A stretch of DNA of 63,319 nucleotides. Origin: a virus. The notes under the pieces are model-generated. The model had not been told where the DNA came from, ran no database searches, and worked only from the letters and a program-made list of their open reading frames with translations. The stretch lies in the IMG/VR virus record IMGVR_UViG_3300044833_000023, positions 1 to 63,319 of that record; one strand, written 5' to 3'. Shown piece after piece: positions 1-63,319 of this stretch (within the stretch, counting starts at the first letter, position 1; each line of letters begins with the position of its first letter). The translations under genes were made by a program, and so were the position numbers.

Positions 1-127
1 TACGGTCATCACCGGCCAGAGTGGCAGACGAGCGCCGCAGATGCGAGGTAAGAGTACCGTAGGAGTACCAATCGAGTGAAAACTGGCAAAAATAAAGGGA
101 TTTTGGCCAAAGCATCGATATCTGCTA
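1..127. repeat. Terminal direct repeat (circularisation overlap)
   Basis: These 127 bases are identical to 63193-63319. The copy at the right end starts at the integrase active-site tyrosine codon and runs through the integrase stop into the intergenic DNA. 127 is a common maximum assembler k-mer, so this is most likely the overlap of a circular assembly graph, expected for an excised circle or a circularly permuted headful-packaged genome. It is less likely to be a genuine terminal repeat. Confidence 0.9.
49..70. repeat. Double GAGTACC box, copy 1
   Basis: Two GAGTACC heptamers (52-58 and 63-69) lie in the same orientation, 11 bp apart, starting at the integrase stop codon. A near-identical 22-bp unit recurs at 209-230, 160 bp away, with one mismatch. 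The place beside int suggests integrase or excisionase arm-type sites flanking attP, or a regulator site. The function is inferred. Confidence 0.55.
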
Positions 128-132
128 CTCTA

Positions 133-138
133 TATAAT
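133..138 (+). promoter_or_regulatory. Possible -10 box of the post-integrase gene
   Basis: A perfect TATAAT lies about 50 bases before the ATG at 189. No good -35 box is visible at 16-18 bp spacing, so any promoter would be weak or activator-dependent. attP may also lie in this integrase-proximal interval. Confidence 0.3.
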
Positions 139-188
139 CAGCTAAACCATTGATATATTTAGAACGGAAACGACGGCAGAGCGTGAAC

Positions 189-473
189 ATGGCAGGAACA
201 GGCAGGGTTAAGAGTACCATAGGAGTACCAGAAGACGCCATCGCCGAAACGGCGCGCAAGATTTCCGATGATCTGCGCCAAATATGGGGACTGCGCAAAC
301 GAGGCGACCGCAGCAAATTGCGCCCCAACGAGATCGATGTAATGGCGAACCAAGAGCGCGAGGTCGACACTCTGATAGCTCGCAGGATCAGGTCGCTGCT
401 TCTGCGCGTCCAGGCGCGCGAAAAAGCCGCCAGCGTCCCGAAGGATACTGGCGGCAAGTCTGAGTTGGGGTAG
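189..473 (+). CDS. Small charged protein downstream of integrase
   Basis: This 94-residue protein is rich in Arg, Glu and Lys. Its middle (ARKISDDLRQIWGL, then ANQEREVDTLIARRIRSLL) looks strongly helical, possibly coiled coil. A TTG start at 150 would add 13 residues, but ATG 189 is preferred because it sits well behind the TATAAT at 133. The second GAGTACC repeat (209-230) lies within the coding sequence. It is the last gene of the rightward transcript and is followed by a hairpin at 537-550. I recognise no family; a recombination accessory or DNA-binding protein is possible. Confidence 0.55.
   Translation: MAGTGRVKSTIGVPEDAIAETARKISDDLRQIWGLRKRGDRSKLRPNEIDVMANQEREVDTLIARRIRSLLLRVQAREKAASVPKDTGGKSELG
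209..230. repeat. Double GAGTACC box, copy 2
   Basis: This second copy of the unit at 49-70 has heptamers at 212-218 and 223-229 and one mismatch (CAT for CGT between the boxes). It lies inside the small post-integrase gene. Confidence 0.55.
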
Positions 474-536
474 AGAGAAACAGGGACCAACGGTCCCTCA
501 GTAATTGCCGGCGGAAATGGAACCGGCAACCTCGGA

Positions 537-560
537 CGGCCCGAAGGCCGAATTATTTTA
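537..560 (+). terminator. Rho-independent terminator between converging transcripts
   Basis: A CGGCC-CGAA-GGCCG hairpin is followed by the T-rich AATTATTTTA. It lies in the gap between the rightward gene ending at 473 and the leftward lysis cassette ending at 558. A second small hairpin (GGGACC-AAC-GGTCCC, 483-497) precedes it. The T tract is broken, so efficiency is uncertain. Confidence 0.45.
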
Positions 561-956
561 GGCGCCGCTGCCGTTGACAAAGCAGTAGACGAGCCCGCCG
601 CTGCTCAGAAAAACGATTGCGTGCCCCGTGGGGTTACCCCGATCGTACTTAAGCTTGTGATCCGGTATGAGTATCTCGGTCCCGAGCGCGACCGGCGTCC
701 TGCGGAGCGGCTCATTCGGCCGATCGTCCGTGATGGTGCAGAAGGTCTTCCCATCCCTCACATGAAGCCCGTCGCACCAATAGGCGTCAGCCTCGCCGCA
801 ACATGACGCGCTGGGGTTGTCGGGCTGCATCAGGGATTGGTACCACTCCTTGACGGCCGGATCGCCGTTTTCCCACTGGCCGAGATCGCGGGCCTTCACG
901 CCGCCGACGAACAGCGCCGCGAGAACGCCGAGGATGACGCCGAGGGCGGTCCTCAT
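558..956 (-). CDS. Secreted small protein, last gene of lysis cassette
   Basis: This 132-residue protein has an N-terminal hydrophobic signal segment (MRTALGVILGVLAALFVGGV) followed by a soluble part with a paired-cysteine motif (SCCGEADAYWCDG) and a further cysteine near CTITDD. The start at 956 is chosen because ATG overlaps the stop of the preceding gene by four bases (ATGA). It is probably periplasmic or extracellular, perhaps disulphide-bonded. I do not recognise an enzyme. Its position at the end of the late transcript suggests lysis or lysogenic conversion. Confidence 0.7.
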   Translation of the reverse strand: MRTALGVILGVLAALFVGGVKARDLGQWENGDPAVKEWYQSLMQPDNPSASCCGEADAYWCDGLHVRDGKTFCTITDDRPNEPLRRTPVALGTEILIPDHKLKYDRGNPTGHAIVFLSSGGLVYCFVNGSGA

Positions 957-1519
957 GACGCGCTCACGAAGGCCATAATGCGACGGCGGGGGTATACCGC
1001 CTCGCGGACGCGGCGCCCGCTGTTGCCGCTGATGATGATGGGATTGCCGCTGGCGTCGAAGCCGCTGACGATGCCGACGTGGTGCCGCATGACGGCGATC
1101 GTGCCGACGGCGGCCGAGACGTGCTGCTTGCCGTTCCACGAGATCGCCCGGTCATCGACGCCGGCCGCGTGCGTGATGTGGCGGATGAACGCCGAGCACC
1201 ATAGCGTGCGTCGGAGACCAATCTGGCCTGCGGTCTGCCCGAGGTAGGCGCGCGCGGTCGAAACCAGATTGCCGCCGGTATAGGAGTGGGTGATGTCCAA
1301 ATAGCCCGAAACGCGCGACTTGTGCCTGCGGCTGTAGGCTTTGGGGGTGATGCTCTCGCGGTGCATCGTGACCTTGATTGAGACGACGCCGGCCAGAAAA
1401 TTGTTGCTCCCGAGATCGCAGGGCATGGTGCGGTTGCACTCGGGCGAGATCGCCGGCCGGGCCTCTGCAACGGACGTCAGGGCGAGGGTCGCCGCGGCGA
1501 GCATGATGATGCGGTTCAT
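953..1519 (-). CDS. Secreted NlpC/P60- or CHAP-like cysteine peptidase
   Basis: The protein has 188 residues. Residues 1-20 form a signal peptide (MNRIIMLAAATLALTSVAEA). The C-terminal half carries the layout of the TIGR02594/CHAP-like cysteine peptidases: TLWCSAF with candidate nucleophile Cys108, RHHVGIV with candidate His147, and a GNSG turn around Asn166. An AAGGAA Shine-Dalgarno precedes the ATG. It lies just after the spanin genes, so it probably cleaves peptidoglycan peptides as an auxiliary lysis or entry enzyme. The fold is inferred from motif spacing only. Confidence 0.65.
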   Translation of the reverse strand: MNRIIMLAAATLALTSVAEARPAISPECNRTMPCDLGSNNFLAGVVSIKVTMHRESITPKAYSRRHKSRVSGYLDITHSYTGGNLVSTARAYLGQTAGQIGLRRTLWCSAFIRHITHAAGVDDRAISWNGKQHVSAAVGTIAVMRHHVGIVSGFDASGNPIIISGNSGRRVREAVYPRRRIMAFVSAS

Positions 1520-1531
1520 TGTGGTTCCTTG

Positions 1532-1945
1532 TTAGTGAAACGAGATGCGCTCGATGAACGCTCGGATGTCGGGGGTGAAAAACTTGATGCCCTCGAAGAT
1601 GAAGGCGAACGCGGCGCCGGTGACGGTGCCCGCGACCAGAACGATCGCGGCCATCCGCCCCTTGAACTCAACGAGGTCTTTGACTTTCGGGGTCATGTCC
1701 GAGACGGCCGCCGCGATCGGGGGTATCTTCGCCATCTCGGTTTCGATGTTGGTGGCGCGAGCGGCGATGAGGTCGAGGGACTTCGCAAAGTCTCGATGCC
1801 TCTCTGACCCGACCGCGAGACGGCCCTCGATGGTTCCGATGGTGCCCTTGATGTCTCCGATCGACGTGAAGATTTGGAGCAGCAGTTGGTTGGTGGTCGC
1901 TTCTGGGAGCAGCAACGGGTTGATGATGGCGGGGGTCTCCGTCAT
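1532..1945 (-). CDS. Coiled-coil protein with a C-terminal membrane segment
   Basis: The protein has 137 residues. An amphipathic region (about 20-85) containing IGDIKGTIGTIEGRLAVGSE resembles a coiled coil. It is followed by one transmembrane helix (AAIVLVAGTVTGAAFAFIF) and a short tail. The start overlaps the preceding Rz1-like stop (ATGA). Small proteins of this build in lysis cassettes are often annotated as holin-like or DUF1515-like. An antiholin or holin accessory role is plausible but unproven. Confidence 0.6.
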   Translation of the reverse strand: MTETPAIINPLLLPEATTNQLLLQIFTSIGDIKGTIGTIEGRLAVGSERHRDFAKSLDLIAARATNIETEMAKIPPIAAAVSDMTPKVKDLVEFKGRMAAIVLVAGTVTGAAFAFIFEGIKFFTPDIRAFIERISFH

Positions 1946-2223
1946 TTGCCCGCGTACTTCTTGCGGACCTTGCGGTAGATGTTCCGAGACTTGACGAGGC
2001 GCGTGTTCGCCTCATCCAGGGCGACGCCTGTCTTGTCGAGCACGATGCGAGCGTCCTCGCCGTCTTCCCACGTCGGCACCGCGACCGGATCGAGCACTAC
2101 GACCGTTTCAGGTGGCAGCGTGCGCTCAACGACGGCCGGCGGCGGGAGGCTTGCGCATCCACTTGCGATCGTCATCAGTGAGAGCACAGACGCCGTTCGG
2201 GCGAAGTTTGAGAGCCGCTTCAT
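1942..2223 (-). CDS. Rz1: Rz1-like outer-membrane spanin lipoprotein
   Basis: This 93-residue lipoprotein has a lipobox (IASGC) with the acylated cysteine near residue 23, then a proline-rich stretch typical of o-spanins. Its start lies inside the upstream Rz-like gene in another frame, overlapping by about 98 bases. This nested arrangement is diagnostic of Rz/Rz1 pairs. It would span the periplasm with the inner-membrane partner and fuse the envelope membranes at the end of lysis. Confidence 0.75.
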   Translation of the reverse strand: MKRLSNFARTASVLSLMTIASGCASLPPPAVVERTLPPETVVVLDPVAVPTWEDGEDARIVLDKTGVALDEANTRLVKSRNIYRKVRKKYAGK

Positions 2224-2575
2224 AGTCCGTGATCCTTTTCTGATCTGCTACCGCCTGTTGAGCCAACTCGATACGCGCTGCGTTTGCATCGTTTTCAGCA
2301 TCGATCGTCGCATTCAGGTCGACGGTCTTTGCTTCAACCTCAGACTTGAGGTTCTTCATCGCTTCCCGTTCGTCGGAGATGCGGAACCCAACGAGGAAGG
2401 CCATCAGGACGATCATCACGAGCGCCATGAAGCGGGCTTCCGGCACGTAGGGGCCGATAACCGGGAAGTATTTCAACAGTGGGAAATAGCCGACGACCAG
2501 TGCGGCAAGGAGCACGACTGCATCGACGCAGAGTGCTGGATACGAGGTTGCGATAGTCCAGAAGATGTCGGCCAT
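2126..2575 (-). CDS. Rz: Rz-like inner-membrane spanin
   Basis: The protein has 149 residues. Two hydrophobic segments (residues about 12-30 and 45-65) are followed by a long periplasmic coiled coil (EREAMKNLKSEVEAKTVDLN) and a C-terminal CALTDDDRKWM motif of the kind seen in i-spanins. The start at 2575 overlaps the endolysin stop (TAATG); an upstream ATG at 2593 would lie within the endolysin gene. It pairs with the embedded lipoprotein gene. Two membrane segments instead of one is slightly unusual. Confidence 0.75.
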   Translation of the reverse strand: MADIFWTIATSYPALCVDAVVLLAALVVGYFPLLKYFPVIGPYVPEARFMALVMIVLMAFLVGFRISDEREAMKNLKSEVEAKTVDLNATIDAENDANAARIELAQQAVADQKRITDYEAALKLRPNGVCALTDDDRKWMRKPPAAGRR

Positions 2576-3054
2576 TACAAGCCCTCCATGCACAGGTTCC
2601 GTTCTTTTGAACGTCGAATTTCGAGACCGCGCACGACGACGCCGCCCGCCTTGTTCCAGGCGAGCATCGCGTTACACGCCTCGACGTATTCATATCGGTT
2701 CAGATGGCGCGCGGTGCCGGAGTGGCAGAAGCCATGCGTGCCGATGTTGTAGGAAAACGAGATGAACGACGCCTCGGTCTTGGCGCTGATCGGCACGAAG
2801 ATGCACGCCTCGATTTCCTCGGCGTAGCGCGGCAGCTTCTTCGCCAGCATGTCGGCGCATTCTTGCGGCGTGTAGTGGTCGCCGATCTTGACGCCTTCGG
2901 TCTCGCCAAAGCAGACCGTCGGGATGCCGTAGGCCAGCCTGTCGGGCTTGGCGGTGAGCCAGCGGCCCTCGAACTGGGAGACGCATGGCACCGCGAGCGA
3001 GCACGCGAGGACGCCGACGGTCGATAGCCTGCGAACAGCGGGATGCATGGCCAT
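2575..3054 (-). CDS. GH24 phage lysozyme, SAR-like endolysin
   Basis: This 159-residue glycoside hydrolase family 24 muramidase cleaves MurNAc-GlcNAc bonds. The catalytic set E-x8-D-...-T is visible as Glu29 (FEGRW), Asp38 (KPDRL) and Thr46 (IPTVCFGET). The N-terminus (residues 10-26) is a weakly hydrophobic signal-anchor-release-like segment carrying Cys18 and Cys24, with Cys48 beside the active site. That resembles P1 Lyz, where release allows disulphide exchange. The start at 3054 overlaps the holin stop (TAATG). The longer open frame upstream is only an antisense-type extension. Confidence 0.85.
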   Translation of the reverse strand: MAMHPAVRRLSTVGVLACSLAVPCVSQFEGRWLTAKPDRLAYGIPTVCFGETEGVKIGDHYTPQECADMLAKKLPRYAEEIEACIFVPISAKTEASFISFSYNIGTHGFCHSGTARHLNRYEYVEACNAMLAWNKAGGVVVRGLEIRRSKERNLCMEGL

Positions 3055-3341
3055 TATGCGTCCTTCTGCTGTGCGAAGAAGCGGGCAGCGCAGGCGGCCA
3101 CGGTCACGAGGCCGGAGAGCGCGGCGAAAATGCCGGGCGGGATCGGCGGCTTGACCTGCCAGGCGATGGCGACTTGGATCGCCACTTCGAGGCCGGAGAG
3201 GATCGCGGCCAGCACGATGAAGCGCACCGACCAAGATTTGGTCAGTACCCAGTGCCAGTCCTCGCGGAGCCGCGCATTGCCGCGCAAGTCCTCCCAAAGC
3301 AGAGCGAACCCCCTCTTTCCGGGGTCGTCGGTAACGGTCAT
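3054..3341 (-). CDS. Holin-like membrane protein
   Basis: The protein has 95 residues. A charged N-terminal part (WEDLRGNARLREDWHWVLTKSW) is followed by two transmembrane helices (VRFIVLAAILSGLEVAIQVA and PGIFAALSGLVTVAACAARF) and a short charged tail. This matches the DUF7940/holin type seen before endolysins in alphaproteobacterial phages. A GGAGG Shine-Dalgarno stands 5-6 bases before ATG 3341. It lies directly after a terminator, so the lysis cassette may be expressed by readthrough or from its own promoter. Confidence 0.75.
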   Translation of the reverse strand: MTVTDDPGKRGFALLWEDLRGNARLREDWHWVLTKSWSVRFIVLAAILSGLEVAIQVAIAWQVKPPIPPGIFAALSGLVTVAACAARFFAQQKDA

Positions 3342-3354
3342 CGTCTTCCTCCAA

Positions 3355-3382
3355 TAAAAAAGGCCGCCCGGGATGGACGGCC
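3355..3382 (-). terminator. Rho-independent terminator after the giant gene
   Basis: On the minus strand a GGCCGTCC/GGGCGGCC stem with one G-U pair is followed by a run of about seven T. It separates the giant polyvalent gene (ending at 3406) from the lysis cassette. Confidence 0.75.
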
Positions 3383-3405
3383 TGTGAATTCGCAGGGCGA
3401 GAAAA

Positions 3406-6400
3406 TTAGTGCTCCCACGGGTGTTTCTGTTCGTATCGATGCTTCGCCCGCGCGACCGCATCAGCCTGGTCGTAGTCGATGCCGCGGAACACCTTGGCGA
3501 TCGGGATGTCGGTTGCCTTCGGTGTCTCGCCCTTCATGATCGAGCCTGCGGTATTGCCGACCTCGATGCCGAACCGCTTCTGCGCGCCGAACATCTGATC
3601 GGTAAGCTCGCGAATGTCCTCCGGGTATCGGTCGATCAGCCCGGAGTGATGCGCGTCGCCGCCGGTCCATGAATTCAGGGTCTTCGCGGCGGTCTTCCAA
3701 CCCTCTCCCGTCGGCATATAGTCGCCGCGAGGCTTGCGGCCGGACTCGGAATTCGGCCCCTTCTGGAACATGTCATTGTGGACGGGGTTGCCGAGCCAGT
3801 TCTTGTTCTCGATGACGTGCGCCAGAGGCCGGAGCAGTTCCGGCGTAATCATGTCCATCAGGTTGCCGAACTCGCCGAGCGGCGTGAACGCCATCAGCGT
3901 CGACTTCACCATTTCGGCCGCGTGCTCGCCGACCGTGATCTTGCTCTTGATGGCGCCGATCTTGTCGAGGAACATCCCCGTCAGGTGGTAGCCGAACGTC
4001 ATCGGGAGCGCGTAATTGTAGGCGTTGGGCAGCGCGTACTTCTGCGGGCGTCCCTGCGCGTCGCGCTCGAACGGGTTGAGGAAGATGAAGCCGAGAGCGC
4101 GCTCGAAGTCCGGAACCTTCTCGAAGTATGGATCGCCGTTGTCGTCGCTGCCGCCGAGCAGGTAGTTGTTCAGCGCCAGCGCCACGCCAGCGGCAAACAC
4201 ACCGGCGAACACCCGCCGCATCCGCCCGGATTGCGTCAGCGCGCTTGTCAGCCGCGTGCCGGTCCTAACCGCTGTGTTGTAGAACGGGAAGATCGTTCCC
4301 GCGACACTGGAGACAATCGCCCGCTTTTGATAGTTCACCGTCGCGTTGCGGGCGCGGTAGGCCGCGGCTTGCGGCGTCATGCCCTGATCGCGCGCCTGGG
4401 CGTAGGTCGCGAGCCGGGTCGCGTTGTCCCAGACGTTGAAGATTTCGTCGGTCTTGTCGGCGATGCCCTTGAGTACTCGAAGTGGGTTGAGCCGCGTGCT
4501 GGTGGTGATCTGCTTGAGATCGTCCACAAGCTCGTTCTTGATGGTGTCAATGTCCCGCATCGAGCGGAACGCCATGTTGCCGCCCTGCGCCTTCATCTCG
4601 GCCCAGTATTTGCCAAGCTGGCCCGACGGCCGCCCCTTCTCAAAGTTGGAGATCGCGCGCGAGGCCCGGCCGAACGCAGGGAACGCATCGGCCGTCCACT
4701 TCCATGGGCTATAGGCGCCGGTGTCGCGAAGCTGGTAGGCGTTGAGCGCGCCTTCAACCATGTAGCGGCCGAAGAAATGCCGAGCCGCGAAGTCAGGACT
4801 GTAGTGCGTCCACATGCTCTTGAGCTTGTTGACGCCGAGCAACACCTTGTTCAATCCTGGGAACGACCATGGCGAGTTGCGGTTGATCGACTGCGCCAGC
4901 TTCTCACTCTTGAACAGCATCGTCCGTGGAGCGCCGTTCCGCTTGAAGTTGACGGCGCCCTTGGCCATCGCGCTCGGGCTGGTATCGACCCAGCGAGCGA
5001 GGCCGGTTTTCGGATCGATCGTCTTCTTCGGAGTGCCCTTATTGAGGCTCACGAAGTCGTCGGTATTGATGCCGCCGTGCTTCAGCGTCGCAAGCGTTTC
5101 GGCGATCGAATTGTAGTGCATGTTGCGCTCGCCGCGCTCGATGGTGCGGTATGCCTGATCTATCAGGTGCACCATCGGATTGTCGGCCTTTGACATTCGA
5201 CCGAAGGCGCGCTTGGTCTCCGGGGCCCGGATGCCGATCGGGGAGCCCTTGCCGCCGAAATACTTCTCGTCGTCGATGTCGGCTTCCTCGAAGCCCTTGA
5301 AGGGCACGTAGTCGGGCCCGTTGGCCTTCCATGCGTCGATGGTGGCTTGGCTTTCGAGCCCGTAGTGGACCATCATCTGCCGGTTGAAATCGACGATGTT
5401 GCGGGTCTGCCGCCAGATGTCTTTGTAGGCTTGGCCCTGCGGCCCGCTCTCGAAGGCCCTGATCTTGTCGCGCGCCTCGTTGTTCGAGAAGCCAGAGCCG
5501 CCAGCGATGTTGTTGTCGCGCATCGCGTCATTGAACGGATGGCCGGGCTGATACAGCGGGCCGATGTTGCGGTTGCGCTCCAGCGCGCCCTTTGCCATCA
5601 GGTAGTCGCCCAGATCGGGCAGCGTGATCTCGGCCTTGTTCGCGGTCTCGATCAGCGGCTTGAGCAACCGGTTACGGAAATCGTTCGCCTGGTACGCGAC
5701 CTTGCCCGGGATCAGTTCCTTCTTGACATAGAACTGCATCGCGTCGGGCAGCTTCGACGCCTCGGGGAAGACCTTTTTGGCTTCCTCCGGGGTCAATCCC
5801 AGATACCGCGCCTCGACTTCCTTTTGCAGGAGTTTCTCGCGGTGGCTCAAATCGGAGAACGCTTCGACGAAATCGGCCTTCTTGCTGTCGTTGAACAGGT
5901 TGCCGATCGCCTCGCTGACGCGGCCGTTGGCCTTGGTGCGCTTCTCGAAGATCGACGCCAGCGGCTCGTCATCATGGATCGCCGCTTCCGGCCGCGGAGT
6001 GTCGCCCTTGGCCTTGGCGTATTTGCCGCGGTACGCCTTGTCGAAGATGTCCTCGTAGGTCTCAAAGCCGAGCCCGCGAAGGCCGTTGGCCAGGCGCTTG
6101 ATGGCTTCCCAGAGCCGGTGATACCAGCGGCGCACGCCGACATGCAGACCCTCGCCCTTGGAGCGGTCGGTCGCATAGTCCTCGAAACCGATGGCGCGGA
6201 CTTCCTCGGGATCGAGGCCGTCAGCCTGCTCTTTGCTGTAGCCCCGGGTCTTTCGGATGTAGTCGCGGATGCGGCCGGTCTCGCGCTCCATCAGCGCCCG
6301 CTCCTGCGGGCTCTGCAACTGGTACTCGATCGCGTGATACGCTTCGTGGAACGCGGCGCTGTCGACGCCGTGCAGCAACGCCAGCTTGATGAGATGCCGG

Positions 6401-9400
6401 CTCGGGTAATAGAGACCGCGCGCGCCGGGCGACCTGTCGGCCATGGCGCCCCAGCCGCCAGCGGTGCCTGCCAGCGACATCAGGTCGGGGCTGAATTCGG
6501 CCTTGACGTGATCGCCAACCAGATGTTGCAGGACATCGCGAATGAGGCCCTCGATCTCCGGCTGTTTTTCGGTAGCGGCTTCCGTGATGCTCGCCAGCGG
6601 TTCCTCGACCTTGGTCGGCTTCGGCGCCTCGGCCTTGAGCGTGAACACGGCGCCGAGTTCTTGCAGGCGCTTGATGGCTCCAAGGATATTGCCGTCGGTG
6701 ACGTCCGTAACCATGCGCCCGCTGCGCGAGATGAAGTCGCCAGCGGCCAGATCGATCAGCGGCTTGTCGAGGAAGAAGACGCCGCCCGTCTTTTTCGCCT
6801 TGTCGGTCGCGATGACGTATTCTTTGCTCCATCGCCCCTCCCTGCGGATCGAAACCGTTTGGCCTTTTGACCAGATCGTCTCGGTCGGGTTCCTGTCGAG
6901 CCAATCCCTGATCTCGAACGGGTCGTGGACAACGCGGCCCTTGTCGACCGCGTGCTTCTCAAGATCGAAGTCCCTCGACGTCAGGATGCCCTGCCGGACA
7001 CCGCCCTTGTCGTCGGTGTAGTTGATGATGTTGCCCTTGCGCCCGAGCCAGTCATAGGCCGCCAAGAGATTGCCGGTCGCGATGTAGCGTTCCTCGCGGG
7101 CGTCCGACTGCATGTGCTTGTAGCGGTCGAGCGTCTGCTCGGCGCTTTCGATCCAGCGTTGCAGCGGGACCACTTCCACGTCGAGCGCGCTTTCGCTGTC
7201 GGCCTTGCCGTCGGCATGAATGCGCGAGAACGGCAGCGTCATGTGTCGGCTGGCGTCCGCGATAGCGAATTCGGCCTTCCACGACGAGAGCGCCAGCGGG
7301 TTCTTGGTGACGCCCTTCTGCTCGACCTTGGTGATGATGCCGGTCAGGTTGCCGTCGGCCGTCTTCAGCGTGACGCGCTGACCGATACGGACCAGCTTGT
7401 GAACGGCGCTCCAACGGTCCTTGATGGCGTCAAACTTGCTCTTTTCCTTCGCCTGTTTCTCGGCGTCCGGCATCCCTTCGAGGATCGGCTTGATGTACTC
7501 GGCGAACTCCTTGATCGCGCGCTGGCGCTCGGCGATCTCGTTCGCGGCCGATGCTTTCCCGAGACCCTGATAGGTATCGCTCGCCTGGTCGAGCAGCCGG
7601 GCCAAGTCCTTGATCTCGGCTTTTTCGTCGGGCGCCGCCTGTGCGGTGCGGTCGCCGATCGCCTCGATGACCTTCCCCATGACCTCGGCCGGCGTGTACG
7701 GCTTGCCCAGGCGCGCGACGGAGACCTTCTCGACGTTGACCGGCGCGGCGAAGCGCGAATTGCTGTCGTTCTTCCTGCCCATAACCTCGGTGGTCTCCAA
7801 CGACTTCGCCTTGAGGTCGAAGGTCTTGGCTTCCATCGGGTTCGTGCCAGCAGCCGACAACTGCTTCATCATGTCTTCGTAGGCGCTCTCAAGCTCCTGA
7901 TAGAGGGCTTCCTGTTCGTGCAACGGTAGCAGCGGGATGCGGCCGGTCAGCTTCCGCATCGCGTCGGGGATGATGGCCCGGCCGCTCTCGGTGAACTTGA
8001 TCGGCATCGCCAGCCGCGGGTTCATCTCGAAGTTTTCCGAGAGGTAGTTGGCCGCTACGATGTCGCCGTATTCGTTGATGAAGTCGGGCACGTCCTTGGC
8101 GGTGACGGCGCTGGTCCGCGACGCCGTGGTGTTGGCATTGAGCGAGGCCATCTTCTTCGCGAGCACCGCGGCCGGGCGCTTCTCGGCCGGGATGTCGGCC
8201 ACGAATTGGGTGTAGCGGGGCAACACGACCTGTCCGGTGCGGTTGATGCGGCCGAGCAACTGCATGTGGGTGTCGACGTTGCCTTCCGGCTGCACGATCA
8301 TCATGTGCCGGACCGACTGATCGTTGAAGTCACGGCTGGCGTGCGCGGACAGGCCGGTCGATCCGGATTGGTTGATGATGAGCGCGTGATGGCCGCCGTT
8401 CACCGGCTTGGTATTGAACTTGCGCAGGGTCTCGTTTTTGCCTGCGGTCGTCAGGTCTTTGCCGGGGCGCTTGCGAAGTACCGGGTCGCCCTTGCCGGAA
8501 TAATCGAGGATCAGGCCGCGTCCGGTGATCTCGCCGACGCTGTAGCCTTCCTTTTTCAGCCGCCAGATCAGATGGTCGATCGGAGAGACCGGCATCTCGG
8601 ACAGGTTCATCGAGCCGATGATCTCTTTGGCGCGCTCGTAGGACGCGACGCCCGCAGGGCCGAGTTCCTCGTCGGTCAGGCGCCGACGTTCGGCCTTCTC
8701 GCCCTTCTTCATGAAGGGCTTTTTGATGGTTATCATCCGCGTGCGCTCAAGGTACTTGTGCAGCACGTCGGAGAAGTCCGCGGGCATCTCGTCACCGACC
8801 TTGACGCCGATCGTGTCCGCGTAGTCCTTGAGGAAGCTCTCCATCGTGTTCGCGACGGTCAGGACCGGCTTCTCGCCGCGCTTGATCGCCTCGATCGCCG
8901 CTTGCGCGGCCGGCTCAACCTTCATCGCCAGCAGCATCTGGTTGATGACGTTGTGCATGATCGACGTGAAGTTGGTGGACTGTGCGCCAGAGTCGCCGGT
9001 CGCCCCGTCGTAGCCGGTGGTGCCGCCCTCGCCCATCAGGTCGGCGTTGACGTTCTCCATGGCCGCTTTGACGGCGGCGCTGAAGTCCTGAATGGCCGAT
9101 AGGCCGCTGGAAATCGTATTGTAGTTCTCGCGGTCCACGCCGACGAGCGGCGTGTTGTACTCGATGCCGGCGAACGATCGCTCGCGGCGGATGTACTGCC
9201 CGTCCTCGGCGAGCATGGTCGCGACAGCCTGTTGCATCGGTACGCCGCCGCGCGCGATAGCCTCGCCCAAGTCCTTCGGGTCCGCGACCGCCATCTTCAT
9301 GTTGGTGGCGGAGTAGAGGTCCATCACGTCCGGGCGCTTGGCGTAGGTCGCCGACGAATAGAACACGCCGTTGGCGTTCTGGATCAGTTCGCGCGCGAAG

Positions 9401-12400
9401 CCGGAGCGGTTGGCCGGCTCGTTGGCCGCCTTCTTCCGCCCAACCTCGGTGCCGCCCGCGTTGTGGCTCTCGTCCATGATGACGACGGAGTGTGGCGCGA
9501 TGGCTTTGAGGAAGGCGCGGCGGCCGGTGTCCTCGCCCTTGACCGTCTGCATCTGCGAATAGTTGGTGAACACCATATCGAAGTGCTTCTGGAAGGCTTC
9601 CTTGCCGGAAACGCTGCCGAGCACGCGATCATGCTCTTTCAGTTGCCCGTTCTTCAGCGTGGCGCCGCCCTCTTCGAGCGGCATGTCGAGATCGGCGTTG
9701 GTGGCGAGGATGCGCGGCGGCTCGTCGGTCATGCCGATCGCCTTCATGTCGCGGTAGATGTCGGCGTAGAGGTTGGGGCTCATCGTCACAAAGACCGGGA
9801 TGCGGTCGTTCTTGATCGCCCACTTGATGATCGCGGCATTGACGCGGCCCTTGCCGATGCCGGTCTGGTCTCCAATGATGAAGCCGTTGCCGTTCTTGAT
9901 GTTGTCGATCGCGAGGCCCAGCGCGTCGATCTGCTCGGCACCGAAGTATTTCGGAAGATCGGCCTTCTTGTAGTCGAGTTCCTTGGCGACAAAATCATCG
10001 ATCGGCCCGACACGGCGCTCAAGATCGTCGAGCGAGGCGTCTTGCGGACGCTTGAGGTTGGCGGGGACGAGCGTGTCGAGGTTCTCGATCTTGCTCTTGG
10101 GGGTGTTGCGGACCTGACCCTCGGTCTCGGTCGCGGTGCCGGCCTTCGCGCGCTCCCGATCTGGGCTCTCGTCCTTGGTCTGCTCTTTCTCTCCGAGCTT
10201 GATCTCGCCTGACGTCAAGTCTTGGATGAACCGCTTGAGGTACTGCGCCATGTCCTGCATGGCTTCCTTGCCGAACTTCAGCGTGTCGCGCATGTGCTCG
10301 ACCATGCGGCGGATCAGTTCGCCGATGTCGCCCCAGAAGCTGCGGTAGTGCTCGGCCGCCGTCTTGAAGAACGGCTTGGCCTTGGCGTAGGTGTCCTCGT
10401 CGAAGGCGGGGCCGGCGCCGTGGGTCTTGCCGCCGCCGAACAGTTGATAGAGGCCGGAGAAGGCGGCATCGGTCGCGGCCGACATGTTCTCGCCGGCGGA
10501 TTTGACGTTCTCTTTGGTGGTGCGCGGGCCGCCCGATGTGCGCGGGCCAGCAGCCGGCTTGCTAACGGGCTCGGCGTAGGCGTCCTTGATCGCGCCGCTG
10601 ATGAGTGCGTCGAGGTCTAATCCAGATGATGATCCGATGGCAGGAGCAGCACTATCAGATCGATCGGCCGGGTTATGTTCTCCGGCTCCAAGTGCATCTT
10701 GATCGCCGCCTCCGCCAGCACCGGCATTCCCGGCTCCTGAAACAGGCTGTTGCACCACGCCCGCGGGGTTTTCCCCTCCGGCTGCGGCTCGATCCCCACC
10801 CTGTCCAGCATCTCCAGTATCTCCGATGCCTGATCCCGCCAATCCGGGTCGCTCGACATCATCACTGACATGCTGTCCGCCAGCCGTTCCAGCATCGCTT
10901 CGGTTCGGTTGTCCATCGAGCAGCCCTCCCAGGCCGGTCCAATCGTTGAAGATGCGCGGTACATCGACCGCTGGCAAGGCCCGGGAGGACTTCCCGCGGC
11001 CGTTTATGACGATCACATCAACCGGCCAGCCGGCGCCCTGACGCTCATAGAGGTCGCCTGAGACCGTGAAATGATCGGTGACGTCGTACTTGTCGTACAG
11101 CGTCTTGAAGAATTCGCGCTTGGCCTTGCCGTTGTAGGCATCCGACCGGGCTTCCCGGGTCGTCGCCATCCTGTTGACGCCGCCGAGGATCAGCACGGCC
11201 TTGCCGTTGTCCTTCATGGCGGCCAGGGCGCGCAGCGCGATGGCGTGATCGATCTCGTGGGTCTGATAGTTGGGCTGTATGTCGCCCATGTCGAACACCT
11301 TGGAGACCACGCCGTACTGCGTTGACTCCCGCACCGCGCCGAACGGCGGGTTGGCGATTACGACGTCGTAGGTCGGATTTTGGTGGCGCTCCAATGCGTC
11401 TTTGTTGCTGACGTTGAAGCCCTGCTCTTTCAGGTTGCCTGCGCGATCCGGGTTGATCTCGTTGGCGATCGTGAGCTTGGGGTCGGCGCCGATCAGGAGC
11501 GCGCCGTTGCCGGCGGTCGGCTCATAGACCGTTGTGTCCTTCGTGATGCCCGCGAGTTCGGAGGCGATATAGCCCAGCGGTACCGGCGTCGAATATGCCT
11601 GGTCGCGAACCGACGTCGACGTGCGCGTGCCGAGACGGGGCTGGCGGCCGTACAGGCCCACCAGCGCGTCGTAGATTTCCTTCGGCGTCCCGCCAGCGTC
11701 CACGATCCCGCGCGCGACCTTGACGATGCCGAATTCGATGGCTTCCTCGGTGGCCTTCGGGTCTCCGGGGAAACCCGCGTCGTGGGCAAACTTGCGCGCC
11801 GCGAGGATGTTCGTGAAGTCGAGGCCGTCGGTGAAGTGCTTGGCGAAGGCGTCGGAGAGCGACTGCTTGCTTGCCTCATCGACCGCGATCATCTCGTGGA
11901 TCGGCATCGGCTGCGGTCGCGGAACCTCAACGCGCGTGCGGGTGACGATCGGCTCCGGCTCGCCTTCGACGGCTTGAACGCGCGTGTTGATGCCGTGCTT
12001 GCCCTCGCCCGTGGTCAGGGCCTTGAGGACGCGCTCGAAGTCCGCGTTGATGGTCTTGCGTTCCTCGCCGACCGGGTACGGGTTGCCCTTGAAGCCTGCC
12101 GCGTAGCGCGTCGGCTCGACGCCCTGCACGAGGTACTGTGACGTGAAGCCTTCCTCTTGGATTTTGTCGAAGACGAAGGCTTCGCCCGCGCGTGCGAGCA
12201 ACTCAAGCGGCCGGCGCCAGTAGTCGCCCTTGCCGGAGAGCTTAGTCGCCTCCTTCAGGTAGTCCGTCGGAACCACCTTGCGCGCGATCGTGTCCGCCTT
12301 CTCGGCGTTCGTGATGTAGTGATCCCGGATGCCGATATTTTCCTCGGCCTTCTTCAGGCCCATGGACGACCCGCCCTTGCGCATCCGGTCCTTGATCCGG

Positions 12401-15400
12401 TTGGCGTGGTCGATCCAGGCTTGCCGCTGGCCCTTGTCATGTTCGAGCTTCTTGGCGTGGTCGGCGATGGCCTGTTCGTCATCCTGCTCTTTGTTGAACA
12501 GGTCGTGCATCAGCTTGTTGACGCCGACGCGGAGGCGCGGCTTCAGATGCGTGTTGGTTTCGTTGAACGCCGAGGCGTCGCTCATGGAGCCCAAGAAGCG
12601 CCCGCGCCACGCCTTCGCGGTGTTCTTCGGCGTGACGCGGCCGTTTGAAATCCATTTCGCGCCGCCCCCATAGGGGTTCGACGTTGCGAATTCGCCGAGG
12701 TAATGGTCGAGCGCGTGTATCCACTCGTGCGCCAGCGAGCCCGCGCCGTTGATCTTCGTCATGTTGATGACGGTGCGGTCAGCCTCGTAGTGCGCGGCGC
12801 CCGCGCCCTTGCCGCCCTTGCCGCGGGAGCCGAAGCCGATGGCGAGCGTGCCGTCGAGCGACATCGCCTTGGCGGGAAGATTGAGGATACGCGCGAGGTC
12901 GTGCAGCGCGTCAAAGGCGAGGTTGAGCACCTTCTGGCGTTCGTCGTTTGCCGCCCAGTTGCCGAACTCGACGCCACGGAAGCCGAAGGTGTCCTTGAAA
13001 TCGTCGGAGCCGACGTCGCGATCCTTGCGATAGTCCGGGCCGTCGCGGTTGATGGCGTCGAGATGCGGGCGGTTCGGCTCCTGTTCCTCAGAGCCGCCTT
13101 TGCTGATCTTGGCGTAGGCTTCCTTGGCTGCGGCTTCCGCGAGTTCGCGGGTGCCGAACTCTCCGACCTTTCCGCCGTTCTTGCGGCGAACGATCCACAC
13201 CTTCTCTTTGACCGCTTTCTTTTCGTAGTCGTATGGAGTGTAGGGATCGATCTCGAACAGCCGCTGCCACGGCTCCATGTTCGGGAAGCCTTTGGCGACG
13301 GCGCCTTCGGCGGTGCGAACGTCGGCGCCCATCACCGTGAGGGGATTGTTGCGGCTACCGCGCTGCCTAATCGCGGCGAGGACCGAATAACTGTTGGTGC
13401 CGAGCGCGGCGGAGACGGCCTGACTGACCTTCTTCATCTCATCGACGGTCTTCACCTTGGCGAATTCGTCGCGGATGGCTTTCAGGGCATCGAAGTAGTT
13501 GTCGCGATCTTCTTTGCTGACCGTATCGTTGTAGCGGTTGGTCGGCTTGACGGCGATGCGGTCGTAGACGCGCTTCATCAGCGCAGCCGCCACGGGCGCG
13601 ACGCCGCTATCGACGACGGCCGCATAATCCGGGCGCGGCCAGATGTTGTGCTTGGTGACGTTGGTATCAAGCTCGCCGCCGGTCATGCCGTCGAGTGCGG
13701 CCTTGGTCAGGCCGCCGGTCCATTGGTCCTTGCGCGCGCCGCCGATCTTCTCGCCAACGTCCTCGATCTTCTGCTTTTCCGGCTCGGGGACGGGCTCATC
13801 GACGGACGGCTTTTTTTCTTCTTCGGCCTTCTGGCGCCGCTTCGTCTCGCGGTCATGCAGTTGTAGCGCAGCGGTCAGAACGTCAACTTCCTGATCGCTC
13901 TCGGTTTTGCCGCGTTCCAAGATGTCCCGAGCCGAAGTAGCCATGGGGCTTGTGCGGTGCCATTTGTGCTCTTTGTCTTTGAGCGCAAATGTGAGGGCGG
14001 CTTTCTCGTTCGGCGTGAGGTTCGGGTCGCCTTCCTCTACAACGGTGTCGTTGGCATCTTCGGCGGCAGGCTGGTGTTCAGTGGCGTCGCCGGTTTTGTC
14101 CCCAGCGGTTTTGTTCCCGCGGGCGGCTGGCTTAGCGGTGCCGCCGCCTGCGGTTGAGCCATCGCCGGGCTTGCCTGTTTCGCCTTGTGCGCCATTTTCG
14201 CCGCCGCTCGCAGCGACCGGAGTTTCTGTTGCACTACCGGCGCCGACTTGCCCAGATGCGGGGCGTTCTTGCTCAGAAGGTGTGCCGCTGCCAGATGCCC
14301 CTTGGCTTCCGGGCTGTAGTAGTGTGTTGACTTCTTCGCCATAGGCTTGTTCCGCCTGCTGATGAGTGAGGAATTTCTGGCCGACGAGGTTCTCGATGAC
14401 GGCGTGGCCGAACGCAACGTGGGGCAGCATCCCCTCGTTCTCTGCGAGGATTTCCGCCGCGCGCGCGGTGTCTACCGGCAGAACGTGGTGATAGTCCTCG
14501 CCGAGCGCCGCCTCGATCTGGGCGTGATGCTCTTTCGTCGGCTCCGCGGTGACGGGCGCGGGCGGCATTACCTCGGCGCGGCCGATGGCGCCGATCGGCT
14601 GCGAGTGGTCGCCGTTGCGGAGCCAATCCTTGAATTCGTCCGGCGCCAGCGCCTTCATACCGCCGATGCGATCAGCGCCGCCGTCGGTGTACGAGTTCGC
14701 GTAGGCGTGAAGTGCCTCGATCGGGTTGCGGAACCCGGTCATGATCTTGTGTTCGTCGAATTCGCCCTTACCGCCAGCGTGGTGCTGGTCGATGACGAAG
14801 ACGTGCTGGCTGTCCGGATGCGCGCCGATGAAGACGTCGAGCGGTTCGCCGTCGGCGCCCGTCGTACCCTTGATGCGGCCGTACGCAACCGGCATCTTGA
14901 CTTCCCACGGCGTACCGTCTTGCTCGGTGCCCTTGCGGGTGTCGCCGACGCCGGTCTCCAGGCTGATCGAGTTCTTGCCGGTCAGCCCGAGATGCTCGAT
15001 CTCGGCGTGACCGTGCTTGAAGTTCGTTGCCGCGGCCTGCGGGTCGGTCGGGTCTTTCGCGACGACTTCGCTCGCCTTGAGCACATCGTCCGCAGAGCGG
15101 ATGTTGATGGGATTGTCGCGGGTGCCTGTGCCGGTCGTTTCGGCCGTGGGCTGCGGTACCGGCTTTTCGGCCGTATTTTGCTGGGCTTCTTGCTCTGGCG
15201 GTCGCTCGCTCGCCGATCCGCGCGCCATCGCCTCTTGAAACCGGCGCCGTCGCTCGGCCGGGGTCATGACCGCGATGTGAGCGTCTGTCCAGCCGGCGCG
15301 CTTCAGGCCCTCGCGCTCGGTCCGCTCGGTCGCGCTCTCGCCTTGCGGATTGAGCGGTTCTTCCTTGTTGTTGACGGGCGCTTCGCCTTGGCTGGTGTGC

Positions 15401-16977
15401 TTGTTGACCGCTGCGACCAATTCCTCGTGCGACATCGCGGCGATGTCTTCGTCCGAATGACCGAAATAGCGCAGGATGCGCTCCAGCTTCGTGCGAACGT
15501 CGGTCTGCTCGTTGGTCTTCTGGCGTTCGCGCTTCTGGCGTTGCTGGCCTTGACCAGTGTTGCCGTTGCCGGCGCCGCCGCCGGGATTGCTGCCGCCAGT
15601 ATCGGAGCCAGTCCCCGTTGACCCCGCGCCAGTGTCCGGATTGATGTCGTCGTGCGGGGGCGGGGGCGGCGGGAGGTCCGGCGGAGTGTCCGGGGTGATG
15701 TCCGGCGGAGTGTCCGGCGTGGGCGGAACGTCGCCCGGCTTCTTTCGGCCTTCCATGTAGGCATGGCCCGCGCCGAGCAATACGCCAGTGATGAGCGACG
15801 CGATGACGCGCTTGATGTCGGGGCTGTATTCGGCCTTGGGGTCGTAATACTTCTGCGCTATCTGGTCGCCGAGATACTCTTGCGCCTCTACGACGGCCGC
15901 CATGGTGCCGGCGAATGCCGCGGTCTTCCGGAACGCGGCCGAGGCAACGTACTTGTTGAGGGTTTCTGCCGCCCAGCCGCTCAATGCAGGGGCGAATTTC
16001 TTGACGGGTGTGAGTATGACGCCAAGAGGGACAGCGCCGAGCGCGCCACTAACGAGCGCCGACATACCGGCTGCCTTAGCCGCGTCTTCATCGCTTGCGT
16101 TCTTGGCTTTCGCCGCCTCAAAGGTGTCGCCTGCGGATTGCGCGGCCATGGTGGCGGCGCCGAGGGTGATACCAAGTGCGGGATTGATTGCGCCGACGGC
16201 CACGGGCGCCACCATGCCGCCAACCGCAGGGCCAAGATACTTACCGCCGAAGCTCTCCTTTTCAGCCGGCGACATCGGGATCGTGTCTTCGGCTGATTTC
16301 TTGATCGCAGCGCCGCCCTTATAAAGCGGGCGCTCCGTTACCGGAACAGACGGCTGGGCGTTGAAGGTGCCAAACTTCTGGCGGAGACCTTCCATTTCGG
16401 CCTGTGCGTCTGCACCGCCAGAGATGCGCTGCAAGGCCGCGTTGTAGTCCATCTGCAATCCGCGATCGGTGATCGTGGTCAGCGCCTGCTTCATCAGTTT
16501 GGCTTTGCCGCCCGCATCCAGCGTGCCAGCCGTCCCAAGTTGATCGATCAGCGCGGATGCTTCCGGCTTCTCGGGGGTGTTGTCCTTGATCGCGCCAGCT
16601 TGCAGGATCGCGCCGCCGCTCTTGATGAAGCCCTGCGCGGCGCCCTTGCCTGCTGCAACGGTCTGGTCGATCGGACCGAGTGTCGGGACCGGCGCTTCCG
16701 GCGGCTTCACTACCTCGCCGAACGATGACGGTTTCGGGCCAGTGACGACGGGCTCGCCGTAGGATGACGGGGGTTTTTCCGCTACGGGCTCGACGGGCTT
16801 CTCGTCGATGTGCCGCGTCTTGCGGTCCATCCGGCGCATGAGCGTGTCGGACAAGCGGCCGGGATCGGCAACTCCGCTATCGGAGATGTCGCCTGGGAAG
16901 GTCTGTCGTGCGAGATCGTCTACGCCCTGACCGGGATCATAAGGCGCGTCTGCCCCGAAGGCATCGGCGAGAGCCAT
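3406..16977 (-). CDS. Giant polyvalent protein: zincins, N6-adenine methylase, SNH-like helicase, LPD38-like end
   Basis: One unbroken frame of 4523 residues. In order: PSSYGEP repeats (about 70-90); glycine-rich hydrophobic segments (248-320, 389-408) like internal/ejection proteins; a proline-rich linker (419-446); an inorganic-pyrophosphatase-like domain (about 660-795); an LPD1-like domain (about 1325-1450) with the zincin motif HEWIHALDH (His1417); an N6-adenine methyltransferase with EPTAGNGAL (Glu1819) and NPPFG (Asn1876); a glycine-rich linker; a strawberry-notch-type SF2 helicase (about 2290-2960) with GDQTGIGKGR (2369), DESH (Asp2502) and QLLGRINRTGQ (2906); a second zincin HEAYH (His3544); and an LPD38-like C-terminus (about 4200 on) with a hydrophobic helix near 4257. 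This is the polyvalent/DarB-like antirestriction architecture. It is probably packaged and injected to protect incoming DNA. Domain boundaries are by eye. Confidence 0.88.
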   Translation of the reverse strand: MALADAFGADAPYDPGQGVDDLARQTFPGDISDSGVADPGRLSDTLMRRMDRKTRHIDEKPVEPVAEKPPSSYGEPVVTGPKPSSFGEVVKPPEAPVPTLGPIDQTVAAGKGAAQGFIKSGGAILQAGAIKDNTPEKPEASALIDQLGTAGTLDAGGKAKLMKQALTTITDRGLQMDYNAALQRISGGADAQAEMEGLRQKFGTFNAQPSVPVTERPLYKGGAAIKKSAEDTIPMSPAEKESFGGKYLGPAVGGMVAPVAVGAINPALGITLGAATMAAQSAGDTFEAAKAKNASDEDAAKAAGMSALVSGALGAVPLGVILTPVKKFAPALSGWAAETLNKYVASAAFRKTAAFAGTMAAVVEAQEYLGDQIAQKYYDPKAEYSPDIKRVIASLITGVLLGAGHAYMEGRKKPGDVPPTPDTPPDITPDTPPDLPPPPPPHDDINPDTGAGSTGTGSDTGGSNPGGGAGNGNTGQGQQRQKRERQKTNEQTDVRTKLERILRYFGHSDEDIAAMSHEELVAAVNKHTSQGEAPVNNKEEPLNPQGESATERTEREGLKRAGWTDAHIAVMTPAERRRRFQEAMARGSASERPPEQEAQQNTAEKPVPQPTAETTGTGTRDNPINIRSADDVLKASEVVAKDPTDPQAAATNFKHGHAEIEHLGLTGKNSISLETGVGDTRKGTEQDGTPWEVKMPVAYGRIKGTTGADGEPLDVFIGAHPDSQHVFVIDQHHAGGKGEFDEHKIMTGFRNPIEALHAYANSYTDGGADRIGGMKALAPDEFKDWLRNGDHSQPIGAIGRAEVMPPAPVTAEPTKEHHAQIEAALGEDYHHVLPVDTARAAEILAENEGMLPHVAFGHAVIENLVGQKFLTHQQAEQAYGEEVNTLLQPGSQGASGSGTPSEQERPASGQVGAGSATETPVAASGGENGAQGETGKPGDGSTAGGGTAKPAARGNKTAGDKTGDATEHQPAAEDANDTVVEEGDPNLTPNEKAALTFALKDKEHKWHRTSPMATSARDILERGKTESDQEVDVLTAALQLHDRETKRRQKAEEEKKPSVDEPVPEPEKQKIEDVGEKIGGARKDQWTGGLTKAALDGMTGGELDTNVTKHNIWPRPDYAAVVDSGVAPVAAALMKRVYDRIAVKPTNRYNDTVSKEDRDNYFDALKAIRDEFAKVKTVDEMKKVSQAVSAALGTNSYSVLAAIRQRGSRNNPLTVMGADVRTAEGAVAKGFPNMEPWQRLFEIDPYTPYDYEKKAVKEKVWIVRRKNGGKVGEFGTRELAEAAAKEAYAKISKGGSEEQEPNRPHLDAINRDGPDYRKDRDVGSDDFKDTFGFRGVEFGNWAANDERQKVLNLAFDALHDLARILNLPAKAMSLDGTLAIGFGSRGKGGKGAGAAHYEADRTVINMTKINGAGSLAHEWIHALDHYLGEFATSNPYGGGAKWISNGRVTPKNTAKAWRGRFLGSMSDASAFNETNTHLKPRLRVGVNKLMHDLFNKEQDDEQAIADHAKKLEHDKGQRQAWIDHANRIKDRMRKGGSSMGLKKAEENIGIRDHYITNAEKADTIARKVVPTDYLKEATKLSGKGDYWRRPLELLARAGEAFVFDKIQEEGFTSQYLVQGVEPTRYAAGFKGNPYPVGEERKTINADFERVLKALTTGEGKHGINTRVQAVEGEPEPIVTRTRVEVPRPQPMPIHEMIAVDEASKQSLSDAFAKHFTDGLDFTNILAARKFAHDAGFPGDPKATEEAIEFGIVKVARGIVDAGGTPKEIYDALVGLYGRQPRLGTRTSTSVRDQAYSTPVPLGYIASELAGITKDTTVYEPTAGNGALLIGADPKLTIANEINPDRAGNLKEQGFNVSNKDALERHQNPTYDVVIANPPFGAVRESTQYGVVSKVFDMGDIQPNYQTHEIDHAIALRALAAMKDNGKAVLILGGVNRMATTREARSDAYNGKAKREFFKTLYDKYDVTDHFTVSGDLYERQGAGWPVDVIVINGRGKSSRALPAVDVPRIFNDWTGLGGLLDGQPNRSDAGTAGGQHVSDDVERPGLAGSGIGDTGDAGQGGDRAAAGGENPAGVVQQPVSGAGNAGAGGGGDQDALGAGEHNPADRSDSAAPAIGSSSGLDLDALISGAIKDAYAEPVSKPAAGPRTSGGPRTTKENVKSAGENMSAATDAAFSGLYQLFGGGKTHGAGPAFDEDTYAKAKPFFKTAAEHYRSFWGDIGELIRRMVEHMRDTLKFGKEAMQDMAQYLKRFIQDLTSGEIKLGEKEQTKDESPDRERAKAGTATETEGQVRNTPKSKIENLDTLVPANLKRPQDASLDDLERRVGPIDDFVAKELDYKKADLPKYFGAEQIDALGLAIDNIKNGNGFIIGDQTGIGKGRVNAAIIKWAIKNDRIPVFVTMSPNLYADIYRDMKAIGMTDEPPRILATNADLDMPLEEGGATLKNGQLKEHDRVLGSVSGKEAFQKHFDMVFTNYSQMQTVKGEDTGRRAFLKAIAPHSVVIMDESHNAGGTEVGRKKAANEPANRSGFARELIQNANGVFYSSATYAKRPDVMDLYSATNMKMAVADPKDLGEAIARGGVPMQQAVATMLAEDGQYIRRERSFAGIEYNTPLVGVDRENYNTISSGLSAIQDFSAAVKAAMENVNADLMGEGGTTGYDGATGDSGAQSTNFTSIMHNVINQMLLAMKVEPAAQAAIEAIKRGEKPVLTVANTMESFLKDYADTIGVKVGDEMPADFSDVLHKYLERTRMITIKKPFMKKGEKAERRRLTDEELGPAGVASYERAKEIIGSMNLSEMPVSPIDHLIWRLKKEGYSVGEITGRGLILDYSGKGDPVLRKRPGKDLTTAGKNETLRKFNTKPVNGGHHALIINQSGSTGLSAHASRDFNDQSVRHMMIVQPEGNVDTHMQLLGRINRTGQVVLPRYTQFVADIPAEKRPAAVLAKKMASLNANTTASRTSAVTAKDVPDFINEYGDIVAANYLSENFEMNPRLAMPIKFTESGRAIIPDAMRKLTGRIPLLPLHEQEALYQELESAYEDMMKQLSAAGTNPMEAKTFDLKAKSLETTEVMGRKNDSNSRFAAPVNVEKVSVARLGKPYTPAEVMGKVIEAIGDRTAQAAPDEKAEIKDLARLLDQASDTYQGLGKASAANEIAERQRAIKEFAEYIKPILEGMPDAEKQAKEKSKFDAIKDRWSAVHKLVRIGQRVTLKTADGNLTGIITKVEQKGVTKNPLALSSWKAEFAIADASRHMTLPFSRIHADGKADSESALDVEVVPLQRWIESAEQTLDRYKHMQSDAREERYIATGNLLAAYDWLGRKGNIINYTDDKGGVRQGILTSRDFDLEKHAVDKGRVVHDPFEIRDWLDRNPTETIWSKGQTVSIRREGRWSKEYVIATDKAKKTGGVFFLDKPLIDLAAGDFISRSGRMVTDVTDGNILGAIKRLQELGAVFTLKAEAPKPTKVEEPLASITEAATEKQPEIEGLIRDVLQHLVGDHVKAEFSPDLMSLAGTAGGWGAMADRSPGARGLYYPSRHLIKLALLHGVDSAAFHEAYHAIEYQLQSPQERALMERETGRIRDYIRKTRGYSKEQADGLDPEEVRAIGFEDYATDRSKGEGLHVGVRRWYHRLWEAIKRLANGLRGLGFETYEDIFDKAYRGKYAKAKGDTPRPEAAIHDDEPLASIFEKRTKANGRVSEAIGNLFNDSKKADFVEAFSDLSHREKLLQKEVEARYLGLTPEEAKKVFPEASKLPDAMQFYVKKELIPGKVAYQANDFRNRLLKPLIETANKAEITLPDLGDYLMAKGALERNRNIGPLYQPGHPFNDAMRDNNIAGGSGFSNNEARDKIRAFESGPQGQAYKDIWRQTRNIVDFNRQMMVHYGLESQATIDAWKANGPDYVPFKGFEEADIDDEKYFGGKGSPIGIRAPETKRAFGRMSKADNPMVHLIDQAYRTIERGERNMHYNSIAETLATLKHGGINTDDFVSLNKGTPKKTIDPKTGLARWVDTSPSAMAKGAVNFKRNGAPRTMLFKSEKLAQSINRNSPWSFPGLNKVLLGVNKLKSMWTHYSPDFAARHFFGRYMVEGALNAYQLRDTGAYSPWKWTADAFPAFGRASRAISNFEKGRPSGQLGKYWAEMKAQGGNMAFRSMRDIDTIKNELVDDLKQITTSTRLNPLRVLKGIADKTDEIFNVWDNATRLATYAQARDQGMTPQAAAYRARNATVNYQKRAIVSSVAGTIFPFYNTAVRTGTRLTSALTQSGRMRRVFAGVFAAGVALALNNYLLGGSDDNGDPYFEKVPDFERALGFIFLNPFERDAQGRPQKYALPNAYNYALPMTFGYHLTGMFLDKIGAIKSKITVGEHAAEMVKSTLMAFTPLGEFGNLMDMITPELLRPLAHVIENKNWLGNPVHNDMFQKGPNSESGRKPRGDYMPTGEGWKTAAKTLNSWTGGDAHHSGLIDRYPEDIRELTDQMFGAQKRFGIEVGNTAGSIMKGETPKATDIPIAKVFRGIDYDQADAVARAKHRYEQKHPWEH

Positions 16978-18119
16978 TATTCTTCGTCGTCCGCGGCGTC
17001 AGCGGGGCTTGAAGGAATAGACGCCTGGGCATCGAGAGCACTCTTAGATGCTTCGGACTTCTTTGTCGCCCTCAACACGCGCGTCTGACCCTTCTCGTCC
17101 ACAAAATACTGATCGAAGGGTTGATTGGGCTTGACGACCTGATCGAACGGCTTGCCGTTGAAGGCCGCTTGTGGAACCGGGTTGACTTGCGACATGCCCG
17201 GCGTCTTCGCGATGCCTGCGGCGGACTGCGGATTGAGGCCCATGCTCGTCAGATGCTTGTCCTGCACCGCCGAGACCAACGCCTGGTGGTCCGCCTGCGC
17301 CTTGGCTATCGCGGGCGCGTTGCCGTCCTTGATGGTCTGTTCGAGAGCTTTCTCACTGGCCTTGATGTTCGGATCGTTCTGCGCCAGCCGCATCGCATCC
17401 TGATAAAGCTGTTGTGGCGGCTTGTTCCACGCGCCCTTGTTGCCGCCATTGGCCTTGAGATTTTGGAGGTTCATCTTCGCCGTTTCCAGCTTGACCTGCG
17501 CGAGCGAAGTCGTGGCGCTATCGTCTCCGGCCTTCTGCTTCGCCTGGATCAACTTGAGCATCTGATCGACGCGCTTCTCGTCGCCCTTGGTCCCGCCCTC
17601 GATCGTGGAACCAGCGGAGCCCGCGAACGCCGCGAGGCCGGGCTTATTCCAGTTGTCGCCGACGGACTTGAGGCCAGCGCCGAGCTTGTTCTTCATGCTG
17701 GTTTCGTCGGAGGAATTCATGCCGAACGCGCGGCCGAGTATCCCGCGCGCCTGACCGGGGTTCGCTGCGGCGGCTGCGGGGGCTCCTGCTGCGCTGCTGT
17801 CCGGCGGCGCCAGCGACATCGGAGGGCCGGCGTTGGGCGTGACGGTCTGCGTCTGCGTGTCGTTCATCGCCATCGGCGGACCGCCAGCGGTCGGCGTTGC
17901 GTTGGGTGGAATGTCGGCCTGCTGTGGCGGCGGCTGCATCACGGGCGGCGAGGATTGGATCGGCGGCTGCGGCGGCATCGGGGCGGGCGGCGGCTGTTGA
18001 GCGGGCGGCGCCATCTGCGGCTGCTGTTGAGCGGTTCCCGAAGCCTGCATCGTCGCGGCCTCCGGGCTCTGCGAGCCGATGGTGCTGCCGAGATCGGTCA
18101 GCCAATCGAGAAGTCCCAT
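16977..18119 (-). CDS. Internal virion protein, proline/glutamine-rich N-terminus
   Basis: The protein has 380 residues. The start MGLLDWLTDLGSTIG is amphipathic. Residues about 25-120 are low complexity (Pro, Gln, Ala). The rest is mainly helical, with Lys/Gln-rich stretches such as QMLKLIQAKQKAGDDS. It lies between the DNA-stabilisation protein and the giant gene and overlaps the giant start (TAATG), so the two are translationally coupled. By position it resembles T7 gp14-gp16 or P22 gp7/gp20 ejection proteins. No sequence family is recognised. Confidence 0.65.
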   Translation of the reverse strand: MGLLDWLTDLGSTIGSQSPEAATMQASGTAQQQPQMAPPAQQPPPAPMPPQPPIQSSPPVMQPPPQQADIPPNATPTAGGPPMAMNDTQTQTVTPNAGPPMSLAPPDSSAAGAPAAAAANPGQARGILGRAFGMNSSDETSMKNKLGAGLKSVGDNWNKPGLAAFAGSAGSTIEGGTKGDEKRVDQMLKLIQAKQKAGDDSATTSLAQVKLETAKMNLQNLKANGGNKGAWNKPPQQLYQDAMRLAQNDPNIKASEKALEQTIKDGNAPAIAKAQADHQALVSAVQDKHLTSMGLNPQSAAGIAKTPGMSQVNPVPQAAFNGKPFDQVVKPNQPFDQYFVDEKGQTRVLRATKKSEASKSALDAQASIPSSPADAADDEE

Positions 18120-18133
18120 TTAATCAGTCCCCT

Positions 18134-19279
18134 TTAGACCAAAGCGCCGAACAACGAGCCCGCGAGCGCGAGCCCTGAATTGTTCGGCTGCTGCGTCGAA
18201 GACACCCCGCTGCTCGTGCCCGTGCTCTGGCTTGTGCCGGTGGCCGCCGAGTTGCTGGCGGAATTGGTGTTGCTCGTTCCGGTATTCGACGTGTTGCCGG
18301 TGTTCTGGCCGGCGCTGGTCCCGACCGTGTTCGTGGTCGCGGGCATCGCGCTTGCGGCTTGGCCGATCGTGGAGTTGACAAGACCTGCCGTCTGGAACGG
18401 GTACTGCTGCGCCATCAGCCATTGATTGTACTGGGCCGTCAGATTGGCCTGTGAGGTCGCCGTGTTCTGCGCGTTGAGGGCGTTGGCCGCACCCTGCGTT
18501 CCCATTTGCTGGGTCTGGAGACCTTCGAGAGCGTTGGCGCCGCCGAGCGACCGACCGAGTGCTGTCTCGGCAAGGTTGGCGTTGGTGGCCTGCGTCGAGT
18601 TCTGGTTCGCGACGTCCTGCGCTCCGGCGCCGATCGCGGTGTTGAATGCCGAATTGTAGGCGTTGCCGATCACGCCCTCGCGCTGGACGTTCTGGTTGAA
18701 AGCGTTGTTGGCCTGCTGGATGCCGGTGCGGGCATCGCCGAAGGCTCCCGAGCCCGTCGCCATCGCGTCCGTGGCCTGATTGGTCGCGGCGTTGGCGTTG
18801 TTCATCTGCTGAAGCTGCGGCGCCAGCGCCTGCATGACGTACTGGTTCATGTAGGGCGACATCTGCGACGAGATGGTGTTCGTGCCTACCTGCTGCGCGG
18901 GCGCGCCAGCGTAGTTGTCGATCATCCCGGTCGCGGTTTGGCCGGTGCCGTTATTGGCAATGCCAGTCGCGGTGTTGATGGTGCCCTGCTGGCCCGGCGA
19001 GAGATTGGCGACCTGCTGGCCGGTGTAGCCTTGGAAGCCGTTGGCTTGCAGTTGCTGGACCGAATTCAGGTTGCCGAGCGCGGCCGACGCAATAGCCGGG
19101 TTCGCGGTGGCGCTGGTCTGTCCTGCGGTCGCGTTGGCGGTGGTGCCGAGGCTCGTTCCAAGCGTCGATTGGTTGGTCGCGCTGTTGCCCGTGGTCGACT
19201 GATTGGCGGTCGTGCTTCCGCTGTTGTTGGTCGCGCCGATCGTATTGGTCTGGGCGGTCTGGCTCATTCCAAAGCACAT
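18134..19279 (-). CDS. Internal virion / ejection protein, Asn-Thr-Gln-rich
   Basis: The protein has 381 residues and opens with MCFGMSQTAQTN, reminiscent of the short cysteine-containing start (MCFG or MCDP) of podoviral internal proteins such as T7 gp14. Residues 15-60 and 310-365 are Thr/Ser/Asn low complexity. The middle (about 95-300) is helical and rich in Ala, Asn and Gln (MSPYMNQYVMQALAPQLQQM). Its place next to the 380-residue virion protein and the giant gene supports an ejection-protein role. Confidence 0.6.
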   Translation of the reverse strand: MCFGMSQTAQTNTIGATNNSGSTTANQSTTGNSATNQSTLGTSLGTTANATAGQTSATANPAIASAALGNLNSVQQLQANGFQGYTGQQVANLSPGQQGTINTATGIANNGTGQTATGMIDNYAGAPAQQVGTNTISSQMSPYMNQYVMQALAPQLQQMNNANAATNQATDAMATGSGAFGDARTGIQQANNAFNQNVQREGVIGNAYNSAFNTAIGAGAQDVANQNSTQATNANLAETALGRSLGGANALEGLQTQQMGTQGAANALNAQNTATSQANLTAQYNQWLMAQQYPFQTAGLVNSTIGQAASAMPATTNTVGTSAGQNTGNTSNTGTSNTNSASNSAATGTSQSTGTSSGVSSTQQPNNSGLALAGSLFGALV

Positions 19280-19283
19280 CGAT

Positions 19284-19790
19284 TTAGCTTCCTTCGTAGG
19301 CGCGCGGCATCATGCGCGCGACGCCGTTTCGGGCCGGCCGGATTTTGCCCTGATGGATGAACTCGATGCCGGCGAGGCCAGCGATGGCCTTCGCCTCGTC
19401 CATGAGAGCGGATGCGGTCGGGGTGTTGATGAAAGCCGGAAGGACGAAGTGCCAGCGGTCGGTCAGGAATTCGCCGTCGCCGTACCACCACTCGGGCTTG
19501 ATGAGGCCCATGGTGCCGACGAGGACGTCGCCGTGCATCACCATGATCGCGACTTCATGCTTGGCGACGCGGATGATCTCGGTAAGGCTCTTGATGGCGT
19601 CGACCTGGCAGCGCATGGCGGGCTGCGCGACGATCAACAGAAAGCGATGGATGGCGATCAGGTCGTCGTCGGTCGAGGCGTAGCGGATGCTGATTTCGCT
19701 AAGTGGAGCGGTTTGAACCGCCTCGTTTACAATCGTCGATGAAGGTTGCGAGGAACGCGACCGCGTTCGCGAGCGTCGGCGCCGTGACAT
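19284..19790 (-). CDS. GNAT-like acetyltransferase-fold virion-region protein
   Basis: Up to 168 residues. From about residue 35 (EISIRYASTDDDLIAIHRFL) it follows a GNAT-like order: beta, helix, VMHGDVLVGTMGLI, then WHFVLPAFINTPTASALMDEAKAIA, where the acetyl-CoA loop would lie. Similar proteins occur beside tail genes in rhizobial podoviruses. The annotated start gives an Arg-rich leader overlapping the upstream gene by about 90 bases. No other ATG, GTG or TTG precedes the conserved part, so either the overlap is real or a rare ATT/ATC start is used. Enzyme activity is unproven. Confidence 0.6.
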   Translation of the reverse strand: MSRRRRSRTRSRSSQPSSTIVNEAVQTAPLSEISIRYASTDDDLIAIHRFLLIVAQPAMRCQVDAIKSLTEIIRVAKHEVAIMVMHGDVLVGTMGLIKPEWWYGDGEFLTDRWHFVLPAFINTPTASALMDEAKAIAGLAGIEFIHQGKIRPARNGVARMMPRAYEGS

Positions 19791-19947
19791 TGAGCGTCCT
19801 TGTCTGGGTGTAAGTGCCGGAAACGGTGAAGGCGTTGGCGATGTCGAGAAGATCGACTTCGGCGGAGGCGAGTTCGATGGCCTGCAACGCGGAGCGGATG
19901 GCCGGGTCTTGGACGAACCCGAGCCCGGTTAGATTGACGCGCCTCAT
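19699..19947 (-). CDS. Small conserved tail-region protein
   Basis: This 82-residue protein begins MRRVNLTGLGFVQDPAIRSA. ATG 19947 overlaps the preceding stop (ATGA) and is preferred over an in-frame start at 19974. Helix LQAIELASAEVDLLDIANAF is followed by strands and ANAVAFLATFIDDC. It lies between the DNA-stabilisation-like protein and the GNAT-like protein, suggesting a virion or assembly role. No named family is recognised. Confidence 0.65.
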   Translation of the reverse strand: MRRVNLTGLGFVQDPAIRSALQAIELASAEVDLLDIANAFTVSGTYTQTRTLNVTAPTLANAVAFLATFIDDCKRGGSNRST

Positions 19948-21746
19948 GAGCGGTTGCCGCTGTCTTGTATCCACGCCACGGGCTTGCCCCAGCGGAAGTA
20001 GCTGCCGAGCGAGGCGCAGGATGCGACCATGCCGATGTACCGGCCGGAAACTCTCATATCGATGGTGCCGCTATCGAGCGGCGTGACGATCTCGGTCTCG
20101 CTGTCCTCCTGGGCGGAGTCATTGAGCCGGTCAAAGGTGTTGAGCGTCAGCGAGATGTTGCCGATCTGTCCCAAGAAATCCGCGACGACATACTGCACGT
20201 CGAAATGACTACCGCCCTCGTTCAGAGCGTAAGGCGCCAGCGTGATGCTCCACGGCAGGATCGCGCCGTTGTCGTCGAGGCCGTTTTCGTGCTGGTAGAT
20301 GAAACCGTCGGTGCCGCCCATGTATGGACGGGTGTCGCCTTGGGTGAAGTGCGTCCCCGAGGTCCGGCCGAAGTTGAGCGGAGCCCAGCACTGGTTCTCG
20401 ATCGAATAGACCACGCCCAGCGTCGGGTTGGTCTGTCCGATGACGGTGTAGAAGAACCAGACTTCATTGTGCTGCGGGCTAAAGACCGCCGAGCACTGGT
20501 AGCCGTAGTCGGTCTTCAGGTTGTCGAAGACGTATTTGCGGATGTCCTCGACGTTCGGGATCGGCTGGACCGAGCCGTTGTACATCCAGAAGGTGTCTTG
20601 GCCCATCCAATAGGCTACGCCGCCGGCTGTGACCGCAGCGCCTGGCGCGATCAGCCCGCAGTCCTTCGAGATCATGCTCGAATTGTAGACGAAGGTTGAG
20701 CCGGTATATTGAAAGCGATAGAGCGCGGCATCGGTCCACACCAGCGTCACGAAGTCGGACAGCACGCGACCGGCAACCAGCTTGGTGCCTTCGGTCAGGG
20801 TACGGATGTTCGCGGTGTTCGCGGTGGCTGGCGTCCATACCGTGATGTCGCCCTGCGTACACCACGCGATCTGCATGTTGTCGAGCAGCGCGAAGATGAA
20901 GCGCTCCGGCGTCACCAGGGCGAACCGGCAATTGATCGGGAGCCCGGCGTCGGCCGAGATCAGCGTCGCCCTGCCCCATGGCTGCGCCGCGGTCGGGTCG
21001 AATTGATAGATCGAACCGCCATTGTAGGAGGCGATCAGCAGCTTGCCGAAATGATCCAGCGACCAGATGCGGGGCTCGATGAAGATGGTGGACGCGGTTC
21101 GCGCCGTGCCCCAGGTGCCGAGACCCCAACCACCAACGCCCCAGCCCAATCCGTAGACACCGATCTCAACGCCGACCGGGATTTCGTAGAAGAATTGAAT
21201 GGGAGCGGAGCCGCCACCGCCGGTGACGGTCGACGTCGCGTTCGAGGTAAAGACATAGGTGTAATGGTTGGCGTCGATGACGGTATTGACAACCGTCCCG
21301 CCCGGCATGGAGGGCGTGATGCCACCGATCGCGGTTGCGTTGAAAAGATAGATGAAGTCGCCGACATTGAGGCCATGCAGCGTGTGGTTGACGGTGACGA
21401 CCGGGCTTCCGCTGACGACCGAGAGCGGGTTGGCCCCGAGCGATCCGAGGGCTCGGTACGGGGTGATGTCGTTCTGTATCCAGCTTGAGTCGTAGGCATA
21501 GAGTTTTCGGTAGGTGCCGGCCGCCAGATAGTTGTTCTGCACGTTGTCGCGCCACGCATGGCTTGTGCGCGGCGTGCCGGAGGTAGGAGTAACTACCGAG
21601 CGGACATTGCCTCCGAGCTTCTGTGGCCGCCCCTTCACGAAGCGGACGTTGTTCGAGGCTATCCAGCGGCCTTCAGAGGCGCGCCCGGACTCGGTGAGCA
21701 CCACGCCCGGCGGAGGCGCGATCGGCAGCGGCGTCAGTGCCGACAC
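19944..21746 (-). CDS. Packaged-DNA stabilisation / tail nozzle protein (P22 gp10-like)
   Basis: The protein has 600 residues. It begins with GRASEGRWIASNNVRFVKGRPQKLGG-type sequence characteristic of the P22 gp10/Phage_stabilise group, followed by repeated beta-rich units with Trp/Gly motifs consistent with a beta-propeller nozzle. Residues about 115-190 carry an inserted domain (HTLHGLNVGDFIYLF) also present in the head-tail adaptor encoded at 23016. It should plug the portal-adaptor channel and connect it to the tail fibres. Confidence 0.75.
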   Translation of the reverse strand: MSALTPLPIAPPPGVVLTESGRASEGRWIASNNVRFVKGRPQKLGGNVRSVVTPTSGTPRTSHAWRDNVQNNYLAAGTYRKLYAYDSSWIQNDITPYRALGSLGANPLSVVSGSPVVTVNHTLHGLNVGDFIYLFNATAIGGITPSMPGGTVVNTVIDANHYTYVFTSNATSTVTGGGGSAPIQFFYEIPVGVEIGVYGLGWGVGGWGLGTWGTARTASTIFIEPRIWSLDHFGKLLIASYNGGSIYQFDPTAAQPWGRATLISADAGLPINCRFALVTPERFIFALLDNMQIAWCTQGDITVWTPATANTANIRTLTEGTKLVAGRVLSDFVTLVWTDAALYRFQYTGSTFVYNSSMISKDCGLIAPGAAVTAGGVAYWMGQDTFWMYNGSVQPIPNVEDIRKYVFDNLKTDYGYQCSAVFSPQHNEVWFFYTVIGQTNPTLGVVYSIENQCWAPLNFGRTSGTHFTQGDTRPYMGGTDGFIYQHENGLDDNGAILPWSITLAPYALNEGGSHFDVQYVVADFLGQIGNISLTLNTFDRLNDSAQEDSETEIVTPLDSGTIDMRVSGRYIGMVASCASLGSYFRWGKPVAWIQDSGNRS

Positions 21747-21749
21747 AGA

Positions 21750-23015
21750 TCAGTACCGGATGCACAGGACGGCGACGATGCTTTCCGGCCTCGCCTCGGT
21801 GCCGTCGGCGGAGCCGGTGCTGGTCGTGAATGAATAGTTGTGGAGGTGATCGACGTTGGTGACCGACGTCGTGAACGAATAGCTGTGGTTGTGGTCGACC
21901 GAAGCGCCGCCGGTGGTGAACGAGTAGGTATGAGTGTGAAGGGCGCTCTCCGTCCCCGTCGTCATCGTATGGGTGTGATCTACGTTGTCGGTCGACGTCG
22001 TGAACGAGTACGTGTGCGTGTGATCGGTGTTGGTGGCGTCCGTACTTGGTTTCGGAGAGCCGAATGTACTGCTGCCGCCGCCGCTCGCCGACGTTGGGAA
22101 CGTCGCGCCGCCGCCGAATACGGGGATATTTTCCGTGTGGGTATGGCTCGCGTTCGCACTCATGGCGCTGGTGGTGCCGCTGCCGGTGTGCGTGTGGAAG
22201 GTGCTGACGCCGGAGGTCGTGCCGAAATGGGTGTGCGCCACGCTTTCGGTTGCCGTGGTGCCCGATCCGGTATGGGTATGGTCGACGCTTGCGCCCGATG
22301 TTGAGCCGCTTCCCGTGTGGGAATGGTTGCTGTTAGCACTCATCGAGCCGGTGTTGCCGGAACCCGTGTGGGTATGAGACTTGTTCTGGTTCGACTGGGA
22401 GGTGCCGGATGGAACTGATCCGGTACGCCCGCGCAGGTAACGCCCGGTATCGGTGGTGGGGGGAAGCCCGAAGGTGGTGAAGCCGTCACCGGCACCCCAT
22501 ACAGTGCCGATCGCGGCGAACAGGTCGACCGCGCTGGCGCGCAAAGCCGTCCCGCCGTTGCATTCGATCGCACCGAAGGGCGCGACAGCCCCGCCAGAGA
22601 AGAACAATTCCCCGACCTCGTGACGGTCCTGTCGGAACAGGTTGTTGGTGCCGTCGGAGAAAATGTCCACGAACTTGCCGGCCGGCGCGTTGACGGGGGC
22701 GCCTCCGGCGGTCTTGACCAGCACAAAGAAAGCGCCGGAGCAGTTGTTGATGAAGGTCCACTTCTTTGTGGTGGCGGGAACGACAATGGTCTGGTCGGCG
22801 GTCAGGGCGCCTGAGATGGCGATCATGGCAGAGCGGGCCTGCGCGGCGGACAAGGTTACGCTGCCGCCGGTCACGGCAACGCTGGTGACGCCAGCGATAG
22901 CGTTCTCGACCGGCGTAAGGATGCTGTTGTTGAAGTTGTCGCCCCAGGCGTTGTTGTCGTTCCCCGTGCCCATCACCAACAGGCCAAGGAGCGGTGTCGT
23001 GCTATCTGCCGGCAT
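21750..23015 (-). CDS. Tail collar fibre with His-x-His metal-binding repeats
   Basis: The protein has 421 residues. Residues about 1-130 form an attachment domain. At about 135-195 is a phage collar domain (GGAVAPFGAIECNGG ... RYLRGRTG), and the shaft (about 210-405) holds about a dozen SHTH, DHTH, AHTH or HNH units. It ends TEARPESIVAVLCIRY, the classic second half of the collar fold. In T4 gp37 and long collar fibres, HxH motifs coordinate iron along a trimeric needle; the same is likely here. It lies between adaptor and nozzle genes and probably acts in receptor binding. Confidence 0.85.
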   Translation of the reverse strand: MPADSTTPLLGLLVMGTGNDNNAWGDNFNNSILTPVENAIAGVTSVAVTGGSVTLSAAQARSAMIAISGALTADQTIVVPATTKKWTFINNCSGAFFVLVKTAGGAPVNAPAGKFVDIFSDGTNNLFRQDRHEVGELFFSGGAVAPFGAIECNGGTALRASAVDLFAAIGTVWGAGDGFTTFGLPPTTDTGRYLRGRTGSVPSGTSQSNQNKSHTHTGSGNTGSMSANSNHSHTGSGSTSGASVDHTHTGSGTTATESVAHTHFGTTSGVSTFHTHTGSGTTSAMSANASHTHTENIPVFGGGATFPTSASGGGSSTFGSPKPSTDATNTDHTHTYSFTTSTDNVDHTHTMTTGTESALHTHTYSFTTGGASVDHNHSYSFTTSVTNVDHLHNYSFTTSTGSADGTEARPESIVAVLCIRY

Positions 23016-23906
23016 TTACGGGGTGTCCAATGTGATGTCGGCGCCGCGGTAAAGCAGGTCTTGCTCGACCGCGATCGACTGGATGAGGTTCGTCATGGCA
23101 CCGACGCTCTTGGAATACTCGGTGTCGTCCTTCATGAAGTCGGCCGCTGCGGCTTGGGTCGCGACGCGGACCAGCTTCGGGTAGCGGAGAGTGAGGAAAT
23201 TCGATGGGTTGGTCGCCGAGAGCAGCGCGGGCGCGCGGTAATAAAGCTGCTTGTAGGCTTTGGCGACATCGTGCGCGGTGTCGAAATGGACCGCCTCGCT
23301 CCAGATCGACCATCGCGAAGGTGTACTCGCAACCAGATTGTTCGCGGTGTAGGTCGGCGTTCCCCCGCCAGTGACGGCCGTGAGTGCGGCCGTATCCACG
23401 GTGTCGATCGTGAAGTTGTTGGCATCGACGACGGCGGAGACCGGGAACGTGCCATTGAGCGTGAACACGTCGACCAGCGTTGCGCCCGCGATGGTGATGG
23501 TCGAGCCCTGATTGATGCCGTGCGCGGTCTTGAGCACGTTGACGGTCGAGAGGCCGATCGCGGTCGTGAAGGGGTTGGCCGCGAAGGTTCCCGCGATCGT
23601 GTTGTCGTAATTGCGCGCCGCGAAAATATCGCTTTCGAGCTTGTGGCCGAGCCACATCCCGTCGGTGACATTGTAAAGCCGCCCCATCGGATCGAGGAAG
23701 CGAGCCGGCAGGGCGACCGAGCACTGGCCCACGGCCGCGCCGTAGGTCCACGATGTCCGCATTTCCCGGCAACGCAGCACCGAATAGATGAGCGACTGCG
23801 CTTCATCGAGGATCGTTCCGATATCGAGCTTGCCGTAGCCGACCCAATTGGCGATCGACCCTGGCGACCCTTTCGAGGCCGTCAGGGTCGCGTGGGTCAT
23901 CGGCAT
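23016..23906 (-). CDS. Head-tail adaptor (P22 gp4 / T7 gp11-like)
   Basis: The protein has 296 residues. A helical N-terminus (DIGTILDEAQSLIYSVLRCREM) and C-terminus (DDTEYSKSVGAMTNLIQSIA) frame a beta-rich middle, the usual build of podoviral adaptors under the portal. The middle (about 125-200) contains an inserted HG-x-x-x-G domain (AHGINQGSTITIAGATLVDV) related to one in the nozzle protein. Gene order adaptor, fibre, nozzle fits P22-like tails. Confidence 0.7.
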   Translation of the reverse strand: MPMTHATLTASKGSPGSIANWVGYGKLDIGTILDEAQSLIYSVLRCREMRTSWTYGAAVGQCSVALPARFLDPMGRLYNVTDGMWLGHKLESDIFAARNYDNTIAGTFAANPFTTAIGLSTVNVLKTAHGINQGSTITIAGATLVDVFTLNGTFPVSAVVDANNFTIDTVDTAALTAVTGGGTPTYTANNLVASTPSRWSIWSEAVHFDTAHDVAKAYKQLYYRAPALLSATNPSNFLTLRYPKLVRVATQAAAADFMKDDTEYSKSVGAMTNLIQSIAVEQDLLYRGADITLDTP

Positions 23907-24403
23907 CAGGCGGTGGCCTTTTTGATGATTTCCTTGAACTCCGCGCAGAGACGCTCAACCGGAACGACTTTCTGCTCGATGACCAAGAACACGACCGCGT
24001 TGTCGATGCTGTTGATGCCGCGCTTCTGGTAGCGATCGGCGATGGTGGCGCGGATTTTGGCGAAGATGTACTTGACGTCTCCGGTCAGCCACATCTCCAG
24101 ATTGACGTCGCTATCGTTGTCGTCTTCATCGTCGTCGACGTCCTGCGGGGTGTGGTCGCCGTCGTCATCAGTCTCGACAACCGCGACAACCTGTTTCTTT
24201 TGGCGTGAGAGCTTCTTGGCCGCCAGAGCCTTGAGACGCTCGTCGTTCTCGATCATCTCGGTCAGCAACAGCCGGCCGGCGTCGAAGGGGAGTCCATCCT
24301 GATAGAAATGGACGTGCTGAAGGGGATCGCCTGGGGGGCGCTCTCCATGGACGGTAGAAAAGTATTTGCTACCGTCCATTCGCAGTTGCGGACCGGACTG
24401 CAT
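23906..24403 (-). CDS. Hypothetical virion-region protein with acidic stretch
   Basis: The protein has 165 residues. A very acidic run (about 78-102, DVDDDEDDNDSDV) splits an N-terminal half with LLLTEMIENDERLKALAAKK from a C-terminal half with IDNAVVFLVIEQKVVP. ATG overlaps the preceding TAA (TAATG). It may be a chaperone or assembly factor for adaptor or capsid; nothing in the sequence decides this. Confidence 0.65.
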   Translation of the reverse strand: MQSGPQLRMDGSKYFSTVHGERPPGDPLQHVHFYQDGLPFDAGRLLLTEMIENDERLKALAAKKLSRQKKQVVAVVETDDDGDHTPQDVDDDEDDNDSDVNLEMWLTGDVKYIFAKIRATIADRYQKRGINSIDNAVVFLVIEQKVVPVERLCAEFKEIIKKATA

Positions 24404-24660
24404 TACACGCCGTCCCTGTTGCCTACGTTCGGCTCTTGAACAGCCGCCGCGCCCTTGAGCGAGTGCCCGAGGTATGTGTCGCCGCCGCCCATCTTGCCGC
24501 CCGTGGTGTTGGGCATGTCGTAGCCGTGTACGTTGTCCTGCGGGTAGGCAGACTTGATGGCCTGCCCGTGCCCGACTTTGGACGTCTTGATACCGGCGGA
24601 CGGGCTATCGCCCATCGGGTTGCCGGTGAAGACGCCGCCGCTTTTGGTGCCGCTCGCCAT
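24403..24660 (-). CDS. Small glycine-rich capsid-region protein
   Basis: This 85-residue protein is rich in Gly, Ser and Asn (MASGTKSGGVFTGNPMGDSP) with no hydrophobic core. The start at 24660 is chosen over a longer Arg-rich frame because it abuts the upstream stop. It is probably a minor head protein or linker by position. Confidence 0.6.
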   Translation of the reverse strand: MASGTKSGGVFTGNPMGDSPSAGIKTSKVGHGQAIKSAYPQDNVHGYDMPNTTGGKMGGGDTYLGHSLKGAAAVQEPNVGNRDGV

Positions 24661-24887
24661 TAGTAAGTTCCTTGAATGTTGAAGGGAAAAGGGCTCGGCA
24701 AGGGGGCGTAGTAATCCCCCTCTCCGCCGACGTTGGGTCGCAATGCGCTCTCGCGGCTTGCGCGTGACAGGACCGTGTAGCCGTCCTTCCCGGCGTCCCC
24801 TGTGTCCAAGGACTTCGCGTTCTCGGGCAGCGGGTTTGCGGGCGTGAGGCAATACGGCCGGATGTAGGGGTTCGGCTGTAGATGCAT
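24660..24887 (-). CDS. Small proline-rich protein after major capsid operon
   Basis: This 75-residue protein starts MHLQPNPYIRPYCLTPANPL. A strong AAGGGGAG site precedes ATG 24887, which is better than the in-frame TTG at 24902. It is the first gene after the terminator hairpin at 24908-24932. No family is recognised. Confidence 0.6.
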   Translation of the reverse strand: MHLQPNPYIRPYCLTPANPLPENAKSLDTGDAGKDGYTVLSRASRESALRPNVGGEGDYYAPLPSPFPFNIQGTY

Positions 24888-24900
24888 GTTCTCCCCTTTC

Positions 24901-24932
24901 AAAAGGAGATGCCCGGGTTAGACCCGGGCATC
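24901..24932 (-). terminator. Strong hairpin terminator downstream of capsid genes
   Basis: A perfect 10-bp stem (GATGCCCGGG/CCCGGGCATC, loop TCTAA on the minus strand, 24908-24932) is followed by CTCCTTTT. It would end or attenuate the transcript carrying scaffold, capsid and the 152-residue protein, helping keep capsid mRNA abundant. Confidence 0.7.
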
Positions 24933-24939
24933 GGGTTGC

Positions 24940-25398
24940 TCAGTACCAGTCGATCGTCACTTCGCGGCGCGCGGTGCCGGCGGGAGCGCCGCCAACACCG
25001 AGAACGCCAGAGATGAAGAACGGGGTGTCCGCGGGAAGCCGGGCGGTTTCGAGAGCGACGTGGCTCGCGAAGTCGTTCAGCGCCGGCGGCAAAGAACCCG
25101 TGGCGCCCTGCGCGATGGCGCAGAGCGAGCGGGCTCGGACCGAAACGCCGGTCAGGTAGCCGAGGATCAGCGTGGTGCCGAGGCGGAAGCGCGCGTAGGT
25201 GAAGTCCGCCTGCGCGGTGCCTACCTGCACTTCCGGTACGGTGGTGGTGCCGACCATCGAGGCGGTGACCTCCACCGCGATGTCGCGGACCAGTCCCGTT
25301 TTACCGGGCGGTCCGACGAACTTCACCGACTCGGTGGCTGCACCGAAGGCCGAAGAAGGGATGACGTAGACTTCACGCTGCGGGGTATCGTAGCTCAT
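24940..25398 (-). CDS. Capsid-associated (decoration-like) protein
   Basis: The protein has 152 residues and is predominantly beta (REVYVIPSSAFGAATESVKFVGPPGKTGLVRDIAVEV). It contains no catalytic motif. It lies immediately after the major capsid gene and before a terminator, the usual place for a head decoration or stabilising protein. The role is inferred from context. Confidence 0.6.
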   Translation of the reverse strand: MSYDTPQREVYVIPSSAFGAATESVKFVGPPGKTGLVRDIAVEVTASMVGTTTVPEVQVGTAQADFTYARFRLGTTLILGYLTGVSVRARSLCAIAQGATGSLPPALNDFASHVALETARLPADTPFFISGVLGVGGAPAGTARREVTIDWY

Positions 25399-25423
25399 GG
25401 CTGTTGTTCCTTTCCCTTGAGCG

Positions 25424-26413
25424 TTAGGTCTGCGAGTCCCACATCACGACGCGCGCGTTGAGCGCATCGGGATGCACGAGACCGAAACCACCGAGGTAGT
25501 ACCAGGCGATGCCGCGGGAGCGGCCGTAGTCACCGGGGATTTTCGCGCGGATTTCCTCCGGCACGCAGACCGCCTCGGTAACGGTGTCGCCGCCCATGAA
25601 CAGAGCCCACGAGGACAGCGCGTTGGACCACGGAGCAGCGGTGCCGCTCCACGGGTCGTAGGTCGTCGAGTTGCCCGCGCCGCCCTTCGGGATGAAGGTC
25701 TGCTCGATGAACCGGAACGACTCGTAGCGCCCGATCTCGCCGTTGAAGATGTGGGCAAGGCCGGTCTCCGTGTACTGGTGGACCGTTTCGAGGGTGTTCT
25801 TGAACCCGCGATAGGTGGTGGGGTGGCTGATGGAGAGGTAGTCATCCGCCACATACGGAGGGATGTTGCGCTCCTTCATGGCGTCGCCCAGCGCCTTGAC
25901 GTGGCCGGTGCCCAACGCGATGTTGTTGGGCTGCGACGCGATGCCGTTGGTGTCGAGGGTGATCGACGTCACCTGGGCCGAGCTCGCGCTCGCGCGCAGC
26001 GGCGTCGACTTCATCTGCAAGTACGCTTCTATGTCAAAATACTTGCGAGCATCGTCCTTCAGCGTCTTGTCGATGATCGACACGACTTCGTGCTTCGCCA
26101 TGTCGGTCAGCTTGCCGGTGTACGGAACGGAGTTACCCGCCTCGAACACGGTCAACTGATGCTGGATGACGGAGAAGCCGCCCTCGGGCATCGACGTCAC
26201 TTCGCCGAGCCGACGGCCCTGCGAATTGATGATGCCGTAGACGTTCCAGTTGAACTTGTCGCCGCGGTTCAGGCCCTTTTCGGAGCCGTCCTGCGCGTCG
26301 CAAAGCTGCCGGAATTTGGTGAGCGGCTGGACCTGCTGACGAAGCACGTCGGACAACTCGTCCGAGTACATGAATCCGCCTTCCGCTGGTACAGCCCAAG
26401 ACTGGCCTGCCAT
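25424..26413 (-). CDS. Major capsid protein (HK97-fold)
   Basis: The protein has 329 residues. It begins MAGQSWAVPAEGGFMYSDEL and continues with an E-loop-like region (GDKFNWNVYGIINSQGRRLGEVT), the helix ATVFEAGNSVPYTGKLTDMA, and a C-terminal beta domain. It directly follows a scaffold-like gene and precedes a decoration-like gene, and it is of typical coat length. No protease is seen, consistent with P22-type scaffold recycling. Confidence 0.8.
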   Translation of the reverse strand: MAGQSWAVPAEGGFMYSDELSDVLRQQVQPLTKFRQLCDAQDGSEKGLNRGDKFNWNVYGIINSQGRRLGEVTSMPEGGFSVIQHQLTVFEAGNSVPYTGKLTDMAKHEVVSIIDKTLKDDARKYFDIEAYLQMKSTPLRASASSAQVTSITLDTNGIASQPNNIALGTGHVKALGDAMKERNIPPYVADDYLSISHPTTYRGFKNTLETVHQYTETGLAHIFNGEIGRYESFRFIEQTFIPKGGAGNSTTYDPWSGTAAPWSNALSSWALFMGGDTVTEAVCVPEEIRAKIPGDYGRSRGIAWYYLGGFGLVHPDALNARVVMWDSQT

Positions 26414-26452
26414 TTTCGGTATTCCTTATGGTGATGTGTGGGAGAGGTCGCT

Positions 26453-27706
26453 TTAAGCGACCGTCTGTCCGCGCTGCTGGCGCATCTTCATGATGGTCTC
26501 CGAGCGCGAGCGACCTTCGGTCGGACGTGCTTGAGCATCAGGACGCGGCGCCATACTGCGCGTGGGCTGGGTGGGCATTGCTGCTCGGCGCTCGGTGCGA
26601 TCCACGTTGACGACAACGCGGGGGGCGACCTTGGCTGCTGGCGGTTTGGGCTGCTCGGAAACGCCTTTCCACTTCAAGTATTCGCCCTTCGCGCCCTCCA
26701 AGAGGGCTTCGGCGGTCGATACTGAGCGGCCATTGATCCGGTAGAAGCGATGCCAGTTGGCAAGCTCTGCGGGGTTCTGAGGGATTTTCGATGCATCAAC
26801 ATCGCCGAGCTTTTCGATTTCCGCTCGGGTCAGGCGATAGACGAACTGCTCTATGGCCTGTGCCGCGATCGGATCGTTGGCGATTTCGGGGTTTGCGTCC
26901 GAGAAGGTTTTCAGGACCGTTTGGACGCGGGCGATGTCGTTCTTCACGAGCCGCCGCATCTGGCCTTCATCGGCTTCCTGTTCCGAGACGGTCTTCATGA
27001 CCTTCCGGATTTTGGCCGCCGCCTCTTTCGGGTCGCCGAACTGGATTTGCTCGATCGCTTCTTCGAGTTCGTCGGGGTGTTGACGAGCCTCGTCGGGATC
27101 GATGTCCTGTCCGTCGTTCTGCGTGCGCGAGTTCTGACCCTCGGGGTGTTGAGGGTCACGGCCTGCACGCTCGGCCTTGATCTGTTTTGCTTCCTGAAGG
27201 AGGTCACGGGCCTCGTCGAGGTAGCTGTCCGCAGCCAGGTTCTTCTGGGCCGCGGCGAGAATTTGGTCGTCCGTCATCTCGACGGCCTTGCCGCGCACCG
27301 TCACGGTGCGGGTCTTCGGCGCGTCGGGCTGGATAACAGCCTTCACATCCGGGACCAAAAGGTCAGGCGCGTCGGGCTCGGGCTCAAGCTGCTCGCGGCC
27401 AGCCTTGCCGTAGAGCATCTCCGGATCGTTCATATTGCCGTTGAACGGCACGTCGTCCTCGACGCTCTGGCGACGGAAGCGCTTCGCCATGTCGAGACGC
27501 GCCTGATCGGCAGGAGACATGTGGATCGGCTTGGGACGGGCGGGGCTGTCATCGTCTTCGGTGACGCGCGGCTGCGGACTGCCGTTATCGCCTTCTTCGC
27601 CGGTCGCGTCGTTGATGTCGGAGACGATCTCATCACCGGGGACGGTTCCAGCGGCTTCAGCCCGGGCGTTGGCTTCGGCCATCTGTTCGTCTTTGGTCAT
27701 ATTCAT
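26453..27706 (-). CDS. Capsid scaffolding protein
   Basis: The protein has 417 residues, highly charged and mostly helical or disordered. It has an acidic N-terminus (TGEEGDNGSPQPRVTEDDD), a central coiled region (LDEARDLLQEAKQIKAERAG; DELEEAIEQIQFGDPKEAAAK) and a basic C-terminal tail (SRSETIMKMRQQRGQ). Basic C-terminal helices of scaffolds such as P22 gp8 bind the coat. It lies directly upstream of the coat gene. Confidence 0.8.
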   Translation of the reverse strand: MNMTKDEQMAEANARAEAAGTVPGDEIVSDINDATGEEGDNGSPQPRVTEDDDSPARPKPIHMSPADQARLDMAKRFRRQSVEDDVPFNGNMNDPEMLYGKAGREQLEPEPDAPDLLVPDVKAVIQPDAPKTRTVTVRGKAVEMTDDQILAAAQKNLAADSYLDEARDLLQEAKQIKAERAGRDPQHPEGQNSRTQNDGQDIDPDEARQHPDELEEAIEQIQFGDPKEAAAKIRKVMKTVSEQEADEGQMRRLVKNDIARVQTVLKTFSDANPEIANDPIAAQAIEQFVYRLTRAEIEKLGDVDASKIPQNPAELANWHRFYRINGRSVSTAEALLEGAKGEYLKWKGVSEQPKPPAAKVAPRVVVNVDRTERRAAMPTQPTRSMAPRPDAQARPTEGRSRSETIMKMRQQRGQTVA

Positions 27707-28086
27707 GCGTCGTGATCCTGTGGGTGGATGCCGAACGCTTCAGCTTCCTGGCGCCCTTCATCGGTGGTTAAGATTTCTGCGAACTCGTCGGCGTCCTGCT
27801 CACGGAAGTAGACTTCCGCAGCGCGGCCTTCTTCGATGATCTCGGCGCACCAGCGCACGAGGTCGTCGTATCGGCGGACTTCGTTTTGAAATCCGCGAAC
27901 CTTTTCAATCTCGGTCGGGTCGATCATCACCAGGCCGACCATCGCGGCGGTCGCCTCGATCTTTGCCTTGCCGAGGATCGCCTTGATCGGCTGGAACGTC
28001 GGCCCCTTGTCGAGTTGGGCTTCAAGCTCAATGGAAACCGAAACGGCCCGCTGATAAGCGAGCCGTTCCATTGCTTCGGGTGTCAT
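27703..28086 (-). CDS. Hypothetical helical protein upstream of scaffold
   Basis: The protein has 127 residues, acidic and helical (YQRAVSVSIELEAQLDKGPTF; VRRYDDLVRWCAEIIEEGRA). Its stop overlaps the scaffold start (ATGA), so the two are co-translated. It may assist procapsid assembly. No family is recognised. Confidence 0.65.
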   Translation of the reverse strand: MTPEAMERLAYQRAVSVSIELEAQLDKGPTFQPIKAILGKAKIEATAAMVGLVMIDPTEIEKVRGFQNEVRRYDDLVRWCAEIIEEGRAAEVYFREQDADEFAEILTTDEGRQEAEAFGIHPQDHDA

Positions 28087-28099
28087 GTGGGACTTTCGG

Positions 28100-29518
28100 T
28101 TAGTCGGTTAGCTCCAGCATCGCCGTGATGTCGGCGATGTCGGCTTCGTCCTGGCGCTGACGTTCGTCTTCGTCATCGAGGTGCCGCAGCATGTGCTCAA
28201 TGTCGGTCGCGTCCATTGCTTCGTGGATGCTGGCTTCGATGCCGCGCAGATCGCGCTCGGCGTATTCAACGTGGTCGATCGGCGACGTTTCGCGCGGGGC
28301 GAGGAACGTCTCGATCCGGAGCGAAGGCGGCAGAACGATCTTTGGCTTGACCGGCTCCGGCTTGCGCGGGCGCTTTCCGACCGGCTCAAGGCCGCGCTTG
28401 CGACCGCCGCCGCCCGAGATGACCGTTTGGAGCAAACCAGCAACGCCGATGCCGGCGGCCTGTGCCAGCGTGACGGAGACGTTGATGCGATTTGGACCGA
28501 GCCAGTTGGCAACGCCGACGCCAGCCACTCCGAAAATCGCCACGTTCTGTGACGGAACCTGTCCGACCATACCGGCAACGCCGATGCCGACCGCGGGAGC
28601 CAGCACAACCGTGACCGTGTAACTCGACGGTCCGCGCGCAAGACCGACGCCAACGGCGCCGGAGATGACCGCGCCCGGCTGCGGTGTGACCGATCGCGCG
28701 ATGCCAACGCCTGCCGCTTGCGTGATCGGCGGGTTCGACGAGAGCGCGATGGTCGGCGTGCCGACGATGCCTATGCCCGCCGCTTGCGGGATGCCAACAG
28801 AGACTGCCGCGACAACCGCGCCGGTAACGCCAACGCCAGCGGCTTGCGCCAGTACCGCCGCGGGATTGGCGACAACCGATCGCGCAAGACCCGTGCCGGA
28901 GACGCCCGCAAAGGTGAACCCGAAAACCTGTCCTGACAGCGTGCCGACGATGCCGGTTCCCGCCGCCTGCGAGACTGAAACTGAGACCGTTTGGCTCGCA
29001 ACAAGACCTCGCGCAACACCTGCACCTGCGGCCTGACTGATCGCCGCCGCAGGATTGGCGACCAGTCCCCTCGCAAGTCCAGTTCCAATTGCCTGCGCCG
29101 CGTTGCCTCCAGGCGCTGCCGTGGCAGCGTGAGCAACACCCGTTCCTGATGCCTGCGCCAGCGTGGCCGTGACGGCCGGCGTGGGGCCGCGAGCGACGCC
29201 CGTACCCGAGACGCCCGTGAGAAGACCGGGAGCGATTGCCTTTGCGACGCCGGTGCCGATCGCGCTTGCGAGCGTGACGACCTGTACGCTCGGTGTCAGA
29301 ACTCCAGCAACGCCGACACCAGCGGCTTGCGTCGGCGCCCCCGCGTCGATGACGGTTAGACCTCGGGCAACTCCCGCGCCTGCCGCTTGCCCCGTAGTTT
29401 TGGACGGAGAGGGTGTGACCGATCGCGCGATGCCAACGCCTGCCGCTTGCGTGGCCTGCACGCCAGCATTGGCGCTGATCTGCCCGAGGGCAAACCTGCC
29501 GAATGCGTCAAAGAACAT
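28100..29518 (-). CDS. QAAGxGxA repeat protein
   Basis: The protein has 472 residues. Residues about 20-370 are some 17 imperfect repeats of 19-24 residues built on QAAGVGVAR plus a variable beta-like stretch ending in Pro/Val/Thr. The C-terminal 100 residues are different: a basic patch (RKRGLEPVGKRPRKPEPVKP) and acidic helices (DEDERQRQDEADIADITAML). It is encoded directly after the tailspike. The regular repeats suggest a beta-solenoid or glycine-zipper fibre. DNA repeats (for example 28683-28724 and 29412-29453, 42 identical bases) allow expansion and contraction. No known family is recognised. Confidence 0.7.
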   Translation of the reverse strand: MFFDAFGRFALGQISANAGVQATQAAGVGIARSVTPSPSKTTGQAAGAGVARGLTVIDAGAPTQAAGVGVAGVLTPSVQVVTLASAIGTGVAKAIAPGLLTGVSGTGVARGPTPAVTATLAQASGTGVAHAATAAPGGNAAQAIGTGLARGLVANPAAAISQAAGAGVARGLVASQTVSVSVSQAAGTGIVGTLSGQVFGFTFAGVSGTGLARSVVANPAAVLAQAAGVGVTGAVVAAVSVGIPQAAGIGIVGTPTIALSSNPPITQAAGVGIARSVTPQPGAVISGAVGVGLARGPSSYTVTVVLAPAVGIGVAGMVGQVPSQNVAIFGVAGVGVANWLGPNRINVSVTLAQAAGIGVAGLLQTVISGGGGRKRGLEPVGKRPRKPEPVKPKIVLPPSLRIETFLAPRETSPIDHVEYAERDLRGIEASIHEAMDATDIEHMLRHLDDEDERQRQDEADIADITAMLELTD

Positions 29519-29535
29519 GGCTTAGAAGCGCCACG

Positions 29536-32028
29536 TCAGGCGCGCTCATACCAGCCGGTAAAGGTAATCCTTTGGCCGGTCACGATCGTCGCCGAGTTGA
29601 TGTAGTTCGTTGCGACCATCGTTGAGGCGTTCGCTACCACGGTGCCCATCCACACTGCACCTGTAGTGGCGGACTCGCGCCCCGGCAAAACCCAAAATGA
29701 TGTAGCGTTCAGGGACGGGAACGGCAGCGACACACTTGTAAGCGATCCGCCCGTGAACGTCCCTGAAATCGAGACATCGATCGTTATTTCTACTTTTTTG
29801 CCCTTGGTGCGGTAGCGCGCAGCCGCTGTGCCCACCGCAGTCCCGGTTGCCTGACCGCAGACAATAGTTGGCGTGAAGGCAACGAAACCGTCAGTATAAA
29901 CGCTTGTCGCGCCGCTTATGCTGACCAGACCGGACGTGCCGGCCGACCCCATCTGTGTGTTGATGGTGTTCCCGTTTGGCATCCCGTTGCCGCCGTTCAC
30001 TTCGGCCACCGCAAAGGTCATGTTGGCGCCGGGTGACAGAAACGAATTCGTGTCCACCAAAATGCCGGACACGTTGCTGCCGGACAATTCGATGCCGGAC
30101 GTATGGGCGGCAAGCTGGTTAGAGCCGACGATCGTGTTTCCGCCAATGGTGACATTGGTGTATGTCGCGCCCGCGCCACTGCCGAATATAGCGATCGACG
30201 AAAAACCGCTATTGGTAAAGGTATTACCGCTTACATCGCCATCTGCGATGGCGTGAACACCATCATCGGCCATCGACATCCCGAAGTCGTAACAGGACGT
30301 GTTGCCGTTCCCGGCTACGTTCCAATAGCAATAGTTGCCATGAACCTTGAAGTTCGGCCCGGTGGCTCCGCCTGCAACGATCGCCTCCCGGCCGGAATAC
30401 TTGATGACGTTATTGGTTATTACGCCGCCACTGTCCTGCACCGAAATGCCCCACGATCCTCCGAATAGAAACACCAAATTGGAGGAAATAGTCTCGCCAA
30501 ACCCGCCAAGGCAATTGATGCCGGCCCCCCACATATACCCGCTGCCGGTCGGCGTGGCCGTTAGAGCAACGGCTCCGACCTGACCGGAAATCGCCGTGAC
30601 AGCATTGCCGCTGATTAGCGTCTCAGCATTAGCGTCACTAAAGATGCCAACATTCCACCAACCTGAGATCAGGTTGCCGATGATGGTCGGATTGCTGCAC
30701 GACACGACCCGCAGCGCGCGAGCGCCAGCAAATTCGTTGCCGAAAATAACTGCCTTGCCGCTGGCAGAAAGCGTGAACCCATCGTAAGCCATTGAGTTGG
30801 CCGCGACGATTTTCATTCCCGACATCGAGAAGCGGATAGTCCCACCCATCGCCGCCGATACACCGGTGACAAGACCGTCCGAAGTCTGCGCAAACGATAC
30901 TATGGCAGACGTCCCGGCCCCTGCTCCCGTCACGCTTTGGACCGTCGAGGGTATTTGCAGCCCGCGAACGTTGTAGGTTCCGGCCGGAAATGCAAGGGCG
31001 ACATTCGCCGCCATCGCTGTATTGATTGCGGCGGTGTCGTCGTGTTGAACAAGCGCTCCAGCAGCCGCGGTGGTCGCGTTGGCCGCGAGCGTGAGTGCCG
31101 TCGTGCCGGCGCCCGACGAGATCGTGGTAGCCAGCCATCCGGGCACGGCGCTTGCTGGCGGCGTCGTGGGGATGCCAACAATCGTCTGCGTCGGTATCCC
31201 TGTGTCGAAAATGCTGGTCCCGAGAAAGCACCCCAGGAGAACGTAGGCGCCGCCGCTGGTGCTGCGCCAAACCACCGTTGCCAGCGGCGTACCCGTGCCA
31301 ACGGTCCAGGTGATCTGGTTCATGGCGATGCCAGAGGTCCCAGACAGGTAGGTTCCGAGCGTGGCGAAGCCGGTCGCGATCGTGGTCGCGGCGGTGGCCG
31401 CTGTCAGGCCGCCCTGATTATCGAGGCTTGCAATTTTATATGCGTAGGTCGTCGCCCCCGTGGTGTTGATCGGAGCGACCGCAGTAAGGGTTGGAGCGCC
31501 GACCGTCGGCGAGGCTCCGGCGCCAAAAACCAAAATCCCTTGATTGTTGGCAAAGTCGAGCGCGCTTGCGAGCGTTAGAGCGTTAGACGCTGCGCCAATC
31601 GTCCCTGTCGTCGTCTGCGCCGAGCCCGAGGCGCCATACCCCTTGACGGTTACAGCGTCGTCGGCACCGATGTTTGCGCGGGCCTGCGCCTGCTGCGCCG
31701 CCGTCAGCGTCATCACATCATCGAACAGCAGTACGTCGCCCGGAAAAACCGTGATGCCAACTTGCGGGATAGTCGAGAACGAAACCGTTCCTCCCGTCGA
31801 CGAGAACGAAACAACGCGCGTCAACGTGCCCGTCCCCGACGTCCAGACGCCAGAACCAAACTCCCACTGTGAGAGGTCGGCGCTTTCGGCGCGGTATCGG
31901 TAAGTCTTGCCGTTCACCATCGGATAGGCCGACGGCGCCATGAAGCCGGCGACGGCCGCGGAATAGACAAAGCTCCCAGCGCCGGTCGATGCCGGGGTAA
32001 ATTTGACTCCGAGGGCGAGGCTCGCCAT
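29536..32028 (-). CDS. Tailspike / tail fibre with right-handed beta-helix
   Basis: The protein has 830 residues. The N-terminal portion (about 1-160) resembles a particle-binding region. Residues about 325-700 have the pectate-lyase-like beta-helix signature: HDDTAAINTAMAANVALAFPAG followed by coils with NPTIIGNLISGWW, TISSNLVFLFG, GVITNNVIKYSGREAIV and YTNVTIGGNTIVGSNQ. The C-terminus (about 730-830) is a beta cap. Start 32028 overlaps the preceding stop (ATGA); the longer frame is spurious. It probably binds and perhaps degrades a host surface polysaccharide. Catalytic residues cannot be assigned. Confidence 0.78.
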   Translation of the reverse strand: MASLALGVKFTPASTGAGSFVYSAAVAGFMAPSAYPMVNGKTYRYRAESADLSQWEFGSGVWTSGTGTLTRVVSFSSTGGTVSFSTIPQVGITVFPGDVLLFDDVMTLTAAQQAQARANIGADDAVTVKGYGASGSAQTTTGTIGAASNALTLASALDFANNQGILVFGAGASPTVGAPTLTAVAPINTTGATTYAYKIASLDNQGGLTAATAATTIATGFATLGTYLSGTSGIAMNQITWTVGTGTPLATVVWRSTSGGAYVLLGCFLGTSIFDTGIPTQTIVGIPTTPPASAVPGWLATTISSGAGTTALTLAANATTAAAGALVQHDDTAAINTAMAANVALAFPAGTYNVRGLQIPSTVQSVTGAGAGTSAIVSFAQTSDGLVTGVSAAMGGTIRFSMSGMKIVAANSMAYDGFTLSASGKAVIFGNEFAGARALRVVSCSNPTIIGNLISGWWNVGIFSDANAETLISGNAVTAISGQVGAVALTATPTGSGYMWGAGINCLGGFGETISSNLVFLFGGSWGISVQDSGGVITNNVIKYSGREAIVAGGATGPNFKVHGNYCYWNVAGNGNTSCYDFGMSMADDGVHAIADGDVSGNTFTNSGFSSIAIFGSGAGATYTNVTIGGNTIVGSNQLAAHTSGIELSGSNVSGILVDTNSFLSPGANMTFAVAEVNGGNGMPNGNTINTQMGSAGTSGLVSISGATSVYTDGFVAFTPTIVCGQATGTAVGTAAARYRTKGKKVEITIDVSISGTFTGGSLTSVSLPFPSLNATSFWVLPGRESATTGAVWMGTVVANASTMVATNYINSATIVTGQRITFTGWYERA

Positions 32029-32681
32029 CAGGTGATCTGCAACACCGCGGTTCCGACCGCCGCCACTGGCATGACGACGGTGAAGGTGCCGGCAGAGACC
32101 GTCTGCGTGCCGCCGAAGTCGTGGACGGAAACACCCAAGGTCGCGATCGGACCGTTCTGGATGGTGTTGTAGATCATGCAGCCCGTGGTCGAGAACGTCG
32201 CCGTGGTCCAAGACGGGTTGGGCGAGAACGATGCGATGGCCGAGGGCGAGGATGCCGACGGATCGACGTTGGTCAGCGCGGTGCCGCCAGCGACATAGCC
32301 GGTGCCGGTGATTTCATCGGCGTTGCCGGTGACGTCGGTGTAGTTGGTCGAGGCGGCCGAATAAGTGCCGGTCGGCGTCACCTTGATGAGCGCCATCTTG
32401 AAGATGTCGCCAACCACGGTGACGGTGCCGAGCGCGCCGGTCGAGGCGATGTTGGTCTGGATCGAGGTCGAGGACAGGATGCGCGAGACGAACGTACTCG
32501 CCGCAATGTTGGTGCCGGACAGCGCGCAGCCGACATAGATGCCGGTCAGCGCGGAGACCGCGGTCCACGTCGCCGTGGAAGTACCGGTCGCGGTGAAGGT
32601 GCGCGACTGGCTGAAATGGTGGGCGCCGTTGAACAGGTCTCGCTTGAAGGAAGCAAGCATCGCGGTGGTAATGCCGGCCAT
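32028..32681 (-). CDS. Beta-rich virion protein next to tailspike
   Basis: The protein has 217 residues. A short helix (AMLASFKRDLFNGAHHFSQ) is followed by Thr/Ser/Gly-rich strands (RTFTATGTSTATWTAVSAL) and a C-terminal VHDFGGTQTVSAGTFTVVMP. This pattern is common in phage fibre-adjacent structural proteins. It lies upstream of the tailspike and overlaps it by four bases, so it may be the spike connector. Confidence 0.65.
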   Translation of the reverse strand: MAGITTAMLASFKRDLFNGAHHFSQSRTFTATGTSTATWTAVSALTGIYVGCALSGTNIAASTFVSRILSSTSIQTNIASTGALGTVTVVGDIFKMALIKVTPTGTYSAASTNYTDVTGNADEITGTGYVAGGTALTNVDPSASSPSAIASFSPNPSWTTATFSTTGCMIYNTIQNGPIATLGVSVHDFGGTQTVSAGTFTVVMPVAAVGTAVLQIT

Positions 32682-32684
32682 AGG

Positions 32685-33116
32685 TTAGGTTCCCTTGCTG
32701 TCGGCGTGGTAGCCGCGTTCGATGTTCATGGAGTCCCCGAAGTGCTGGGCGAGGATGTTAGAGATAGTGTCCTGCACGTCTGGGGTGGCGAAGTGATCTG
32801 CGAACATGCTTGCGGCCATGATGGCGTTGACGGCCGCGAGCGCGCCGTCGACGTGCGGGACCGGATCGATCTCGGACTTGGCGTAGCCCTTGGTGCCCGA
32901 GAGCTTGCCGCGCTCGGAGGCCTGCACCGCGGCGTGCTGTTCAGTCAGGGCCAAATAAAGCTTCGGCATCAACTCCATCTTCGCAAGACGGGCCCTGCTT
33001 GCCGCGTCGCTGGTCGCGTCGTCGGCGATCAGGACGAGGCCGAGGATGGCGTTGGTGGAGACCTCGGCCCACTTGTCGGCGGGATGAGGTCCGTTGTTGG
33101 TAATCATGATCTGCAC
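32685..33116 (-). CDS. Hypothetical helical protein between portal and spike module
   Basis: The protein has 143 residues, mostly helical (KWAEVSTNAILGLVLIADDA; ALAAVNAIMAASMFADHFAT), with no membrane or metal motifs. It lies 11 bases after the portal gene. The function is unknown; a virion assembly role is plausible. Confidence 0.65.
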   Translation of the reverse strand: MQIMITNNGPHPADKWAEVSTNAILGLVLIADDATSDAASRARLAKMELMPKLYLALTEQHAAVQASERGKLSGTKGYAKSEIDPVPHVDGALAAVNAIMAASMFADHFATPDVQDTISNILAQHFGDSMNIERGYHADSKGT

Positions 33117-33127
33117 GGGACTTCCTT

Positions 33128-35620
33128 TCAGTGGTCTTGGATGTGGAATGAAGAAGCCCGGCCATCGGCGCCGCGACTGGCGATCGTGACCGTGCGGGAC
33201 TTCGGCTTCTTCAAAGCGGTTTCGAGGTTCTGTTGTTCGCTCGCCTGATCGGCGACTTGCTGTTGGCCGGCGTCCGCGGCGGGTACGCCGTGAGAGCCGA
33301 TCTCCGTCGGGGTCAGCCCGTCATTGCCGGCGCCGACGTTGGTTGCTCCGGGCACAAGGCCCTTCGTCGCGGCCTGCGCCGGGTCTTGCGGGACGCCGGG
33401 CTTGCCATCCGCTCCCGGTGCCTGGATCGGCGAGCCGTCAGGGTTGAGACCTTGCGCGGCATTCTTGGCGCCCGCGATTGCCGAACCGTGCTGATGCCCC
33501 ATGTCCTGCGCGCGGCCGACTTGATCGACGTGATCCAGATGCTGCTGGAACTGATCGTTGACCGCCTGGTCCTCGATCTCCCGTTGGCCGAGACCGACCT
33601 TGGCCGCAGCCGCGAGACCCGTGAGAATGACGTTCTTGCCGCGAGCGCGATTGAGCTCGGCTTCGGACTTGAGCTTGTCCTGTTCGAGCGGAGCCATCGC
33701 GTTCGGCGCTGGCGTGCCATCCTGAAAGAAGCGAGCCCCGCCATCGCGATAGCCGACCGCGCCAAAGACTTCCGTGATGAAGGCTTCCGCGTTGATCTCG
33801 CGCTTGCCGGACTGGAAGTCCTTTGACTGCTGAAGGATTGGGGTGACGACGCTTACCGCGTCTTGCAGCTTCGCAAGACGCTGCGCCGGGTCGCCGGAGC
33901 CCAAGCCCACGTTGCAGGCGATGGTGACTTCGTTCTCCAGAAGCTCGTCGGTGATCTCGTTGATGCCGTGCTTCTGGAGCAGCTTGGCCTTGTTGCCGCA
34001 GATGCCGAGAATGATCTTGTCGCTCTCGTAGAACTGCTCCAGGCGAACGAGTTGGGCGAGCACCTTCTCGACGTAGGTCTCGATCCAGATGCGAATGTCG
34101 AATTCCTGCACCGAGTTGGCCGCGCCGGCGGCGAGCTTGAGGCCGCCAAGCGTCTTGCCGACTGAATTGGACTGCGAGACGGTGCCGTAATTCTGCTGGC
34201 CCGCGATGTCGTCGAAGTCGAGGTCGATCTCCTTCTTGAGGTTCTCGACCGCCGCTCCGATGTCAGGCGGGCGATCCCACGTCACGTCTTCGGGCGAGTT
34301 CACCATGATAGCGGTGCCCTGGCCGCGCTTCTTCAGCGCCTCAAGGTCCACTTGCCGCCCTCGAACAACCTTGGCGACGGGCATCACGGACTGCTTCACC
34401 GCGTCGAGCGTCAGATTTTGCAGGTCGTTACCCTGCTGCTGGAGCATCTGCCAGCTTTCGGCCGGCGACATCGGGAAGATGCGGAACGCCTCGAAGGCGC
34501 CGTAGCCGAGAGCGACCGGGCGCTCCCCGAATTGTTCGGGGTAGACTTCTTCTGTCGGCCGAGGGTCGGTCAGAAGATGCCTGCCGCCGACGGACAGGAA
34601 CGTCCAGTCCTCGCCGGCGGTGCGAATGAAGCTCTCGTAGACCCAGATGACGTCGAACGTCTTGCCTGTCTGGGTCTCATCGTAGCGGTCGAGCCCCTGC
34701 TCGCGCGCGCGCCGGATGGCTTCCATGTCGGCCCGGGCTGATGCCGCGACGGCCTTCAGGTCGGTGACGGACAGGGCCTTCCAAGGGTTGCGCGGGTCAG
34801 CCTGTTTGCGCCTGATCTCGTCGATCCGCATCGGGAACTTGAGATGCAGATACGCCGCGTCCTGCGCGGGGTTGGTCCAGTCCGCGGCCGGGTCGATGGT
34901 AAAATTCTCCGGCGGGAACAGCATGACGTCGGGACGGTCAACGATCGGCTTGTAGACGTCGCGCACTTTCTCGACTTCGGCTTCGTCGGCCGGGTCGTCC
35001 CTAAACTTCTCGGTGCCGTGCTTCTTGACCTCCAGCTTCCAATACTGCTTGGAGAGGCAGATACCGGTCAGCATCGACGTCTGCCGCGCGCCCATCGCGA
35101 CGTGAAACCATGGCAGCGCGGCCTTGCCGGACGATCGTCCGGTTCGATAGTTGACCAGCGCCTGCATCAGATCGGCCGACGCGCGCTGTCCAGCGTCGCC
35201 TTCGTCGCCAGGCGACGTGCTGATGGCGTCCACTGATCCGAACAGCGAAGCCGCGACGGCCGCCATGTCCTTGCGGATGGCGCCCCGGGTCTTCGGAATG
35301 AACAGCTTGGAGCGGTTCTTGTAGTCGCCCGTGGTGTATTTCGAGCCTACGAAGTGCTCCTGATGGAACGCCCGGTAGACGCGGGACCACGATTTTCGGT
35401 TGACCTGAGACTGGTAGAGAGCGGCTTGCGCCTCGCTCTCGACGACCATTTTCAGGAAGTCGTCGTCGCTCGGCTTGGCGTCGAAGTCTTCTTCCTCGCC
35501 ATCCAAGTCCTCGCGTGCGGCGTCGCCGGTCGCGGCGTCGGACGCTTGCTGGTACAGGTCTTTGCCGACCGGCATCGGATCATCGAGGCCGTCTTCACCA
35601 GGCGGCGTGAAGCGAAGCAC
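33128..35620 (-). CDS. Portal protein
   Basis: The protein has 830 residues, the length class of P22-type portals. The N-terminus is acidic. The core (from about 95) shows TTGDYKNRSKLFIPKTRGAIRK, LFPPENFTIDPAADWTNPAQDAAY and a clip/stem region with long helices (LDFDDIAGQQNYGTVSQSNS). The C-terminal part (about 640-800) is Gln/Ala/Gly-rich and could form the barrel. A GTG start at 35620 directly follows the upstream stop (TAAGTG). It forms the dodecameric DNA channel. Confidence 0.85.
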   Translation of the reverse strand: MLRFTPPGEDGLDDPMPVGKDLYQQASDAATGDAAREDLDGEEEDFDAKPSDDDFLKMVVESEAQAALYQSQVNRKSWSRVYRAFHQEHFVGSKYTTGDYKNRSKLFIPKTRGAIRKDMAAVAASLFGSVDAISTSPGDEGDAGQRASADLMQALVNYRTGRSSGKAALPWFHVAMGARQTSMLTGICLSKQYWKLEVKKHGTEKFRDDPADEAEVEKVRDVYKPIVDRPDVMLFPPENFTIDPAADWTNPAQDAAYLHLKFPMRIDEIRRKQADPRNPWKALSVTDLKAVAASARADMEAIRRAREQGLDRYDETQTGKTFDVIWVYESFIRTAGEDWTFLSVGGRHLLTDPRPTEEVYPEQFGERPVALGYGAFEAFRIFPMSPAESWQMLQQQGNDLQNLTLDAVKQSVMPVAKVVRGRQVDLEALKKRGQGTAIMVNSPEDVTWDRPPDIGAAVENLKKEIDLDFDDIAGQQNYGTVSQSNSVGKTLGGLKLAAGAANSVQEFDIRIWIETYVEKVLAQLVRLEQFYESDKIILGICGNKAKLLQKHGINEITDELLENEVTIACNVGLGSGDPAQRLAKLQDAVSVVTPILQQSKDFQSGKREINAEAFITEVFGAVGYRDGGARFFQDGTPAPNAMAPLEQDKLKSEAELNRARGKNVILTGLAAAAKVGLGQREIEDQAVNDQFQQHLDHVDQVGRAQDMGHQHGSAIAGAKNAAQGLNPDGSPIQAPGADGKPGVPQDPAQAATKGLVPGATNVGAGNDGLTPTEIGSHGVPAADAGQQQVADQASEQQNLETALKKPKSRTVTIASRGADGRASSFHIQDH

Positions 35621-36058
35621 TTATCGGGCGTCCGCGAAGTCTGCGAGATGCTTGTTCTTCTGGATGTCGTGGAATTCCCCGAGGCTGATGAGGCCGCGGC
35701 GAAGGCCAAGACGTTCCAGAACCTCACCCCCTCCGTCGATGATGAGCTTCGGATTGAGATCGGTCCACTCCGCGAGGCGGATGACCCACTTCAAGGTCTC
35801 GCCCATCAGGAGCGGGATCGAGAAATAGACGATGCCCTGCTTGCTGTCGCAGACGGCTTTCCACGGATAACCGGGGAACTGCCTCTGCAAAATCTCCTGA
35901 ATGTCGTCGGCCATGGTCTGATCGAGGCCCTTGCGGTCATCGATCAAGCCATCGAGCGGCGGCTGGTAGTGCTTCTGGACATGCAGCTTCGGCCCGCGCC
36001 ACGCCTCGATACCATCGGAGCGGAGCAGGACCGGCTGGTCCGAACGATCGTGGGACAT
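35621..36058 (-). CDS. Hypothetical protein upstream of portal
   Basis: The protein has 145 residues, mixed alpha/beta (IQEILQRQFPGYPWKAVCDSKQG; IVYFSIPLLMGETLKWVIRLAEW). It sits between terminase and portal, where rhizobial podoviruses keep small conserved genes of unknown role. Its stop abuts the portal GTG. Confidence 0.65.
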   Translation of the reverse strand: MSHDRSDQPVLLRSDGIEAWRGPKLHVQKHYQPPLDGLIDDRKGLDQTMADDIQEILQRQFPGYPWKAVCDSKQGIVYFSIPLLMGETLKWVIRLAEWTDLNPKLIIDGGGEVLERLGLRRGLISLGEFHDIQKNKHLADFADAR

Positions 36059-36420
36059 CAGGCGGCGGGATCGACCGGGAGCGGTTGAGCGACGACATCG
36101 ACTGTATCGATGACATCGGGTGCGGGCGGCGGCTCGGTCGTGGTCGGGGCCTGGTTCATGAAGCCTTCGAGCTTCGCTTCGAGCGCGTCGATCTTGAACA
36201 GCGCGTCGCTCAGAGCGTCCTCGGCGTGCTCAAAGCGGGCTTCGAGGGCCGCCACGAAATCCGCTGGGACGCCGGTTGCGGGATCGGCGCTGCGCTCGAA
36301 CAGTGTCTTGAAGGCGCCGTTGATGCGGCTGACGCACTCCTGCCAAGTGGTGCCGAATTCAGACGTATGGCCTGTCGCGGGACCGCGGTGGACATCGGGA
36401 GCTTGGATGGGATCAAACAT
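36058..36420 (-). CDS. Small coiled-coil protein
   Basis: The protein has 120 residues. A central helical heptad region (FVAALEARFEHAEDALSDAL followed by FKIDALEAKLEGF) predicts a coiled coil, with a Pro/Thr-rich tail. It overlaps the downstream gene by one base. The function is unknown, perhaps virion-associated. Confidence 0.6.
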   Translation of the reverse strand: MFDPIQAPDVHRGPATGHTSEFGTTWQECVSRINGAFKTLFERSADPATGVPADFVAALEARFEHAEDALSDALFKIDALEAKLEGFMNQAPTTTEPPPAPDVIDTVDVVAQPLPVDPAA

Positions 36421-36429
36421 GGGTCGTCC

Positions 36430-36600
36430 TCATGGTGCGTATGGCCCCTTCTTGGAGTTGTCTCCGGTGAAGGTGTGGCCGGTGAATTCGTAGAAAGGCT
36501 CGTTGCGCTTGGCGTGCTCGAAGTCGGGATCGGCCTTGAGCACGAACGATTTGAAGGGCGTGATGCGCGTCACGACCTTGGTGGTGGGTGTCTGCGCCAT
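36430..36600 (-). CDS. Short protein, 56 residues
   Basis: Translation gives MAQTPTTKVVTRITPFKSFV, continuing to a C-terminal TFTGDNSKKGPYAP. ATG 36600 overlaps the preceding TGA by one base, matching the coupling used throughout this operon. It has a single beta-rich motif (FYEFTGHTFTGDN). The function is unknown. Confidence 0.6.
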   Translation of the reverse strand: MAQTPTTKVVTRITPFKSFVLKADPDFEHAKRNEPFYEFTGHTFTGDNSKKGPYAP

Positions 36601-36803
36601 CAGACGGCCTGCCCGTTGTGGCTGGTGTCGAGCAGCGCGTCGTCTTCAGTGAAAACGCATTTGGTCTTGCAGGTCGGGCACGTCACGGTGCGCCCACGAT
36701 CGGCAGGGAACAGGAACGTCTCGCCGCAACCGCACTCGATCGGCCAGCACTGGTTGTGACCGCGCCCCTGTAGGGAGCGCGGGATTTCAGAGAGAACCTT
36801 CAT
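36600..36803 (-). CDS. Zinc-ribbon protein
   Basis: This 67-residue protein has two cysteine pairs (IECGCGETF and VTCPTCKTKC) of a zinc ribbon. It begins at an A9-ATG and overlaps the preceding gene by 17 bases in another frame. It may be a DNA- or protein-binding helper of packaging; the specific role is unknown. Confidence 0.65.
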   Translation of the reverse strand: MKVLSEIPRSLQGRGHNQCWPIECGCGETFLFPADRGRTVTCPTCKTKCVFTEDDALLDTSHNGQAV

Positions 36804-37215
36804 TTTTTTTTGGCTCTCCCTGCGCCTGGGCGGCAGCGAGGGTGATCGTCACGGGCGGTAGCGGCGTCGGAGCCGGGTCAGTCAGCGCCGGCCCGCCGTT
36901 GCTGAACTGCCCGATACCTGACATCAGATCGTCGGCCTCCGCGTTGATCGCGGCGGCGATCTTCTCCGCCTGACCAGCGGCGCTACCGAGGTTATCGACC
37001 GCATCGCCGATCTTGGAGTGGGCGTCTGCCACGCGAGCTTTCGCCTGGGCGATCATGTCTTTGATGGAGCTGGACAGATGGCTTGCGCCGGTGATGGACA
37101 TTGGACGAACCTTTTTGTTGCGGGACTGGCGGGCTTCTCGGCTCAACTGGAGCATCGCGGCCGATAGATCGCGGCGCGCTGCGTAGAAGCGCATCTCATC
37201 GTGTCGGGTGGTCAT
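36787..37215 (-). CDS. Hypothetical helical protein after terminase
   Basis: The protein has 142 residues from ATG 37215, which overlaps the terminase stop (TAATG). An internal ATG at 37101 is an alternative start. The middle is helical (SIKDMIAQAKARVADAHSKI; AAGQAEKIAAAINAEADDLM) and the tail is Pro/Thr-rich. It ends in a nine-A run leading into the zinc-ribbon gene. Confidence 0.6.
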   Translation of the reverse strand: MTTRHDEMRFYAARRDLSAAMLQLSREARQSRNKKVRPMSITGASHLSSSIKDMIAQAKARVADAHSKIGDAVDNLGSAAGQAEKIAAAINAEADDLMSGIGQFSNGGPALTDPAPTPLPPVTITLAAAQAQGEPKKNEGSL

Positions 37216-38999
37216 TAGCTGTCGGCGTAGACGCGAGCCTCGGCGGCGCGCGACTCGAACATGATCGGAGCCTTGGGCTCCATGTCGTAGATGCGCGAGC
37301 AAGCGTCGATCAGATCGTCGTGCGGCGCGAAGGGATGGAAGACCGCTTCCTCGATAAAGGCGCGGGTCAGGTCGTAGACGTCGCCGGTTTCGTCGCGGCG
37401 CTTGAGCGCGGTGACGATGCGGTGGCGGGCCCCAGACGCTGCAAGGCCGCGCTGGGCCTTGGTGAAGTCCACCATCGGGCGGTAGATGATGGTCCCGACG
37501 GCCGGGTTATCTATTTGCCCGGCGTCTTCCGCGAGCTTCTGGTTCTCGGCGCTCCAGACTTCCCAGAGCGACGACTTGCCTTGCAGCCCGCCGTAGTCCG
37601 GGTGGTAGACAACGGCCGGCAGATGAAACAGGCCCTTGCCCATGTCGGGTTCGAGCCGTTCGATGCGGTCGTTCTTCGAGTGCTTGCCGTCCTTGGTGGA
37701 CCCAAGTTCGTCGATCTGGAACTGCCGGTTCTCTTTTTCCTGCAATTCCTGAATGACTTCGAGGTCACTCTGCATCCCGTACTGCTCGTAGCCGACGCGG
37801 CACATCTGGACGCCGGGATGGTTGGTCCACTTGGCCTCAAGCTGCTTGATCTTCTGCCACCGCTCGGAGAGCTTCATCCGGTGCCGGTAGCCGTCGATCA
37901 GGTACTTGTTGCCGCCCTGGTCGATACCGATGACGGCGATCGCGGTGCGGTCCGAGCGTTGCGTGCGCCCCTTCGACGGGTCGCAGAGGATGTAGACGTT
38001 CATCACCGACGGCAGCACTTCGTAGTGCCGGAACGACGTCGCGGTGAATGTTGCTTCGTTCGATGACGTCGGGTTCAGAAGCATCTGAGCCGATACCGTC
38101 GACCGCTGGGTGAGCTTGACCTCGTTCCAACGCTTGTCGGTCATCAGGATCGGCTTGCCCTTGAGCGTGCCGTCATGTGTTGCCGGGTATCGCCGCTCCT
38201 TCAGCGTCTTGCGCTCCAGCATGATGCCGTAGCTGTCGCCGAACGAGTATCGCGTGCCCCAATGCCATTTGCGGGTGCCGCCCAACTGCCCGAGGTTGTC
38301 GGACAGTTCCCACCGTTCCGTCACCTTCTTAATCATGTCGGGGTTGCCGACCAACTTCTCGGTGACGAGATCGTCATAGTCCAGAAGCCGGAAGTGCTTG
38401 CCGGTTGGCATCGCGTCGATGATGCCGTGGGCCTCGACCGTCGCTTCTCGCGGGTTACCCCTGCGCTTGACGACGAGACCTTCTTCACGCGACCAGCGCG
38501 GCGCCTCCTTGCGGGGATGTTTCCAGAACACATCCGAGTGGATGCGCTTCAGATCATCGTTGTTCTCCAACTCCTGTTGGATTTGCAGGAGAAACGGCTT
38601 TGCCACGTCGCCGGTGCAGGACAGGATCGCGACCGTGATCTCGGGGTCAATGATGACCTCCTGAATGATCCCGGCGAACGTCCCGATCGACGACTTGTAG
38701 TGATACCGCGCCCACAGATCGAGGCGCCCATCGGGCTGCGCTTCAACCTCGCGGCAGCGGTCGTAGAGCCATGGATGCCAGGCATCCTGCCGGTGCAGCG
38801 TGACTGTGAGCAGGTAGAACCTGTCATTGGCATTGAGCAGCGCGCGAGCGGCGTCGCTGATTTCGTCGCCATCCTCGCGGACGAAATTCATCCACTGATT
38901 GAAGTCGAGGTACGGCAGGTAGTCGGTAATGAACTCGCCAATGCCGGGATCAGCGGCTTCAGCCGCCTCTAAGTACCGTCCGCCCTTTAGCTTTCGCAC
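37215..38999 (-). CDS. terL: Terminase large subunit
   Basis: The 594-residue DNA-packaging motor. The ATPase part has a degenerate Walker A (RYHYKSSIGTFAG, near 100) and Walker B LLDYDDLVTE (Asp207-Asp210). The RNase H-like nuclease part has CDPSKGR (Asp340) and HDDLIDA (Asp561-Asp562). A GTG start at 38999 directly follows the small-subunit stop (TGAGTG). The circular map and P22-like neighbours fit headful packaging. Confidence 0.88.
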   Translation of the reverse strand: MRKLKGGRYLEAAEAADPGIGEFITDYLPYLDFNQWMNFVREDGDEISDAARALLNANDRFYLLTVTLHRQDAWHPWLYDRCREVEAQPDGRLDLWARYHYKSSIGTFAGIIQEVIIDPEITVAILSCTGDVAKPFLLQIQQELENNDDLKRIHSDVFWKHPRKEAPRWSREEGLVVKRRGNPREATVEAHGIIDAMPTGKHFRLLDYDDLVTEKLVGNPDMIKKVTERWELSDNLGQLGGTRKWHWGTRYSFGDSYGIMLERKTLKERRYPATHDGTLKGKPILMTDKRWNEVKLTQRSTVSAQMLLNPTSSNEATFTATSFRHYEVLPSVMNVYILCDPSKGRTQRSDRTAIAVIGIDQGGNKYLIDGYRHRMKLSERWQKIKQLEAKWTNHPGVQMCRVGYEQYGMQSDLEVIQELQEKENRQFQIDELGSTKDGKHSKNDRIERLEPDMGKGLFHLPAVVYHPDYGGLQGKSSLWEVWSAENQKLAEDAGQIDNPAVGTIIYRPMVDFTKAQRGLAASGARHRIVTALKRRDETGDVYDLTRAFIEEAVFHPFAPHDDLIDACSRIYDMEPKAPIMFESRAAEARVYADS

Positions 39000-39599
39000 T
39001 CAATCGACCATTCCCGCGGACTTCTTGAAACGATCTATCGCATCACGCACCGGGGTCGGCTTGTTCACCGTGCCCTCAATGACGCGGGGATCGCCGTTCT
39101 GCGGGGCCTGATCCGTTCCGCCGACGTGCTTGACTTGCGACGCCTCAGTAATCGCGTGTAGCAATCTAGCAACGTCGCCCGGAGACTGGAGGGTCAACGG
39201 CCCGATCATCGCGGCGAGTTCTTCGCCCACAACGATCCCGGCAATCAACCCAACCTGCTGCATCCTCGCCTGATTTTCGGCAACGGTGCAGAGGTACAAC
39301 TCGTCTATTCGCGCCAGCCGGCGCTCGACCATGGTGGTCACGTCTTGCATGGCGGCCTCGACCACTTCCTTCGTGGGAGGCGTCTTCGGTTTCTTGGGGG
39401 CCGTTTTCTTTGTGACCACCAGCGACCTCTCGGCCTTCTTTACGCTCGGCTCGGCCCATTTGTTCTTCTTGAGCCGTTGGACGGCCTTGTAGTTTATGGC
39501 GAAGCCCTTCGTCACCAAGATCGCAACGACCTTGGGCGCGCTCGGGTTGACGGTGGCCTCCCACGTCGCCCTGACCAATGCTGCCGATGGCTTCTTCAT
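39000..39599 (-). CDS. Terminase small subunit-like DNA-binding protein
   Basis: The protein has 199 residues. The basic N-terminus has a helix-turn-helix-like sequence (VVAILVTKGFAINYKAVQRL) followed by a Lys/Pro-rich linker and a helical oligomerisation region (VEAAMQDVTTMVERRLARID). It lies immediately before terL and ends one base before the terL GTG. The role is assigned by position and build. Confidence 0.7.
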   Translation of the reverse strand: MKKPSAALVRATWEATVNPSAPKVVAILVTKGFAINYKAVQRLKKNKWAEPSVKKAERSLVVTKKTAPKKPKTPPTKEVVEAAMQDVTTMVERRLARIDELYLCTVAENQARMQQVGLIAGIVVGEELAAMIGPLTLQSPGDVARLLHAITEASQVKHVGGTDQAPQNGDPRVIEGTVNKPTPVRDAIDRFKKSAGMVD

Positions 39600-40321
39600 G
39601 TGAGGCCGGCCGGGATCGTCGCCGGGCCTGCGCTCGCATCGGCCTGTAGAATAGGTGCCGCAGCCGGTGGAGCGTCCCTTCTCACACCGGACTGCGGCGG
39701 TGCCTGCTCAGTTACGGGCGGCACACTCGCGGGCGGGGACGTCGCTGCTGTCTGAATTGGTTCGCCGTAGGATGATGGCGGCTTGGTGTCGGTCTCGACC
39801 GGCTCGCCGTAGCTGCTCGGTAGCACCTGCGGTCTGGTATCGAAGGTCTTGGCGCGCTTCTCGACATCGGCCATGACGGACCGATTGAGTGCGCCGACGG
39901 TGCCAGCCTTCGCAAAGTGCGGGTTTTGCGCCATCTCGTTCGGTGTGAACACGGCGTCGACGGGCGTCTGCGGGTCCATGCCCATCATCCTCGCAGCGCG
40001 CGCGCCGCCGAAATGGTGACCGGCGTATGCTTCAGCGTCGGTCGGTTGACGGCCGAGAACGGTCGCCATCTCGCCCTTTACGTCCTTGATGAAGCCGGTC
40101 CAAGCCTTCGCCTGGGCGTATGGATCGGCACTGTTGCCGGCGCCGTAGGCCATCCGGTGATCGCCGCGCATCTGAAACACACCAGCGATGGTCCTGCTCG
40201 CGCGCGCCTGCGGATTGAAGGCGCTCTCACGTTGGGCAATCGCCAGCGCGTACTTCGGGTCTACGCCGCCCTCACGGGCCGCCTTGACGATGGCGGCCTT
40301 GACGGCTTCGACGTCGGTCAC
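39596..40321 (-). CDS. SLT-type lytic transglycosylase, virion-associated
   Basis: The protein has 241 residues. Residues 1-130 carry the soluble lytic transglycosylase fold: GVDPKYALAIAQRESAFNPQ with candidate catalytic Glu32, then SRTIAGVFQM and AYAGHHFGGARA. The C-terminal tail contains two SSYGEP motifs, which recur near the N-terminus of the giant polyvalent protein. It probably opens peptidoglycan during DNA ejection. It overlaps the small terminase gene (ATGA), so it heads the late operon. Confidence 0.82.
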   Translation of the reverse strand: MTDVEAVKAAIVKAAREGGVDPKYALAIAQRESAFNPQARASRTIAGVFQMRGDHRMAYGAGNSADPYAQAKAWTGFIKDVKGEMATVLGRQPTDAEAYAGHHFGGARAARMMGMDPQTPVDAVFTPNEMAQNPHFAKAGTVGALNRSVMADVEKRAKTFDTRPQVLPSSYGEPVETDTKPPSSYGEPIQTAATSPPASVPPVTEQAPPQSGVRRDAPPAAAPILQADASAGPATIPAGLT

Positions 40322-40325
40322 GGGC

Positions 40326-40538
40326 CTATATTCTTCGCGTTACGACGAGCGTGCAACTCGCCTCGGTCAAGACGATCGCGAACGGCATCATCGCCTTGGT
40401 GTATCCGGACGCACGAGCAGCGGCCTCATCACCCATTGTTTTGCAGGTATGCTGGTCGTACTGGACCCGCGAATGCATATTGAAGCTGTTGCGCTCGCCC
40501 GGCAGGATGATCGTGATGACGACCAGAAAGGCGTACAT
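40326..40538 (-). CDS. Small protein with N-terminal hydrophobic segment
   Basis: This 70-residue protein starts MYAFLVVITIILPGERN, a possible membrane anchor, then a soluble part with four Met and two Cys. Its start overlaps the preceding stop by one base. The function is unknown. Confidence 0.55.
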   Translation of the reverse strand: MYAFLVVITIILPGERNSFNMHSRVQYDQHTCKTMGDEAAARASGYTKAMMPFAIVLTEASCTLVVTRRI

Positions 40539-40744
40539 CAGCGCTTGGCTTCCTCGATCACCAGGCGCCGGGAACTATGGACGTGGACCTCACGGGTCTC
40601 GGTCGGCCTCAGCGTGAAGCTGTCCGCCTGCTTCCAGGCGTCGGTATGCTTCTGCGTCGCGAAGTCGAAGACCTTATCCTCGACGGACACGTCAACCGAC
40701 CATGGGCTCTGATCGGGACATGCAATTACTACCTTGGTGGTCAT
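40538..40744 (-). CDS. Small beta-rich protein at the start of the late operon
   Basis: This 68-residue protein reads MTTKVVIACPDQSPWSVDVS, ending HVHSSRRLVIEEAKR. It is the first gene downstream of the tRNA region and overlaps the next start. The function is unknown. Confidence 0.55.
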   Translation of the reverse strand: MTTKVVIACPDQSPWSVDVSVEDKVFDFATQKHTDAWKQADSFTLRPTETREVHVHSSRRLVIEEAKR

Positions 40745-40776
40745 GAGACCCTTTCTCGTGGGACGTTAGAGTGAAT

Positions 40777-40884
40777 TGGCATCTGACGGCTGGGTTCGCG
40801 CGCTTCGACCAGCAACCTCCCCTCATGCCTGCCGCTATTCACGGTTCCGGGTGATCGGGGTGCTCTCATTGAGCTACGTCAGAT
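40777..40884 (-). ncRNA. tRNA-like element with 8-bp acceptor stem and encoded CCA
   Basis: On the minus strand, 5' ATCTGACG pairs perfectly with 3' CGTCAGAT, followed by G and CCA. TA and a D-arm-like hairpin GCTC-AATGA-GAGC follow the 5' strand as in tRNA. A GCTGG/CCAGC stem stands where the T-arm belongs, but its loop is too long and lacks TTCRA. I cannot place a normal anticodon arm in the 108 bases. It may be a decayed or remodelled tRNA, or a functional tRNA mimic. Confidence 0.4.
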
Positions 40885-41008
40885 ATAGCGCTCCTTGGTC
40901 CGCAAGGCCGTCGATCGACCGACCGCTGCGTTCGTCTCGTCACAGGCAGAGCTTGCGCCGGAAACTACCGACTGTGAACCGCCCCGTGGCGTCGAGCCAA
41001 GGATACTG

Positions 41009-41083
41009 TGGAGCCCGAGGACAGAGTTGAACTGCCGACCCGCTGTTTACAAAACAGCCGCTCTACCACTGAGCTACTGGGGC
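41009..41083 (-). tRNA. tRNA-Thr (anticodon UGU)
   Basis: This 75-base cloverleaf includes an encoded CCA. The acceptor GCCCCAG/CTCGGGC has one C-C mismatch. The D arm is GCTC-AGTGGTA-GAGC, the anticodon arm GCTGT-TTTGTAA-ACAGC with TGT at 34-36, and the T arm GGCAG-TTCAACT-CTGTC. G1-C72 and C2-G71 fit Thr identity. It decodes ACA, a rare codon in such GC-rich genomes. It lies between early and late genes, far from the integrase, so it is cargo, not the attachment target. Confidence 0.85.
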
Positions 41084-41137
41084 AATTGGTTGACCGGCAT
41101 TTCACCGGCCGGCGAGATCACATGGCCTCGCTGAATT

Positions 41138-41171
41138 GAAAACCCCGCCGCAGTTCGCACCTGCGACGGGG
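41138..41171 (-). terminator. Strong leftward terminator before tRNA-Thr
   Basis: On the minus strand CCCCGTCGCAG pairs with CTGCGGCGGGG (one mismatch, loop of seven), followed by TTTTC. It marks the end of the leftward early transcript or of an RNA starting near 41450. Late expression would need antitermination or a separate promoter. Confidence 0.75.
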
Positions 41172-41496
41172 GTCTGGAAGCAGAAAGAATGAGACTTGCG
41201 GTTGTTCTGCCCGTCTGCGGCTTTACCCGCCGGGGCTCATGTAACCCTCCTGGGTGGATGGGCTTGGTGAACTAGGGGTTTCGGTGGCGTCCTACCCTAC
41301 TTGCTGCTGAGCTATCTCAGTTAGACGATGACCTCCTGGGCCATAGGGAGTCGAACCCCAATTTCCACCGAACTGTTCGACGGGCAATCCCGCCATGTGT
41401 TTTTGGTCTAAGTGATTTGCGAGTCGGCTACAAGAGCCAGCATACCGCAATGTCAACTCTAATTTGCGTGGTCCACCGTTTTCTTCGCACTCCAAA
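41172..41496 (-). other. Non-coding interval with tRNA-like fragment and possible promoter
   Basis: No supportable ORF is present. On the minus strand a TTGACA at 41451-41456 could be a -35 box, but the hexamer 17 bp further (TTGTAG) is a poor -10. A perfect T-arm (TGGGG-TTCGACT-CCCTA) lies near 41342-41362 and is followed by an acceptor-like TGGCCCA, but no matching 5' half is found. A GCGGG/CCCGT hairpin precedes it. This looks like tRNA debris or a structured RNA. Confidence 0.4.
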
Positions 41497-42129
41497 TCAG
41501 TGAGCGACGTAGCACCGCTGATAGACGAACCGCTCGGGCAAGACGGCCGGCAGGCGACTACTCAACCGGCAAAGCGCCGCGGCGACGGTCGCGAGCGGGC
41601 CTGCCTTGCGATAGGCGTTGAGGTTGCGCCACTCAATGCACGACATGCCGTGCCTGGCGAACGTGTCCTCGATCCCGCCGTGAGTGAAGTACGTCCGATG
41701 CTCGTTCGAGCCGATGATGGGCCCCGAGAGGATGAAGGTCTTGCCCGCGTGCTCGGTCGCCAGCTTTCGGAAGAACGCTTCCTGCTCGCTCGGCGAGAGG
41801 TAATAGAGGCATTCGATGGCGGCTACGACGTCGTAGCCGGCAAAGCTGATGCTCAGAAAGTCCGACGCCTCGAACGTCGCGTTCGGAAGCGAGAGGGCGC
41901 TCGCGCGCGATACCGCGATGGGGCTGATGTCGACGCCCCTGATGTTGCGGGCGCCCCGAAAGACCGATGCGGTCAAGTGCCCCTCGCCGCACCCGAGCTC
42001 CAGGACGGACTTGCCGGCGACGTGAGGCTCTATGATCGCTGACAGCGCCCGGTCCCGACGCGATGCGCGGCCGATCGCCCAGGGATCAGGAGATCGGTAG
42101 TAGCTATCGAAGTCGCTGGCGCTGCGCAT
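41497..42129 (-). CDS. NodS-like SAM-dependent methyltransferase
   Basis: This 210-residue class I methyltransferase has the N-terminal YYRSPDPW motif of the NodS-like group, motif I VLELGCGEGHLT (about 43-54), acidic GVDISP ending the next strand, FEASDF, and IECLYYLSPSEQEAFF. In rhizobia NodS N-methylates the Nod-factor backbone; the substrate here cannot be inferred. It is the last early-side gene before the tRNA region and looks like cargo: lysogenic conversion or modification of phage or host molecules. Confidence 0.72.
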   Translation of the reverse strand: MRSASDFDSYYRSPDPWAIGRASRRDRALSAIIEPHVAGKSVLELGCGEGHLTASVFRGARNIRGVDISPIAVSRASALSLPNATFEASDFLSISFAGYDVVAAIECLYYLSPSEQEAFFRKLATEHAGKTFILSGPIIGSNEHRTYFTHGGIEDTFARHGMSCIEWRNLNAYRKAGPLATVAAALCRLSSRLPAVLPERFVYQRCYVAH

Positions 42130-42149
42130 GGCGGGGTTGTATCACGCCT

Positions 42150-42365
42150 TCAGAGCAGCTTCCACGCCCATTTGGCGTTCTCGATCTGACGATCGTGGGT
42201 GTACGAGCCAGTCCGGTAGGTCACGCTATCGGGGCAGTCGGCGCCGAGGACGCCAAGCGGCAGCGGCAGCGGGTTCTCGACCACATTGACGTACATCACG
42301 CCGTTCCCGTGCGAGATACGCTGCCCGTCCATCGGTCCACCTTCGGCCTTGCCGTGGTACGTCAC
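42150..42365 (-). CDS. Small hypothetical protein with GTG start
   Basis: The protein has 71 residues. GTG 42365 overlaps the preceding TGA (GTGA). The sequence begins VTYHGKAEGGPMDGQRISHG and is beta-rich. No family is recognised. Confidence 0.6.
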   Translation of the reverse strand: MTYHGKAEGGPMDGQRISHGNGVMYVNVVENPLPLPLGVLGADCPDSVTYRTGSYTHDRQIENAKWAWKLL

Positions 42366-42595
42366 AGCATCCTCCGCGCTTCGTTGAGCGAGTGGATCAG
42401 CATCTCGGTCTCGGTCGCGAGCGCGTCGGCCGGCGCCAAGGTGGTGTCGATCGACGTCGGTAGATGGATCGAGAACGGCGCGCCGTCCACGGTCTTCTTG
42501 ACTGCGAACAGGTCCGGATGCTCTGCAAACGGCGGCAGAACGATCAGTTCCGGCGCGTTCGAGGCCGCGATCGGGAGGGCTTGGTCGTAGTTCAT
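42362..42595 (-). CDS. Small hypothetical protein
   Basis: The protein has 77 residues, MNYDQALPIAASNAPELIVL to a helical C-terminus (ALATETEMLIHSLNEARRML). The start is set by the ATGA overlap with the upstream gene. The function is unknown. Confidence 0.6.
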   Translation of the reverse strand: MNYDQALPIAASNAPELIVLPPFAEHPDLFAVKKTVDGAPFSIHLPTSIDTTLAPADALATETEMLIHSLNEARRML

Positions 42596-42795
42596 TTGGC
42601 TGTCTTTCGTTTGGCTGCGAGGATGAATTCCCCGCATTCTCTCTCGGTGGCGCCGACAACGGGATAGGCGCTGCCGCCTGAAACCTGTATGGCGGGCGGG
42701 TATCGGAAGCAGTTGCCGACTTGGACGGTCTCGCCCTTGCCGTTCTTGCCCTCGCCGATCGTGACGTAGCTGTGGCAGTCTTTGCAGGTCTTCAT
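42592..42795 (-). CDS. Small cysteine-rich zinc-binding-like protein
   Basis: The protein has 67 residues. CKDCHSYVTIGEG, GNCFRYPP and ERECGEF provide four cysteines (CxxC, C, C) suitable for a zinc site. The start is at the ATGA overlap. Related small proteins are common in alphaproteobacterial phages. The function is unknown. Confidence 0.62.
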   Translation of the reverse strand: MKTCKDCHSYVTIGEGKNGKGETVQVGNCFRYPPAIQVSGGSAYPVVGATERECGEFILAAKRKTAK

Positions 42796-42956
42796 GGTTT
42801 TGCTTTCTCCTTCTTGGTTTCCTCGGCCGTCAGTCGGGCTTCGAGGCGCTTGAACGACGCCCGGATTTCGTCGGGGGTGATGGGGAGGCGCTTCGCGGCA
42901 TGGCGACCGATGCCGTCGATGATGGCGAGGTCGAGCAGCCTCTCGCTGATCTTCAT
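42792..42956 (-). CDS. Small helical protein, 54 residues
   Basis: Translation gives MKISERLLDLAIIDGIGRHA, then a basic helix and a charged tail ending EKAKP. ATGA overlaps on both sides support the short gene. It resembles a small regulator, but no family is recognised. Confidence 0.55.
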   Translation of the reverse strand: MKISERLLDLAIIDGIGRHAAKRLPITPDEIRASFKRLEARLTAEETKKEKAKP

Positions 42957-43129
42957 CGCGCCCCCTCCGTCTTGACATACCGGAGCGTGATCTCTTCCCC
43001 GTGCTTGAACAGGCGCATGTCGTAACCCTCGCCCGGCTTGAGGTCGGCTAGGTCGTAGACGGTCGAGATGAACTGGTTGCGAAGGGTCTCGCGACCGAGC
43101 CTTGTGTCTTTTACGGTTAGACCGGCCAT
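42953..43129 (-). CDS. Small hypothetical protein, 58 residues
   Basis: Translation gives MAGLTVKDTRLGRETLRNQF, ending YVKTEGAR, with overlapping start and stop (ATGA) to both neighbours. The predicted structure is mixed and the function is unknown. Confidence 0.55.
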   Translation of the reverse strand: MAGLTVKDTRLGRETLRNQFISTVYDLADLKPGEGYDMRLFKHGEEITLRYVKTEGAR

Positions 43130-43290
43130 CAGCTTATCTTCTCGAAGTAGATGCCGAGCTTTCGGGTGGGCGGCCCCGGATCGCCGGGTTCGCGGACCGC
43201 TGGAGGCTGACCATTGGGCGACTGCGGCGCTTCCTGCTTGGTCTCCTTGTTGAGGTTGTCGCGGTCGAGTTCGTGGTTCAGTTCGCTCAT
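43129..43290 (-). CDS. Small proline-rich protein, 53 residues
   Basis: The sequence MSELNHELDRDNLNKETKQE is followed by a Pro/Gly-rich middle. ATG 43290 overlaps the upstream stop. It is probably disordered; the function is unknown. Confidence 0.5.
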   Translation of the reverse strand: MSELNHELDRDNLNKETKQEAPQSPNGQPPAVREPGDPGPPTRKLGIYFEKIS

Positions 43291-43463
43291 GAAGCCATGA
43301 TCCTTAAAAGCGCCGCGCTGCATTCGGCTATATCGTCGCTGGGCCGCAGCAATCCATGCCGAGCGAAGGCCGCATCCACATCAACTAAATCTTCGGGGTG
43401 AAACTTTTCACCCTTCAGTCTGTCGGCCGCCTCCGCCAGCACGTCACCAATCATATCGCTCAT
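43287..43463 (-). CDS. Small helical acidic protein, 58 residues
   Basis: Translation gives MSDMIGDVLAEAADRLKGEK, ending AALLRIMAS. Both ends overlap neighbours by four bases. The function is unknown. Confidence 0.55.
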   Translation of the reverse strand: MSDMIGDVLAEAADRLKGEKFHPEDLVDVDAAFARHGLLRPSDDIAECSAALLRIMAS

Positions 43464-43738
43464 GCGGGTGCGCCTTCTTTGAATACGAGGACGCCGGGCA
43501 ACGGCCCGACGCTGACCATGATCGGCGGGTGCAGGTTCATACAGAACAGGCGGATGTGGACGTTGGCCCCAGCGTTGAGGGCTTCGAGCTCGGCCGGCGT
43601 CGGCGTCCAGGCCGTGAGCATAGTGTGGACCTTGCCGAGGTTCTTTTCGTCGCAGAGTTCATCGCGGATCGGCAGGCCGATGAAACCCTGCTGCTTGCCG
43701 ACGATGCGGGTGGCGCCTTCGACCATGGCGACGATCAT
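43460..43738 (-). CDS. Hypothetical protein, 92 residues
   Basis: The sequence starts MIVAMVEGATRIVGKQQGFI and ends VSVGPLPGVLVFKEGAPA. Start 43738 is chosen from the ATGA overlap rather than the ATG 12 bases upstream. The pattern is beta-rich and the function is unknown. Confidence 0.6.
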   Translation of the reverse strand: MIVAMVEGATRIVGKQQGFIGLPIRDELCDEKNLGKVHTMLTAWTPTPAELEALNAGANVHIRLFCMNLHPPIMVSVGPLPGVLVFKEGAPA

Positions 43739-44139
43739 CGGATGCCCCACATTTCGCTCTCAAAGTCGAAGCCGCTCGGCAGGATCACGGCGACGTCTGA
43801 CCTGAATTCCTTGCCGTGCCTGGCATCATCGCGAGCCGATCGGACGCAGGCATTGGCCTCGAATATCCCGACTCCGATGTCCATCGCCATGCGCCTGTGC
43901 GTGCGTTCGATCATTTCAAACCGCTTGCCGATGGTGTCCAGTTGGCAGAGTTCTTGGTAGCCGATCATCTGCGCGGCCGAGTAGATACGGACCCTCTTCT
44001 CCGGATAGACCTTGAAGCCGCGCTTCTTGAGTATCGCGATCAGGCTGTGGTCGGGCAGCACCAGTCGTTCGAGCGCGACGGCGATCGCTGGGTTGCCGTC
44101 GATCATGTTGATTGCATCCGGCAGGCTGTCATCGATCAT
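43735..44139 (-). CDS. Hypothetical protein, 134 residues
   Basis: A mixed alpha/beta protein with LPDHSLIAILKKRGFKVYPE (as in short regulators sensing position in small domains) and helical IGKRFEMIERTHRRMAMDIG. It overlaps both neighbours by four bases. No family is recognised. Confidence 0.6.
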   Translation of the reverse strand: MIDDSLPDAINMIDGNPAIAVALERLVLPDHSLIAILKKRGFKVYPEKRVRIYSAAQMIGYQELCQLDTIGKRFEMIERTHRRMAMDIGVGIFEANACVRSARDDARHGKEFRSDVAVILPSGFDFESEMWGIR

Positions 44140-44294
44140 GGCTTCACCTTCTTCTTCCCGCTCGCGGTGTTGCCCATCAGGTCTTCGCGGGCGCCGTGCT
44201 CCTTGCCCGCGTAGGGGATCAGCTTCTTGCGCTTCTTGGTGGCCTCGCCGAGCGCGCGCTGTGCATCGGCCTTCGGGCTGGGCGTGCGGTTCAT
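44136..44294 (-). CDS. Small basic protein, 52 residues
   Basis: Translation begins MNRTPSPKADAQRALGEATK, ending GNTASGKKKVKP. It is strongly basic (Lys/Arg), so nucleic-acid binding is possible. The start comes from the ATGA overlap. Confidence 0.5.
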   Translation of the reverse strand: MNRTPSPKADAQRALGEATKKRKKLIPYAGKEHGAREDLMGNTASGKKKVKP

Positions 44295-44626
44295 TGCACT
44301 TCCTCCAGACGCCTCGCCTCGGCCCCGTTGTTGCGCCTCTGCCACGGGTTACGCATCAGGTCGTAGGTGTGCGACATGTTGAGAACGCCGCGGTCCCTCG
44401 CCGGCTTGGTGCGCTCGAAAGTGGTCGATGCCGCTTTGCGCCAGTCGGCAACGGACGGCAACTTTGCGACCATGCTGACGCTCCTTTGATGCGAGACCGT
44501 CCGCCACCCCTTGGTGGCGTGCATCTCGGTCGCGACGGTGTGCCTGGTGACGATCCACGGTTGCCCGTAGATGCCTTGCGCTGTCTGGTAGACCTCGACC
44601 CTGCGGCCAACGATGTGCTTGGACAT
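44291..44626 (-). CDS. Hypothetical protein, 111 residues
   Basis: Translation begins MSKHIVGRRVEVYQTAQGIY and includes beta-rich PWIVTRHTVATEMHATKGWR and a basic tail. ATG overlaps the upstream TGA by one base. The function is unknown. Confidence 0.58.
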   Translation of the reverse strand: MSKHIVGRRVEVYQTAQGIYGQPWIVTRHTVATEMHATKGWRTVSHQRSVSMVAKLPSVADWRKAASTTFERTKPARDRGVLNMSHTYDLMRNPWQRRNNGAEARRLEEVQ

Positions 44627-45198
44627 CAACCCCTCCCGTGCTGTTCGTCGATACCGAACGCCTTGGCGACCAGCGACAAGACGGCTGCGCAGGATGCGCG
44701 ATGGTTGGCGGGCGGCTCGATCTCCAGAATGCAGAGGTTGTCGAGCATCTCCTTGGCCCCATGGAACGGCGCGATGACCTTGGCCAGCTTGTTGTAGTGG
44801 CGTTTGGCCTTGCGCGCGTCGGCCAGGTATTGATCCATGGTGCCGTCGGACGCCCGTCTCTCTAACTCCTGATCCTCGCCACCCGAGCCCAGAGCGTAGT
44901 TCTGCGCGCGCGCCGTGCGGGACTTGGTGTCGGTGTGGAAGCGGTCGAACCTGCGCATGATGTCGGCGTAGCGGCGTGCCGCCATGCCCTGCGTCGGGGT
45001 CAGGTGCTTGAAGTAGACCCAGCGCGTGACCGGCGTGCCCATCCCGGGATCGCTCCCGACCGCTCTCACGAGGTCGTCGAGGTTGTCCACGACCCGCTTC
45101 CACCCCACGTTCTCGCCGCCGCGCTTGCGTTTCATGCGGGATGATCCGCTCTCGCGCTTCGGTTTGACGGCTGAGATCGACATTGCCTGTGCGTTCAC
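44626..45198 (-). CDS. Hypothetical protein, 190 residues, early-late boundary
   Basis: GTG 45198 has an AAGGG site six bases upstream. The N-terminus is basic; the middle has LTPTQGMAARRYADIMRRFDR; the C-terminus has AVLSLVAKAFGIDEQHGRG. Length and helical build resemble replication- or regulation-linked phage proteins, possibly an antiterminator, but I see no diagnostic motif. Confidence 0.55.
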   Translation of the reverse strand: MNAQAMSISAVKPKRESGSSRMKRKRGGENVGWKRVVDNLDDLVRAVGSDPGMGTPVTRWVYFKHLTPTQGMAARRYADIMRRFDRFHTDTKSRTARAQNYALGSGGEDQELERRASDGTMDQYLADARKAKRHYNKLAKVIAPFHGAKEMLDNLCILEIEPPANHRASCAAVLSLVAKAFGIDEQHGRG

Positions 45199-45207
45199 TT
45201 GATACCC

Positions 45208-45621
45208 TTATGCTGCGATGAGCTTGAGGAAAGCGGTGCGGGCCTTCTTCGCCCCCGGCCGTCTGGCGTTCACGCGAGCCTTCTTCGCCCAAGTGTCGTG
45301 GGCCTCTTGGATTTCGTAGATCGCGTCCTGCTCGTCCTTGCCGCGGCATTCGACAAGCTTCTCATCGACCAGATAATCGAAGGCCATCGAGTTGGCGGTA
45401 AACGTCGCGCGGTGCGTCTTGTGCGCGATCAGGGACTTGAGCGTCGCGTCAGTCATCGCCGCGCCGACGGGGCAGCGATAGCAACCAAGCGCGTAGAAAC
45501 ACTGGCGATCCCGCGGGCTGCGGTGCTGCGCCGTCAGCGTCCGGGCCTTGTAGGCCCTGCGGGCTGCGGCCTTAACGCCCTTGACGGTGAGGACTTGGGG
45601 TTTCGTTGCGAGTTTGCTCAT
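45208..45621 (-). CDS. Hypothetical protein, 137 residues
   Basis: Basic at both ends. CFYALGCYRCPVG has three closely spaced cysteines that might bind metal. A helical middle (AIYEIQEAHDTWAKKARVNA) follows. The start is set by the ATGA overlap with the upstream gene. Confidence 0.55.
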   Translation of the reverse strand: MSKLATKPQVLTVKGVKAAARRAYKARTLTAQHRSPRDRQCFYALGCYRCPVGAAMTDATLKSLIAHKTHRATFTANSMAFDYLVDEKLVECRGKDEQDAIYEIQEAHDTWAKKARVNARRPGAKKARTAFLKLIAA

Positions 45622-46481
45622 TTGCTGCTTTCGTTGGGGTTGGGACGGGACGCGGTTACTCGAAGCCCAGGGCACAGACCCTCTCCTTCGGTGATGTCGG
45701 GGAACATGATGCAGGCGACGCGGCGGGAGCTTGCCCGCAGGTCAGCTTCCTCGCGGGTCGGGTACAGATAGAAGCCGGCGCCGGCCGGGTACACGTTGAG
45801 CCAGCCGCCCTTGATGGTGCGCTTGGGCGGTTCGGTGCGGGCGTTGACCTTGCTGCTGATCTCGATGGCATGGCGATCGAGGCGATCTTCGAGGCTTGCG
45901 GCCTTGTGCTCCAGCACCGAGATGCGGACGTCGAAGCCCTTCTCGATGGCCTCGTCGTGCGCGTCGAGCTTCGTGCTCATCTTGTCGCTGACGCCCATAG
46001 CGACGGAGCGGGCGCGCTCCATGGAATTGATGCGATCGAGTAGACGCTCTTGGTTCTCGGACAGGGCATCGATCTGCCCCTGCAACACACAGATCGGATC
46101 AACGGCCTTCTCATCCTCGATCGCGCCCGGGAGTAGGTCGTTCTGGCTGGGGCCGCATAGCGTCCAGCTTCCTTCTGCCGTCCACGACATGAGCCATCCA
46201 CCAACCATCGCGCACAGCGGATAGCGGGCGGGATAGCCGACGTGTTGGACCCGGCTGTTTTCAAGCGGCCCGGCGGTGCGGCCATCGGACATCCGGTAGC
46301 TCTTGCCGGCCTCGAAGGTCGGCTTGGGATCGGGCGGCTTGTGATAGCTGATGATCGGGATCAGATGATGAGTGCCGGTGTCGGGGCCGGTGCTCTTGGC
46401 TGTCACGGTGTCAACCCTCATGCCGTTCGGTAGGCGCACGCGGACGTCGACGATGGTGTCGGGCGGGACGGTCTTGTTCAC
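45618..46481 (-). CDS. Hypothetical coiled-coil protein, 287 residues
   Basis: An N-terminal beta-rich part (about 1-120) precedes a long coiled coil (about 133-215: ICVLQGQIDALSENQERLLD and neighbouring heptads), then a C-terminal domain with GGWLNVYPAGAGFYLYPTRE. The architecture suggests an oligomeric scaffold or regulator. No family is recognised. Confidence 0.58.
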   Translation of the reverse strand: MNKTVPPDTIVDVRVRLPNGMRVDTVTAKSTGPDTGTHHLIPIISYHKPPDPKPTFEAGKSYRMSDGRTAGPLENSRVQHVGYPARYPLCAMVGGWLMSWTAEGSWTLCGPSQNDLLPGAIEDEKAVDPICVLQGQIDALSENQERLLDRINSMERARSVAMGVSDKMSTKLDAHDEAIEKGFDVRISVLEHKAASLEDRLDRHAIEISSKVNARTEPPKRTIKGGWLNVYPAGAGFYLYPTREEADLRASSRRVACIMFPDITEGEGLCPGLRVTASRPNPNESSK

Positions 46482-46885
46482 GACTGCTTCTCCTTGTCGT
46501 AGGCCCGGGTCAGTTCGCGGGCGATGGCGTTGACGGCCCTCATCGACATGATGATGACGGTGCTGTCGGGGTTGGTTCTGTTCTGGTAGGCCACGAGTTC
46601 GAGCCAGCCTTTGGTGTGCTCGCGGTCCATCGTGGCGACGGTGTCGCTCTCGATGCTGGCGACCTGATTGCGCAGCACGTTGATCTCGGCGTCGTGGCGG
46701 GTGTTGAGGTCGCGGTCCTGTTCGTCCTTGCCGCGCCGGTAGCCGGCTTCGTTCGCCGATCGCAGCGCGAGGCGATGCACCTCGGCCTTATTCTCACGTC
46801 GCTTCAAGGTTTTGAGCGACGGCGAGCGCGTTCCTCGCGTGTCCGTATTCATGTCGTCCATGACCTTCCAGACGGATTTCTTCAT
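46478..46885 (-). CDS. Hypothetical charged helical protein, 135 residues
   Basis: A basic N-terminus (SPSLKTLKRRENKAEVHRLA) and charged helices (DAEINVLRNQVASIESDTVA) predict a coiled coil. It overlaps both neighbours by ATGA. The function is unknown. Confidence 0.55.
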   Translation of the reverse strand: MKKSVWKVMDDMNTDTRGTRSPSLKTLKRRENKAEVHRLALRSANEAGYRRGKDEQDRDLNTRHDAEINVLRNQVASIESDTVATMDREHTKGWLELVAYQNRTNPDSTVIIMSMRAVNAIARELTRAYDKEKQS

Positions 46886-47022
46886 CTCGCGTCCTTTGCT
46901 GTAACGGAGAATTCGGGGGGTACCGATGTAGCGGGCAGTCCGAAATAATCGCTGTGCGACCTTCTCTGGGGCTCGGTTTTCCGTGCTGCGGTGCGAAATG
47001 AGGGCAAAACCGTGGTTTTCAT
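46882..47022 (-). CDS. Very small basic protein, 46 residues
   Basis: Translation gives MKTTVLPSFRTAARKTEPQR, ending PPEFSVTAKDAR. ATG 47022 overlaps the upstream stop and its own stop overlaps the next ATG, so it fits the operon pattern. The function is unknown. Confidence 0.48.
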   Translation of the reverse strand: MKTTVLPSFRTAARKTEPQRRSHSDYFGLPATSVPPEFSVTAKDAR

Positions 47023-47201
47023 TCGCATTCCCTCGGATCGGGCGGGCAGTACGGCGGATGCGTCGGGGCGCACCATCCGAGCGTGTCGCAGTACAACCAG
47101 ACCTGCTGCGGGGCGCCGGCCTTTGTGGCCCAGACTTGGACCACGACGACGAACAGGCTCACGGCGATGATGGATGCGACCATGTTGATGACGCGGCTCA
47201 T
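47019..47201 (-). CDS. Small membrane/secreted protein with cysteine-rich tail
   Basis: The protein has 60 residues. A hydrophobic segment (VINMVASIIAVSLFVVVVQV) is followed by a short tail with four cysteines (YCDTLGWCAPTHPPYCPPDPREC). It could be an exported disulphide-bonded peptide or a membrane regulator. The start is at the ATGA overlap. Confidence 0.58.
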   Translation of the reverse strand: MSRVINMVASIIAVSLFVVVVQVWATKAGAPQQVWLYCDTLGWCAPTHPPYCPPDPRECE

Positions 47202-47767
47202 CGGAAGGTTCCCCCGCAGACCCAGGCGATGCCCGCAATCGCTATGATGCCGATGATGGCAACAACCGCGTCTGCCCAACCGCGTGTCCCGACGGCCTTT
47301 GTGCCTGTCCCGACTGTCCCGGCTGTCCCAACATCGCCGTCAACGCATTCATCTGATTGGGAATTGTTCTGGGACAGGGGCGCGATTTGTCCCAATGTCC
47401 CGCTGTCCCGGTTTTTGGCGAGCCGTTCCTCGTGTGTCGGCAGCACCCGGAGCATGTTGACCGGGAATTTGTCGTACTTGTATGCGTTCGTCTCCCCGTC
47501 GTACCATGTGACCTCGGCCAGATCGCCCTTGGCCGGATACAGCGAGACCTTCTCGACCGTCATGGGCTTGCCGCCGCTATTGAGTTTCACGACGCTCCCC
47601 TGCTTGATCTCCGGCCCATCCGTGATCTTGAGCGCTGTCAGGGCTGCTGTGACGTCCTTGAACAGTCCTACCTCGTTGCCGTTCTCGTCTTCGAGGTTGG
47701 TCTCTATCGCCTGGTGCGCGTGTGCGATGCAAGCGTCGATGGTGTTGTTGATGCTGGTCCCGTTCAT
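47198..47767 (-). CDS. DUF2158-like protein with C-terminal membrane anchor
   Basis: The protein has 189 residues. A central small beta domain (GSVVKLNSGGKPMTVEKVSL followed by LAEVTWYDG) matches the DUF2158/YodC-like pattern of GD-V-LKSGG-MTV. The C-terminus has a Gly/Thr linker and one transmembrane helix (DAVVAIIGIIAIAGIAWVCG). The start overlaps the upstream stop. The function is unknown; membrane tethering of the DUF2158 fold is noteworthy. Confidence 0.62.
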   Translation of the reverse strand: MNGTSINNTIDACIAHAHQAIETNLEDENGNEVGLFKDVTAALTALKITDGPEIKQGSVVKLNSGGKPMTVEKVSLYPAKGDLAEVTWYDGETNAYKYDKFPVNMLRVLPTHEERLAKNRDSGTLGQIAPLSQNNSQSDECVDGDVGTAGTVGTGTKAVGTRGWADAVVAIIGIIAIAGIAWVCGGTFR

Positions 47768-47994
47768 GCTGATGTCCTCTCGAATTGAGCCATTGAGAAT
47801 TGATCTGCGTACCTCGAGCCCGGGAGGGCTTCGATGATCGGCGGCGGCGTGTCCTTGTCGCCGATCCATGCGCTCTTGACCGGCCGGCGCGGCTCGCAAA
47901 TCACCACGCGATTGAGCACCTTGCTCCAGAACATCAGGCTGAACCTCGGGTTGATCGGCCCGTGCGGCCGGCGCTTGATGACGGGCTTACTCAT
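47764..47994 (-). CDS. Small basic hypothetical protein, 76 residues
   Basis: Translation starts MSKPVIKRRPHGPINPRFSL and continues with VLNRVVICEPRRPVKSAWIG. Start and stop overlap neighbours by four bases. The function is unknown. Confidence 0.55.
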   Translation of the reverse strand: MSKPVIKRRPHGPINPRFSLMFWSKVLNRVVICEPRRPVKSAWIGDKDTPPPIIEALPGSRYADQFSMAQFERTSA

Positions 47995-48647
47995 GCCCGG
48001 AGACCCTTCTCGATCTCGATGATGGTGCGCTCGATCTTCTCGGCGCGGCGGTTCATCGCCGTCAACTGGGTGATGACCTCGTTCGTGTGCTTCGTGAGGA
48101 CGGCGCAATCGCCCAGGAGTTCCTTGGCGTCATCGAGCGCCTTGCGGATGTCCTCGTTGCCCTCGGGCCCGAAGTTGTCCGCGCGCAGCGTCTTGACCCA
48201 CACCCTCGGTACGCCGAGATCGCTTGCCACCTTCGCGTCGGTCCAGCCCGGCGAGTATCCGGTCTTCTCGTCGACGTAGACGTCCTCCAGCTTGGCGAGG
48301 ATGATGCGGCGGTTCTCGCGGGTGAGCTCGGCTACCGGCTCGTCGGACGCGCGCACGGGAACGGTGGTCGGCTTCATGTCCTTGAAATCCTTTACGATGA
48401 CGTGGGCCGATGTATCTGCTTTCGCGACGCAGCCAGGGCAGCTATGGCCGTCCTTACGCTTCAGCACTTTCCATCCGGCGTCTTCGAGTTTGCGCGCTAC
48501 CAGCTTCTCGACCAGCGCCTCCTGATCGTTCGGCGCTCCCTTGACGTCGTTGGTCGCGACGGATTTGAGTACGCCGCACCTACATGTGCAGATCACTCCG
48601 CGGTGCGGCCTACCCTCAACCATTACTGAAGCGTGTTGCATGTTCAT
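47991..48647 (-). CDS. Zinc-ribbon and coiled-coil protein
   Basis: The protein has 218 residues. CTCRCGV (about 20-26) and SCPGC (about 70) could form one zinc site. A DNA-binding-like helix-turn-helix (DAKVASDLGVPRVWVKTLRA) lies near 140, and the C-terminus is a coiled coil (LTAMNRRAEKIERTIIEIEK). This combination suggests a transcription or recombination regulator. The start is chosen by ATGA overlap with the HNH gene. Confidence 0.6.
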   Translation of the reverse strand: MNMQHASVMVEGRPHRGVICTCRCGVLKSVATNDVKGAPNDQEALVEKLVARKLEDAGWKVLKRKDGHSCPGCVAKADTSAHVIVKDFKDMKPTTVPVRASDEPVAELTRENRRIILAKLEDVYVDEKTGYSPGWTDAKVASDLGVPRVWVKTLRADNFGPEGNEDIRKALDDAKELLGDCAVLTKHTNEVITQLTAMNRRAEKIERTIIEIEKGLRA

Positions 48648-49183
48648 GCCGCCCTCGCGAATTCGCCGTGTATGGAGGTTGCCGCCGCGCAATAAGCGGC
48701 GTGGGCGGCTTCAGCGGTGTCGTGATAGCCGAGAAAGGCTTGGCGACCGCCCACGCGGATTACTGCCTGATATTTCCCCGCCCGTTTATGAAAACTCGCA
48801 CCCTTTAGCCCCGAGGTATTTGCCTTGGAGAGCTTGGCGTTCGCCCCGTTCTGCGACCTGTTTGCGTCGCGCAGGTTGTCCCAGCGGTTATTGAGGCCGT
48901 CAGTATTGTGATGATCGACGATGGTCTCGGGCCACTCCCCGGTCATGTAGAGAACTGCGAGGCGGTGGGCCTTGAATGCATGGCCGTAGATTTTTATGGA
49001 CCAATACACCGCCCCTTCTTCGCGGGTACATTCACGCGCATAGCCGGCGACCTTTCCGGCGTAGCGCCCGTTCCAGTTCGGCGGGACATCAGCCCTCCAT
49101 AGCCATATGAAGACGCCGGTGTCCGGGCTGTAGTGCAGCAATGCCTTGAGGGTTTCTTGATCGAGATATGGTTGCGTCTTCAT
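48644..49183 (-). CDS. HNH endonuclease with AP2-like DNA-binding domain
   Basis: The protein has 179 residues. The HNH_3 pattern is HRLAVLYMTGEWPETIVDHHNTDGLNNRWDNLR split across about 73-105 (key His, His, Asn). A C-terminal AP2-like domain follows (GLKGASFHKRAGKYQAVIRV, then GYHDTAEAAHAAY). This is the architecture of free-standing phage homing endonucleases. It sits inside the early operon with ATGA coupling on its left and may be a mobile intruder tolerated in the transcript. Confidence 0.82.
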   Translation of the reverse strand: MKTQPYLDQETLKALLHYSPDTGVFIWLWRADVPPNWNGRYAGKVAGYARECTREEGAVYWSIKIYGHAFKAHRLAVLYMTGEWPETIVDHHNTDGLNNRWDNLRDANRSQNGANAKLSKANTSGLKGASFHKRAGKYQAVIRVGGRQAFLGYHDTAEAAHAAYCAAATSIHGEFARAA

Positions 49184-49283
49184 CGAGAGTTCCTTTGAAG
49201 TTGGGACGAGGCTACGTTCGATGTGAGACTACGAAGCGCACGTCTTGCTGATTTGCGCCAACGCTCGTCCACAGGTTCGTGAA

Positions 49284-49841
49284 TTATTTTTTGGTGCGCG
49301 TCATCAGCGCGCCTGTCAGTCGTTCGAGTGTTGCTGGATCGGCTTGCATCTGCGTGACGACGTGATCCCATGACGGCGCCGGCTTAGCTTCAGTGCCAAC
49401 ACGCGCTCCACCGGGATCTGTGAGACCCCAGTCTTTCCCATATTTTTCGTGGAGTTCTTCGAGCGTCGGCTTGGGCTCCTGCGGGCCTTCGAGCATCAGA
49501 TCGTTGCTCTTGCCCCAGTTGGAGAAGCGATGCGCCTTGGCCTGCTCGTGCATGTGTTGGTCGCAGGCGTCGACGACGTTCTTGACCGACGGCGGAAATT
49601 CGTGGCGCCGCTGGACGCCTGTGCGCGGGTCTGTGGCGAACTTGATCGTGTCGATCGGGTACTGTTCCAGCACGAGACCGATGTTGACCTTGAACCCCTC
49701 CGGATCGCTGTACTGGTCAAGCCGATATGCGGAGAACAGGATCGCCATGCCTTGCAGTACGATTGTCTTCTTCGATGGACCTTGCGAGTTCATCCTTGAT
49801 GGAGGCGATGAGGCTTCCGCCGGGCCTTTGAGCTTTTCCAC
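49284..49841 (-). CDS. Replication-region protein overlapping the initiator gene
   Basis: The protein has 185 residues. GTG 49841 has a GGAGAG site five bases before it, so the gene overlaps the initiator 3' end by 125 bases. Helical features include IVLQGMAILFSAYRLDQYSD and PPSVKNVVDACDQHMHEQAK, with acidic EELHEKYGKDWGL. Its position directly after a DUF1376 initiator suggests a helicase loader or replisome partner. No family is proven. Confidence 0.6.
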   Translation of the reverse strand: MEKLKGPAEASSPPSRMNSQGPSKKTIVLQGMAILFSAYRLDQYSDPEGFKVNIGLVLEQYPIDTIKFATDPRTGVQRRHEFPPSVKNVVDACDQHMHEQAKAHRFSNWGKSNDLMLEGPQEPKPTLEELHEKYGKDWGLTDPGGARVGTEAKPAPSWDHVVTQMQADPATLERLTGALMTRTKK

Positions 49842-50631
49842 TGGGTCTCTCCGTTGTTGTCTCGCCTGCGACGATGTTCACCACGGGCAGCACGCGCGTT
49901 AGCTCGGCGTGTGCACGCGCGATTGCCTTCTCGAAGTATTTCAGGGTGCCTGGCGGGTCTCCGCCCCTGTTCTGCATGGCTTTCTGCACGCCAGCGACGA
50001 TCGCTTCGCGCGGCCATCCACCGTTGAACCAGCCCTGCACGCTGTAGGGCGCCGCTACCGAAATTGGGTGATGTGGGTCCACTCCCATAAGGGCGAGGAC
50101 TTCCGTTGAGAGCGCGAAAGCTTCTTCGCTGATGAGCCCTTGCTTCTTGGTTTTTGGCTTCTCAGGGTCGCCCGCGCGTCCGTCCCGTCCATCTTCTTGT
50201 GGTTGTGGTTGTGGTTGGTTAACGGTTCGGTCATCTTTCGGTTGACCGGACGGTTGACCGAGCGGTTGATCGGACGGTTGCTGTCCGGTCAACATTCGGT
50301 CAACCGAGAGCTTTCTTCTCGCTTCAACGCCCGCCCTACTCGCGGTCAGGCGTTGGTCGTACTTGATCTGAAACGTGGCGAGTTCTTCCTCGACGCGCTT
50401 GTGCTTCCAGCCCGGCATCTGAAAGAACGGCTCGATGATCGGCCGCGCCTTCTTCCACTCAGGGTCTGTCATCCGCGCGATAGCGGCCAGTTGTGCGTTG
50501 TTGTCGGGGACGCCGCCGTGCTGCCAGTAGTGCATTATCAAATGCAGGTAGGCCCCTGACTGCGCGGCGCGGAGATGCGCCGTGTCAGCCAGGTAGTCAG
50601 CGATGTACCATGGCATCCATGGTCGGCGCAT
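49717..50631 (-). CDS. DUF1376 (YdaU-type) replication initiator-like protein
   Basis: The protein has 304 residues. The N-terminal DUF1376 domain (WMPWYIADYLADTAHL, then SGAYLHLIMHYWQHGGVPDN) is a winged-helix found in phage replication initiators. The middle is a QP-rich linker whose DNA encodes 12-bp iterons. The C-terminal domain (about 165-245) has EEAFALSTEVLALMGVDP and SVQGWFNGGWPREAIVAGVQ. Like lambda O, the initiator gene apparently contains its own origin. Confidence 0.8.
   Translation of the reverse strand: MRRPWMPWYIADYLADTAHLRAAQSGAYLHLIMHYWQHGGVPDNNAQLAAIARMTDPEWKKARPIIEPFFQMPGWKHKRVEEELATFQIKYDQRLTASRAGVEARRKLSVDRMLTGQQPSDQPLGQPSGQPKDDRTVNQPQPQPQEDGRDGRAGDPEKPKTKKQGLISEEAFALSTEVLALMGVDPHHPISVAAPYSVQGWFNGGWPREAIVAGVQKAMQNRGGDPPGTLKYFEKAIARAHAELTRVLPVVNIVAGETTTERPSGKAQRPGGSLIASIKDELARSIEEDNRTARHGDPVLRISA
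50190..50306. repeat. Iteron cluster, candidate replication origin
   Basis: Four consecutive 12-bp units begin with CGGTTG at 50239, 50251, 50263 and 50275 (CGGTTGACCGGA and variants). Oppositely oriented GGTCAAC copies follow at 50287-50293 and 50298-50306. A GTGGTT 6-bp repeat tract (about 50190-50215) lies on the other side. All are inside the DUF1376 gene, encoding its QP-rich linker. The arrangement resembles lambda O-gene iterons. Confidence 0.6.
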
Positions 50632-50633
50632 TC

Positions 50634-50987
50634 TCAGAGCATCCCCAACGCTTGCATGTAGGTTTCGAGGATGGTCTCGGCTTCCTGCCGCTTGGTGGCG
50701 TCCATCTTGCGGAGCCGGACGATGGTGCGGAGCGCCTTGACGTCGTAGCCGTTGCCCTTGGCCTCGGTGTACATATCCCTGATGTCGTCGCTGATGGTCT
50801 TCCGTTCTTCCTCCATCGCCTCGATGCGGGTGACGACAGTCTTGAGTTGGGCGTTGGCGCCCTTGGCCTTCTCGGCATTCTGCGGTGATAGCCCCTCAGT
50901 CGGTACGCTGGGGTTGCCAGTGGGGGTGTTATGTCCCGCGGGCGGCGGGGCCCCGATGTGGGTGACGGTGCTCTCGACGTTGCTCAT
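50634..50987 (-). CDS. GapR-like (DUF2312) nucleoid-associated protein
   Basis: The protein has 117 residues. After a variable N-terminus, residues about 42-117 match DUF2312/GapR: AQLKTVVTRIEAMEEERKTI, then DIRDMYTEAKGNGYDVKALR, RLRKMDATKRQEAETILETY and MQALGML. Caulobacter GapR is an essential alphaproteobacterial protein that binds overtwisted DNA and aids topoisomerases during replication. A phage copy beside the initiator may help fork progression or compete with the host protein. Confidence 0.85.
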   Translation of the reverse strand: MSNVESTVTHIGAPPPAGHNTPTGNPSVPTEGLSPQNAEKAKGANAQLKTVVTRIEAMEEERKTISDDIRDMYTEAKGNGYDVKALRTIVRLRKMDATKRQEAETILETYMQALGML

Positions 50988-51005
50988 GGTGGTCTCCGGT
51001 TGGGG

Positions 51006-51308
51006 TTAGTGGGACTGGTACGAGATCGCCAGGGCGAAGGGGTCGATGCCCCATTCCGCCCAGAATGCGAGTTCATCGCCGTGAGCGTGCTGCTCGCGGT
51101 GGTGTCGGTTGCAGAGCGGCAGCGTCCACTTGTCGGACGGCTTCTCAGCCATGCCTGTGTTTGGCTTGCCGTAGTTCAAGGCGCCGATACGGATGTGGGC
51201 GGCCTCGGTGTGGATGTTGTCGCCGCACAGGCAGCACGGGCATGACCGGATGTAGTTGAGATGCTTCTCGTCCTTGATGCGGGGCTCCCGCTGGCGGAGT
51301 TCGCTCAT
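51006..51308 (-). CDS. HNH nuclease (DUF968-like)
   Basis: The protein has 100 residues. CPCCLCGDN and AAHIRIGALNYGKPNTGMAE, followed by KPSDKWTLPLCNRHHREQHA, give the zinc-HNH layout of DUF968 nucleases (relatives of P1 Ref). ATG 51308 overlaps the upstream stop. It may act in recombination or processing of phage DNA; its place among recombination genes supports this. Confidence 0.78.
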   Translation of the reverse strand: MSELRQREPRIKDEKHLNYIRSCPCCLCGDNIHTEAAHIRIGALNYGKPNTGMAEKPSDKWTLPLCNRHHREQHAHGDELAFWAEWGIDPFALAISYQSH

Positions 51309-51817
51309 GCGGCTGCTTGGATGCCTCCGAGCAGCTTCGGTTCGACGCCGATCATGTGGGCGATGATGTCGATGATCTTCTCCTTGGACTGGTAGAAGAC
51401 CTTGGCGCCCATCGCGCGCTTGCTCTGGCTCATGGCGACGTATCGGGTCAGGGCCATGCCCTGCACGATGATGACGGCAAACTCGTCCATCGGGCGCAGG
51501 AACGCCGCGACGCGCACCGCCTCCGCCCTCGACTTGCAGAGCAGCGTGTTCGAGTGGCTGTAGCCGGCTCGGATCAGCGCCCACTTGCGCAGGTGCTCGG
51601 ACGTCGGAAAACGCTCGGCCAAGGTCTCGGGCAGGCTCGCCCATGCTTCGGCCAGCCAGGCGAATTCGTGGTTGTGGGCCGCGGATGATCGTTCTTCATA
51701 TCGCGCCAGGGTGTAGCGTTCGCCCTCTTTGAAATACCGGGAGGATCGTTGGGGATGGACCGGGACCATTACGGCCCCGGTCCATGTGAAGTGTTGCGGT
51801 GGAAAGTCAGTCGTCAT
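51305..51817 (-). CDS. Hypothetical protein in recombination operon, 170 residues
   Basis: Start 51817 follows the TGATG overlap. Motifs include FTWTGAVMVPVHPQRSSRYF, HEFAWLAEAWASLPETLAER and QSKRAMGAKVFYQSKEKIID. The build resembles small proteins of phage recombination modules. No diagnostic catalytic site is seen. Confidence 0.6.
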   Translation of the reverse strand: MTTDFPPQHFTWTGAVMVPVHPQRSSRYFKEGERYTLARYEERSSAAHNHEFAWLAEAWASLPETLAERFPTSEHLRKWALIRAGYSHSNTLLCKSRAEAVRVAAFLRPMDEFAVIIVQGMALTRYVAMSQSKRAMGAKVFYQSKEKIIDIIAHMIGVEPKLLGGIQAAA

Positions 51818-51951
51818 CAGTCTCCAGCTTCCTCGTTGAGGGCCATCACCTTGAGTTCGAACGCGCTGATGATTTCGTCCCACGGCATACCGGCGTCACG
51901 GGCCTCCGTGACGAGATCGTCCAGCTTTTCTTCCAGCTTGTTCATGTCCAT
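51817..51951 (-). CDS. Small acidic helical protein, 44 residues
   Basis: Translation starts MDMNKLEEKLDDLVTEARDA, ending MALNEEAGD. A GGAGAG site lies seven bases before ATG 51951, and its stop overlaps the next start. It is probably a helical binding partner; the function is unknown. Confidence 0.6.
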   Translation of the reverse strand: MDMNKLEEKLDDLVTEARDAGMPWDEIISAFELKVMALNEEAGD

Positions 51952-51968
51952 CGTGGTCTCTCCTTCGG

Positions 51969-52475
51969 TTAAAACGGGATGTCGTCGTCCATGTCGGAGT
52001 TGTCCTTGAACCCCGACTGGCGCTGCGGGCGCCCGCCCGTCCCTGACGGCTGCACCTTTCCTGCCGCGTCCGCGTAGGCGTTGCGGGACGGACGCTCGGT
52101 CTGATCCTGCGTCTGCTCGTCACGCGCCGCGGGCTTATCCAGCATCGTCAGGATGCTGGATAAGCCGGACAGGACAACCTCGGTCGAGTACCGCTTGATG
52201 CCGTCCTTCTCCCACTCGCGGGTTTGGATTTTGCCCTCGATGTAGAGCTTCTGGCCCTTGACGACGTACTGCTCGACGACTTCGGCGAGCTTGCCGAACA
52301 CCACGATGCGGTGCCATTCGGTCTTCTCCTTCCGCTCGCCGCTGTTCTTGTCGCGCCAGGTTTCGCTGGTGGCGAGGCGGATGTTGGCGATGGGCTCGCC
52401 GGATTGGTTTCTTCTTATTTCCGGATCGGCGCCCACATTTCCCAGTAGGATCGCCTTGTTCACGCTGCCGCTCAT
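51969..52475 (-). CDS. ssb: Single-stranded DNA-binding protein
   Basis: The protein has 168 residues. The OB-fold N-terminus (SVNKAILLGNVGADPEIRRN, then WHRIVVFGKLAEVVEQYVVK) and the acidic tip DMDDDIPF are canonical SSB features. The tip recruits replication and recombination partners. It lies between exonuclease and replication genes. Confidence 0.95.
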   Translation of the reverse strand: MSGSVNKAILLGNVGADPEIRRNQSGEPIANIRLATSETWRDKNSGERKEKTEWHRIVVFGKLAEVVEQYVVKGQKLYIEGKIQTREWEKDGIKRYSTEVVLSGLSSILTMLDKPAARDEQTQDQTERPSRNAYADAAGKVQPSGTGGRPQRQSGFKDNSDMDDDIPF

Positions 52476-53086
52476 GCCGCCACCTTCGTTTCGTAGCTGC
52501 GGATGTGCGAGACCATGTTGGCGAGGTCTTCGTTGAACAGTTCAACCTCGTCGGCCATCTGCTTGATGAAGTGCTCGTCGCGGTAGGCCCGCTTGATGAG
52601 CGATGGCATCTTTGGCCAGTAGCAGATGATGTCGATCCACTCGCGCTCGGCGACCCAGAGGTTGCCTTGGCATTGCGCCTTGTACTCGGAGGGGAATTCA
52701 TCGGCGTCGAGGTACTCGATCAGCACCGGCGGCTTGTTGGTCTTGATCTCCAACAGGCCATCGCTGCCGATCAGTGCGTCCGGGCTTCCGCCCTTCTGGC
52801 CGTTCGTGATGAAGCCGACGATCTCCGGCGTGTTGTCGCTGACGAAGGCGTACAGAGCCCTCGCGTCGGGCTCCATGGTATGACCGCGCTCCATCTCCGG
52901 GCTGGTGTAGCTCTCGCCCGGCTCGCCGGTGATGATCTCGCCGGCCAGGAACCGCATGTAGGTCGCGCGGGTCAGGCCCTTGCCCTTCGCCATGATCTTC
53001 GAGAAGTTCGAGGCGGTAGGGATGCCCCTGCGAGCGGCGAACCACTCGGCGGAATTTTGCAGCATGTTGTGGACTTGAACGGTCAT
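52472..53086 (-). CDS. YqaJ/lambda-exonuclease-type recombinase nuclease
   Basis: The protein has 204 residues. It starts NSAEWFAARRGIPTASNFSK and continues with EMERGHTMEPDAR, the catalytic GGSPDALIGSDGLLEIKTNK (acidic residues and ExK) and AQCQGNLWVAEREW. These are the PD-(D/E)xK motifs of YqaJ nucleases. It resects double-strand ends for annealing by the Erf-like protein two genes upstream. ATGA overlap with ssb indicates co-expression. Confidence 0.88.
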   Translation of the reverse strand: MTVQVHNMLQNSAEWFAARRGIPTASNFSKIMAKGKGLTRATYMRFLAGEIITGEPGESYTSPEMERGHTMEPDARALYAFVSDNTPEIVGFITNGQKGGSPDALIGSDGLLEIKTNKPPVLIEYLDADEFPSEYKAQCQGNLWVAEREWIDIICYWPKMPSLIKRAYRDEHFIKQMADEVELFNEDLANMVSHIRSYETKVAA

Positions 53087-53107
53087 GATCGTTGCTTCCT
53101 TTCGGTT

Positions 53108-54094
53108 TCAATACTGGACGGTGACGTATGGGACGGAGCCGCTGGCGATCAGGCCCAGCACGGCGACCGCATCCATTTCGGAGATGCCGGCGCCGATGAA
53201 GGCCCTGATGATTTCGTTATTGATGGCCTCGACGTTGGCTTCGTCGTTCTGGCGCTGGAGGATTTCCTCGGCTCGCCTTGCGGCGACTTCCTCCGCCTCG
53301 CGTGCGAGACGAGCTTCGGTGTCGCGGACGAGTTGCGCCGCGGCTTCCGCTGCCAGGCGATCGCTCTCGACCTTGCGGGCGGCGGCTTGCTGGCCCATCA
53401 ACTTCTCGGCCGTTGCCTTCTCAAGCATGTCAGCCTCGAAGCGGTCGCGTTCGTCACGCGCCGCTGCCGCCGCCCGCAATTGGATCAGTTCGGCCCGGTC
53501 CGCTTCCGCTGCTTCGCGGATCGGGATCAGCGTCTTGAGGATCAGGACTGAGGCATCGCGCGCGCGCTGGTACTCCGAGAGGAATTCCTCACAGTTGTCG
53601 CCGATCGGCTGCGCTTCGACGGTGGCGAGGTTCTGTTTCAGGTCCGCGATGGTCAGCGCATCGCCGCCCCACGACGCTTGAGATAAGGTCGCGAAGCTGG
53701 CGATCGTGTTCCTGTGCCGGGCGACACGTTCCTCGTCCGCGATCTCCCAGTCCGTGAGCGGCTTGCGGACTTCGGTCGCCAGTGCTTCAAGCGTGTCGGT
53801 GATGTGCTTGCGCGTGGCGTCGATCAGCTTCGGGATCGCCTTCTGCTCGTCCGCCAGTTCCTTGCCGACCTTGGTCAGATAGGTCTTGGACTTCGTAACC
53901 TCGAAGGCGATCGACTTGATGTTGGCCCGGCCGCGCGCGGTGGTCAGGTCCGGCACGAAGTCGGCGACGTTCTTGCGGACGTGATCGAGCCACGGCTCGA
54001 TGGCGCCCGGCTCGGTGAACACGCGCAACCGGATGTCGCTCGGGATGACGGTCAAGTCCTGCACGGGATGCAGGATCGCTACTGCCTGATCCAT
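53108..54094 (-). CDS. Coiled-coil protein of recombination module
   Basis: The protein has 328 residues, largely helical. The middle is a long charged coiled coil (about 185-290, with RDERDRFEADMLEKATAEKL). The N-terminal part (IKSIAFEVTKSKTYLTKVGK) resembles DUF1351-like phage recombination accessory proteins. It sits between erf and the exonuclease. No catalytic site is seen. Confidence 0.65.
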   Translation of the reverse strand: MDQAVAILHPVQDLTVIPSDIRLRVFTEPGAIEPWLDHVRKNVADFVPDLTTARGRANIKSIAFEVTKSKTYLTKVGKELADEQKAIPKLIDATRKHITDTLEALATEVRKPLTDWEIADEERVARHRNTIASFATLSQASWGGDALTIADLKQNLATVEAQPIGDNCEEFLSEYQRARDASVLILKTLIPIREAAEADRAELIQLRAAAAARDERDRFEADMLEKATAEKLMGQQAAARKVESDRLAAEAAAQLVRDTEARLAREAEEVAARRAEEILQRQNDEANVEAINNEIIRAFIGAGISEMDAVAVLGLIASGSVPYVTVQY

Positions 54095-54095
54095 G

Positions 54096-54869
54096 TTACT
54101 TGCTCCCCTTCCGGCCGCGCTTCAGTTCCATCGTCGCCTTGGCGTGCTCGAAGTCCTTCGCCGCGATGTGGGCGAGGCTTTCGGCTTTGATGGTCGGGAG
54201 ACCGCAGAAGATCGCCTTGTCGACGTTGAGTTCGTCGGCGAGCGCGATCAGGGTGGCGAGTTGCTCGGTGCTGACGAACTGCGGGGCGGCGCCAGTCATG
54301 CCTGCCGCTCTGCCGTCGTCATCCCTTTCTCCGGTCGCGATGCCGACGACGGCCTTCAAGGTCGCGCGCTTCATGTAGGTGTCGGCCGAATTCCTCGCCT
54401 GGAAGTCGTTCTTCGCTCCGCTGGTATCGCGGGAGCCGGACTGCTTGGCCTGGACAGAGTGACCGCCGCGATGCGCGAGGATGCAGACAACCTCGAACCG
54501 CCCGCCCTCCAACTCATTCAACTCCCAACGATAGGTCAGGCCGTTCTTGGCAAGGATCGGGTCGATGACTTCGGCTATACCGCCCAAGTCTTCGTGGTCG
54601 TACTCGACGAACCCGCTCGGAGCCTTCGTGCTATCGAATTTGACCGTCCGGTTCTTGAGGATGACCGGGATTTCCATCCTCGCGTCGGCGAAGGCGTTGT
54701 TGAACGCGATGAGCGCGTTCTCCTTGCGCTCATGGTCTCGCATCGCGATGATCTCGCGGGCGAGTTCGATGTTTCCCATCTTGAGGACCGCGAGCAAGAT
54801 GGCGTCGGGACTGTCGGCACGGATCGCGAGCGCGGACGGCTTGGCTACTGCTACTGCTTGCGTTGTCAT
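54096..54869 (-). CDS. erf: Erf-family single-strand annealing protein
   Basis: The protein has 257 residues. AFNNAFADARMEIPVILKNR and YDHEDLGGIAEVIDPILAKN with GLTYRWE are hallmark Erf sequence. The later DTSGAKNDFQARNSADTYMKRATLKAVVGI motif (about 150-180, split here) is also typical. It anneals complementary single strands, circularising or recombining phage DNA. It works with the YqaJ nuclease and SSB encoded downstream. Confidence 0.9.
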   Translation of the reverse strand: MTTQAVAVAKPSALAIRADSPDAILLAVLKMGNIELAREIIAMRDHERKENALIAFNNAFADARMEIPVILKNRTVKFDSTKAPSGFVEYDHEDLGGIAEVIDPILAKNGLTYRWELNELEGGRFEVVCILAHRGGHSVQAKQSGSRDTSGAKNDFQARNSADTYMKRATLKAVVGIATGERDDDGRAAGMTGAAPQFVSTEQLATLIALADELNVDKAIFCGLPTIKAESLAHIAAKDFEHAKATMELKRGRKGSK

Positions 54870-54902
54870 GATCGTCGTTTCCTTCGCTGTGGTAGTGGGA
54901 CG

Positions 54903-55238
54903 TTAAGAACCTCGTGCGAGCAGGCTGATCCAGATCGCGCGCGGACTGGCGTGGAGTGACACTCTCCGAGACGGGGATACCCGGTCGGTCTTGCGACAGA
55001 AGCCGGCCTTCGCGGCGCGGACCATGACGCCACCAAAGGCCCGGTAATCATGGGTTTCTGGCCGGTTCTGCATCGCGTCGTAGAGATCGAACACGTCATC
55101 GGACGTGAACGAGACGAGTTGCCGCGCGGTGCGCTCGACCAAGACGAACATCAGATCGTTCCAGCCCAACGTGGCGTTCACGGCGGCGCGGGCGATTGCC
55201 TCGTCGCGGGCCTGCGCTGCTGTGAACAGGTCCATCAT
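54903..55238 (-). CDS. Winged-helix-like early protein
   Basis: The protein has 111 residues. The C-terminal part ([54 protein letters not shown]) matches a pattern common in phage winged-helix proteins (VDDVW, ARAMGxVMRxAxRxGxI, CHARPxxxWRSL). The start is by ATGA overlap. It probably binds DNA near the origin or early promoters. Confidence 0.62.
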
Positions 55239-55768
55239 GCGAGCGCCGCTTTCAGTCCATCGACTTCCGCGGCGAACACGGCGTCGGCCGCAACCCGGGC
55301 TGCGATCTTGCGAACGGCATGGAGGACGGTGGTGTGGTCGCGCCCGCCGAACCTGCGGCCCATCCGCGGGTAGGAGAGCCCCGTCAACTCCTTCGCGAGG
55401 TACATCGCGACTTGACGCGGGAAGACGATGTTGGGCTGGCGCCGCTCCGAGGTCATCTCGATGCGCGGTATCTCGTAGTGGTCGGCTACGACGGCCTGGA
55501 TTTTTTCGATCGGCAGCGGCATTACGAGCCGCGCCTTCTCGGCGGCAGCGTCGGCGTCGATCATGTTTGAAAATATCTTGTACTGGCGCTCCATCCATCC
55601 TGCGTTGGAGCGCTGCACTTCGCGCGCCTTCTCGGCCCGCGCCGCCTGCGCCTGCTTCCTCTGAGAGATGACGTTCGCGGCGTGCCGATCGGCGGCTGCG
55701 GCGATGCGACCGTGGAATGCGGCGTGCTGGTTATGGGCGGCCATTGCGGTGGGTGACAATGCGAGCAT
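55235..55768 (-). CDS. DnaA domain IV (DNA-binding) protein without AAA+ domain
   Basis: The protein has 177 residues. Residues about 80-165 match the DnaA C-terminal domain: [40 protein letters not shown] and the signature [13 protein letters not shown]. The N-terminal 75 residues are helical and basic. No ATPase domain is present, so it should bind DnaA-box-like DNA without assembling a normal initiator. It may recruit or block host DnaA. Confidence 0.88.
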
Positions 55769-55779
55769 CAACGTCTCCG

Positions 55780-55902
55780 TCAGATGAGAATGAGGATGTA
55801 GATTGCGGTGGGAACGCCGAGTGCGACGGCGAACCACGCGACGATTGCCGCGATGTCGACGAGCATCTGAATGAATGGATTTCTGCGGAGCAGCGGATGC
55901 AT
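55780..55902 (-). CDS. Small membrane peptide, 40 residues
   Basis: Translation starts [20 protein letters not shown], then a hydrophobic helix to the end ([14 protein letters not shown]). ATG 55902 overlaps the Cro-like stop (TGATG). A basic head and single membrane helix resemble small superinfection-exclusion or lysis-timing peptides. The function is unknown. Confidence 0.55.
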
Positions 55903-56156
55903 CACGCGGCCTCCGCTCTGGATGGAAACTGCATGAAGTGCGAGGCGCGGAGGCCCTTTCCGTAGCGCTTGGACCAGCGCAGCAGCTTCATCGCGGCCAT
56001 GTGGGGCACGATGCCGCCGGTTCCGGAGCGCGCTTCGGGGTAGCGCCAGCGGCAGACCCGGGTGTAATCCGCGCCGGTGATGCGGGCGACCTTCTCCGGA
56101 CTTCCTACCTTGGAGATGATTGACGCGGCCGGGTTCATGTGATTATTTTTGCCCAT
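55902..56156 (-). CDS. Cro/CII-like helix-turn-helix regulator
   Basis: The protein has 84 residues. [20 protein letters not shown] and [20 protein letters not shown] match the short YdaS/Cro-like pattern (II-kfGg-kvA-ltG, VyRW, GtGG-IP). It is the first leftward gene, divergent from the repressor. ATG 56156 lies within a few bases of the predicted transcription start, so it may be leaderless; ATG 56138 is an alternative. It probably promotes lytic development. Confidence 0.75.
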
Positions 56157-56252
56157 ACCGCTATATTTGCTTAAATCGCCAAATTGTCAACCCTTGATCT
56201 TTGCTATTTCGGCTATAGATTGTTTCATCACGGTACAGTGAGTGTGGAAACC
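56157..56252. promoter_or_regulatory. Switch region: divergent promoters and operators
   Basis: Leftward promoter on the minus strand: TTGACA (56182-56187), 17-bp spacer, AATATA, with transcription predicted to start about at ATG 56156. Rightward (repressor) elements are weaker: TTGATC and TATAGA. Operator candidates: the inverted repeat ATTTG...CAAAT overlapping the leftward promoter, and TTTGCTATTT at 56200-56209, which recurs exactly at 57032-57041 before the rightward early operon. Confidence 0.6.
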
Positions 56253-57023
56253 ATGAGTAAGGTCCACGAAGAACAGCGTCGGTGGCTGGCCGATGAACTG
56301 AAGAAGAAAGGCTGGGGCGCCAAGAGCGCTCTCGCCAAGCACCTCGGCGTGCGCAACGAAGCCATCACCCGCATCATCACGGAGAAGGACGCCCGGTCCT
56401 ATCGCGAGATTTCATTCGCCGAGCTCGTGAAGATGGCCGAATTCTTCGGTTCAGCGCCGCCGGGACTCAGTTCGCTTGTTGCGAGTTCGCCACACCGCGA
56501 AATATCTACAGATAAGTCGGGAGCCGAACAAAATAAAGCTGGCATTGTCGCAGGCACAACCTCTACTACTGCTGCCAGTGCGACATCTCGGAGCCCGGGA
56601 ACCGTTATCCCGCAGGCGGAACTTGTCGGTAACCGCGATTTGCCAGTTTTCGGCATGTCACAAATCGACAAGGGGCTGGGAATGTTGAGTGTATCAGCAG
56701 TCGAGTATGCGTCCCGACCCGAACCTCTCCTAAAGGTTCCCGAGGGCTATGGCATCATCGTCGCGGACAACGCGATGTCACCGGAGCTTGAAACCGGATG
56801 GACAGCCCTCGTCCACCCACATCTGCCGGCCCAGGTCGGCGACACCTGCTTATTCCGCCGCGTCAACGCGGACGGCCGCACCGAAGTCCTCATCAGAAAG
56901 CTGACGCGGATCACGCCGACGTCATGGCACGTCCTGCAATACGAACCCCGGCACAACGTGGCATTAAAGCGGTCGGATTGGGACGATTGTCACGTAACGG
57001 TGGGTAACTACAAAAGGCGCTGA
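56253..57023 (+). CDS. CI-like repressor with S24 (LexA-type) peptidase domain
   Basis: The protein has 256 residues. The N-terminal helix-turn-helix (about 10-60) includes KSALAKHLGVRNEAITRIIT. A Ser/Thr-rich linker contains an Ala-Gly pair (NKAGIVAG), a candidate autocleavage site. The C-terminal S24 domain has ADNAMSPELETG with catalytic Ser176 and IRKLTRI with Lys216. It maintains lysogeny and should be inactivated by RecA after DNA damage. ATG 56253 is chosen because the longer frame (56184) runs through the promoter region. Confidence 0.88.
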   Translation: MSKVHEEQRRWLADELKKKGWGAKSALAKHLGVRNEAITRIITEKDARSYREISFAELVKMAEFFGSAPPGLSSLVASSPHREISTDKSGAEQNKAGIVAGTTSTTAASATSRSPGTVIPQAELVGNRDLPVFGMSQIDKGLGMLSVSAVEYASRPEPLLKVPEGYGIIVADNAMSPELETGWTALVHPHLPAQVGDTCLFRRVNADGRTEVLIRKLTRITPTSWHVLQYEPRHNVALKRSDWDDCHVTVGNYKRR

Positions 57024-57036
57024 ACGCCTATTTTGC
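57014..57036 (+). terminator. Terminator after repressor gene
   Basis: AGGCG-CTGAA-CGCCT followed by ATTTT, overlapping the repressor stop codon. It would separate repressor mRNA from the downstream operon. Confidence 0.6.
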
Positions 57037-57116
57037 TATTTGTGCAAAATAACATTTGACAAATTTTGCCATAAGCGCCAATCTCTCCCTGATACTCAAA
57101 CAGGGAGACCCTGCCT
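57031..57116 (+). promoter_or_regulatory. Rightward early promoter with repressor-type boxes
   Basis: TTGACA (57056-57061), 17-bp spacer, CAATCT (57079-57084). Around it lie TTTTGC-TATTTGT-GCAAAA, the perfect palindrome ATTTGACAAAT, and a TTTTGCCAT box. TTTGCTATTT at 57032 is shared with the switch region. The CCCTG/CAGGG hairpin just before the AGGGAG ribosome site may tune translation of 57117. Confidence 0.6.
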
Positions 57117-57569
57117 ATGCGCTTCATCATCTCCACCCCCGAAGAACACGACCGATCGCTCCACGCCAAAGAAGAAGCCGGCCGATGGTTCGCCGACGCG
57201 ACCAAGGCCCAGGCCGCGCTGTTCAATCTGACCATGGCGGACATCAGCCCCTACAAGGGTTCGCCGCGCTGGGACCGCGCCGCCGAGGCCGCCCGTAAGG
57301 CATTCGAGGGCAGCACCGCAGGCGCCCGCGCCGTGGCCGACATGGTTGAACGCGACATCATGGAGACCGGCGAAATCCGCGAGAGCACGTCCTACGCTTA
57401 CGACGCGCTGATGATGGGAGAGCCACCCGCCGTCACCGACATCGAACAGCGCAACGCTGCCTTCGCTGACTTCCTGCGCGCGAACAGCCTTGAGACGGCG
57501 ATACGCAATAGCCGCGTCGCCGAGCCGCTGCGGTCGATCATCAACTCGTTCTCGGGAGCCCGGGCATGA
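57117..57569 (+). CDS. First gene of the rightward early operon
   Basis: The protein has 150 residues, helical and charged: MRFIISTPEEHDRSLHAKEE, then KGSPRWDRAAEAARKAFEGS and EQRNAAFADFLRANSLETAI. It lies right behind a repressor-controlled promoter, as do many phage inhibitors of host functions. No family is recognised. Confidence 0.68.
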   Translation: MRFIISTPEEHDRSLHAKEEAGRWFADATKAQAALFNLTMADISPYKGSPRWDRAAEAARKAFEGSTAGARAVADMVERDIMETGEIRESTSYAYDALMMGEPPAVTDIEQRNAAFADFLRANSLETAIRNSRVAEPLRSIINSFSGARA

Positions 57570-57865
57570 GAGCCTATTGCTATTCATCTGGCCTGATCGA
57601 ATTCGGCCGCAACGTGCCGTCCGGCGCGCTGCCGATCGCGCGCGGTCCCGCAAAGTCGCTCCGTGATTTCATTGAGGCGACGGCCCGCCACGGCTATCGC
57701 ACCCGGAAGGTAAGGGGGCGACCGACAAAAATCCCCGGCACCGAACGCCTGCTCGTTCCTGGCGTGCCCGAGGCGTCCGACCAGACGGCGGCTCTCGATG
57801 CGCTGCTGGCGTGGTGCGCTTGGATCGCCAAGAGCGCCCCCGGCGGCATCAAGGTGTGGTCATGA
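57566..57865 (+). CDS. Small conserved early protein (host-nuclease-inhibitor-like annotation)
   Basis: The protein has 99 residues. MRAYCYSSGLIEFGRNVPSG, then KSLRDFIEATARHGYRTRKV and RLLVPGVPEASDQTAALDAL. This pattern is widespread in proteobacterial phages and prophages and is often labelled host nuclease inhibitor; I recall the label but see no direct proof of activity. The start overlaps the previous stop (ATGA). Confidence 0.65.
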   Translation: MRAYCYSSGLIEFGRNVPSGALPIARGPAKSLRDFIEATARHGYRTRKVRGRPTKIPGTERLLVPGVPEASDQTAALDALLAWCAWIAKSAPGGIKVWS

Positions 57866-58029
57866 CCCCCGCCGAGCACGAGCGCAAGATCGGCAAGCTG
57901 CATCGCATCCGCATCGAACTGAGCGCGGAGGCCCGCAACATCGAGCTGCTGTTGGCGGAGCGTATAGCCCTCGCCAAGGCGGCCGATGCTCTCGCCGAGG
58001 CCATCCGGGTCATGGAGGCGCGGCGATGA
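57862..58029 (+). CDS. Small coiled-coil protein, 55 residues
   Basis: The sequence starts MTPAEHERKIGKLHRIRIEL and is one long amphipathic helix ending EAIRVMEARR. It overlaps both neighbours (ATGA). The function is unknown. Confidence 0.58.
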   Translation: MTPAEHERKIGKLHRIRIELSAEARNIELLLAERIALAKAADALAEAIRVMEARR

Positions 58030-58250
58030 CCTATCCCGACTTTCCAGATTTCCTCCGCATCCCGCAGGCCGAGCGCTACGCGGCATGGCGTGGCCGCAAG
58101 CTGACCACGCAGGGCAGCGGCTTCAAAGCCGCTGTCTCCAAGGCCGAGGAAGCCGCCACGCGCCAACTCCGCAAGGAGTTGGACGCCCGCGAAGAAGCCA
58201 AGAAAACCGCGCGCTTCGCCGCGCTGCGCGAACTGAGGGCGCGGCCATGA
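58026..58250 (+). CDS. Small helical protein, 74 residues
   Basis: The sequence starts MTYPDFPDFLRIPQAERYAA, then a basic helical tail (RQLRKELDAREEAKKTARFA). It overlaps both neighbours (ATGA). The function is unknown. Confidence 0.58.
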   Translation: MTYPDFPDFLRIPQAERYAAWRGRKLTTQGSGFKAAVSKAEEAATRQLRKELDAREEAKKTARFAALRELRARP

Positions 58251-58558
58251 CGGATTGCAAGCACTTCCCGTGCATCGCCGGCGACTGCGATTGCGATTTG
58301 AAAACGGAGCGGACAACAGGAGAGCAGCCCGCAAGGCTGACAAGTCACCGCTCCGGACCGCCGTTCCAGGGGACGCCCTGCTTTAACTCTGGGCCGATAC
58401 CCGAGGACGGCGGTCACCATTTCGACGACAACTACGACGACGACCCCAACGAGGGCTGCACAAACAAGGGCGGCCACGAATTCGTCGAGGAAGATACCGG
58501 CGAACGCCCCGAAGGTCGCTCCTACTGCCAATGGTGCGGCGCCGATGGTGACGCATGA
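58247..58558 (+). CDS. Cysteine/histidine-rich small protein
   Basis: The protein has 103 residues. CKHFPCIAGDCDCD at the start and YCQWCGADGD at the end supply zinc-binding cysteines, with an acidic His/Asp middle (HHFDDNYDDDPNEGC). It is probably a zinc-binding interaction module. The function is unknown. Confidence 0.58.
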   Translation: MTDCKHFPCIAGDCDCDLKTERTTGEQPARLTSHRSGPPFQGTPCFNSGPIPEDGGHHFDDNYDDDPNEGCTNKGGHEFVEEDTGERPEGRSYCQWCGADGDA

Positions 58559-58791
58559 ACGAAGCCCGCCGCAAGAAGCTGGAGCGCGTCATCGTCTCGC
58601 TCGACAAGGCGGTGAAGGTCGTTTTCCGCGTGTCGCAGGATGAGAAGTCGGCCTTCGGACATTTGCCCGAGGGCATACAGGGCGCCGATCGGGGCGCAGC
58701 GATGGAAGCGGCCATCAGCGAACTGGATCAGGCGCTCGACCACATCAACGACGCCATCGCGAACATCGAGAATGCAAGGGGACCGGCATGA
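58555..58791 (+). CDS. Small helical protein, 78 residues
   Basis: The sequence starts MNEARRKKLERVIVSLDKAV and ends with helix ELDQALDHINDAIANIENAR. ATGA overlaps both sides. It may form a helical bundle; the function is unknown. Confidence 0.58.
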   Translation: MNEARRKKLERVIVSLDKAVKVVFRVSQDEKSAFGHLPEGIQGADRGAAMEAAISELDQALDHINDAIANIENARGPA

Positions 58792-58997
58792 GCATCGATC
58801 AAAATATCTCGGACCTGTTTTTCAACACCGATCTGCGCGGCGCGGAACTGACGCGCGACAGCGACGGCGTGTTCCAAGGCTATGACGACGACAAGCTGCG
58901 CGATGACGCGCAGATGTTCCTCAACTGTCTGGAGTGGCTCGGCGTGGCAATCCCGTCCGTGGACGACCTGATCGCCGACTTCGAGACGAGAGTATGA
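58788..58997 (+). CDS. Small acidic protein, 69 residues
   Basis: The sequence starts MSIDQNISDLFFNTDLRGAE and is strongly acidic throughout (GYDDDKLRDDAQMF; SVDDLIADFETRV). Acidic early phage proteins often mimic DNA; here that is only a possibility. Confidence 0.58.
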   Translation: MSIDQNISDLFFNTDLRGAELTRDSDGVFQGYDDDKLRDDAQMFLNCLEWLGVAIPSVDDLIADFETRV

Positions 58998-59191
58998 ACC
59001 GGCCCGCTGACATCGCGCTGCCCGAGGGCTGGGATTGGGATCGCGTCGAGACGTCCCGCGCGAAGTGGGGCATCGACGACACCATGGTCCCGATCGCCAC
59101 GGCTCCCGGCTGCACCGCCTGGGGCACCATCAACAGCGTCCGGCTGCTCCGCGAGCCGCACGACTACAGGAACAGGGTTGCGATCCCATGA
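58994..59191 (+). CDS. Small hypothetical protein, 65 residues
   Basis: The sequence starts MNRPADIALPEGWDWDRVET, then a beta-rich region with TAPGCTAWGTINSVRLL. It is linked to both neighbours by ATGA overlaps. The function is unknown. Confidence 0.55.
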   Translation: MNRPADIALPEGWDWDRVETSRAKWGIDDTMVPIATAPGCTAWGTINSVRLLREPHDYRNRVAIP

Positions 59192-59415
59192 GCGACACAA
59201 GCCGAGGGGGGGGCATGGCGGACCGTCTCTACGTCGATGAGAGCTTCGATCGGGCAACGTACCTCATGACCATCCGCGCCGACACGCGCCGCGAGCTATC
59301 GGCGCGCGTCAAGGAATTCGACGTCGGGCACGCGAAGATGCTCCGCGCCTACCGCTCCGGGCCACAGTGGGTCGGACTCGTTCAAATCGTTACCTCAACG
59401 CTAGAAGGAAAGTGA
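59188..59415 (+). CDS. Small hypothetical protein, 75 residues
   Basis: The sequence starts MSDTSRGGGMADRLYVDESF, then helix RADTRRELSARVKEFDVGHA. An internal ATG at residue 10 is an alternative start. The function is unknown. Confidence 0.55.
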   Translation: MSDTSRGGGMADRLYVDESFDRATYLMTIRADTRRELSARVKEFDVGHAKMLRAYRSGPQWVGLVQIVTSTLEGK

Positions 59416-59685
59416 ATGTCGCACGAAGCGAATAGATGGATCATCACGTCGCACAAATTCCGCGAGCATAAGTCGGTCGAGGCCGCAATCGCGGAGTTCA
59501 AGCGCATCCAGAGCGTGAGTGCGAACCCGGAAAAATTCAGGATGGTACGCATCAAGCGCACCTGCCATGACCCTGCCTGCTCGATCTACGGCACCGACGA
59601 CACCGGTACGCCGCGCTGCAACTGCCCGCTGGGGGATTACGACGACATGATCGCGGACGTCGCCGCAGAAATGGCCGCGTCGTGA
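59416..59685 (+). CDS. Small cysteine-containing protein, 89 residues
   Basis: The sequence starts MSHEANRWIITSHKFREHKS. The C-terminal half has CHDPACSIYG and RCNCPLGDYDD, four cysteines in two pairs compatible with a zinc site. A GAAGGAAAG ribosome site precedes ATG 59416. The function is unknown. Confidence 0.6.
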   Translation: MSHEANRWIITSHKFREHKSVEAAIAEFKRIQSVSANPEKFRMVRIKRTCHDPACSIYGTDDTGTPRCNCPLGDYDDMIADVAAEMAAS

Positions 59686-59909
59686 AGGCCGCCAAGATCA
59701 TCCCCGTCGATCGCGACCGCGAGAACGTCCTCCGCGCCGAGATCGGGGAAGTCGTCGGCCGTCATCGCGCCGCAATGGAGGCCGAGATCGCGCCGCAGAT
59801 GAAGGAACTGGCCGACATCGTGTCAACGCGGCCGATCATGGTCACGACTGACAGTGGCTACACGTACATCTACCGACCGGCGACGCCCGCCGGAGAGAGG
59901 CGACGATGA
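59682..59909 (+). CDS. Small hypothetical protein, 75 residues, GTG start
   Basis: The sequence starts MKAAKIIPVDRDRENVLRAE with a GTG overlapping the previous stop. A helix (MEAEIAPQMKELADIV) is followed by strands (MVTTDSGYTYIYRPATP). The function is unknown. Confidence 0.55.
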   Translation: MKAAKIIPVDRDRENVLRAEIGEVVGRHRAAMEAEIAPQMKELADIVSTRPIMVTTDSGYTYIYRPATPAGERRR

Positions 59910-60172
59910 TAAATCTGGTTCAACAGCTACAGGCTCGCGTCTCGGAACTGCTCCAGTTCAACAATGAATTCGAGGAACGCGCCCGCGTGGCGGAACGCCG
60001 CGTGAAGGAGTTGGAGACGGCGCTGAAGCCGTTCTCTGACCTTGCGCGTCGTTTCGGCGATACAGCGCGCGAGGATGGCTGGGAAATAACCCGCAATCCG
60101 AGCGGCAAGGACAATCTGACGATGGGCGACTGCCGCGACGCCCTCCGCGTTCTACTGAGGAATGCAGCATGA
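59906..60172 (+). CDS. Small coiled-coil protein, 88 residues
   Basis: The sequence starts MINLVQQLQARVSELLQFNN with leucine heptads through residue 42, then a short domain with GDCRDALRVLLRNAA. It is probably dimeric. The function is unknown. Confidence 0.55.
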   Translation: MINLVQQLQARVSELLQFNNEFEERARVAERRVKELETALKPFSDLARRFGDTAREDGWEITRNPSGKDNLTMGDCRDALRVLLRNAA

Positions 60173-60381
60173 CCCTTGGATTGTTTGACACGGCGACGGT
60201 GGCAGTCTCGATCAGCGGGGCCGAACTGCTGGCCCTGAAGAAGCTGTCGCTGGTATCGCACGCGCTCGCCATGACACTCGGAGGCCCGGGCGGCCGCGAA
60301 CAAGCGGCGCTGGCAACGGCACTGGATGACCTGCTGCGGCAGATCGAGATCGGCATCGGCCGGGGATCGGTGCCGTCATGA
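60169..60381 (+). CDS. Small hypothetical protein, 70 residues
   Basis: The sequence starts MTLGLFDTATVAVSISGAEL, then helix LALKKLSLVSHALAMTLGGP. The sequence is moderately hydrophobic but has no clear membrane segment. ATGA overlaps on both sides. Confidence 0.55.
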   Translation: MTLGLFDTATVAVSISGAELLALKKLSLVSHALAMTLGGPGGREQAALATALDDLLRQIEIGIGRGSVPS

Positions 60382-60917
60382 CGCTCAGTCCCGTCGAAGT
60401 AACCGGTTCCGCGGTCTTCTCCGGTGATGGTGTCTACCGTTACCGGCTTGAGCGCATCCTGCCGGAGGGGCAGAAGACCGCCGCGGTGCTGATGGTCAAC
60501 CCATCGAAGGCCGGCGCCGACCTCAATGACCCGACCGTCGGCAAGGTGATCGGCTTCGCGGAGCGGCTGAACATCCGCCGCGTCATCGTCGGCAACGAAT
60601 TTGCGTTCTGCTCGACTAACATCAAGGGCCTGCGGACCGCGAAAGACCCGATTGGTCCGAACAACGACGTCAATCTCGAACAGATCATGCGCGACGCCGA
60701 CATCCACATCGTCGCCTGGGGCGCGCTGGCGAAGCTGCCCGAGGTTCTGCGCAAGCGATGGATCGACGTCGTGAGGATCGCCGATCGCGTCGGCTGCAAG
60801 TTGCATTGCATCGGCACCAACGCCGACGGCCATCCCAAGCATCCGCTGATGACCGGCTACGACGTCCCGATGACGGAGTGGACCGTTCCGTGGTTCCCGA
60901 ACAGGAGAGCGGCATGA
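60378..60917 (+). CDS. DUF1643 domain protein
   Basis: The protein has 179 residues. AAVLMVNPSKAGADLNDPTV, then GFAERLNIRRVIVGNEFAFC and AWGALAKLPEVLRKRWIDVV match DUF1643 (NPS-A---DPT, GNLF-, AWG). The family occurs in phages and mobile elements and has no settled function; a nucleotide- or nucleic-acid-processing enzyme has been suspected. It is the largest gene of this operon apart from the integrase. Confidence 0.8.
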   Translation: MTLSPVEVTGSAVFSGDGVYRYRLERILPEGQKTAAVLMVNPSKAGADLNDPTVGKVIGFAERLNIRRVIVGNEFAFCSTNIKGLRTAKDPIGPNNDVNLEQIMRDADIHIVAWGALAKLPEVLRKRWIDVVRIADRVGCKLHCIGTNADGHPKHPLMTGYDVPMTEWTVPWFPNRRAA

Positions 60918-61081
60918 ACCAGTGCGAAATCTCAGCGCGCGACGCCGGCTGGTTTCGCTGGTTTGGAATGTGGCTGCACACTCTCCCGTGGGAGAGCGGG
61001 TTCGAGCGACCGCACTACATCATCGGCACGGCGCGGGACGTCTGCCTTCTGCAAGGACTGGCAACGGGAGAGGGATTATGA
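60914..61081 (+). CDS. Small hypothetical protein, 55 residues
   Basis: The sequence starts MNQCEISARDAGWFRWFGMW and is rich in Trp. ATGA overlaps on both sides. The function is unknown. Confidence 0.52.
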   Translation: MNQCEISARDAGWFRWFGMWLHTLPWESGFERPHYIIGTARDVCLLQGLATGEGL

Positions 61082-61290
61082 GCCGATCACCCAACGATGG
61101 TAGCCCGGATGACGAGCTTTACTTGGGCGAACCGCCGGAAGTTTGGGAGCAATGTCCCGACTGTCAAGGCGAAGGAGCTATCGAGAAGCCGCGCCCGTTC
61201 GCTGATGATCCCTATTTCTGCATCGTGGTCACTTGTGAGGCGTGTGACGGTGCTGGCGGCCGCATAAGTCACGGTGGGGGAGCGCCATGA
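61078..61290 (+). CDS. DnaJ-type zinc-finger small protein
   Basis: The protein has 70 residues. CPDCQGEG and CEACDGAGG form a pair of CxxCxGxG motifs as in the DnaJ cysteine-rich domain, here with no J domain. It may act as a small zinc chaperone-like or RNA-binding protein. ATGA overlaps both neighbours. Confidence 0.65.
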   Translation: MSRSPNDGSPDDELYLGEPPEVWEQCPDCQGEGAIEKPRPFADDPYFCIVVTCEACDGAGGRISHGGGAP

Positions 61291-61436
61291 GACCCGAGGA
61301 CATCATCGCGGACTTCCTTGAGAGGCTTGACCTGACGAAGACGTCGGCCGACGACGCCGCGCGAGACCTGATCGCCCTGCTCGAAAGCAATCATCTCTAC
61401 CTCGACGGGGCCGGCGACTGCGATGGGTGCTGCTGA
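61287..61436 (+). CDS. Small protein, 49 residues, C-terminal CxxCC
   Basis: Translation starts MRPEDIIADFLERLDLTKTS and ends GDCDGCC. ATG 61287 overlaps the previous stop and its stop overlaps the next ATG (TGATG). The function is unknown. Confidence 0.52.
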   Translation: MRPEDIIADFLERLDLTKTSADDAARDLIALLESNHLYLDGAGDCDGCC

Positions 61437-61690
61437 TGAGGATCGTCTACGATCCCAACGCGCTCGAAGACACCGATGAGCGGCTGTTCCCGCACTCGCG
61501 GCACCGCTCATCGCGCATCCTCAAGAAGCTGATCCGGCGCCACGGCGGCACCTACCGCAAGCAGCCCTGCATCTTCCGTTGCCCCGAGATGATAATCGCG
61601 CATCCGTCGTTCAAGGCCGAGATCGAGCGGAAGACGCAGCCCGCCGACAATTATTACGGATACAACCTTTACGCGGGGTTCCTCCGATGA
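61436..61690 (+). CDS. Small basic hypothetical protein, 84 residues
   Basis: The sequence starts MRIVYDPNALEDTDERLFPH, then basic SRILKKLIRRHGGTYRKQPC. Start 61436 is chosen by overlap with the previous stop. It could be a nucleic-acid binder; the function is unknown. Confidence 0.55.
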   Translation: MRIVYDPNALEDTDERLFPHSRHRSSRILKKLIRRHGGTYRKQPCIFRCPEMIIAHPSFKAEIERKTQPADNYYGYNLYAGFLR

Positions 61691-61854
61691 GGACCATCGA
61701 GTGGAACTTGGAGACTACCATGCAGGGCGCCGATTGGTCTGGCGAGATTGAGGTCGAAGACAGCGCGACCGATGAGGAAATCGACGCCATCGTGCGCGAT
61801 GAAGTGTTCAACATCGTGTCGTGGGGCTGGACGGAGAAGGGTAAGACGGCATGA
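61687..61854 (+). CDS. Small acidic protein, 55 residues
   Basis: The sequence starts MRTIEWNLETTMQGADWSGE and contains an acidic helix (SATDEEIDAIVRDEVF). It overlaps neighbours by ATGA. The function is unknown. Confidence 0.55.
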   Translation: MRTIEWNLETTMQGADWSGEIEVEDSATDEEIDAIVRDEVFNIVSWGWTEKGKTA

Positions 61855-62060
61855 CAACCTTCACCACCGCTGAAAAGCGCGATGCGGTCCTCCGCGAACT
61901 GGTTGAGCATAAGCGCAATCCGGCAAATTCCCGCCGCGTACCCGGCGCCTTTTGGTCGGCTAAGGCCAGCGACTGGACATGGTATGGTCAGTGGAATGGG
62001 CGTGTGGGCCCGGACTGGACCGTGACGCATTGGATGCCCATGCCGGACGCCCCAGAATGA
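61851..62060 (+). CDS. Small hypothetical protein, 69 residues
   Basis: The sequence starts MTTFTTAEKRDAVLRELVEH with a Trp-rich C-terminus (WTWYGQWNGRVGPDWTVTHW). A similar small protein commonly precedes xis/int in rhizobial phages. The function is unknown. Confidence 0.58.
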   Translation: MTTFTTAEKRDAVLRELVEHKRNPANSRRVPGAFWSAKASDWTWYGQWNGRVGPDWTVTHWMPMPDAPE

Positions 62061-62383
62061 CGCGACCGCTGGACGACGACGCGCTGATAACGCTAAAGCA
62101 AGCCTGCGAGATCGGCTCCGAGGGCGGCTTGACCGTCGCCACCCTGAAGGCCGAGTGGCGTCGGAGCAACCTCGAAATATCAAAGATCGGCCGCACCCTG
62201 TTCACCACCAGAGCCAAGCTAAAAGCTATGGAGGAAAAATGCCGCGTAGACCCGCCGGACCTCGACTATGGTTCGATAAAACGCGCCAACGCTGGACGAT
62301 CAGCGACGGCAAAATTAAACGCCGCACAGATTGCCGTCGCGAGCAGACTGTCCGAGCCGAAAAAGAACTCCAGGCATATATAG
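62057..62383 (+). CDS. Excisionase-like helix-turn-helix protein
   Basis: The protein has 108 residues. LITLKQACEIGSEGGLTVAT, then WRRSNLEISKIGRTLFTTRA, is a MerR/excisionase-like winged helix. It overlaps the start of int by 145 bases in another frame, which would couple excisionase and integrase synthesis. It is probably a recombination directionality factor. Confidence 0.7.
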   Translation: MTRPLDDDALITLKQACEIGSEGGLTVATLKAEWRRSNLEISKIGRTLFTTRAKLKAMEEKCRVDPPDLDYGSIKRANAGRSATAKLNAAQIAVASRLSEPKKNSRHI

Positions 62384-63243
62384 CCTCGAAGCACGTCGTC
62401 GAGAACACGTCGACCGGCATCGGCGACATCCTGCTGGCCTACATCGACGAAGTGGTCGAGGGCAAGATCAGCGAGAAGGAGGTCAAGTCCTGCCTGAAGC
62501 CGCTCAATAAGTGGTGGGGCAGCAAGGTCATCTCCGACATCACGCCGGCGAACTGCAAGGCGTACTCGAAGTCGAGAGGCGAGGCGCAGTCATCGGCGCG
62601 CAACGAACTTGCCTACCTCCGCGCCGCCCTCAACCACTGGCACAAGACCCACAAGCCGATCATCATCCCCCCCATGACGATGCCGGCCGCTCCCGGTTCC
62701 CGCGTCCGATGGCTGACGCGCGATGAGGCCGCCGCGTTCCTTTGGGCCGCCCGCAGGAGCCCGCACATCGCCAGGTTCTTCATCATCGGCTGGTACAGCG
62801 GGAGCCGGAAGGCCGTCATTCTAAATTCGCGCTGGCCGATGGTGGACCTGAAAAGCAGGATCATGCACAGGAAGCCTCCGGGGGCCGTACAGACGAAGAA
62901 GCGCGCCCCGCCATACCGCATCGGAAACCGGCTTTTAACGCACCTGCGACGCTGGCGCCGACTCGACGGCAAGCAGGAACTCATTATACGGTTCGGGGGC
63001 CGCAATCAGGGTGGCGTGCTCCACCAGATCGACCGCGGCTGGGCAAAGGCGAGGATCGCGGCTGGGCTCCCCGAGGACGTCACGCCGCATACGCTGCGCC
63101 ATAGCCGAGCCACATGGCTGATGAAGCAGGGCGTAGACATCTGGCAATCCGCGCAGTTCCTCGGCATGTCGGTCAAAATGCTCGAAACGGTCTACGGTCA
63201 TCACCGGCCAGAGTGGCAGACGAGCGCCGCAGATGCGAGGTAA
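62239..63243 (+). CDS. int: Tyrosine-family integrase
   Basis: The protein has 334 residues. ATG 62239 has GGAGG seven bases before it, so it is preferred to ATG 62155, which lies within the excisionase-like gene. The core-binding domain spans about 70-150. Catalytic residues: Arg190 (YSGSRKAV), a Lys near 220 (QTKKRAP), His284-x-x-Arg287 (HTLRHSRATW) and Tyr319 (VYGHH). The usual LGH is LGM, a variant familiar in Rhizobiales phage integrases. It integrates and, with Xis, excises the genome. Its end crosses the contig join. Confidence 0.92.
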   Translation: MPRRPAGPRLWFDKTRQRWTISDGKIKRRTDCRREQTVRAEKELQAYIASKHVVENTSTGIGDILLAYIDEVVEGKISEKEVKSCLKPLNKWWGSKVISDITPANCKAYSKSRGEAQSSARNELAYLRAALNHWHKTHKPIIIPPMTMPAAPGSRVRWLTRDEAAAFLWAARRSPHIARFFIIGWYSGSRKAVILNSRWPMVDLKSRIMHRKPPGAVQTKKRAPPYRIGNRLLTHLRRWRRLDGKQELIIRFGGRNQGGVLHQIDRGWAKARIAAGLPEDVTPHTLRHSRATWLMKQGVDIWQSAQFLGMSVKMLETVYGHHRPEWQTSAADAR

Positions 63244-63319
63244 GAGTACCGTAGGAGTACCAATCGAGTGAAAACTGGCAAAAATAAAGGGATTTTGGCC
63301 AAAGCATCGATATCTGCTA
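63193..63319. repeat. Terminal direct repeat, right copy
   Basis: Exact copy of 1-127, holding the last 16 integrase codons, the stop, and the first GAGTACC double box (63241-63262). It should be counted once in the circular genome. Confidence 0.9.

Follow-up and report, generated by a model that had tools for sequence, protein, structure and literature searches.

The window analysed here, a stretch of 63,319 bases, carries on its minus strand a single gene for a protein of 4,523 aa, which is likely to be a polyvalent virion protein of the Bcep22/DarB-like kind that would be loaded into the head, enter the host with the DNA and protect it there. The new finding is that the relatives of this protein keep both ends and swap the protective middle. 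The class itself, its Strawberry-notch members, and the size, position and virion association of such proteins are already published (PMC5512222; Bcep22/JC1).

The first and last 127 bases of the window are identical, and the window was therefore taken as a complete genome with a circular map, about 63.2 kb in size (63,192 bp of unique sequence). Because an integrase gene is present at 62239-63243, the phage is probably temperate. No phage was matched when 25 kb of the window were searched by megablast, and the search for prophages in genomes with the head protein returned a sole match of 29%, in a Rhodobacterales MAG. The minus strand from 40321 down to 3406 forms a single late block containing, in order, the transglycosylase, TerL, portal, major head protein, tail-fibre-like and other structural genes, two genes for low-complexity proteins and the giant gene. 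The genes for TerL, portal and major head protein thus share one block with the giant gene, in keeping with the polyvalent class, which belongs to phages with portal-terminase packaging and is encoded near virion genes. The products of both low-complexity genes are probable internal virion proteins. A tRNA-Thr (TGT; 41009-41083, minus strand) is located directly upstream of the late block. In addition, the minus strand encodes at 28100-29518 a 472-aa Ala/Gly/Val-rich protein with repeats like QAAGVGIARGxTP, the gene of which contains a 42-bp exact repeat (copies at 28683-28724 and 29412-29453); its homologues, of varying length, occupy the same location in several members of the lineage described below.

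The giant ORF spans 13,572 bp or 21.5% of the unique sequence, in agreement with the earlier note, which had put it at about a fifth of the genome, and the chance of an equally long stop-free run at a G+C content of 62.5% was computed as ln P ~ -131. The coordinates and the 4523 residues given in that note were right and the ORF is initiated by ATG, although the minus strand had been missing from its description. The gene had also been assigned to the virion gene block, and it was indeed found at the end of the late virion operon, translationally coupled to the preceding gene by a TAATG overlap and followed by the lysis cassette, in an order kept in the lineage. The motifs named earlier were recovered at their residues, namely HEWIH at 1417, HEAYH at 3544, EPTAG at 1819 and NPPF at 1876, along with the helicase motifs GDQTGIGKGR at 2369, DESH at 2502 and QLLGRINRTGQ at 2906. 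Several enzymatic domains of unrelated activity are thus combined in a single polypeptide (InPase, methylase-like, Strawberry-notch (SBNO) helicase and HExxH domains); the "maintenance" domains that the note had listed with them were not found.

Table 1. Features of the giant protein and of its gene neighbourhood in the window.
Feature	Residues	Position	Strand	Match or remark
Giant polyvalent protein gene	4,523 aa	3406..16977	-	ATG start overlaps upstream stop
Hydrophobic segment 1	251-277	16147..16227	-	Within lineage-conserved N-terminal region
Hydrophobic segment 2	302-326	16000..16074	-	
InPase, polyvalent-type inorganic pyrophosphatase	647-786	14620..15039	-	Pfam PF18823, 1.4e-35
HEWIH zincin-like domain, CLCA_X-like	1310-1433	12679..13050	-	NCBIfam NF041907, 5.7e-42, below that model's whole-length cut-off
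LPD1	1583-1656	12010..12231	-	Pfam PF18796, 4e-16, above curated cut-off
N6-adenine methylase-like domain	1770-2010	10948..11670	-	YST, EPTAGNG, NPPFG
Strawberry-notch-type SF2 helicase/translocase	2349-3046	7840..9933	-	Pfam AAA_34 and Helicase_C_4
Second HExxH region	HEAYH at 3544-3548	5938..6540	-	
C-terminal module, ending in LPD38	3690-4523	3409..5910	-	
LPD38	4284-4493	3499..4128	-	Pfam PF18857, 7.8e-20, above curated cut-off
A/P/Q-rich protein, coupled gene upstream of giant	380 aa	16977..18119	-	Conserved in lineage
A/T/N/Q-rich protein, second gene upstream of giant	381 aa	18134..19279	-	Conserved in lineage
Virion structural protein, lineage marker	586 aa	19944..21704	-	phrog_3287
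Lysis cassette directly downstream of giant		2126..3341	-	DUF7940, phage lysozyme, Rz-like
Separate transglycosylase gene		39596..40321	-	phrog_4067; phrog_342 "internal virion protein with endolysin domain"

The N-terminal hydrophobic segments noticed earlier are present, but they lie inside the protein and not at its extreme N-terminus, and the description of this region as ejection-protein-like found little in its favour because the hydrophobicity of the segments differs among relatives and the peaks are not strictly conserved. A scan with the hydrophobic region aligned to Ruegeria 45A6 returned nothing, and homologues were reached later through the head protein. The pyrophosphatase-like domain was borne out by the Pfam InPase model at a score well above the cut-off, and its acidic pattern DGxxLDVF...DQ...FDEHK aligned with the relatives and was kept where covered, with few exceptions. 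An SLT transglycosylase was absent from the giant protein in the Pfam search.

The HEWIH domain is marked by HEWxHxLD, which was invariant in 15 aligned sequences and includes the aspartate three residues past HExxH that is known for the phage-type metallopeptidase of Iyer et al. (PMC5512222). LPD1 comes after this domain in most relatives, and AlphaFold2 placed the HEWIH region together with LPD1 in one unit (pLDDT 77.9, pTM 0.78); the model and the co-occurrence together suggest that the two probably form a single unit. LPD1 may even make up the latter half of the HEWIH metallopeptidase (12010-13050, minus strand) rather than a separate domain, and a conserved E-x-x-[AS]-R-A-x-E helix in it could be the source of the third zinc ligand. 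When the model was searched with Foldseek against PDB, no match was obtained at E<=0.001 and no solved zincin was found, and so the zincin fold is proposed at the level of motif and profile. The same search against BFVD matched only other large phage polyvalent proteins. The second HExxH is also found in L108, L111 and Ruegeria 45A6 and is absent in BS-TP4. HEIDH at residue 1907, considered as a third zincin, was rejected because it falls within the methylase, and its occurrence there is most likely a coincidence. Sequence searches of PDB with the helicase, methylase and zincin pieces gave nothing significant.

For the N6-adenine methylase, the motifs claimed earlier are in place and conserved in relatives, but the Pfam N6_Mtase match at 1850-1931 reached 19.8 bits, 0.6 bits short of the cut-off of 20.4. 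The assignment as a putative methylase draws mainly on the alignment with relatives, where motif I and NPPF are conserved; YST, motif I of the [DE]xTxGNG type and NPPF were kept in them where covered, with few exceptions. The helicase had been called Strawberry-notch-type, and both SBNO models agreed well above their cut-offs (AAA_34 and Helicase_C_4 at 2364-3046; 5e-19 and 1e-20), with Walker A, DE[SA]H and motif VI kept in nearly all covering relatives. The window protein therefore contains the dyad of adenine methylase and SF2 ATPase that is present in the P1 DarB family. Between the two domains is an unnamed helical piece of about 90 aa (residues 2165-2258; ~10204-10485, minus strand), which recurs in L107, L112 and L113, where the helicase and methylase stand in the opposite order. 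An N4-type virion RNA polymerase was also considered and was rejected, as no polymerase family appeared in the Pfam or PHROG matches.

The LPD38-like end that had been proposed was confirmed by the Pfam match. The module was C-terminal in all relatives listed, and the distance from its start to the protein end was 896-1,011 aa in 36 of the 37 (707 aa in the exception). With the C-terminal half as a single-sequence query the viral scan returned no relative, and a two-sequence alignment used as query recovered them. The profile of the module, built with no Lessievirus sequence, matched the giants DC1 gp67 and BcepMigl gp69 over ~875 aa with 366 bits, while shuffles scored below 0 bits. The AlphaFold2 model of this module was helix-rich and of low confidence (pLDDT 51.7), for which reason it was left out of the fold search, and no fold-level mechanism was drawn from it.

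The selection acting on the gene was estimated with two close relatives, L053 and L054; the values are approximate as several dS were near or above 1. The dN/dS was ~0.12-0.28 in InPase (~0.13 with L053), HEWIH domain, LPD1 and methylase (0.19 with L054), and mostly ~0.3-0.6 in the stretches separating the domains. These values suggest that each of the domains is kept in working order.

A profile of the 586-aa virion protein found 42 IMG/VR loci, 39 of them at >=46% identity, and these define a lineage of about 39 contigs that has the virion block in common with the window. Most far-reaching contigs show the same virion gene order and the same two low-complexity genes followed by a giant ORF, which, in the contigs reaching far enough, begins with the conserved N-terminal region and InPase. 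L088, L089, L092 and L093, with extra inserts, and L099, with a split frame, depart from this order in detail; in L099 (9945-18015) the N-terminal region and InPase are in two overlapping frames, by which the giant gene is split. An in-frame TAG was seen in the methylase-helicase linker of L054 (position 13079) and L076 (contig IMGVR_UViG_3300028800_000335), with homology continuing in frame beyond it, and it could be a nonsense mutation, a reassigned or read-through stop, or an assembly error. Such interruptions and the swapping of middle segments between relatives, which is described below, would fit a gene in partial decay, or one patched together from mobile fragments, with little function. 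We regard this as very improbable for the window gene, the frame of which is intact across 4,523 codons with intact motifs and low dN/dS in its domains.

The giants of the lineage measured 3,287-5,621 aa among the several larger members examined. In BLASTP against the window protein, their N-terminal and InPase pieces were 31-68% identical, and the C-terminal 780-1,100 aa were 27-40% identical in L107, L108, L111 and L113. The middle gave almost no match except for the ~90-aa helical piece and a weak methylase match. By Pfam and motifs, the middle contains a methylase followed by an SNF2 ATPase in L108 and L111, a helicase followed by a methylase in L107, L112 and L113, a methylase with no helicase detected in L110, and an ADP-ribosyltransferase in L109 (record G004; ART-PolyVal, 8e-21). 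The window SBNO helicase, when used as query, was absent from all 12 lineage or HEWIH-related records, and its only matches were in the records L006 and L014, which are more distant. At the other end, L109 and L110 have a different, non-LPD38 C-terminus, in which they are 82% identical to each other, and therefore LPD38 is not indispensable.

Thus, the N-terminal region and InPase are kept, as is the zincin-LPD38 C-terminus in most members. We tentatively read the giant gene as a delivery chassis with an exchangeable payload, a possibility to which we give somewhat less than even weight. In such a gene, the DNA-protection module in the middle would be replaced whole by another that is equivalent to it without being homologous (methylase-SBNO, DarB-type methylase-SNF2, a helicase followed by a methylase, a methylase with no helicase detected, or ADP-ribosyltransferase), and the exchange would probably track host restriction or defence. 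LPD38 would then act as a tag for loading or ejection in general. That payloads are exchanged within a single lineage while the ends stay constant was not spelled out in the open literature searched, and it agrees with the view of Iyer et al. that domains recombine (PMC5512222).

The middle of L108 was 40-41% identical to DC1 gp67 residues 1553-3278 (E = 0 and 5e-108), whereas the ends of the same protein were 38-50% identical to the window as against 23% to DC1. Taken together, the DarB-type methylase-SNF2 segments of L108 and L111 were 31-41% identical to Burkholderia phage DC1. P1 DarB gave three collinear matches with the same L108 segment (E 1e-22, 1e-15 and 1e-12). Within one lineage, therefore, this slot is filled by a DarB-type dyad in some members and by the methylase-SBNO dyad in the window. 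P1 DarB is described in the literature as an antirestriction protein, which protects DNA in cis against type I restriction and carries an N-terminal capsid targeting signal. Because the DarB-type module fills this slot in L108 and L111, an antirestriction role is suggested for the window dyad, and the slot equivalence is the strongest sequence-based argument, and the best available evidence, for this dyad doing the job of DarB. P1 DarB (2,255 aa) has an adenine methylase followed by an SF2 ATPase, as in the window, and differs in lacking the LPD38 module (-4.9 bits) and in having an SNF2-type helicase in place of the Strawberry-notch type. BLASTP of the window protein against P1 DarB gave no match, the lineage methylase profile matched it weakly (21 bits) and the helicase profile gave no match. 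The window helicase is not homologous to that of DarB at the family level.

The earlier note had treated the family concept as established, and this holds for the polyvalent proteins (PMC5512222) as well as for a virion protein of ~4,600 aa of the Bcep22 type. The polyvalent class was described by Iyer et al. in 2017, with few members having a Strawberry-notch ATPase (PMC5512222). Their proteins combine InPase, MPTase-like, N6A methylase, SF2 ATPase, LPD1 and LPD38 in one polypeptide as the window protein does, and differ, as judged by their description, in the exact domain set and order (PMC5512222). The Bcep22-like (Lessievirus) giants, Bcep22 gp75, JC1 gp69, DC1 gp67 and BcepMigl gp69, are of similar length (4,515-4,658 aa), make up ~22% of the genome and are encoded by the last gene of the virion block ahead of the lysis genes, with the same order of methylase, SF2 ATPase and LPD38 and a homologous C-terminal 875 aa. 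They differ in having an N-terminal SLT transglycosylase, an SNF2-type helicase and LPD3 or PBECR1, and, unlike the window protein, they have no Pfam InPase or LPD1 match; the other genes of these phages are essentially unrelated to those of the window. JC1 gp69 (4,515 aa), placed in this group by its published similarity to Bcep22 gp75, was detected by mass spectrometry of CsCl-purified virions with 51 unique peptides and 15.6% coverage, and its score was second, behind the capsid protein alone (PMC9144972). This virion detection is that of JC1, and presence in the particle is predicted for the window protein. A third group, formed by BS-TP4 gp3 (5,391 aa) and IMG/VR giants such as L006 (3,889 aa) and L034 (6,196 aa), of which BS-TP4 gp3 and L034 are larger than the window protein, has the backbone of InPase, methylase, SBNO helicase and LPD38-type C-terminus; these giants lack the HEWIH-LPD1 unit, and the structural genes of their phages are unlike those of the window. 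The Bacteroides phage BS-TP4 gp3 (XPO95421.1; L003 1511-17686), annotated as hypothetical, differs further by an additional ddrB-ParB domain; its other domains are InPase, methylase-like, SBNO helicase and LPD38.

The giant protein is probably packed into the virus particle, as judged from its genomic context and family. It was also considered whether it could be an unpackaged intracellular late or replication protein that modifies the phage DNA prior to packaging, since a methylase and an SF2 translocase could work on replicating DNA and methylase-helicase pairs occur outside polyvalent proteins too (PMC5512222). The gene is however at the end of the late virion operon, distant from the replication genes and coupled to probable virion genes, and its product shares the C-terminal module with a virion-detected family, all of which make this alternative quite improbable.

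The earlier suggestion that one protein both accompanies the DNA and shields it fits the evidence for the window protein. In this preferred reading, the giant protein would be made late, alongside the head and tail proteins, and loaded into the head, for which, or for ejection, the C-terminal LPD38 module and the N-terminal region may be the constant parts; both ends of the window protein are conserved and either may serve loading. It would enter the new host with the phage DNA, on which the methylase-SBNO translocase pair would act in cis by methylation and/or remodelling so that type I-like restriction fails, a step proposed from P1 DarB and the slot equivalence. More speculatively, the HExxH domains might cleave the polyprotein after entry, or a host target, and the InPase might clear pyrophosphate or a nucleotide signal. 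Such InPase and HExxH-processing roles were proposed for the class by Iyer et al. (PMC5512222).

The protein could also be present in the virion mainly as an ejection or internal-core protein aiding the passage of DNA across the envelope, with the enzymatic domains as secondary cargo. The hydrophobic segments and the helix-rich predicted C-terminus would suit such a role, as would the two low-complexity A/Q/N/P-rich genes upstream of the giant, and comparable low-complexity genes are found in T7- and P22-type ejection gene sets. The N-terminal SLT transglycosylase of the Lessievirus giants also speaks for it. Against it, the window protein is without this domain and a transglycosylase is encoded elsewhere in the window. 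Furthermore, the catalytic motifs show strong conservation, purifying selection is strongest in the enzymatic domains, and P1 DarB, the homologue of the L108 middle, is an antirestriction protein. A mainly ejection role is thus considered unlikely, and the reading as a packaged protein that protects the entering DNA is preferred.

In the light of these findings, Strawberry-notch would be a second translocase type in the slot that is held by DarB-type modules in closely related phages, and the sharing of this slot provides grounds, which can be tested, for assigning SBNO-methylase pairs to antirestriction. The lineage provides a natural series for telling the virion-loading part of such giants from their payload, and this knowledge would be useful for understanding phage counter-defence and for protein delivery by phage particles.

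Follow-up and report, generated by a model that had tools for sequence, protein, structure and literature searches.

A gene for a glycine-rich repeat protein of 472 residues lies immediately beside the tailspike gene of an uncultivated virus, and the question that it raises is what such a protein does for the virus. The stretch of DNA analysed here (the window) makes up a single virus record of IMG/VR, 63,319 bases long. The nearest named phages by its major capsid protein are Escherichia phages HelliStehle, Pondi and PTXU04 and a Vibrio phage group, at ~46% identity. Given that the portal and adaptor match SU10 models, that a phrog_3287 nozzle-type protein is present and that a terminase is encoded, the virus is a podovirus by gene content, and sequence comparison relates it to Escherichia phage PTXU04. 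The phrog_3287-type protein of another locus, L119, matches a Paracoccus phage gene annotated as nozzle.

PTXU04 (Xuquatrovirus) shares with the window a capsid ~46% identical and the gene order portal, small gene, scaffold position, capsid. Unlike in the window, however, its portal-position gene directly precedes the small gene, and the repeat-protein cassette is absent. In the window the gap between the portal and the 127-aa gene holds four genes (143 aa, 217 aa, tailspike and repeat protein), the last of which begins 17 bases past the stop of the gene before it. That neighbour had been called a tailspike in the first-pass annotation, a label that suits it: the product is tailspike-like, with a weak parallel beta-helix match below the cut-off of that model. 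The coordinates are collected in the table.

Table. Features of the repeat-protein gene and of its surroundings in the window.
Feature	Position	Strand	Remark
Repeat protein gene	28100..29518	-	ATG start, 472 aa; positional relatives known
N-terminal peptide MFFDAFGRFALGQIS, residues 1-15	29474..29518	-	class also in L001, L010/L165 and L166 (other contigs, virion types)
17 repeat units, residues 21-367	28418..29458	-	GxGx[AVT] core every 17-23 residues
42-base copy in unit 1	29412..29453	-	identical to the unit 13 copy
42-base copy in unit 13	28683..28724	-	identical to the unit 1 copy
SGGGG hinge and basic proline-rich segment, residues 368-416	28271..28417	-	conserved in A2; L003 DNA similarity stops inside, at 28354
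C-terminal acidic helix, residues 417-471	28106..28270	-	AlphaFold2 helix, best blocks pLDDT 82-90; DEADIAD motif conserved
Tailspike-like fibre gene, 830 aa	29536..32028	-	shared fibre N-terminal domain
217-aa cassette gene	32028..32681	-	phrog_644; same family precedes the fibre in L147
127-aa gene	27703..28086	-	position conserved; 75.6% identical in L003
Probable scaffold, 417 aa	26453..27706	-	by position: same place as the annotated SU10 scaffolding gene
Major capsid protein, PTXU04-like	25424..26413	-	sequence matches
Portal	33128..35620	-	SU10_portal 7e-27
Adaptor	23016..23906	-	SU10_adaptor 2e-7
Nozzle-type protein	19944..21746	-	phrog_3287 5.6e-44

Elsewhere in the window, a 4,523-aa protein (3406-16977, minus strand) has DarB-like antirestriction, methyltransferase and minor-head-type PHROG matches and is probably, by resemblance, a polyvalent protein like PTXU04_00025; a knock-down screen found PTXU04_00025 to be needed for infection (PMC11879866). 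A Transglycosylase SLT domain (39596-40321, minus strand) lies upstream of the terminase, and a tRNA-Thr (TGT; 41009-41083, minus strand) upstream of the terminase and structural block.

The repeat protein has a tripartite architecture of short N-terminal peptide, repeats and C-terminal part. It had been described as a protein of 17 units, and it does contain 17 GxGx[AVT] cores, against a mean of 0.69 and a maximum of 5 in 20,000 residue shuffles of the repeat block; the self-identity of the block peaks at lag 20. Successive cores are 20, 20, 21, 17, 20, 20, 20, 22, 21, 20, 20, 22, 20, 21, 22 and 23 residues apart, so that most spacings (20-23) agree with the unit length of 19-24 residues proposed at first, and one unit, of 17, falls outside it. 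The C-terminal part is as distinct and as basic-acidic as had been supposed, the last 100 residues containing 11 R, 5 K, 11 D and 13 E against 9 R, 2 K, 1 D and 0 E in the 347 residues of the repeats. Units 1 and 13 contain the identical copies of 42 bases, and the two units use the same codon at 14 of 15 shared residues, compared with 353 of 929 (38%) for all other registered unit pairs. Their nucleotide identity therefore goes beyond what protein constraint alone would give, and a recent duplication or conversion of units is the simplest account of it, in keeping with the recent repeat exchange that the first-pass annotation had proposed.

That annotation had recognised no family, and neither do the databases. 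The window protein matched no Pfam or PHROG family at E up to 1 and no PDB sequence, and its one NCBIfam match, to a serine-rich model (E 5e-4), scored 17.5 bits against a cut-off of 650. Searches by tblastn of 50,697 named-phage records, with a low-complexity filter that may hide repeats, returned nothing for the window protein or for the repeat proteins of L007 and L088; megablast with 20 kb of the window likewise found no named phage. In the openly licensed literature searched, the peptide string FDALGRLALG was found in no paper, and nothing fitting was seen among the papers listed for repeat-bearing tail proteins and for Bradyrhizobium phage virions, some of which concern fibre or collagen-like proteins of other kinds.

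Relatives are found instead by position. A capsid search yielded 80 loci, and in the nearest of them the gene before the 127-aa homologue often shares the plan of the window protein: the N-terminus is short and leads into repeats, then come an SGGGG hinge and a proline-rich basic stretch, and the end is acidic, for example DEADIADVIAFLQ. In L009, L013, L014, L016 and L023 the third gene of the simple chain is something else or poorly read. By weight matrix the window has 17 units, and the relatives at least 8 (L004), 7 (L005, L007), 5 (L003, L022) or 2 (L010), these, the 5 of L003 among them, being lower bounds because the unit finder missed degenerate units. L006 and L019 keep the peptide and the C-terminal end around differing middles; L004, L007 and L022 are without the N-terminal peptide, a point against the connector reading developed below. 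At L027, L030 and L063 the slot upstream of the 127-aa homologue holds another repeat type, W..PWSEPVR with a LGGGGGWYLPDPTRPP hinge, and this SEPVR-type repeat has no named-phage match. Searches with profiles of the C-terminal part and of the 127-aa protein and with a two-sequence profile added few loci. A capsid profile matched 0 of 6 and 0 of 397 bacterial genomes (G001 being in both sets), and since the sets held no known-positive genome these zeros show little.

Exchange of parts is seen in a close relative, L003, whose capsid protein is 91% identical to that of the window and whose scaffold-position and 127-aa proteins are each 75.6% identical. DNA similarity between the two, at 78%, spans 25060-28354 and stops inside the repeat gene where the C-terminal part starts; the N-terminus and repeats fall outside it, and the upstream gene of L003 is a different one. 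The C-terminal parts of the two repeat proteins are 63% identical. L003 has thus kept the C-terminal end while having another N-terminus, another tail gene and far fewer repeats than the window. The expectation that the length of the repeat protein can vary is borne out by the same pair, with 17 units in the window and 5 clear units in L003.

The N-terminal peptide extends the comparison well beyond this line of phages. The pattern GFDAxGRxAxG occurs in 61 viral stretches and 11 times in bacterial genomes, where six matches hold up when read (four of them in Bradyrhizobium and one each in a Xanthobacteraceae and a Lysobacterales MAG). In nearly all of the viral proteins repeats come after the peptide, most of them GSYALTG-type; at least one match, L086, seems to be due to chance. 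Marker genes divide the loci into three virion types, one with a phrog_3287 nozzle and SU10-type adaptor, one with a P22-type portal and Phage_capsid_3, and the PTXU04-like one, and the peptide class is common to all three. Because several loci overlap (L099 is the L006 contig, L101 and L158 are L003, L120 is L019, L145 is L007, L165 is L010, and several others are near-identical), all counts are of loci and not of independent phages.

With its peptide, its 17 tandem units and a fibre-domain gene upstream, the window protein belongs to a large unnamed phage set defined by a constant N-terminal peptide, exchangeable repeats and a C-terminus that follows virion type. The other members (L084-L157; soil phages and Bradyrhizobium prophages) resemble it in peptide class, in repeats of ~20-24 residues and in their place after a fibre with the same domain, but mostly carry GSYALTG-type repeats and have other C-termini. 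No common origin of the GxGxA and GSYALTG repeats was detected, the hhalign probability of 0.05 lying among those of reversed and shuffled controls (0.03-0.11). One GSYALTG-type relative has a single named-phage match, to EBPR siphovirus 2. The gp72 of that phage (L160, 4437-7196) resembles the set in its GSFxLTG-type repeats and its tail gene region; nearby are a gene with the label 'similar to tail protein' and gp74, which to the eye begins much like the fibre domain. Unlike the window protein, gp72 joins its repeats on one chain to a 510-residue phrog_8917 domain, and the phage is a siphovirus by record name. As none of 11 tested repeat proteins matched a PHROG and none of 11 a Pfam family above its curated cut-off (10 proteins being in both lists), an entire class of proteins that are likely to be appendage components still lacks a name.

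The C-terminus of the repeat proteins follows virion type. Tryptophan-rich ends occur at 28 loci with a phrog_3287 nozzle and at one more with another marker; EExLLL ends at nine loci of the P22-portal type, three with a nozzle and three unmarked; DIADIL ends accompany capsid or scaffold genes of the PTXU04-like kind in eight rows (five distinct contigs) and in L005, with one further row unmarked. In this typing 11 rows are 'other' and nine are truncated, and L005 was typed EExLLL by the expression although it ends DIADIEAMLELLD.

From these comparisons the window protein probably serves the cell-binding apparatus as a spacer that can be exchanged. The tail-appendage context assumed at first reading is supported. 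The specific form that we favour, and in which we place about even confidence, is a structural tail-appendage connector in which the repeats act as a spacer of variable length and whose gene closes an exchangeable fibre cassette. What we infer here is its presence in the virion, the partner of each end, the spacer role and the fold: the N-terminal peptide would pair with the class of N-terminal domain borne by the fibre or tailspike of the gene just upstream, the C-terminal helix would fit the virion body of the phage line, and the 17 repeats between them would form a spacer rich in glycine, low in charge and probably of beta structure, in which repeat type and number could change with both ends untouched.

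The polarity of such a connector is called into question by the nozzle class. Among its tryptophan-rich C-termini (26 distinct ones, mostly from phrog_3287 loci within L084-L157), 117 of 122 intervals between tryptophans are of 10 residues, and 20 of the 26 have six tryptophans. In SU10, W839, W847 and W857 of a loop of the nozzle gp17 form a quasi-threefold star that holds the trimeric short tail fibre (PMC9509320), and we confirmed these residues in the sequence. The tryptophan-rich class alone shares with this dock, by analogy, a regular tryptophan spacing near 10; the SU10 loop, in contrast, is on the nozzle chain itself, and no sequence homology to SU10 was shown. Tryptophan-rich ends are, by this analogy, possibly a tandem (double) version of the SU10 star, and the arrays suggest that proteins of the nozzle class grip a fibre by the C-terminus and not by the N-terminus. 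In the window protein the last 100 residues are free of tryptophan and the gene's own frame holds no tryptophan triad, so that the features of an SU10-type dock are lacking.

Predicted structure bears on a different reading, in which the protein is a second, independently docking fibre or shaft, with the repeats as shaft and the C-terminal helix as a trimerisation or tip element. In the AlphaFold2 models of the window protein and of the L007 protein, one long C-terminal helix reaches usable confidence, and short strands are drawn in the repeats; a repeat shaft followed by a terminal helix is a common fibre plan. Structure prediction was the check proposed for the beta-solenoid fibre suggested at first, and poor predicted order in the repeats, which together with absence from virions was to refute that first reading, was indeed seen: pLDDT is below 50 over nearly all window repeats and ~41-53 in those of L007, with whole-chain means of 46.5 and 53.2, respectively, from shallow nine-row alignments and monomer modelling. 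Because a homotrimeric shaft is hard for a monomer model, these low-confidence models neither support nor exclude a beta fibre, and disorder also fits them. What argues against an independent fibre is the C-terminus, which is the conserved part (as in L003) and follows virion type, the opposite of a variable receptor-binding tip, and profile searches recognised no receptor-binding domain. We consider this reading somewhat unlikely.

The constancy of the upstream fibre gene is the next matter, as it may reflect either pairing or common transfer. Of the 45 anchor loci that have at least 2.5 kb of upstream sequence, 43 gave a same-strand match to a fibre N-terminal domain HMM no more than 4 kb upstream (39 of 41 once the five anchor loci among its 14 seeds, which include the window fibre, are set aside), as did 50 of the 61 anchor loci overall. 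This HMM replaced a fibre-motif regular expression that missed clear cases (28 of 45 anchors against 147 of 816 random positions). The domain also lies within 4 kb upstream of 558 of 1140 positions (49%) drawn at random from these loci, since the loci are short and have a single fibre gene each; the 43 of 45 thus shows constant company and not exact adjacency. Among the 50 fibre-anchor gaps, 18 are directly adjacent (≤100 nt), 22 are wide enough to take a small gene and 10 are wider still. L003 has the peptide and, upstream of it, no match to the HMM. The fibre domain itself matched nothing below E 0.01 among SU10 gp16, gp12, gp13 and gp17, and the first 120 residues of the window fibre matched no named phage; those of the L147 fibre matched Caulobacter phage Seuss.

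Peptide and fibre also co-occur by subtype. All four loci with the peptide subtype M[FI]FDAFGR (the window, L010, L001 and L166) have MASLALGV[KR]F fibres, which by reading none of the 58 other pairs has. L001, of another virion type than the window, shares both subtypes, and the fibre predicted for L166, the sole new contig, was present, the prediction having been noted in the same step as the search. Distances between peptides correlate with distances between fibre domains over all pairs (r 0.27, P 0.0025) and, weakly but above permutation, across virion classes (r 0.18, P 0.035), where the classes are crude, 'other' meaning neither tryptophan-rich nor in the PTXU04-like list. Such co-occurrence can arise by joint transfer of linked genes without contact, and the repeat proteins might be passengers of a mobile tail cassette: the genes are near neighbours that travel together, and the correlation across virion types is weak. 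The peptide is nevertheless kept while repeats and C-termini exchange across virion types, which suggests constraint on the peptide itself, and we regard linkage alone as an unlikely explanation.

On the other side, the repeat gene adjoins the 127-aa, scaffold-position and capsid genes, and its repeat block is basic with a single acidic residue, as might suit an assembly or ejection factor (a chaperone for the fibre, or a protein carried inside the head and then released) and not an external spacer. In the nozzle class, however, the gene lies between fibre and nozzle (L119, L152) and not beside the capsid gene, and repeat type and number vary freely, unlike those of an enzyme or chaperone; we judge such a factor improbable. 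A membrane-active glycine-zipper rod, the other form suggested at first, would suit the low charge and high Gly/Ala/Val content but is very improbable and is not borne out, with nine GxxxG motifs against 10.0 expected from shuffles (SD 2.65), proline in 14 of 16 linkers and only 4% of 19-residue windows above a Kyte-Doolittle mean of 1.6.

The structural connector that we favour would have a wider consequence, which we put forward tentatively and hold to be doubtful at present. Several short-tailed virion lines may share a two-ended connector whose N-terminus matches the fibre domain class, whose C-terminus matches the virion line and whose variable repeats set the stand-off or flex of the tailspike; this would amount to a plug-in code that lets devices for cell binding pass from one phage body to another, unrelated one. 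The GFDAxGRxAxG set is common in soil phage contigs and Bradyrhizobium prophages. If the proposal is true, it would explain how fibre cassettes can pass between phages whose portals, capsids and nozzles are unrelated, and the peptide could serve to identify such cassettes in uncultivated phages.
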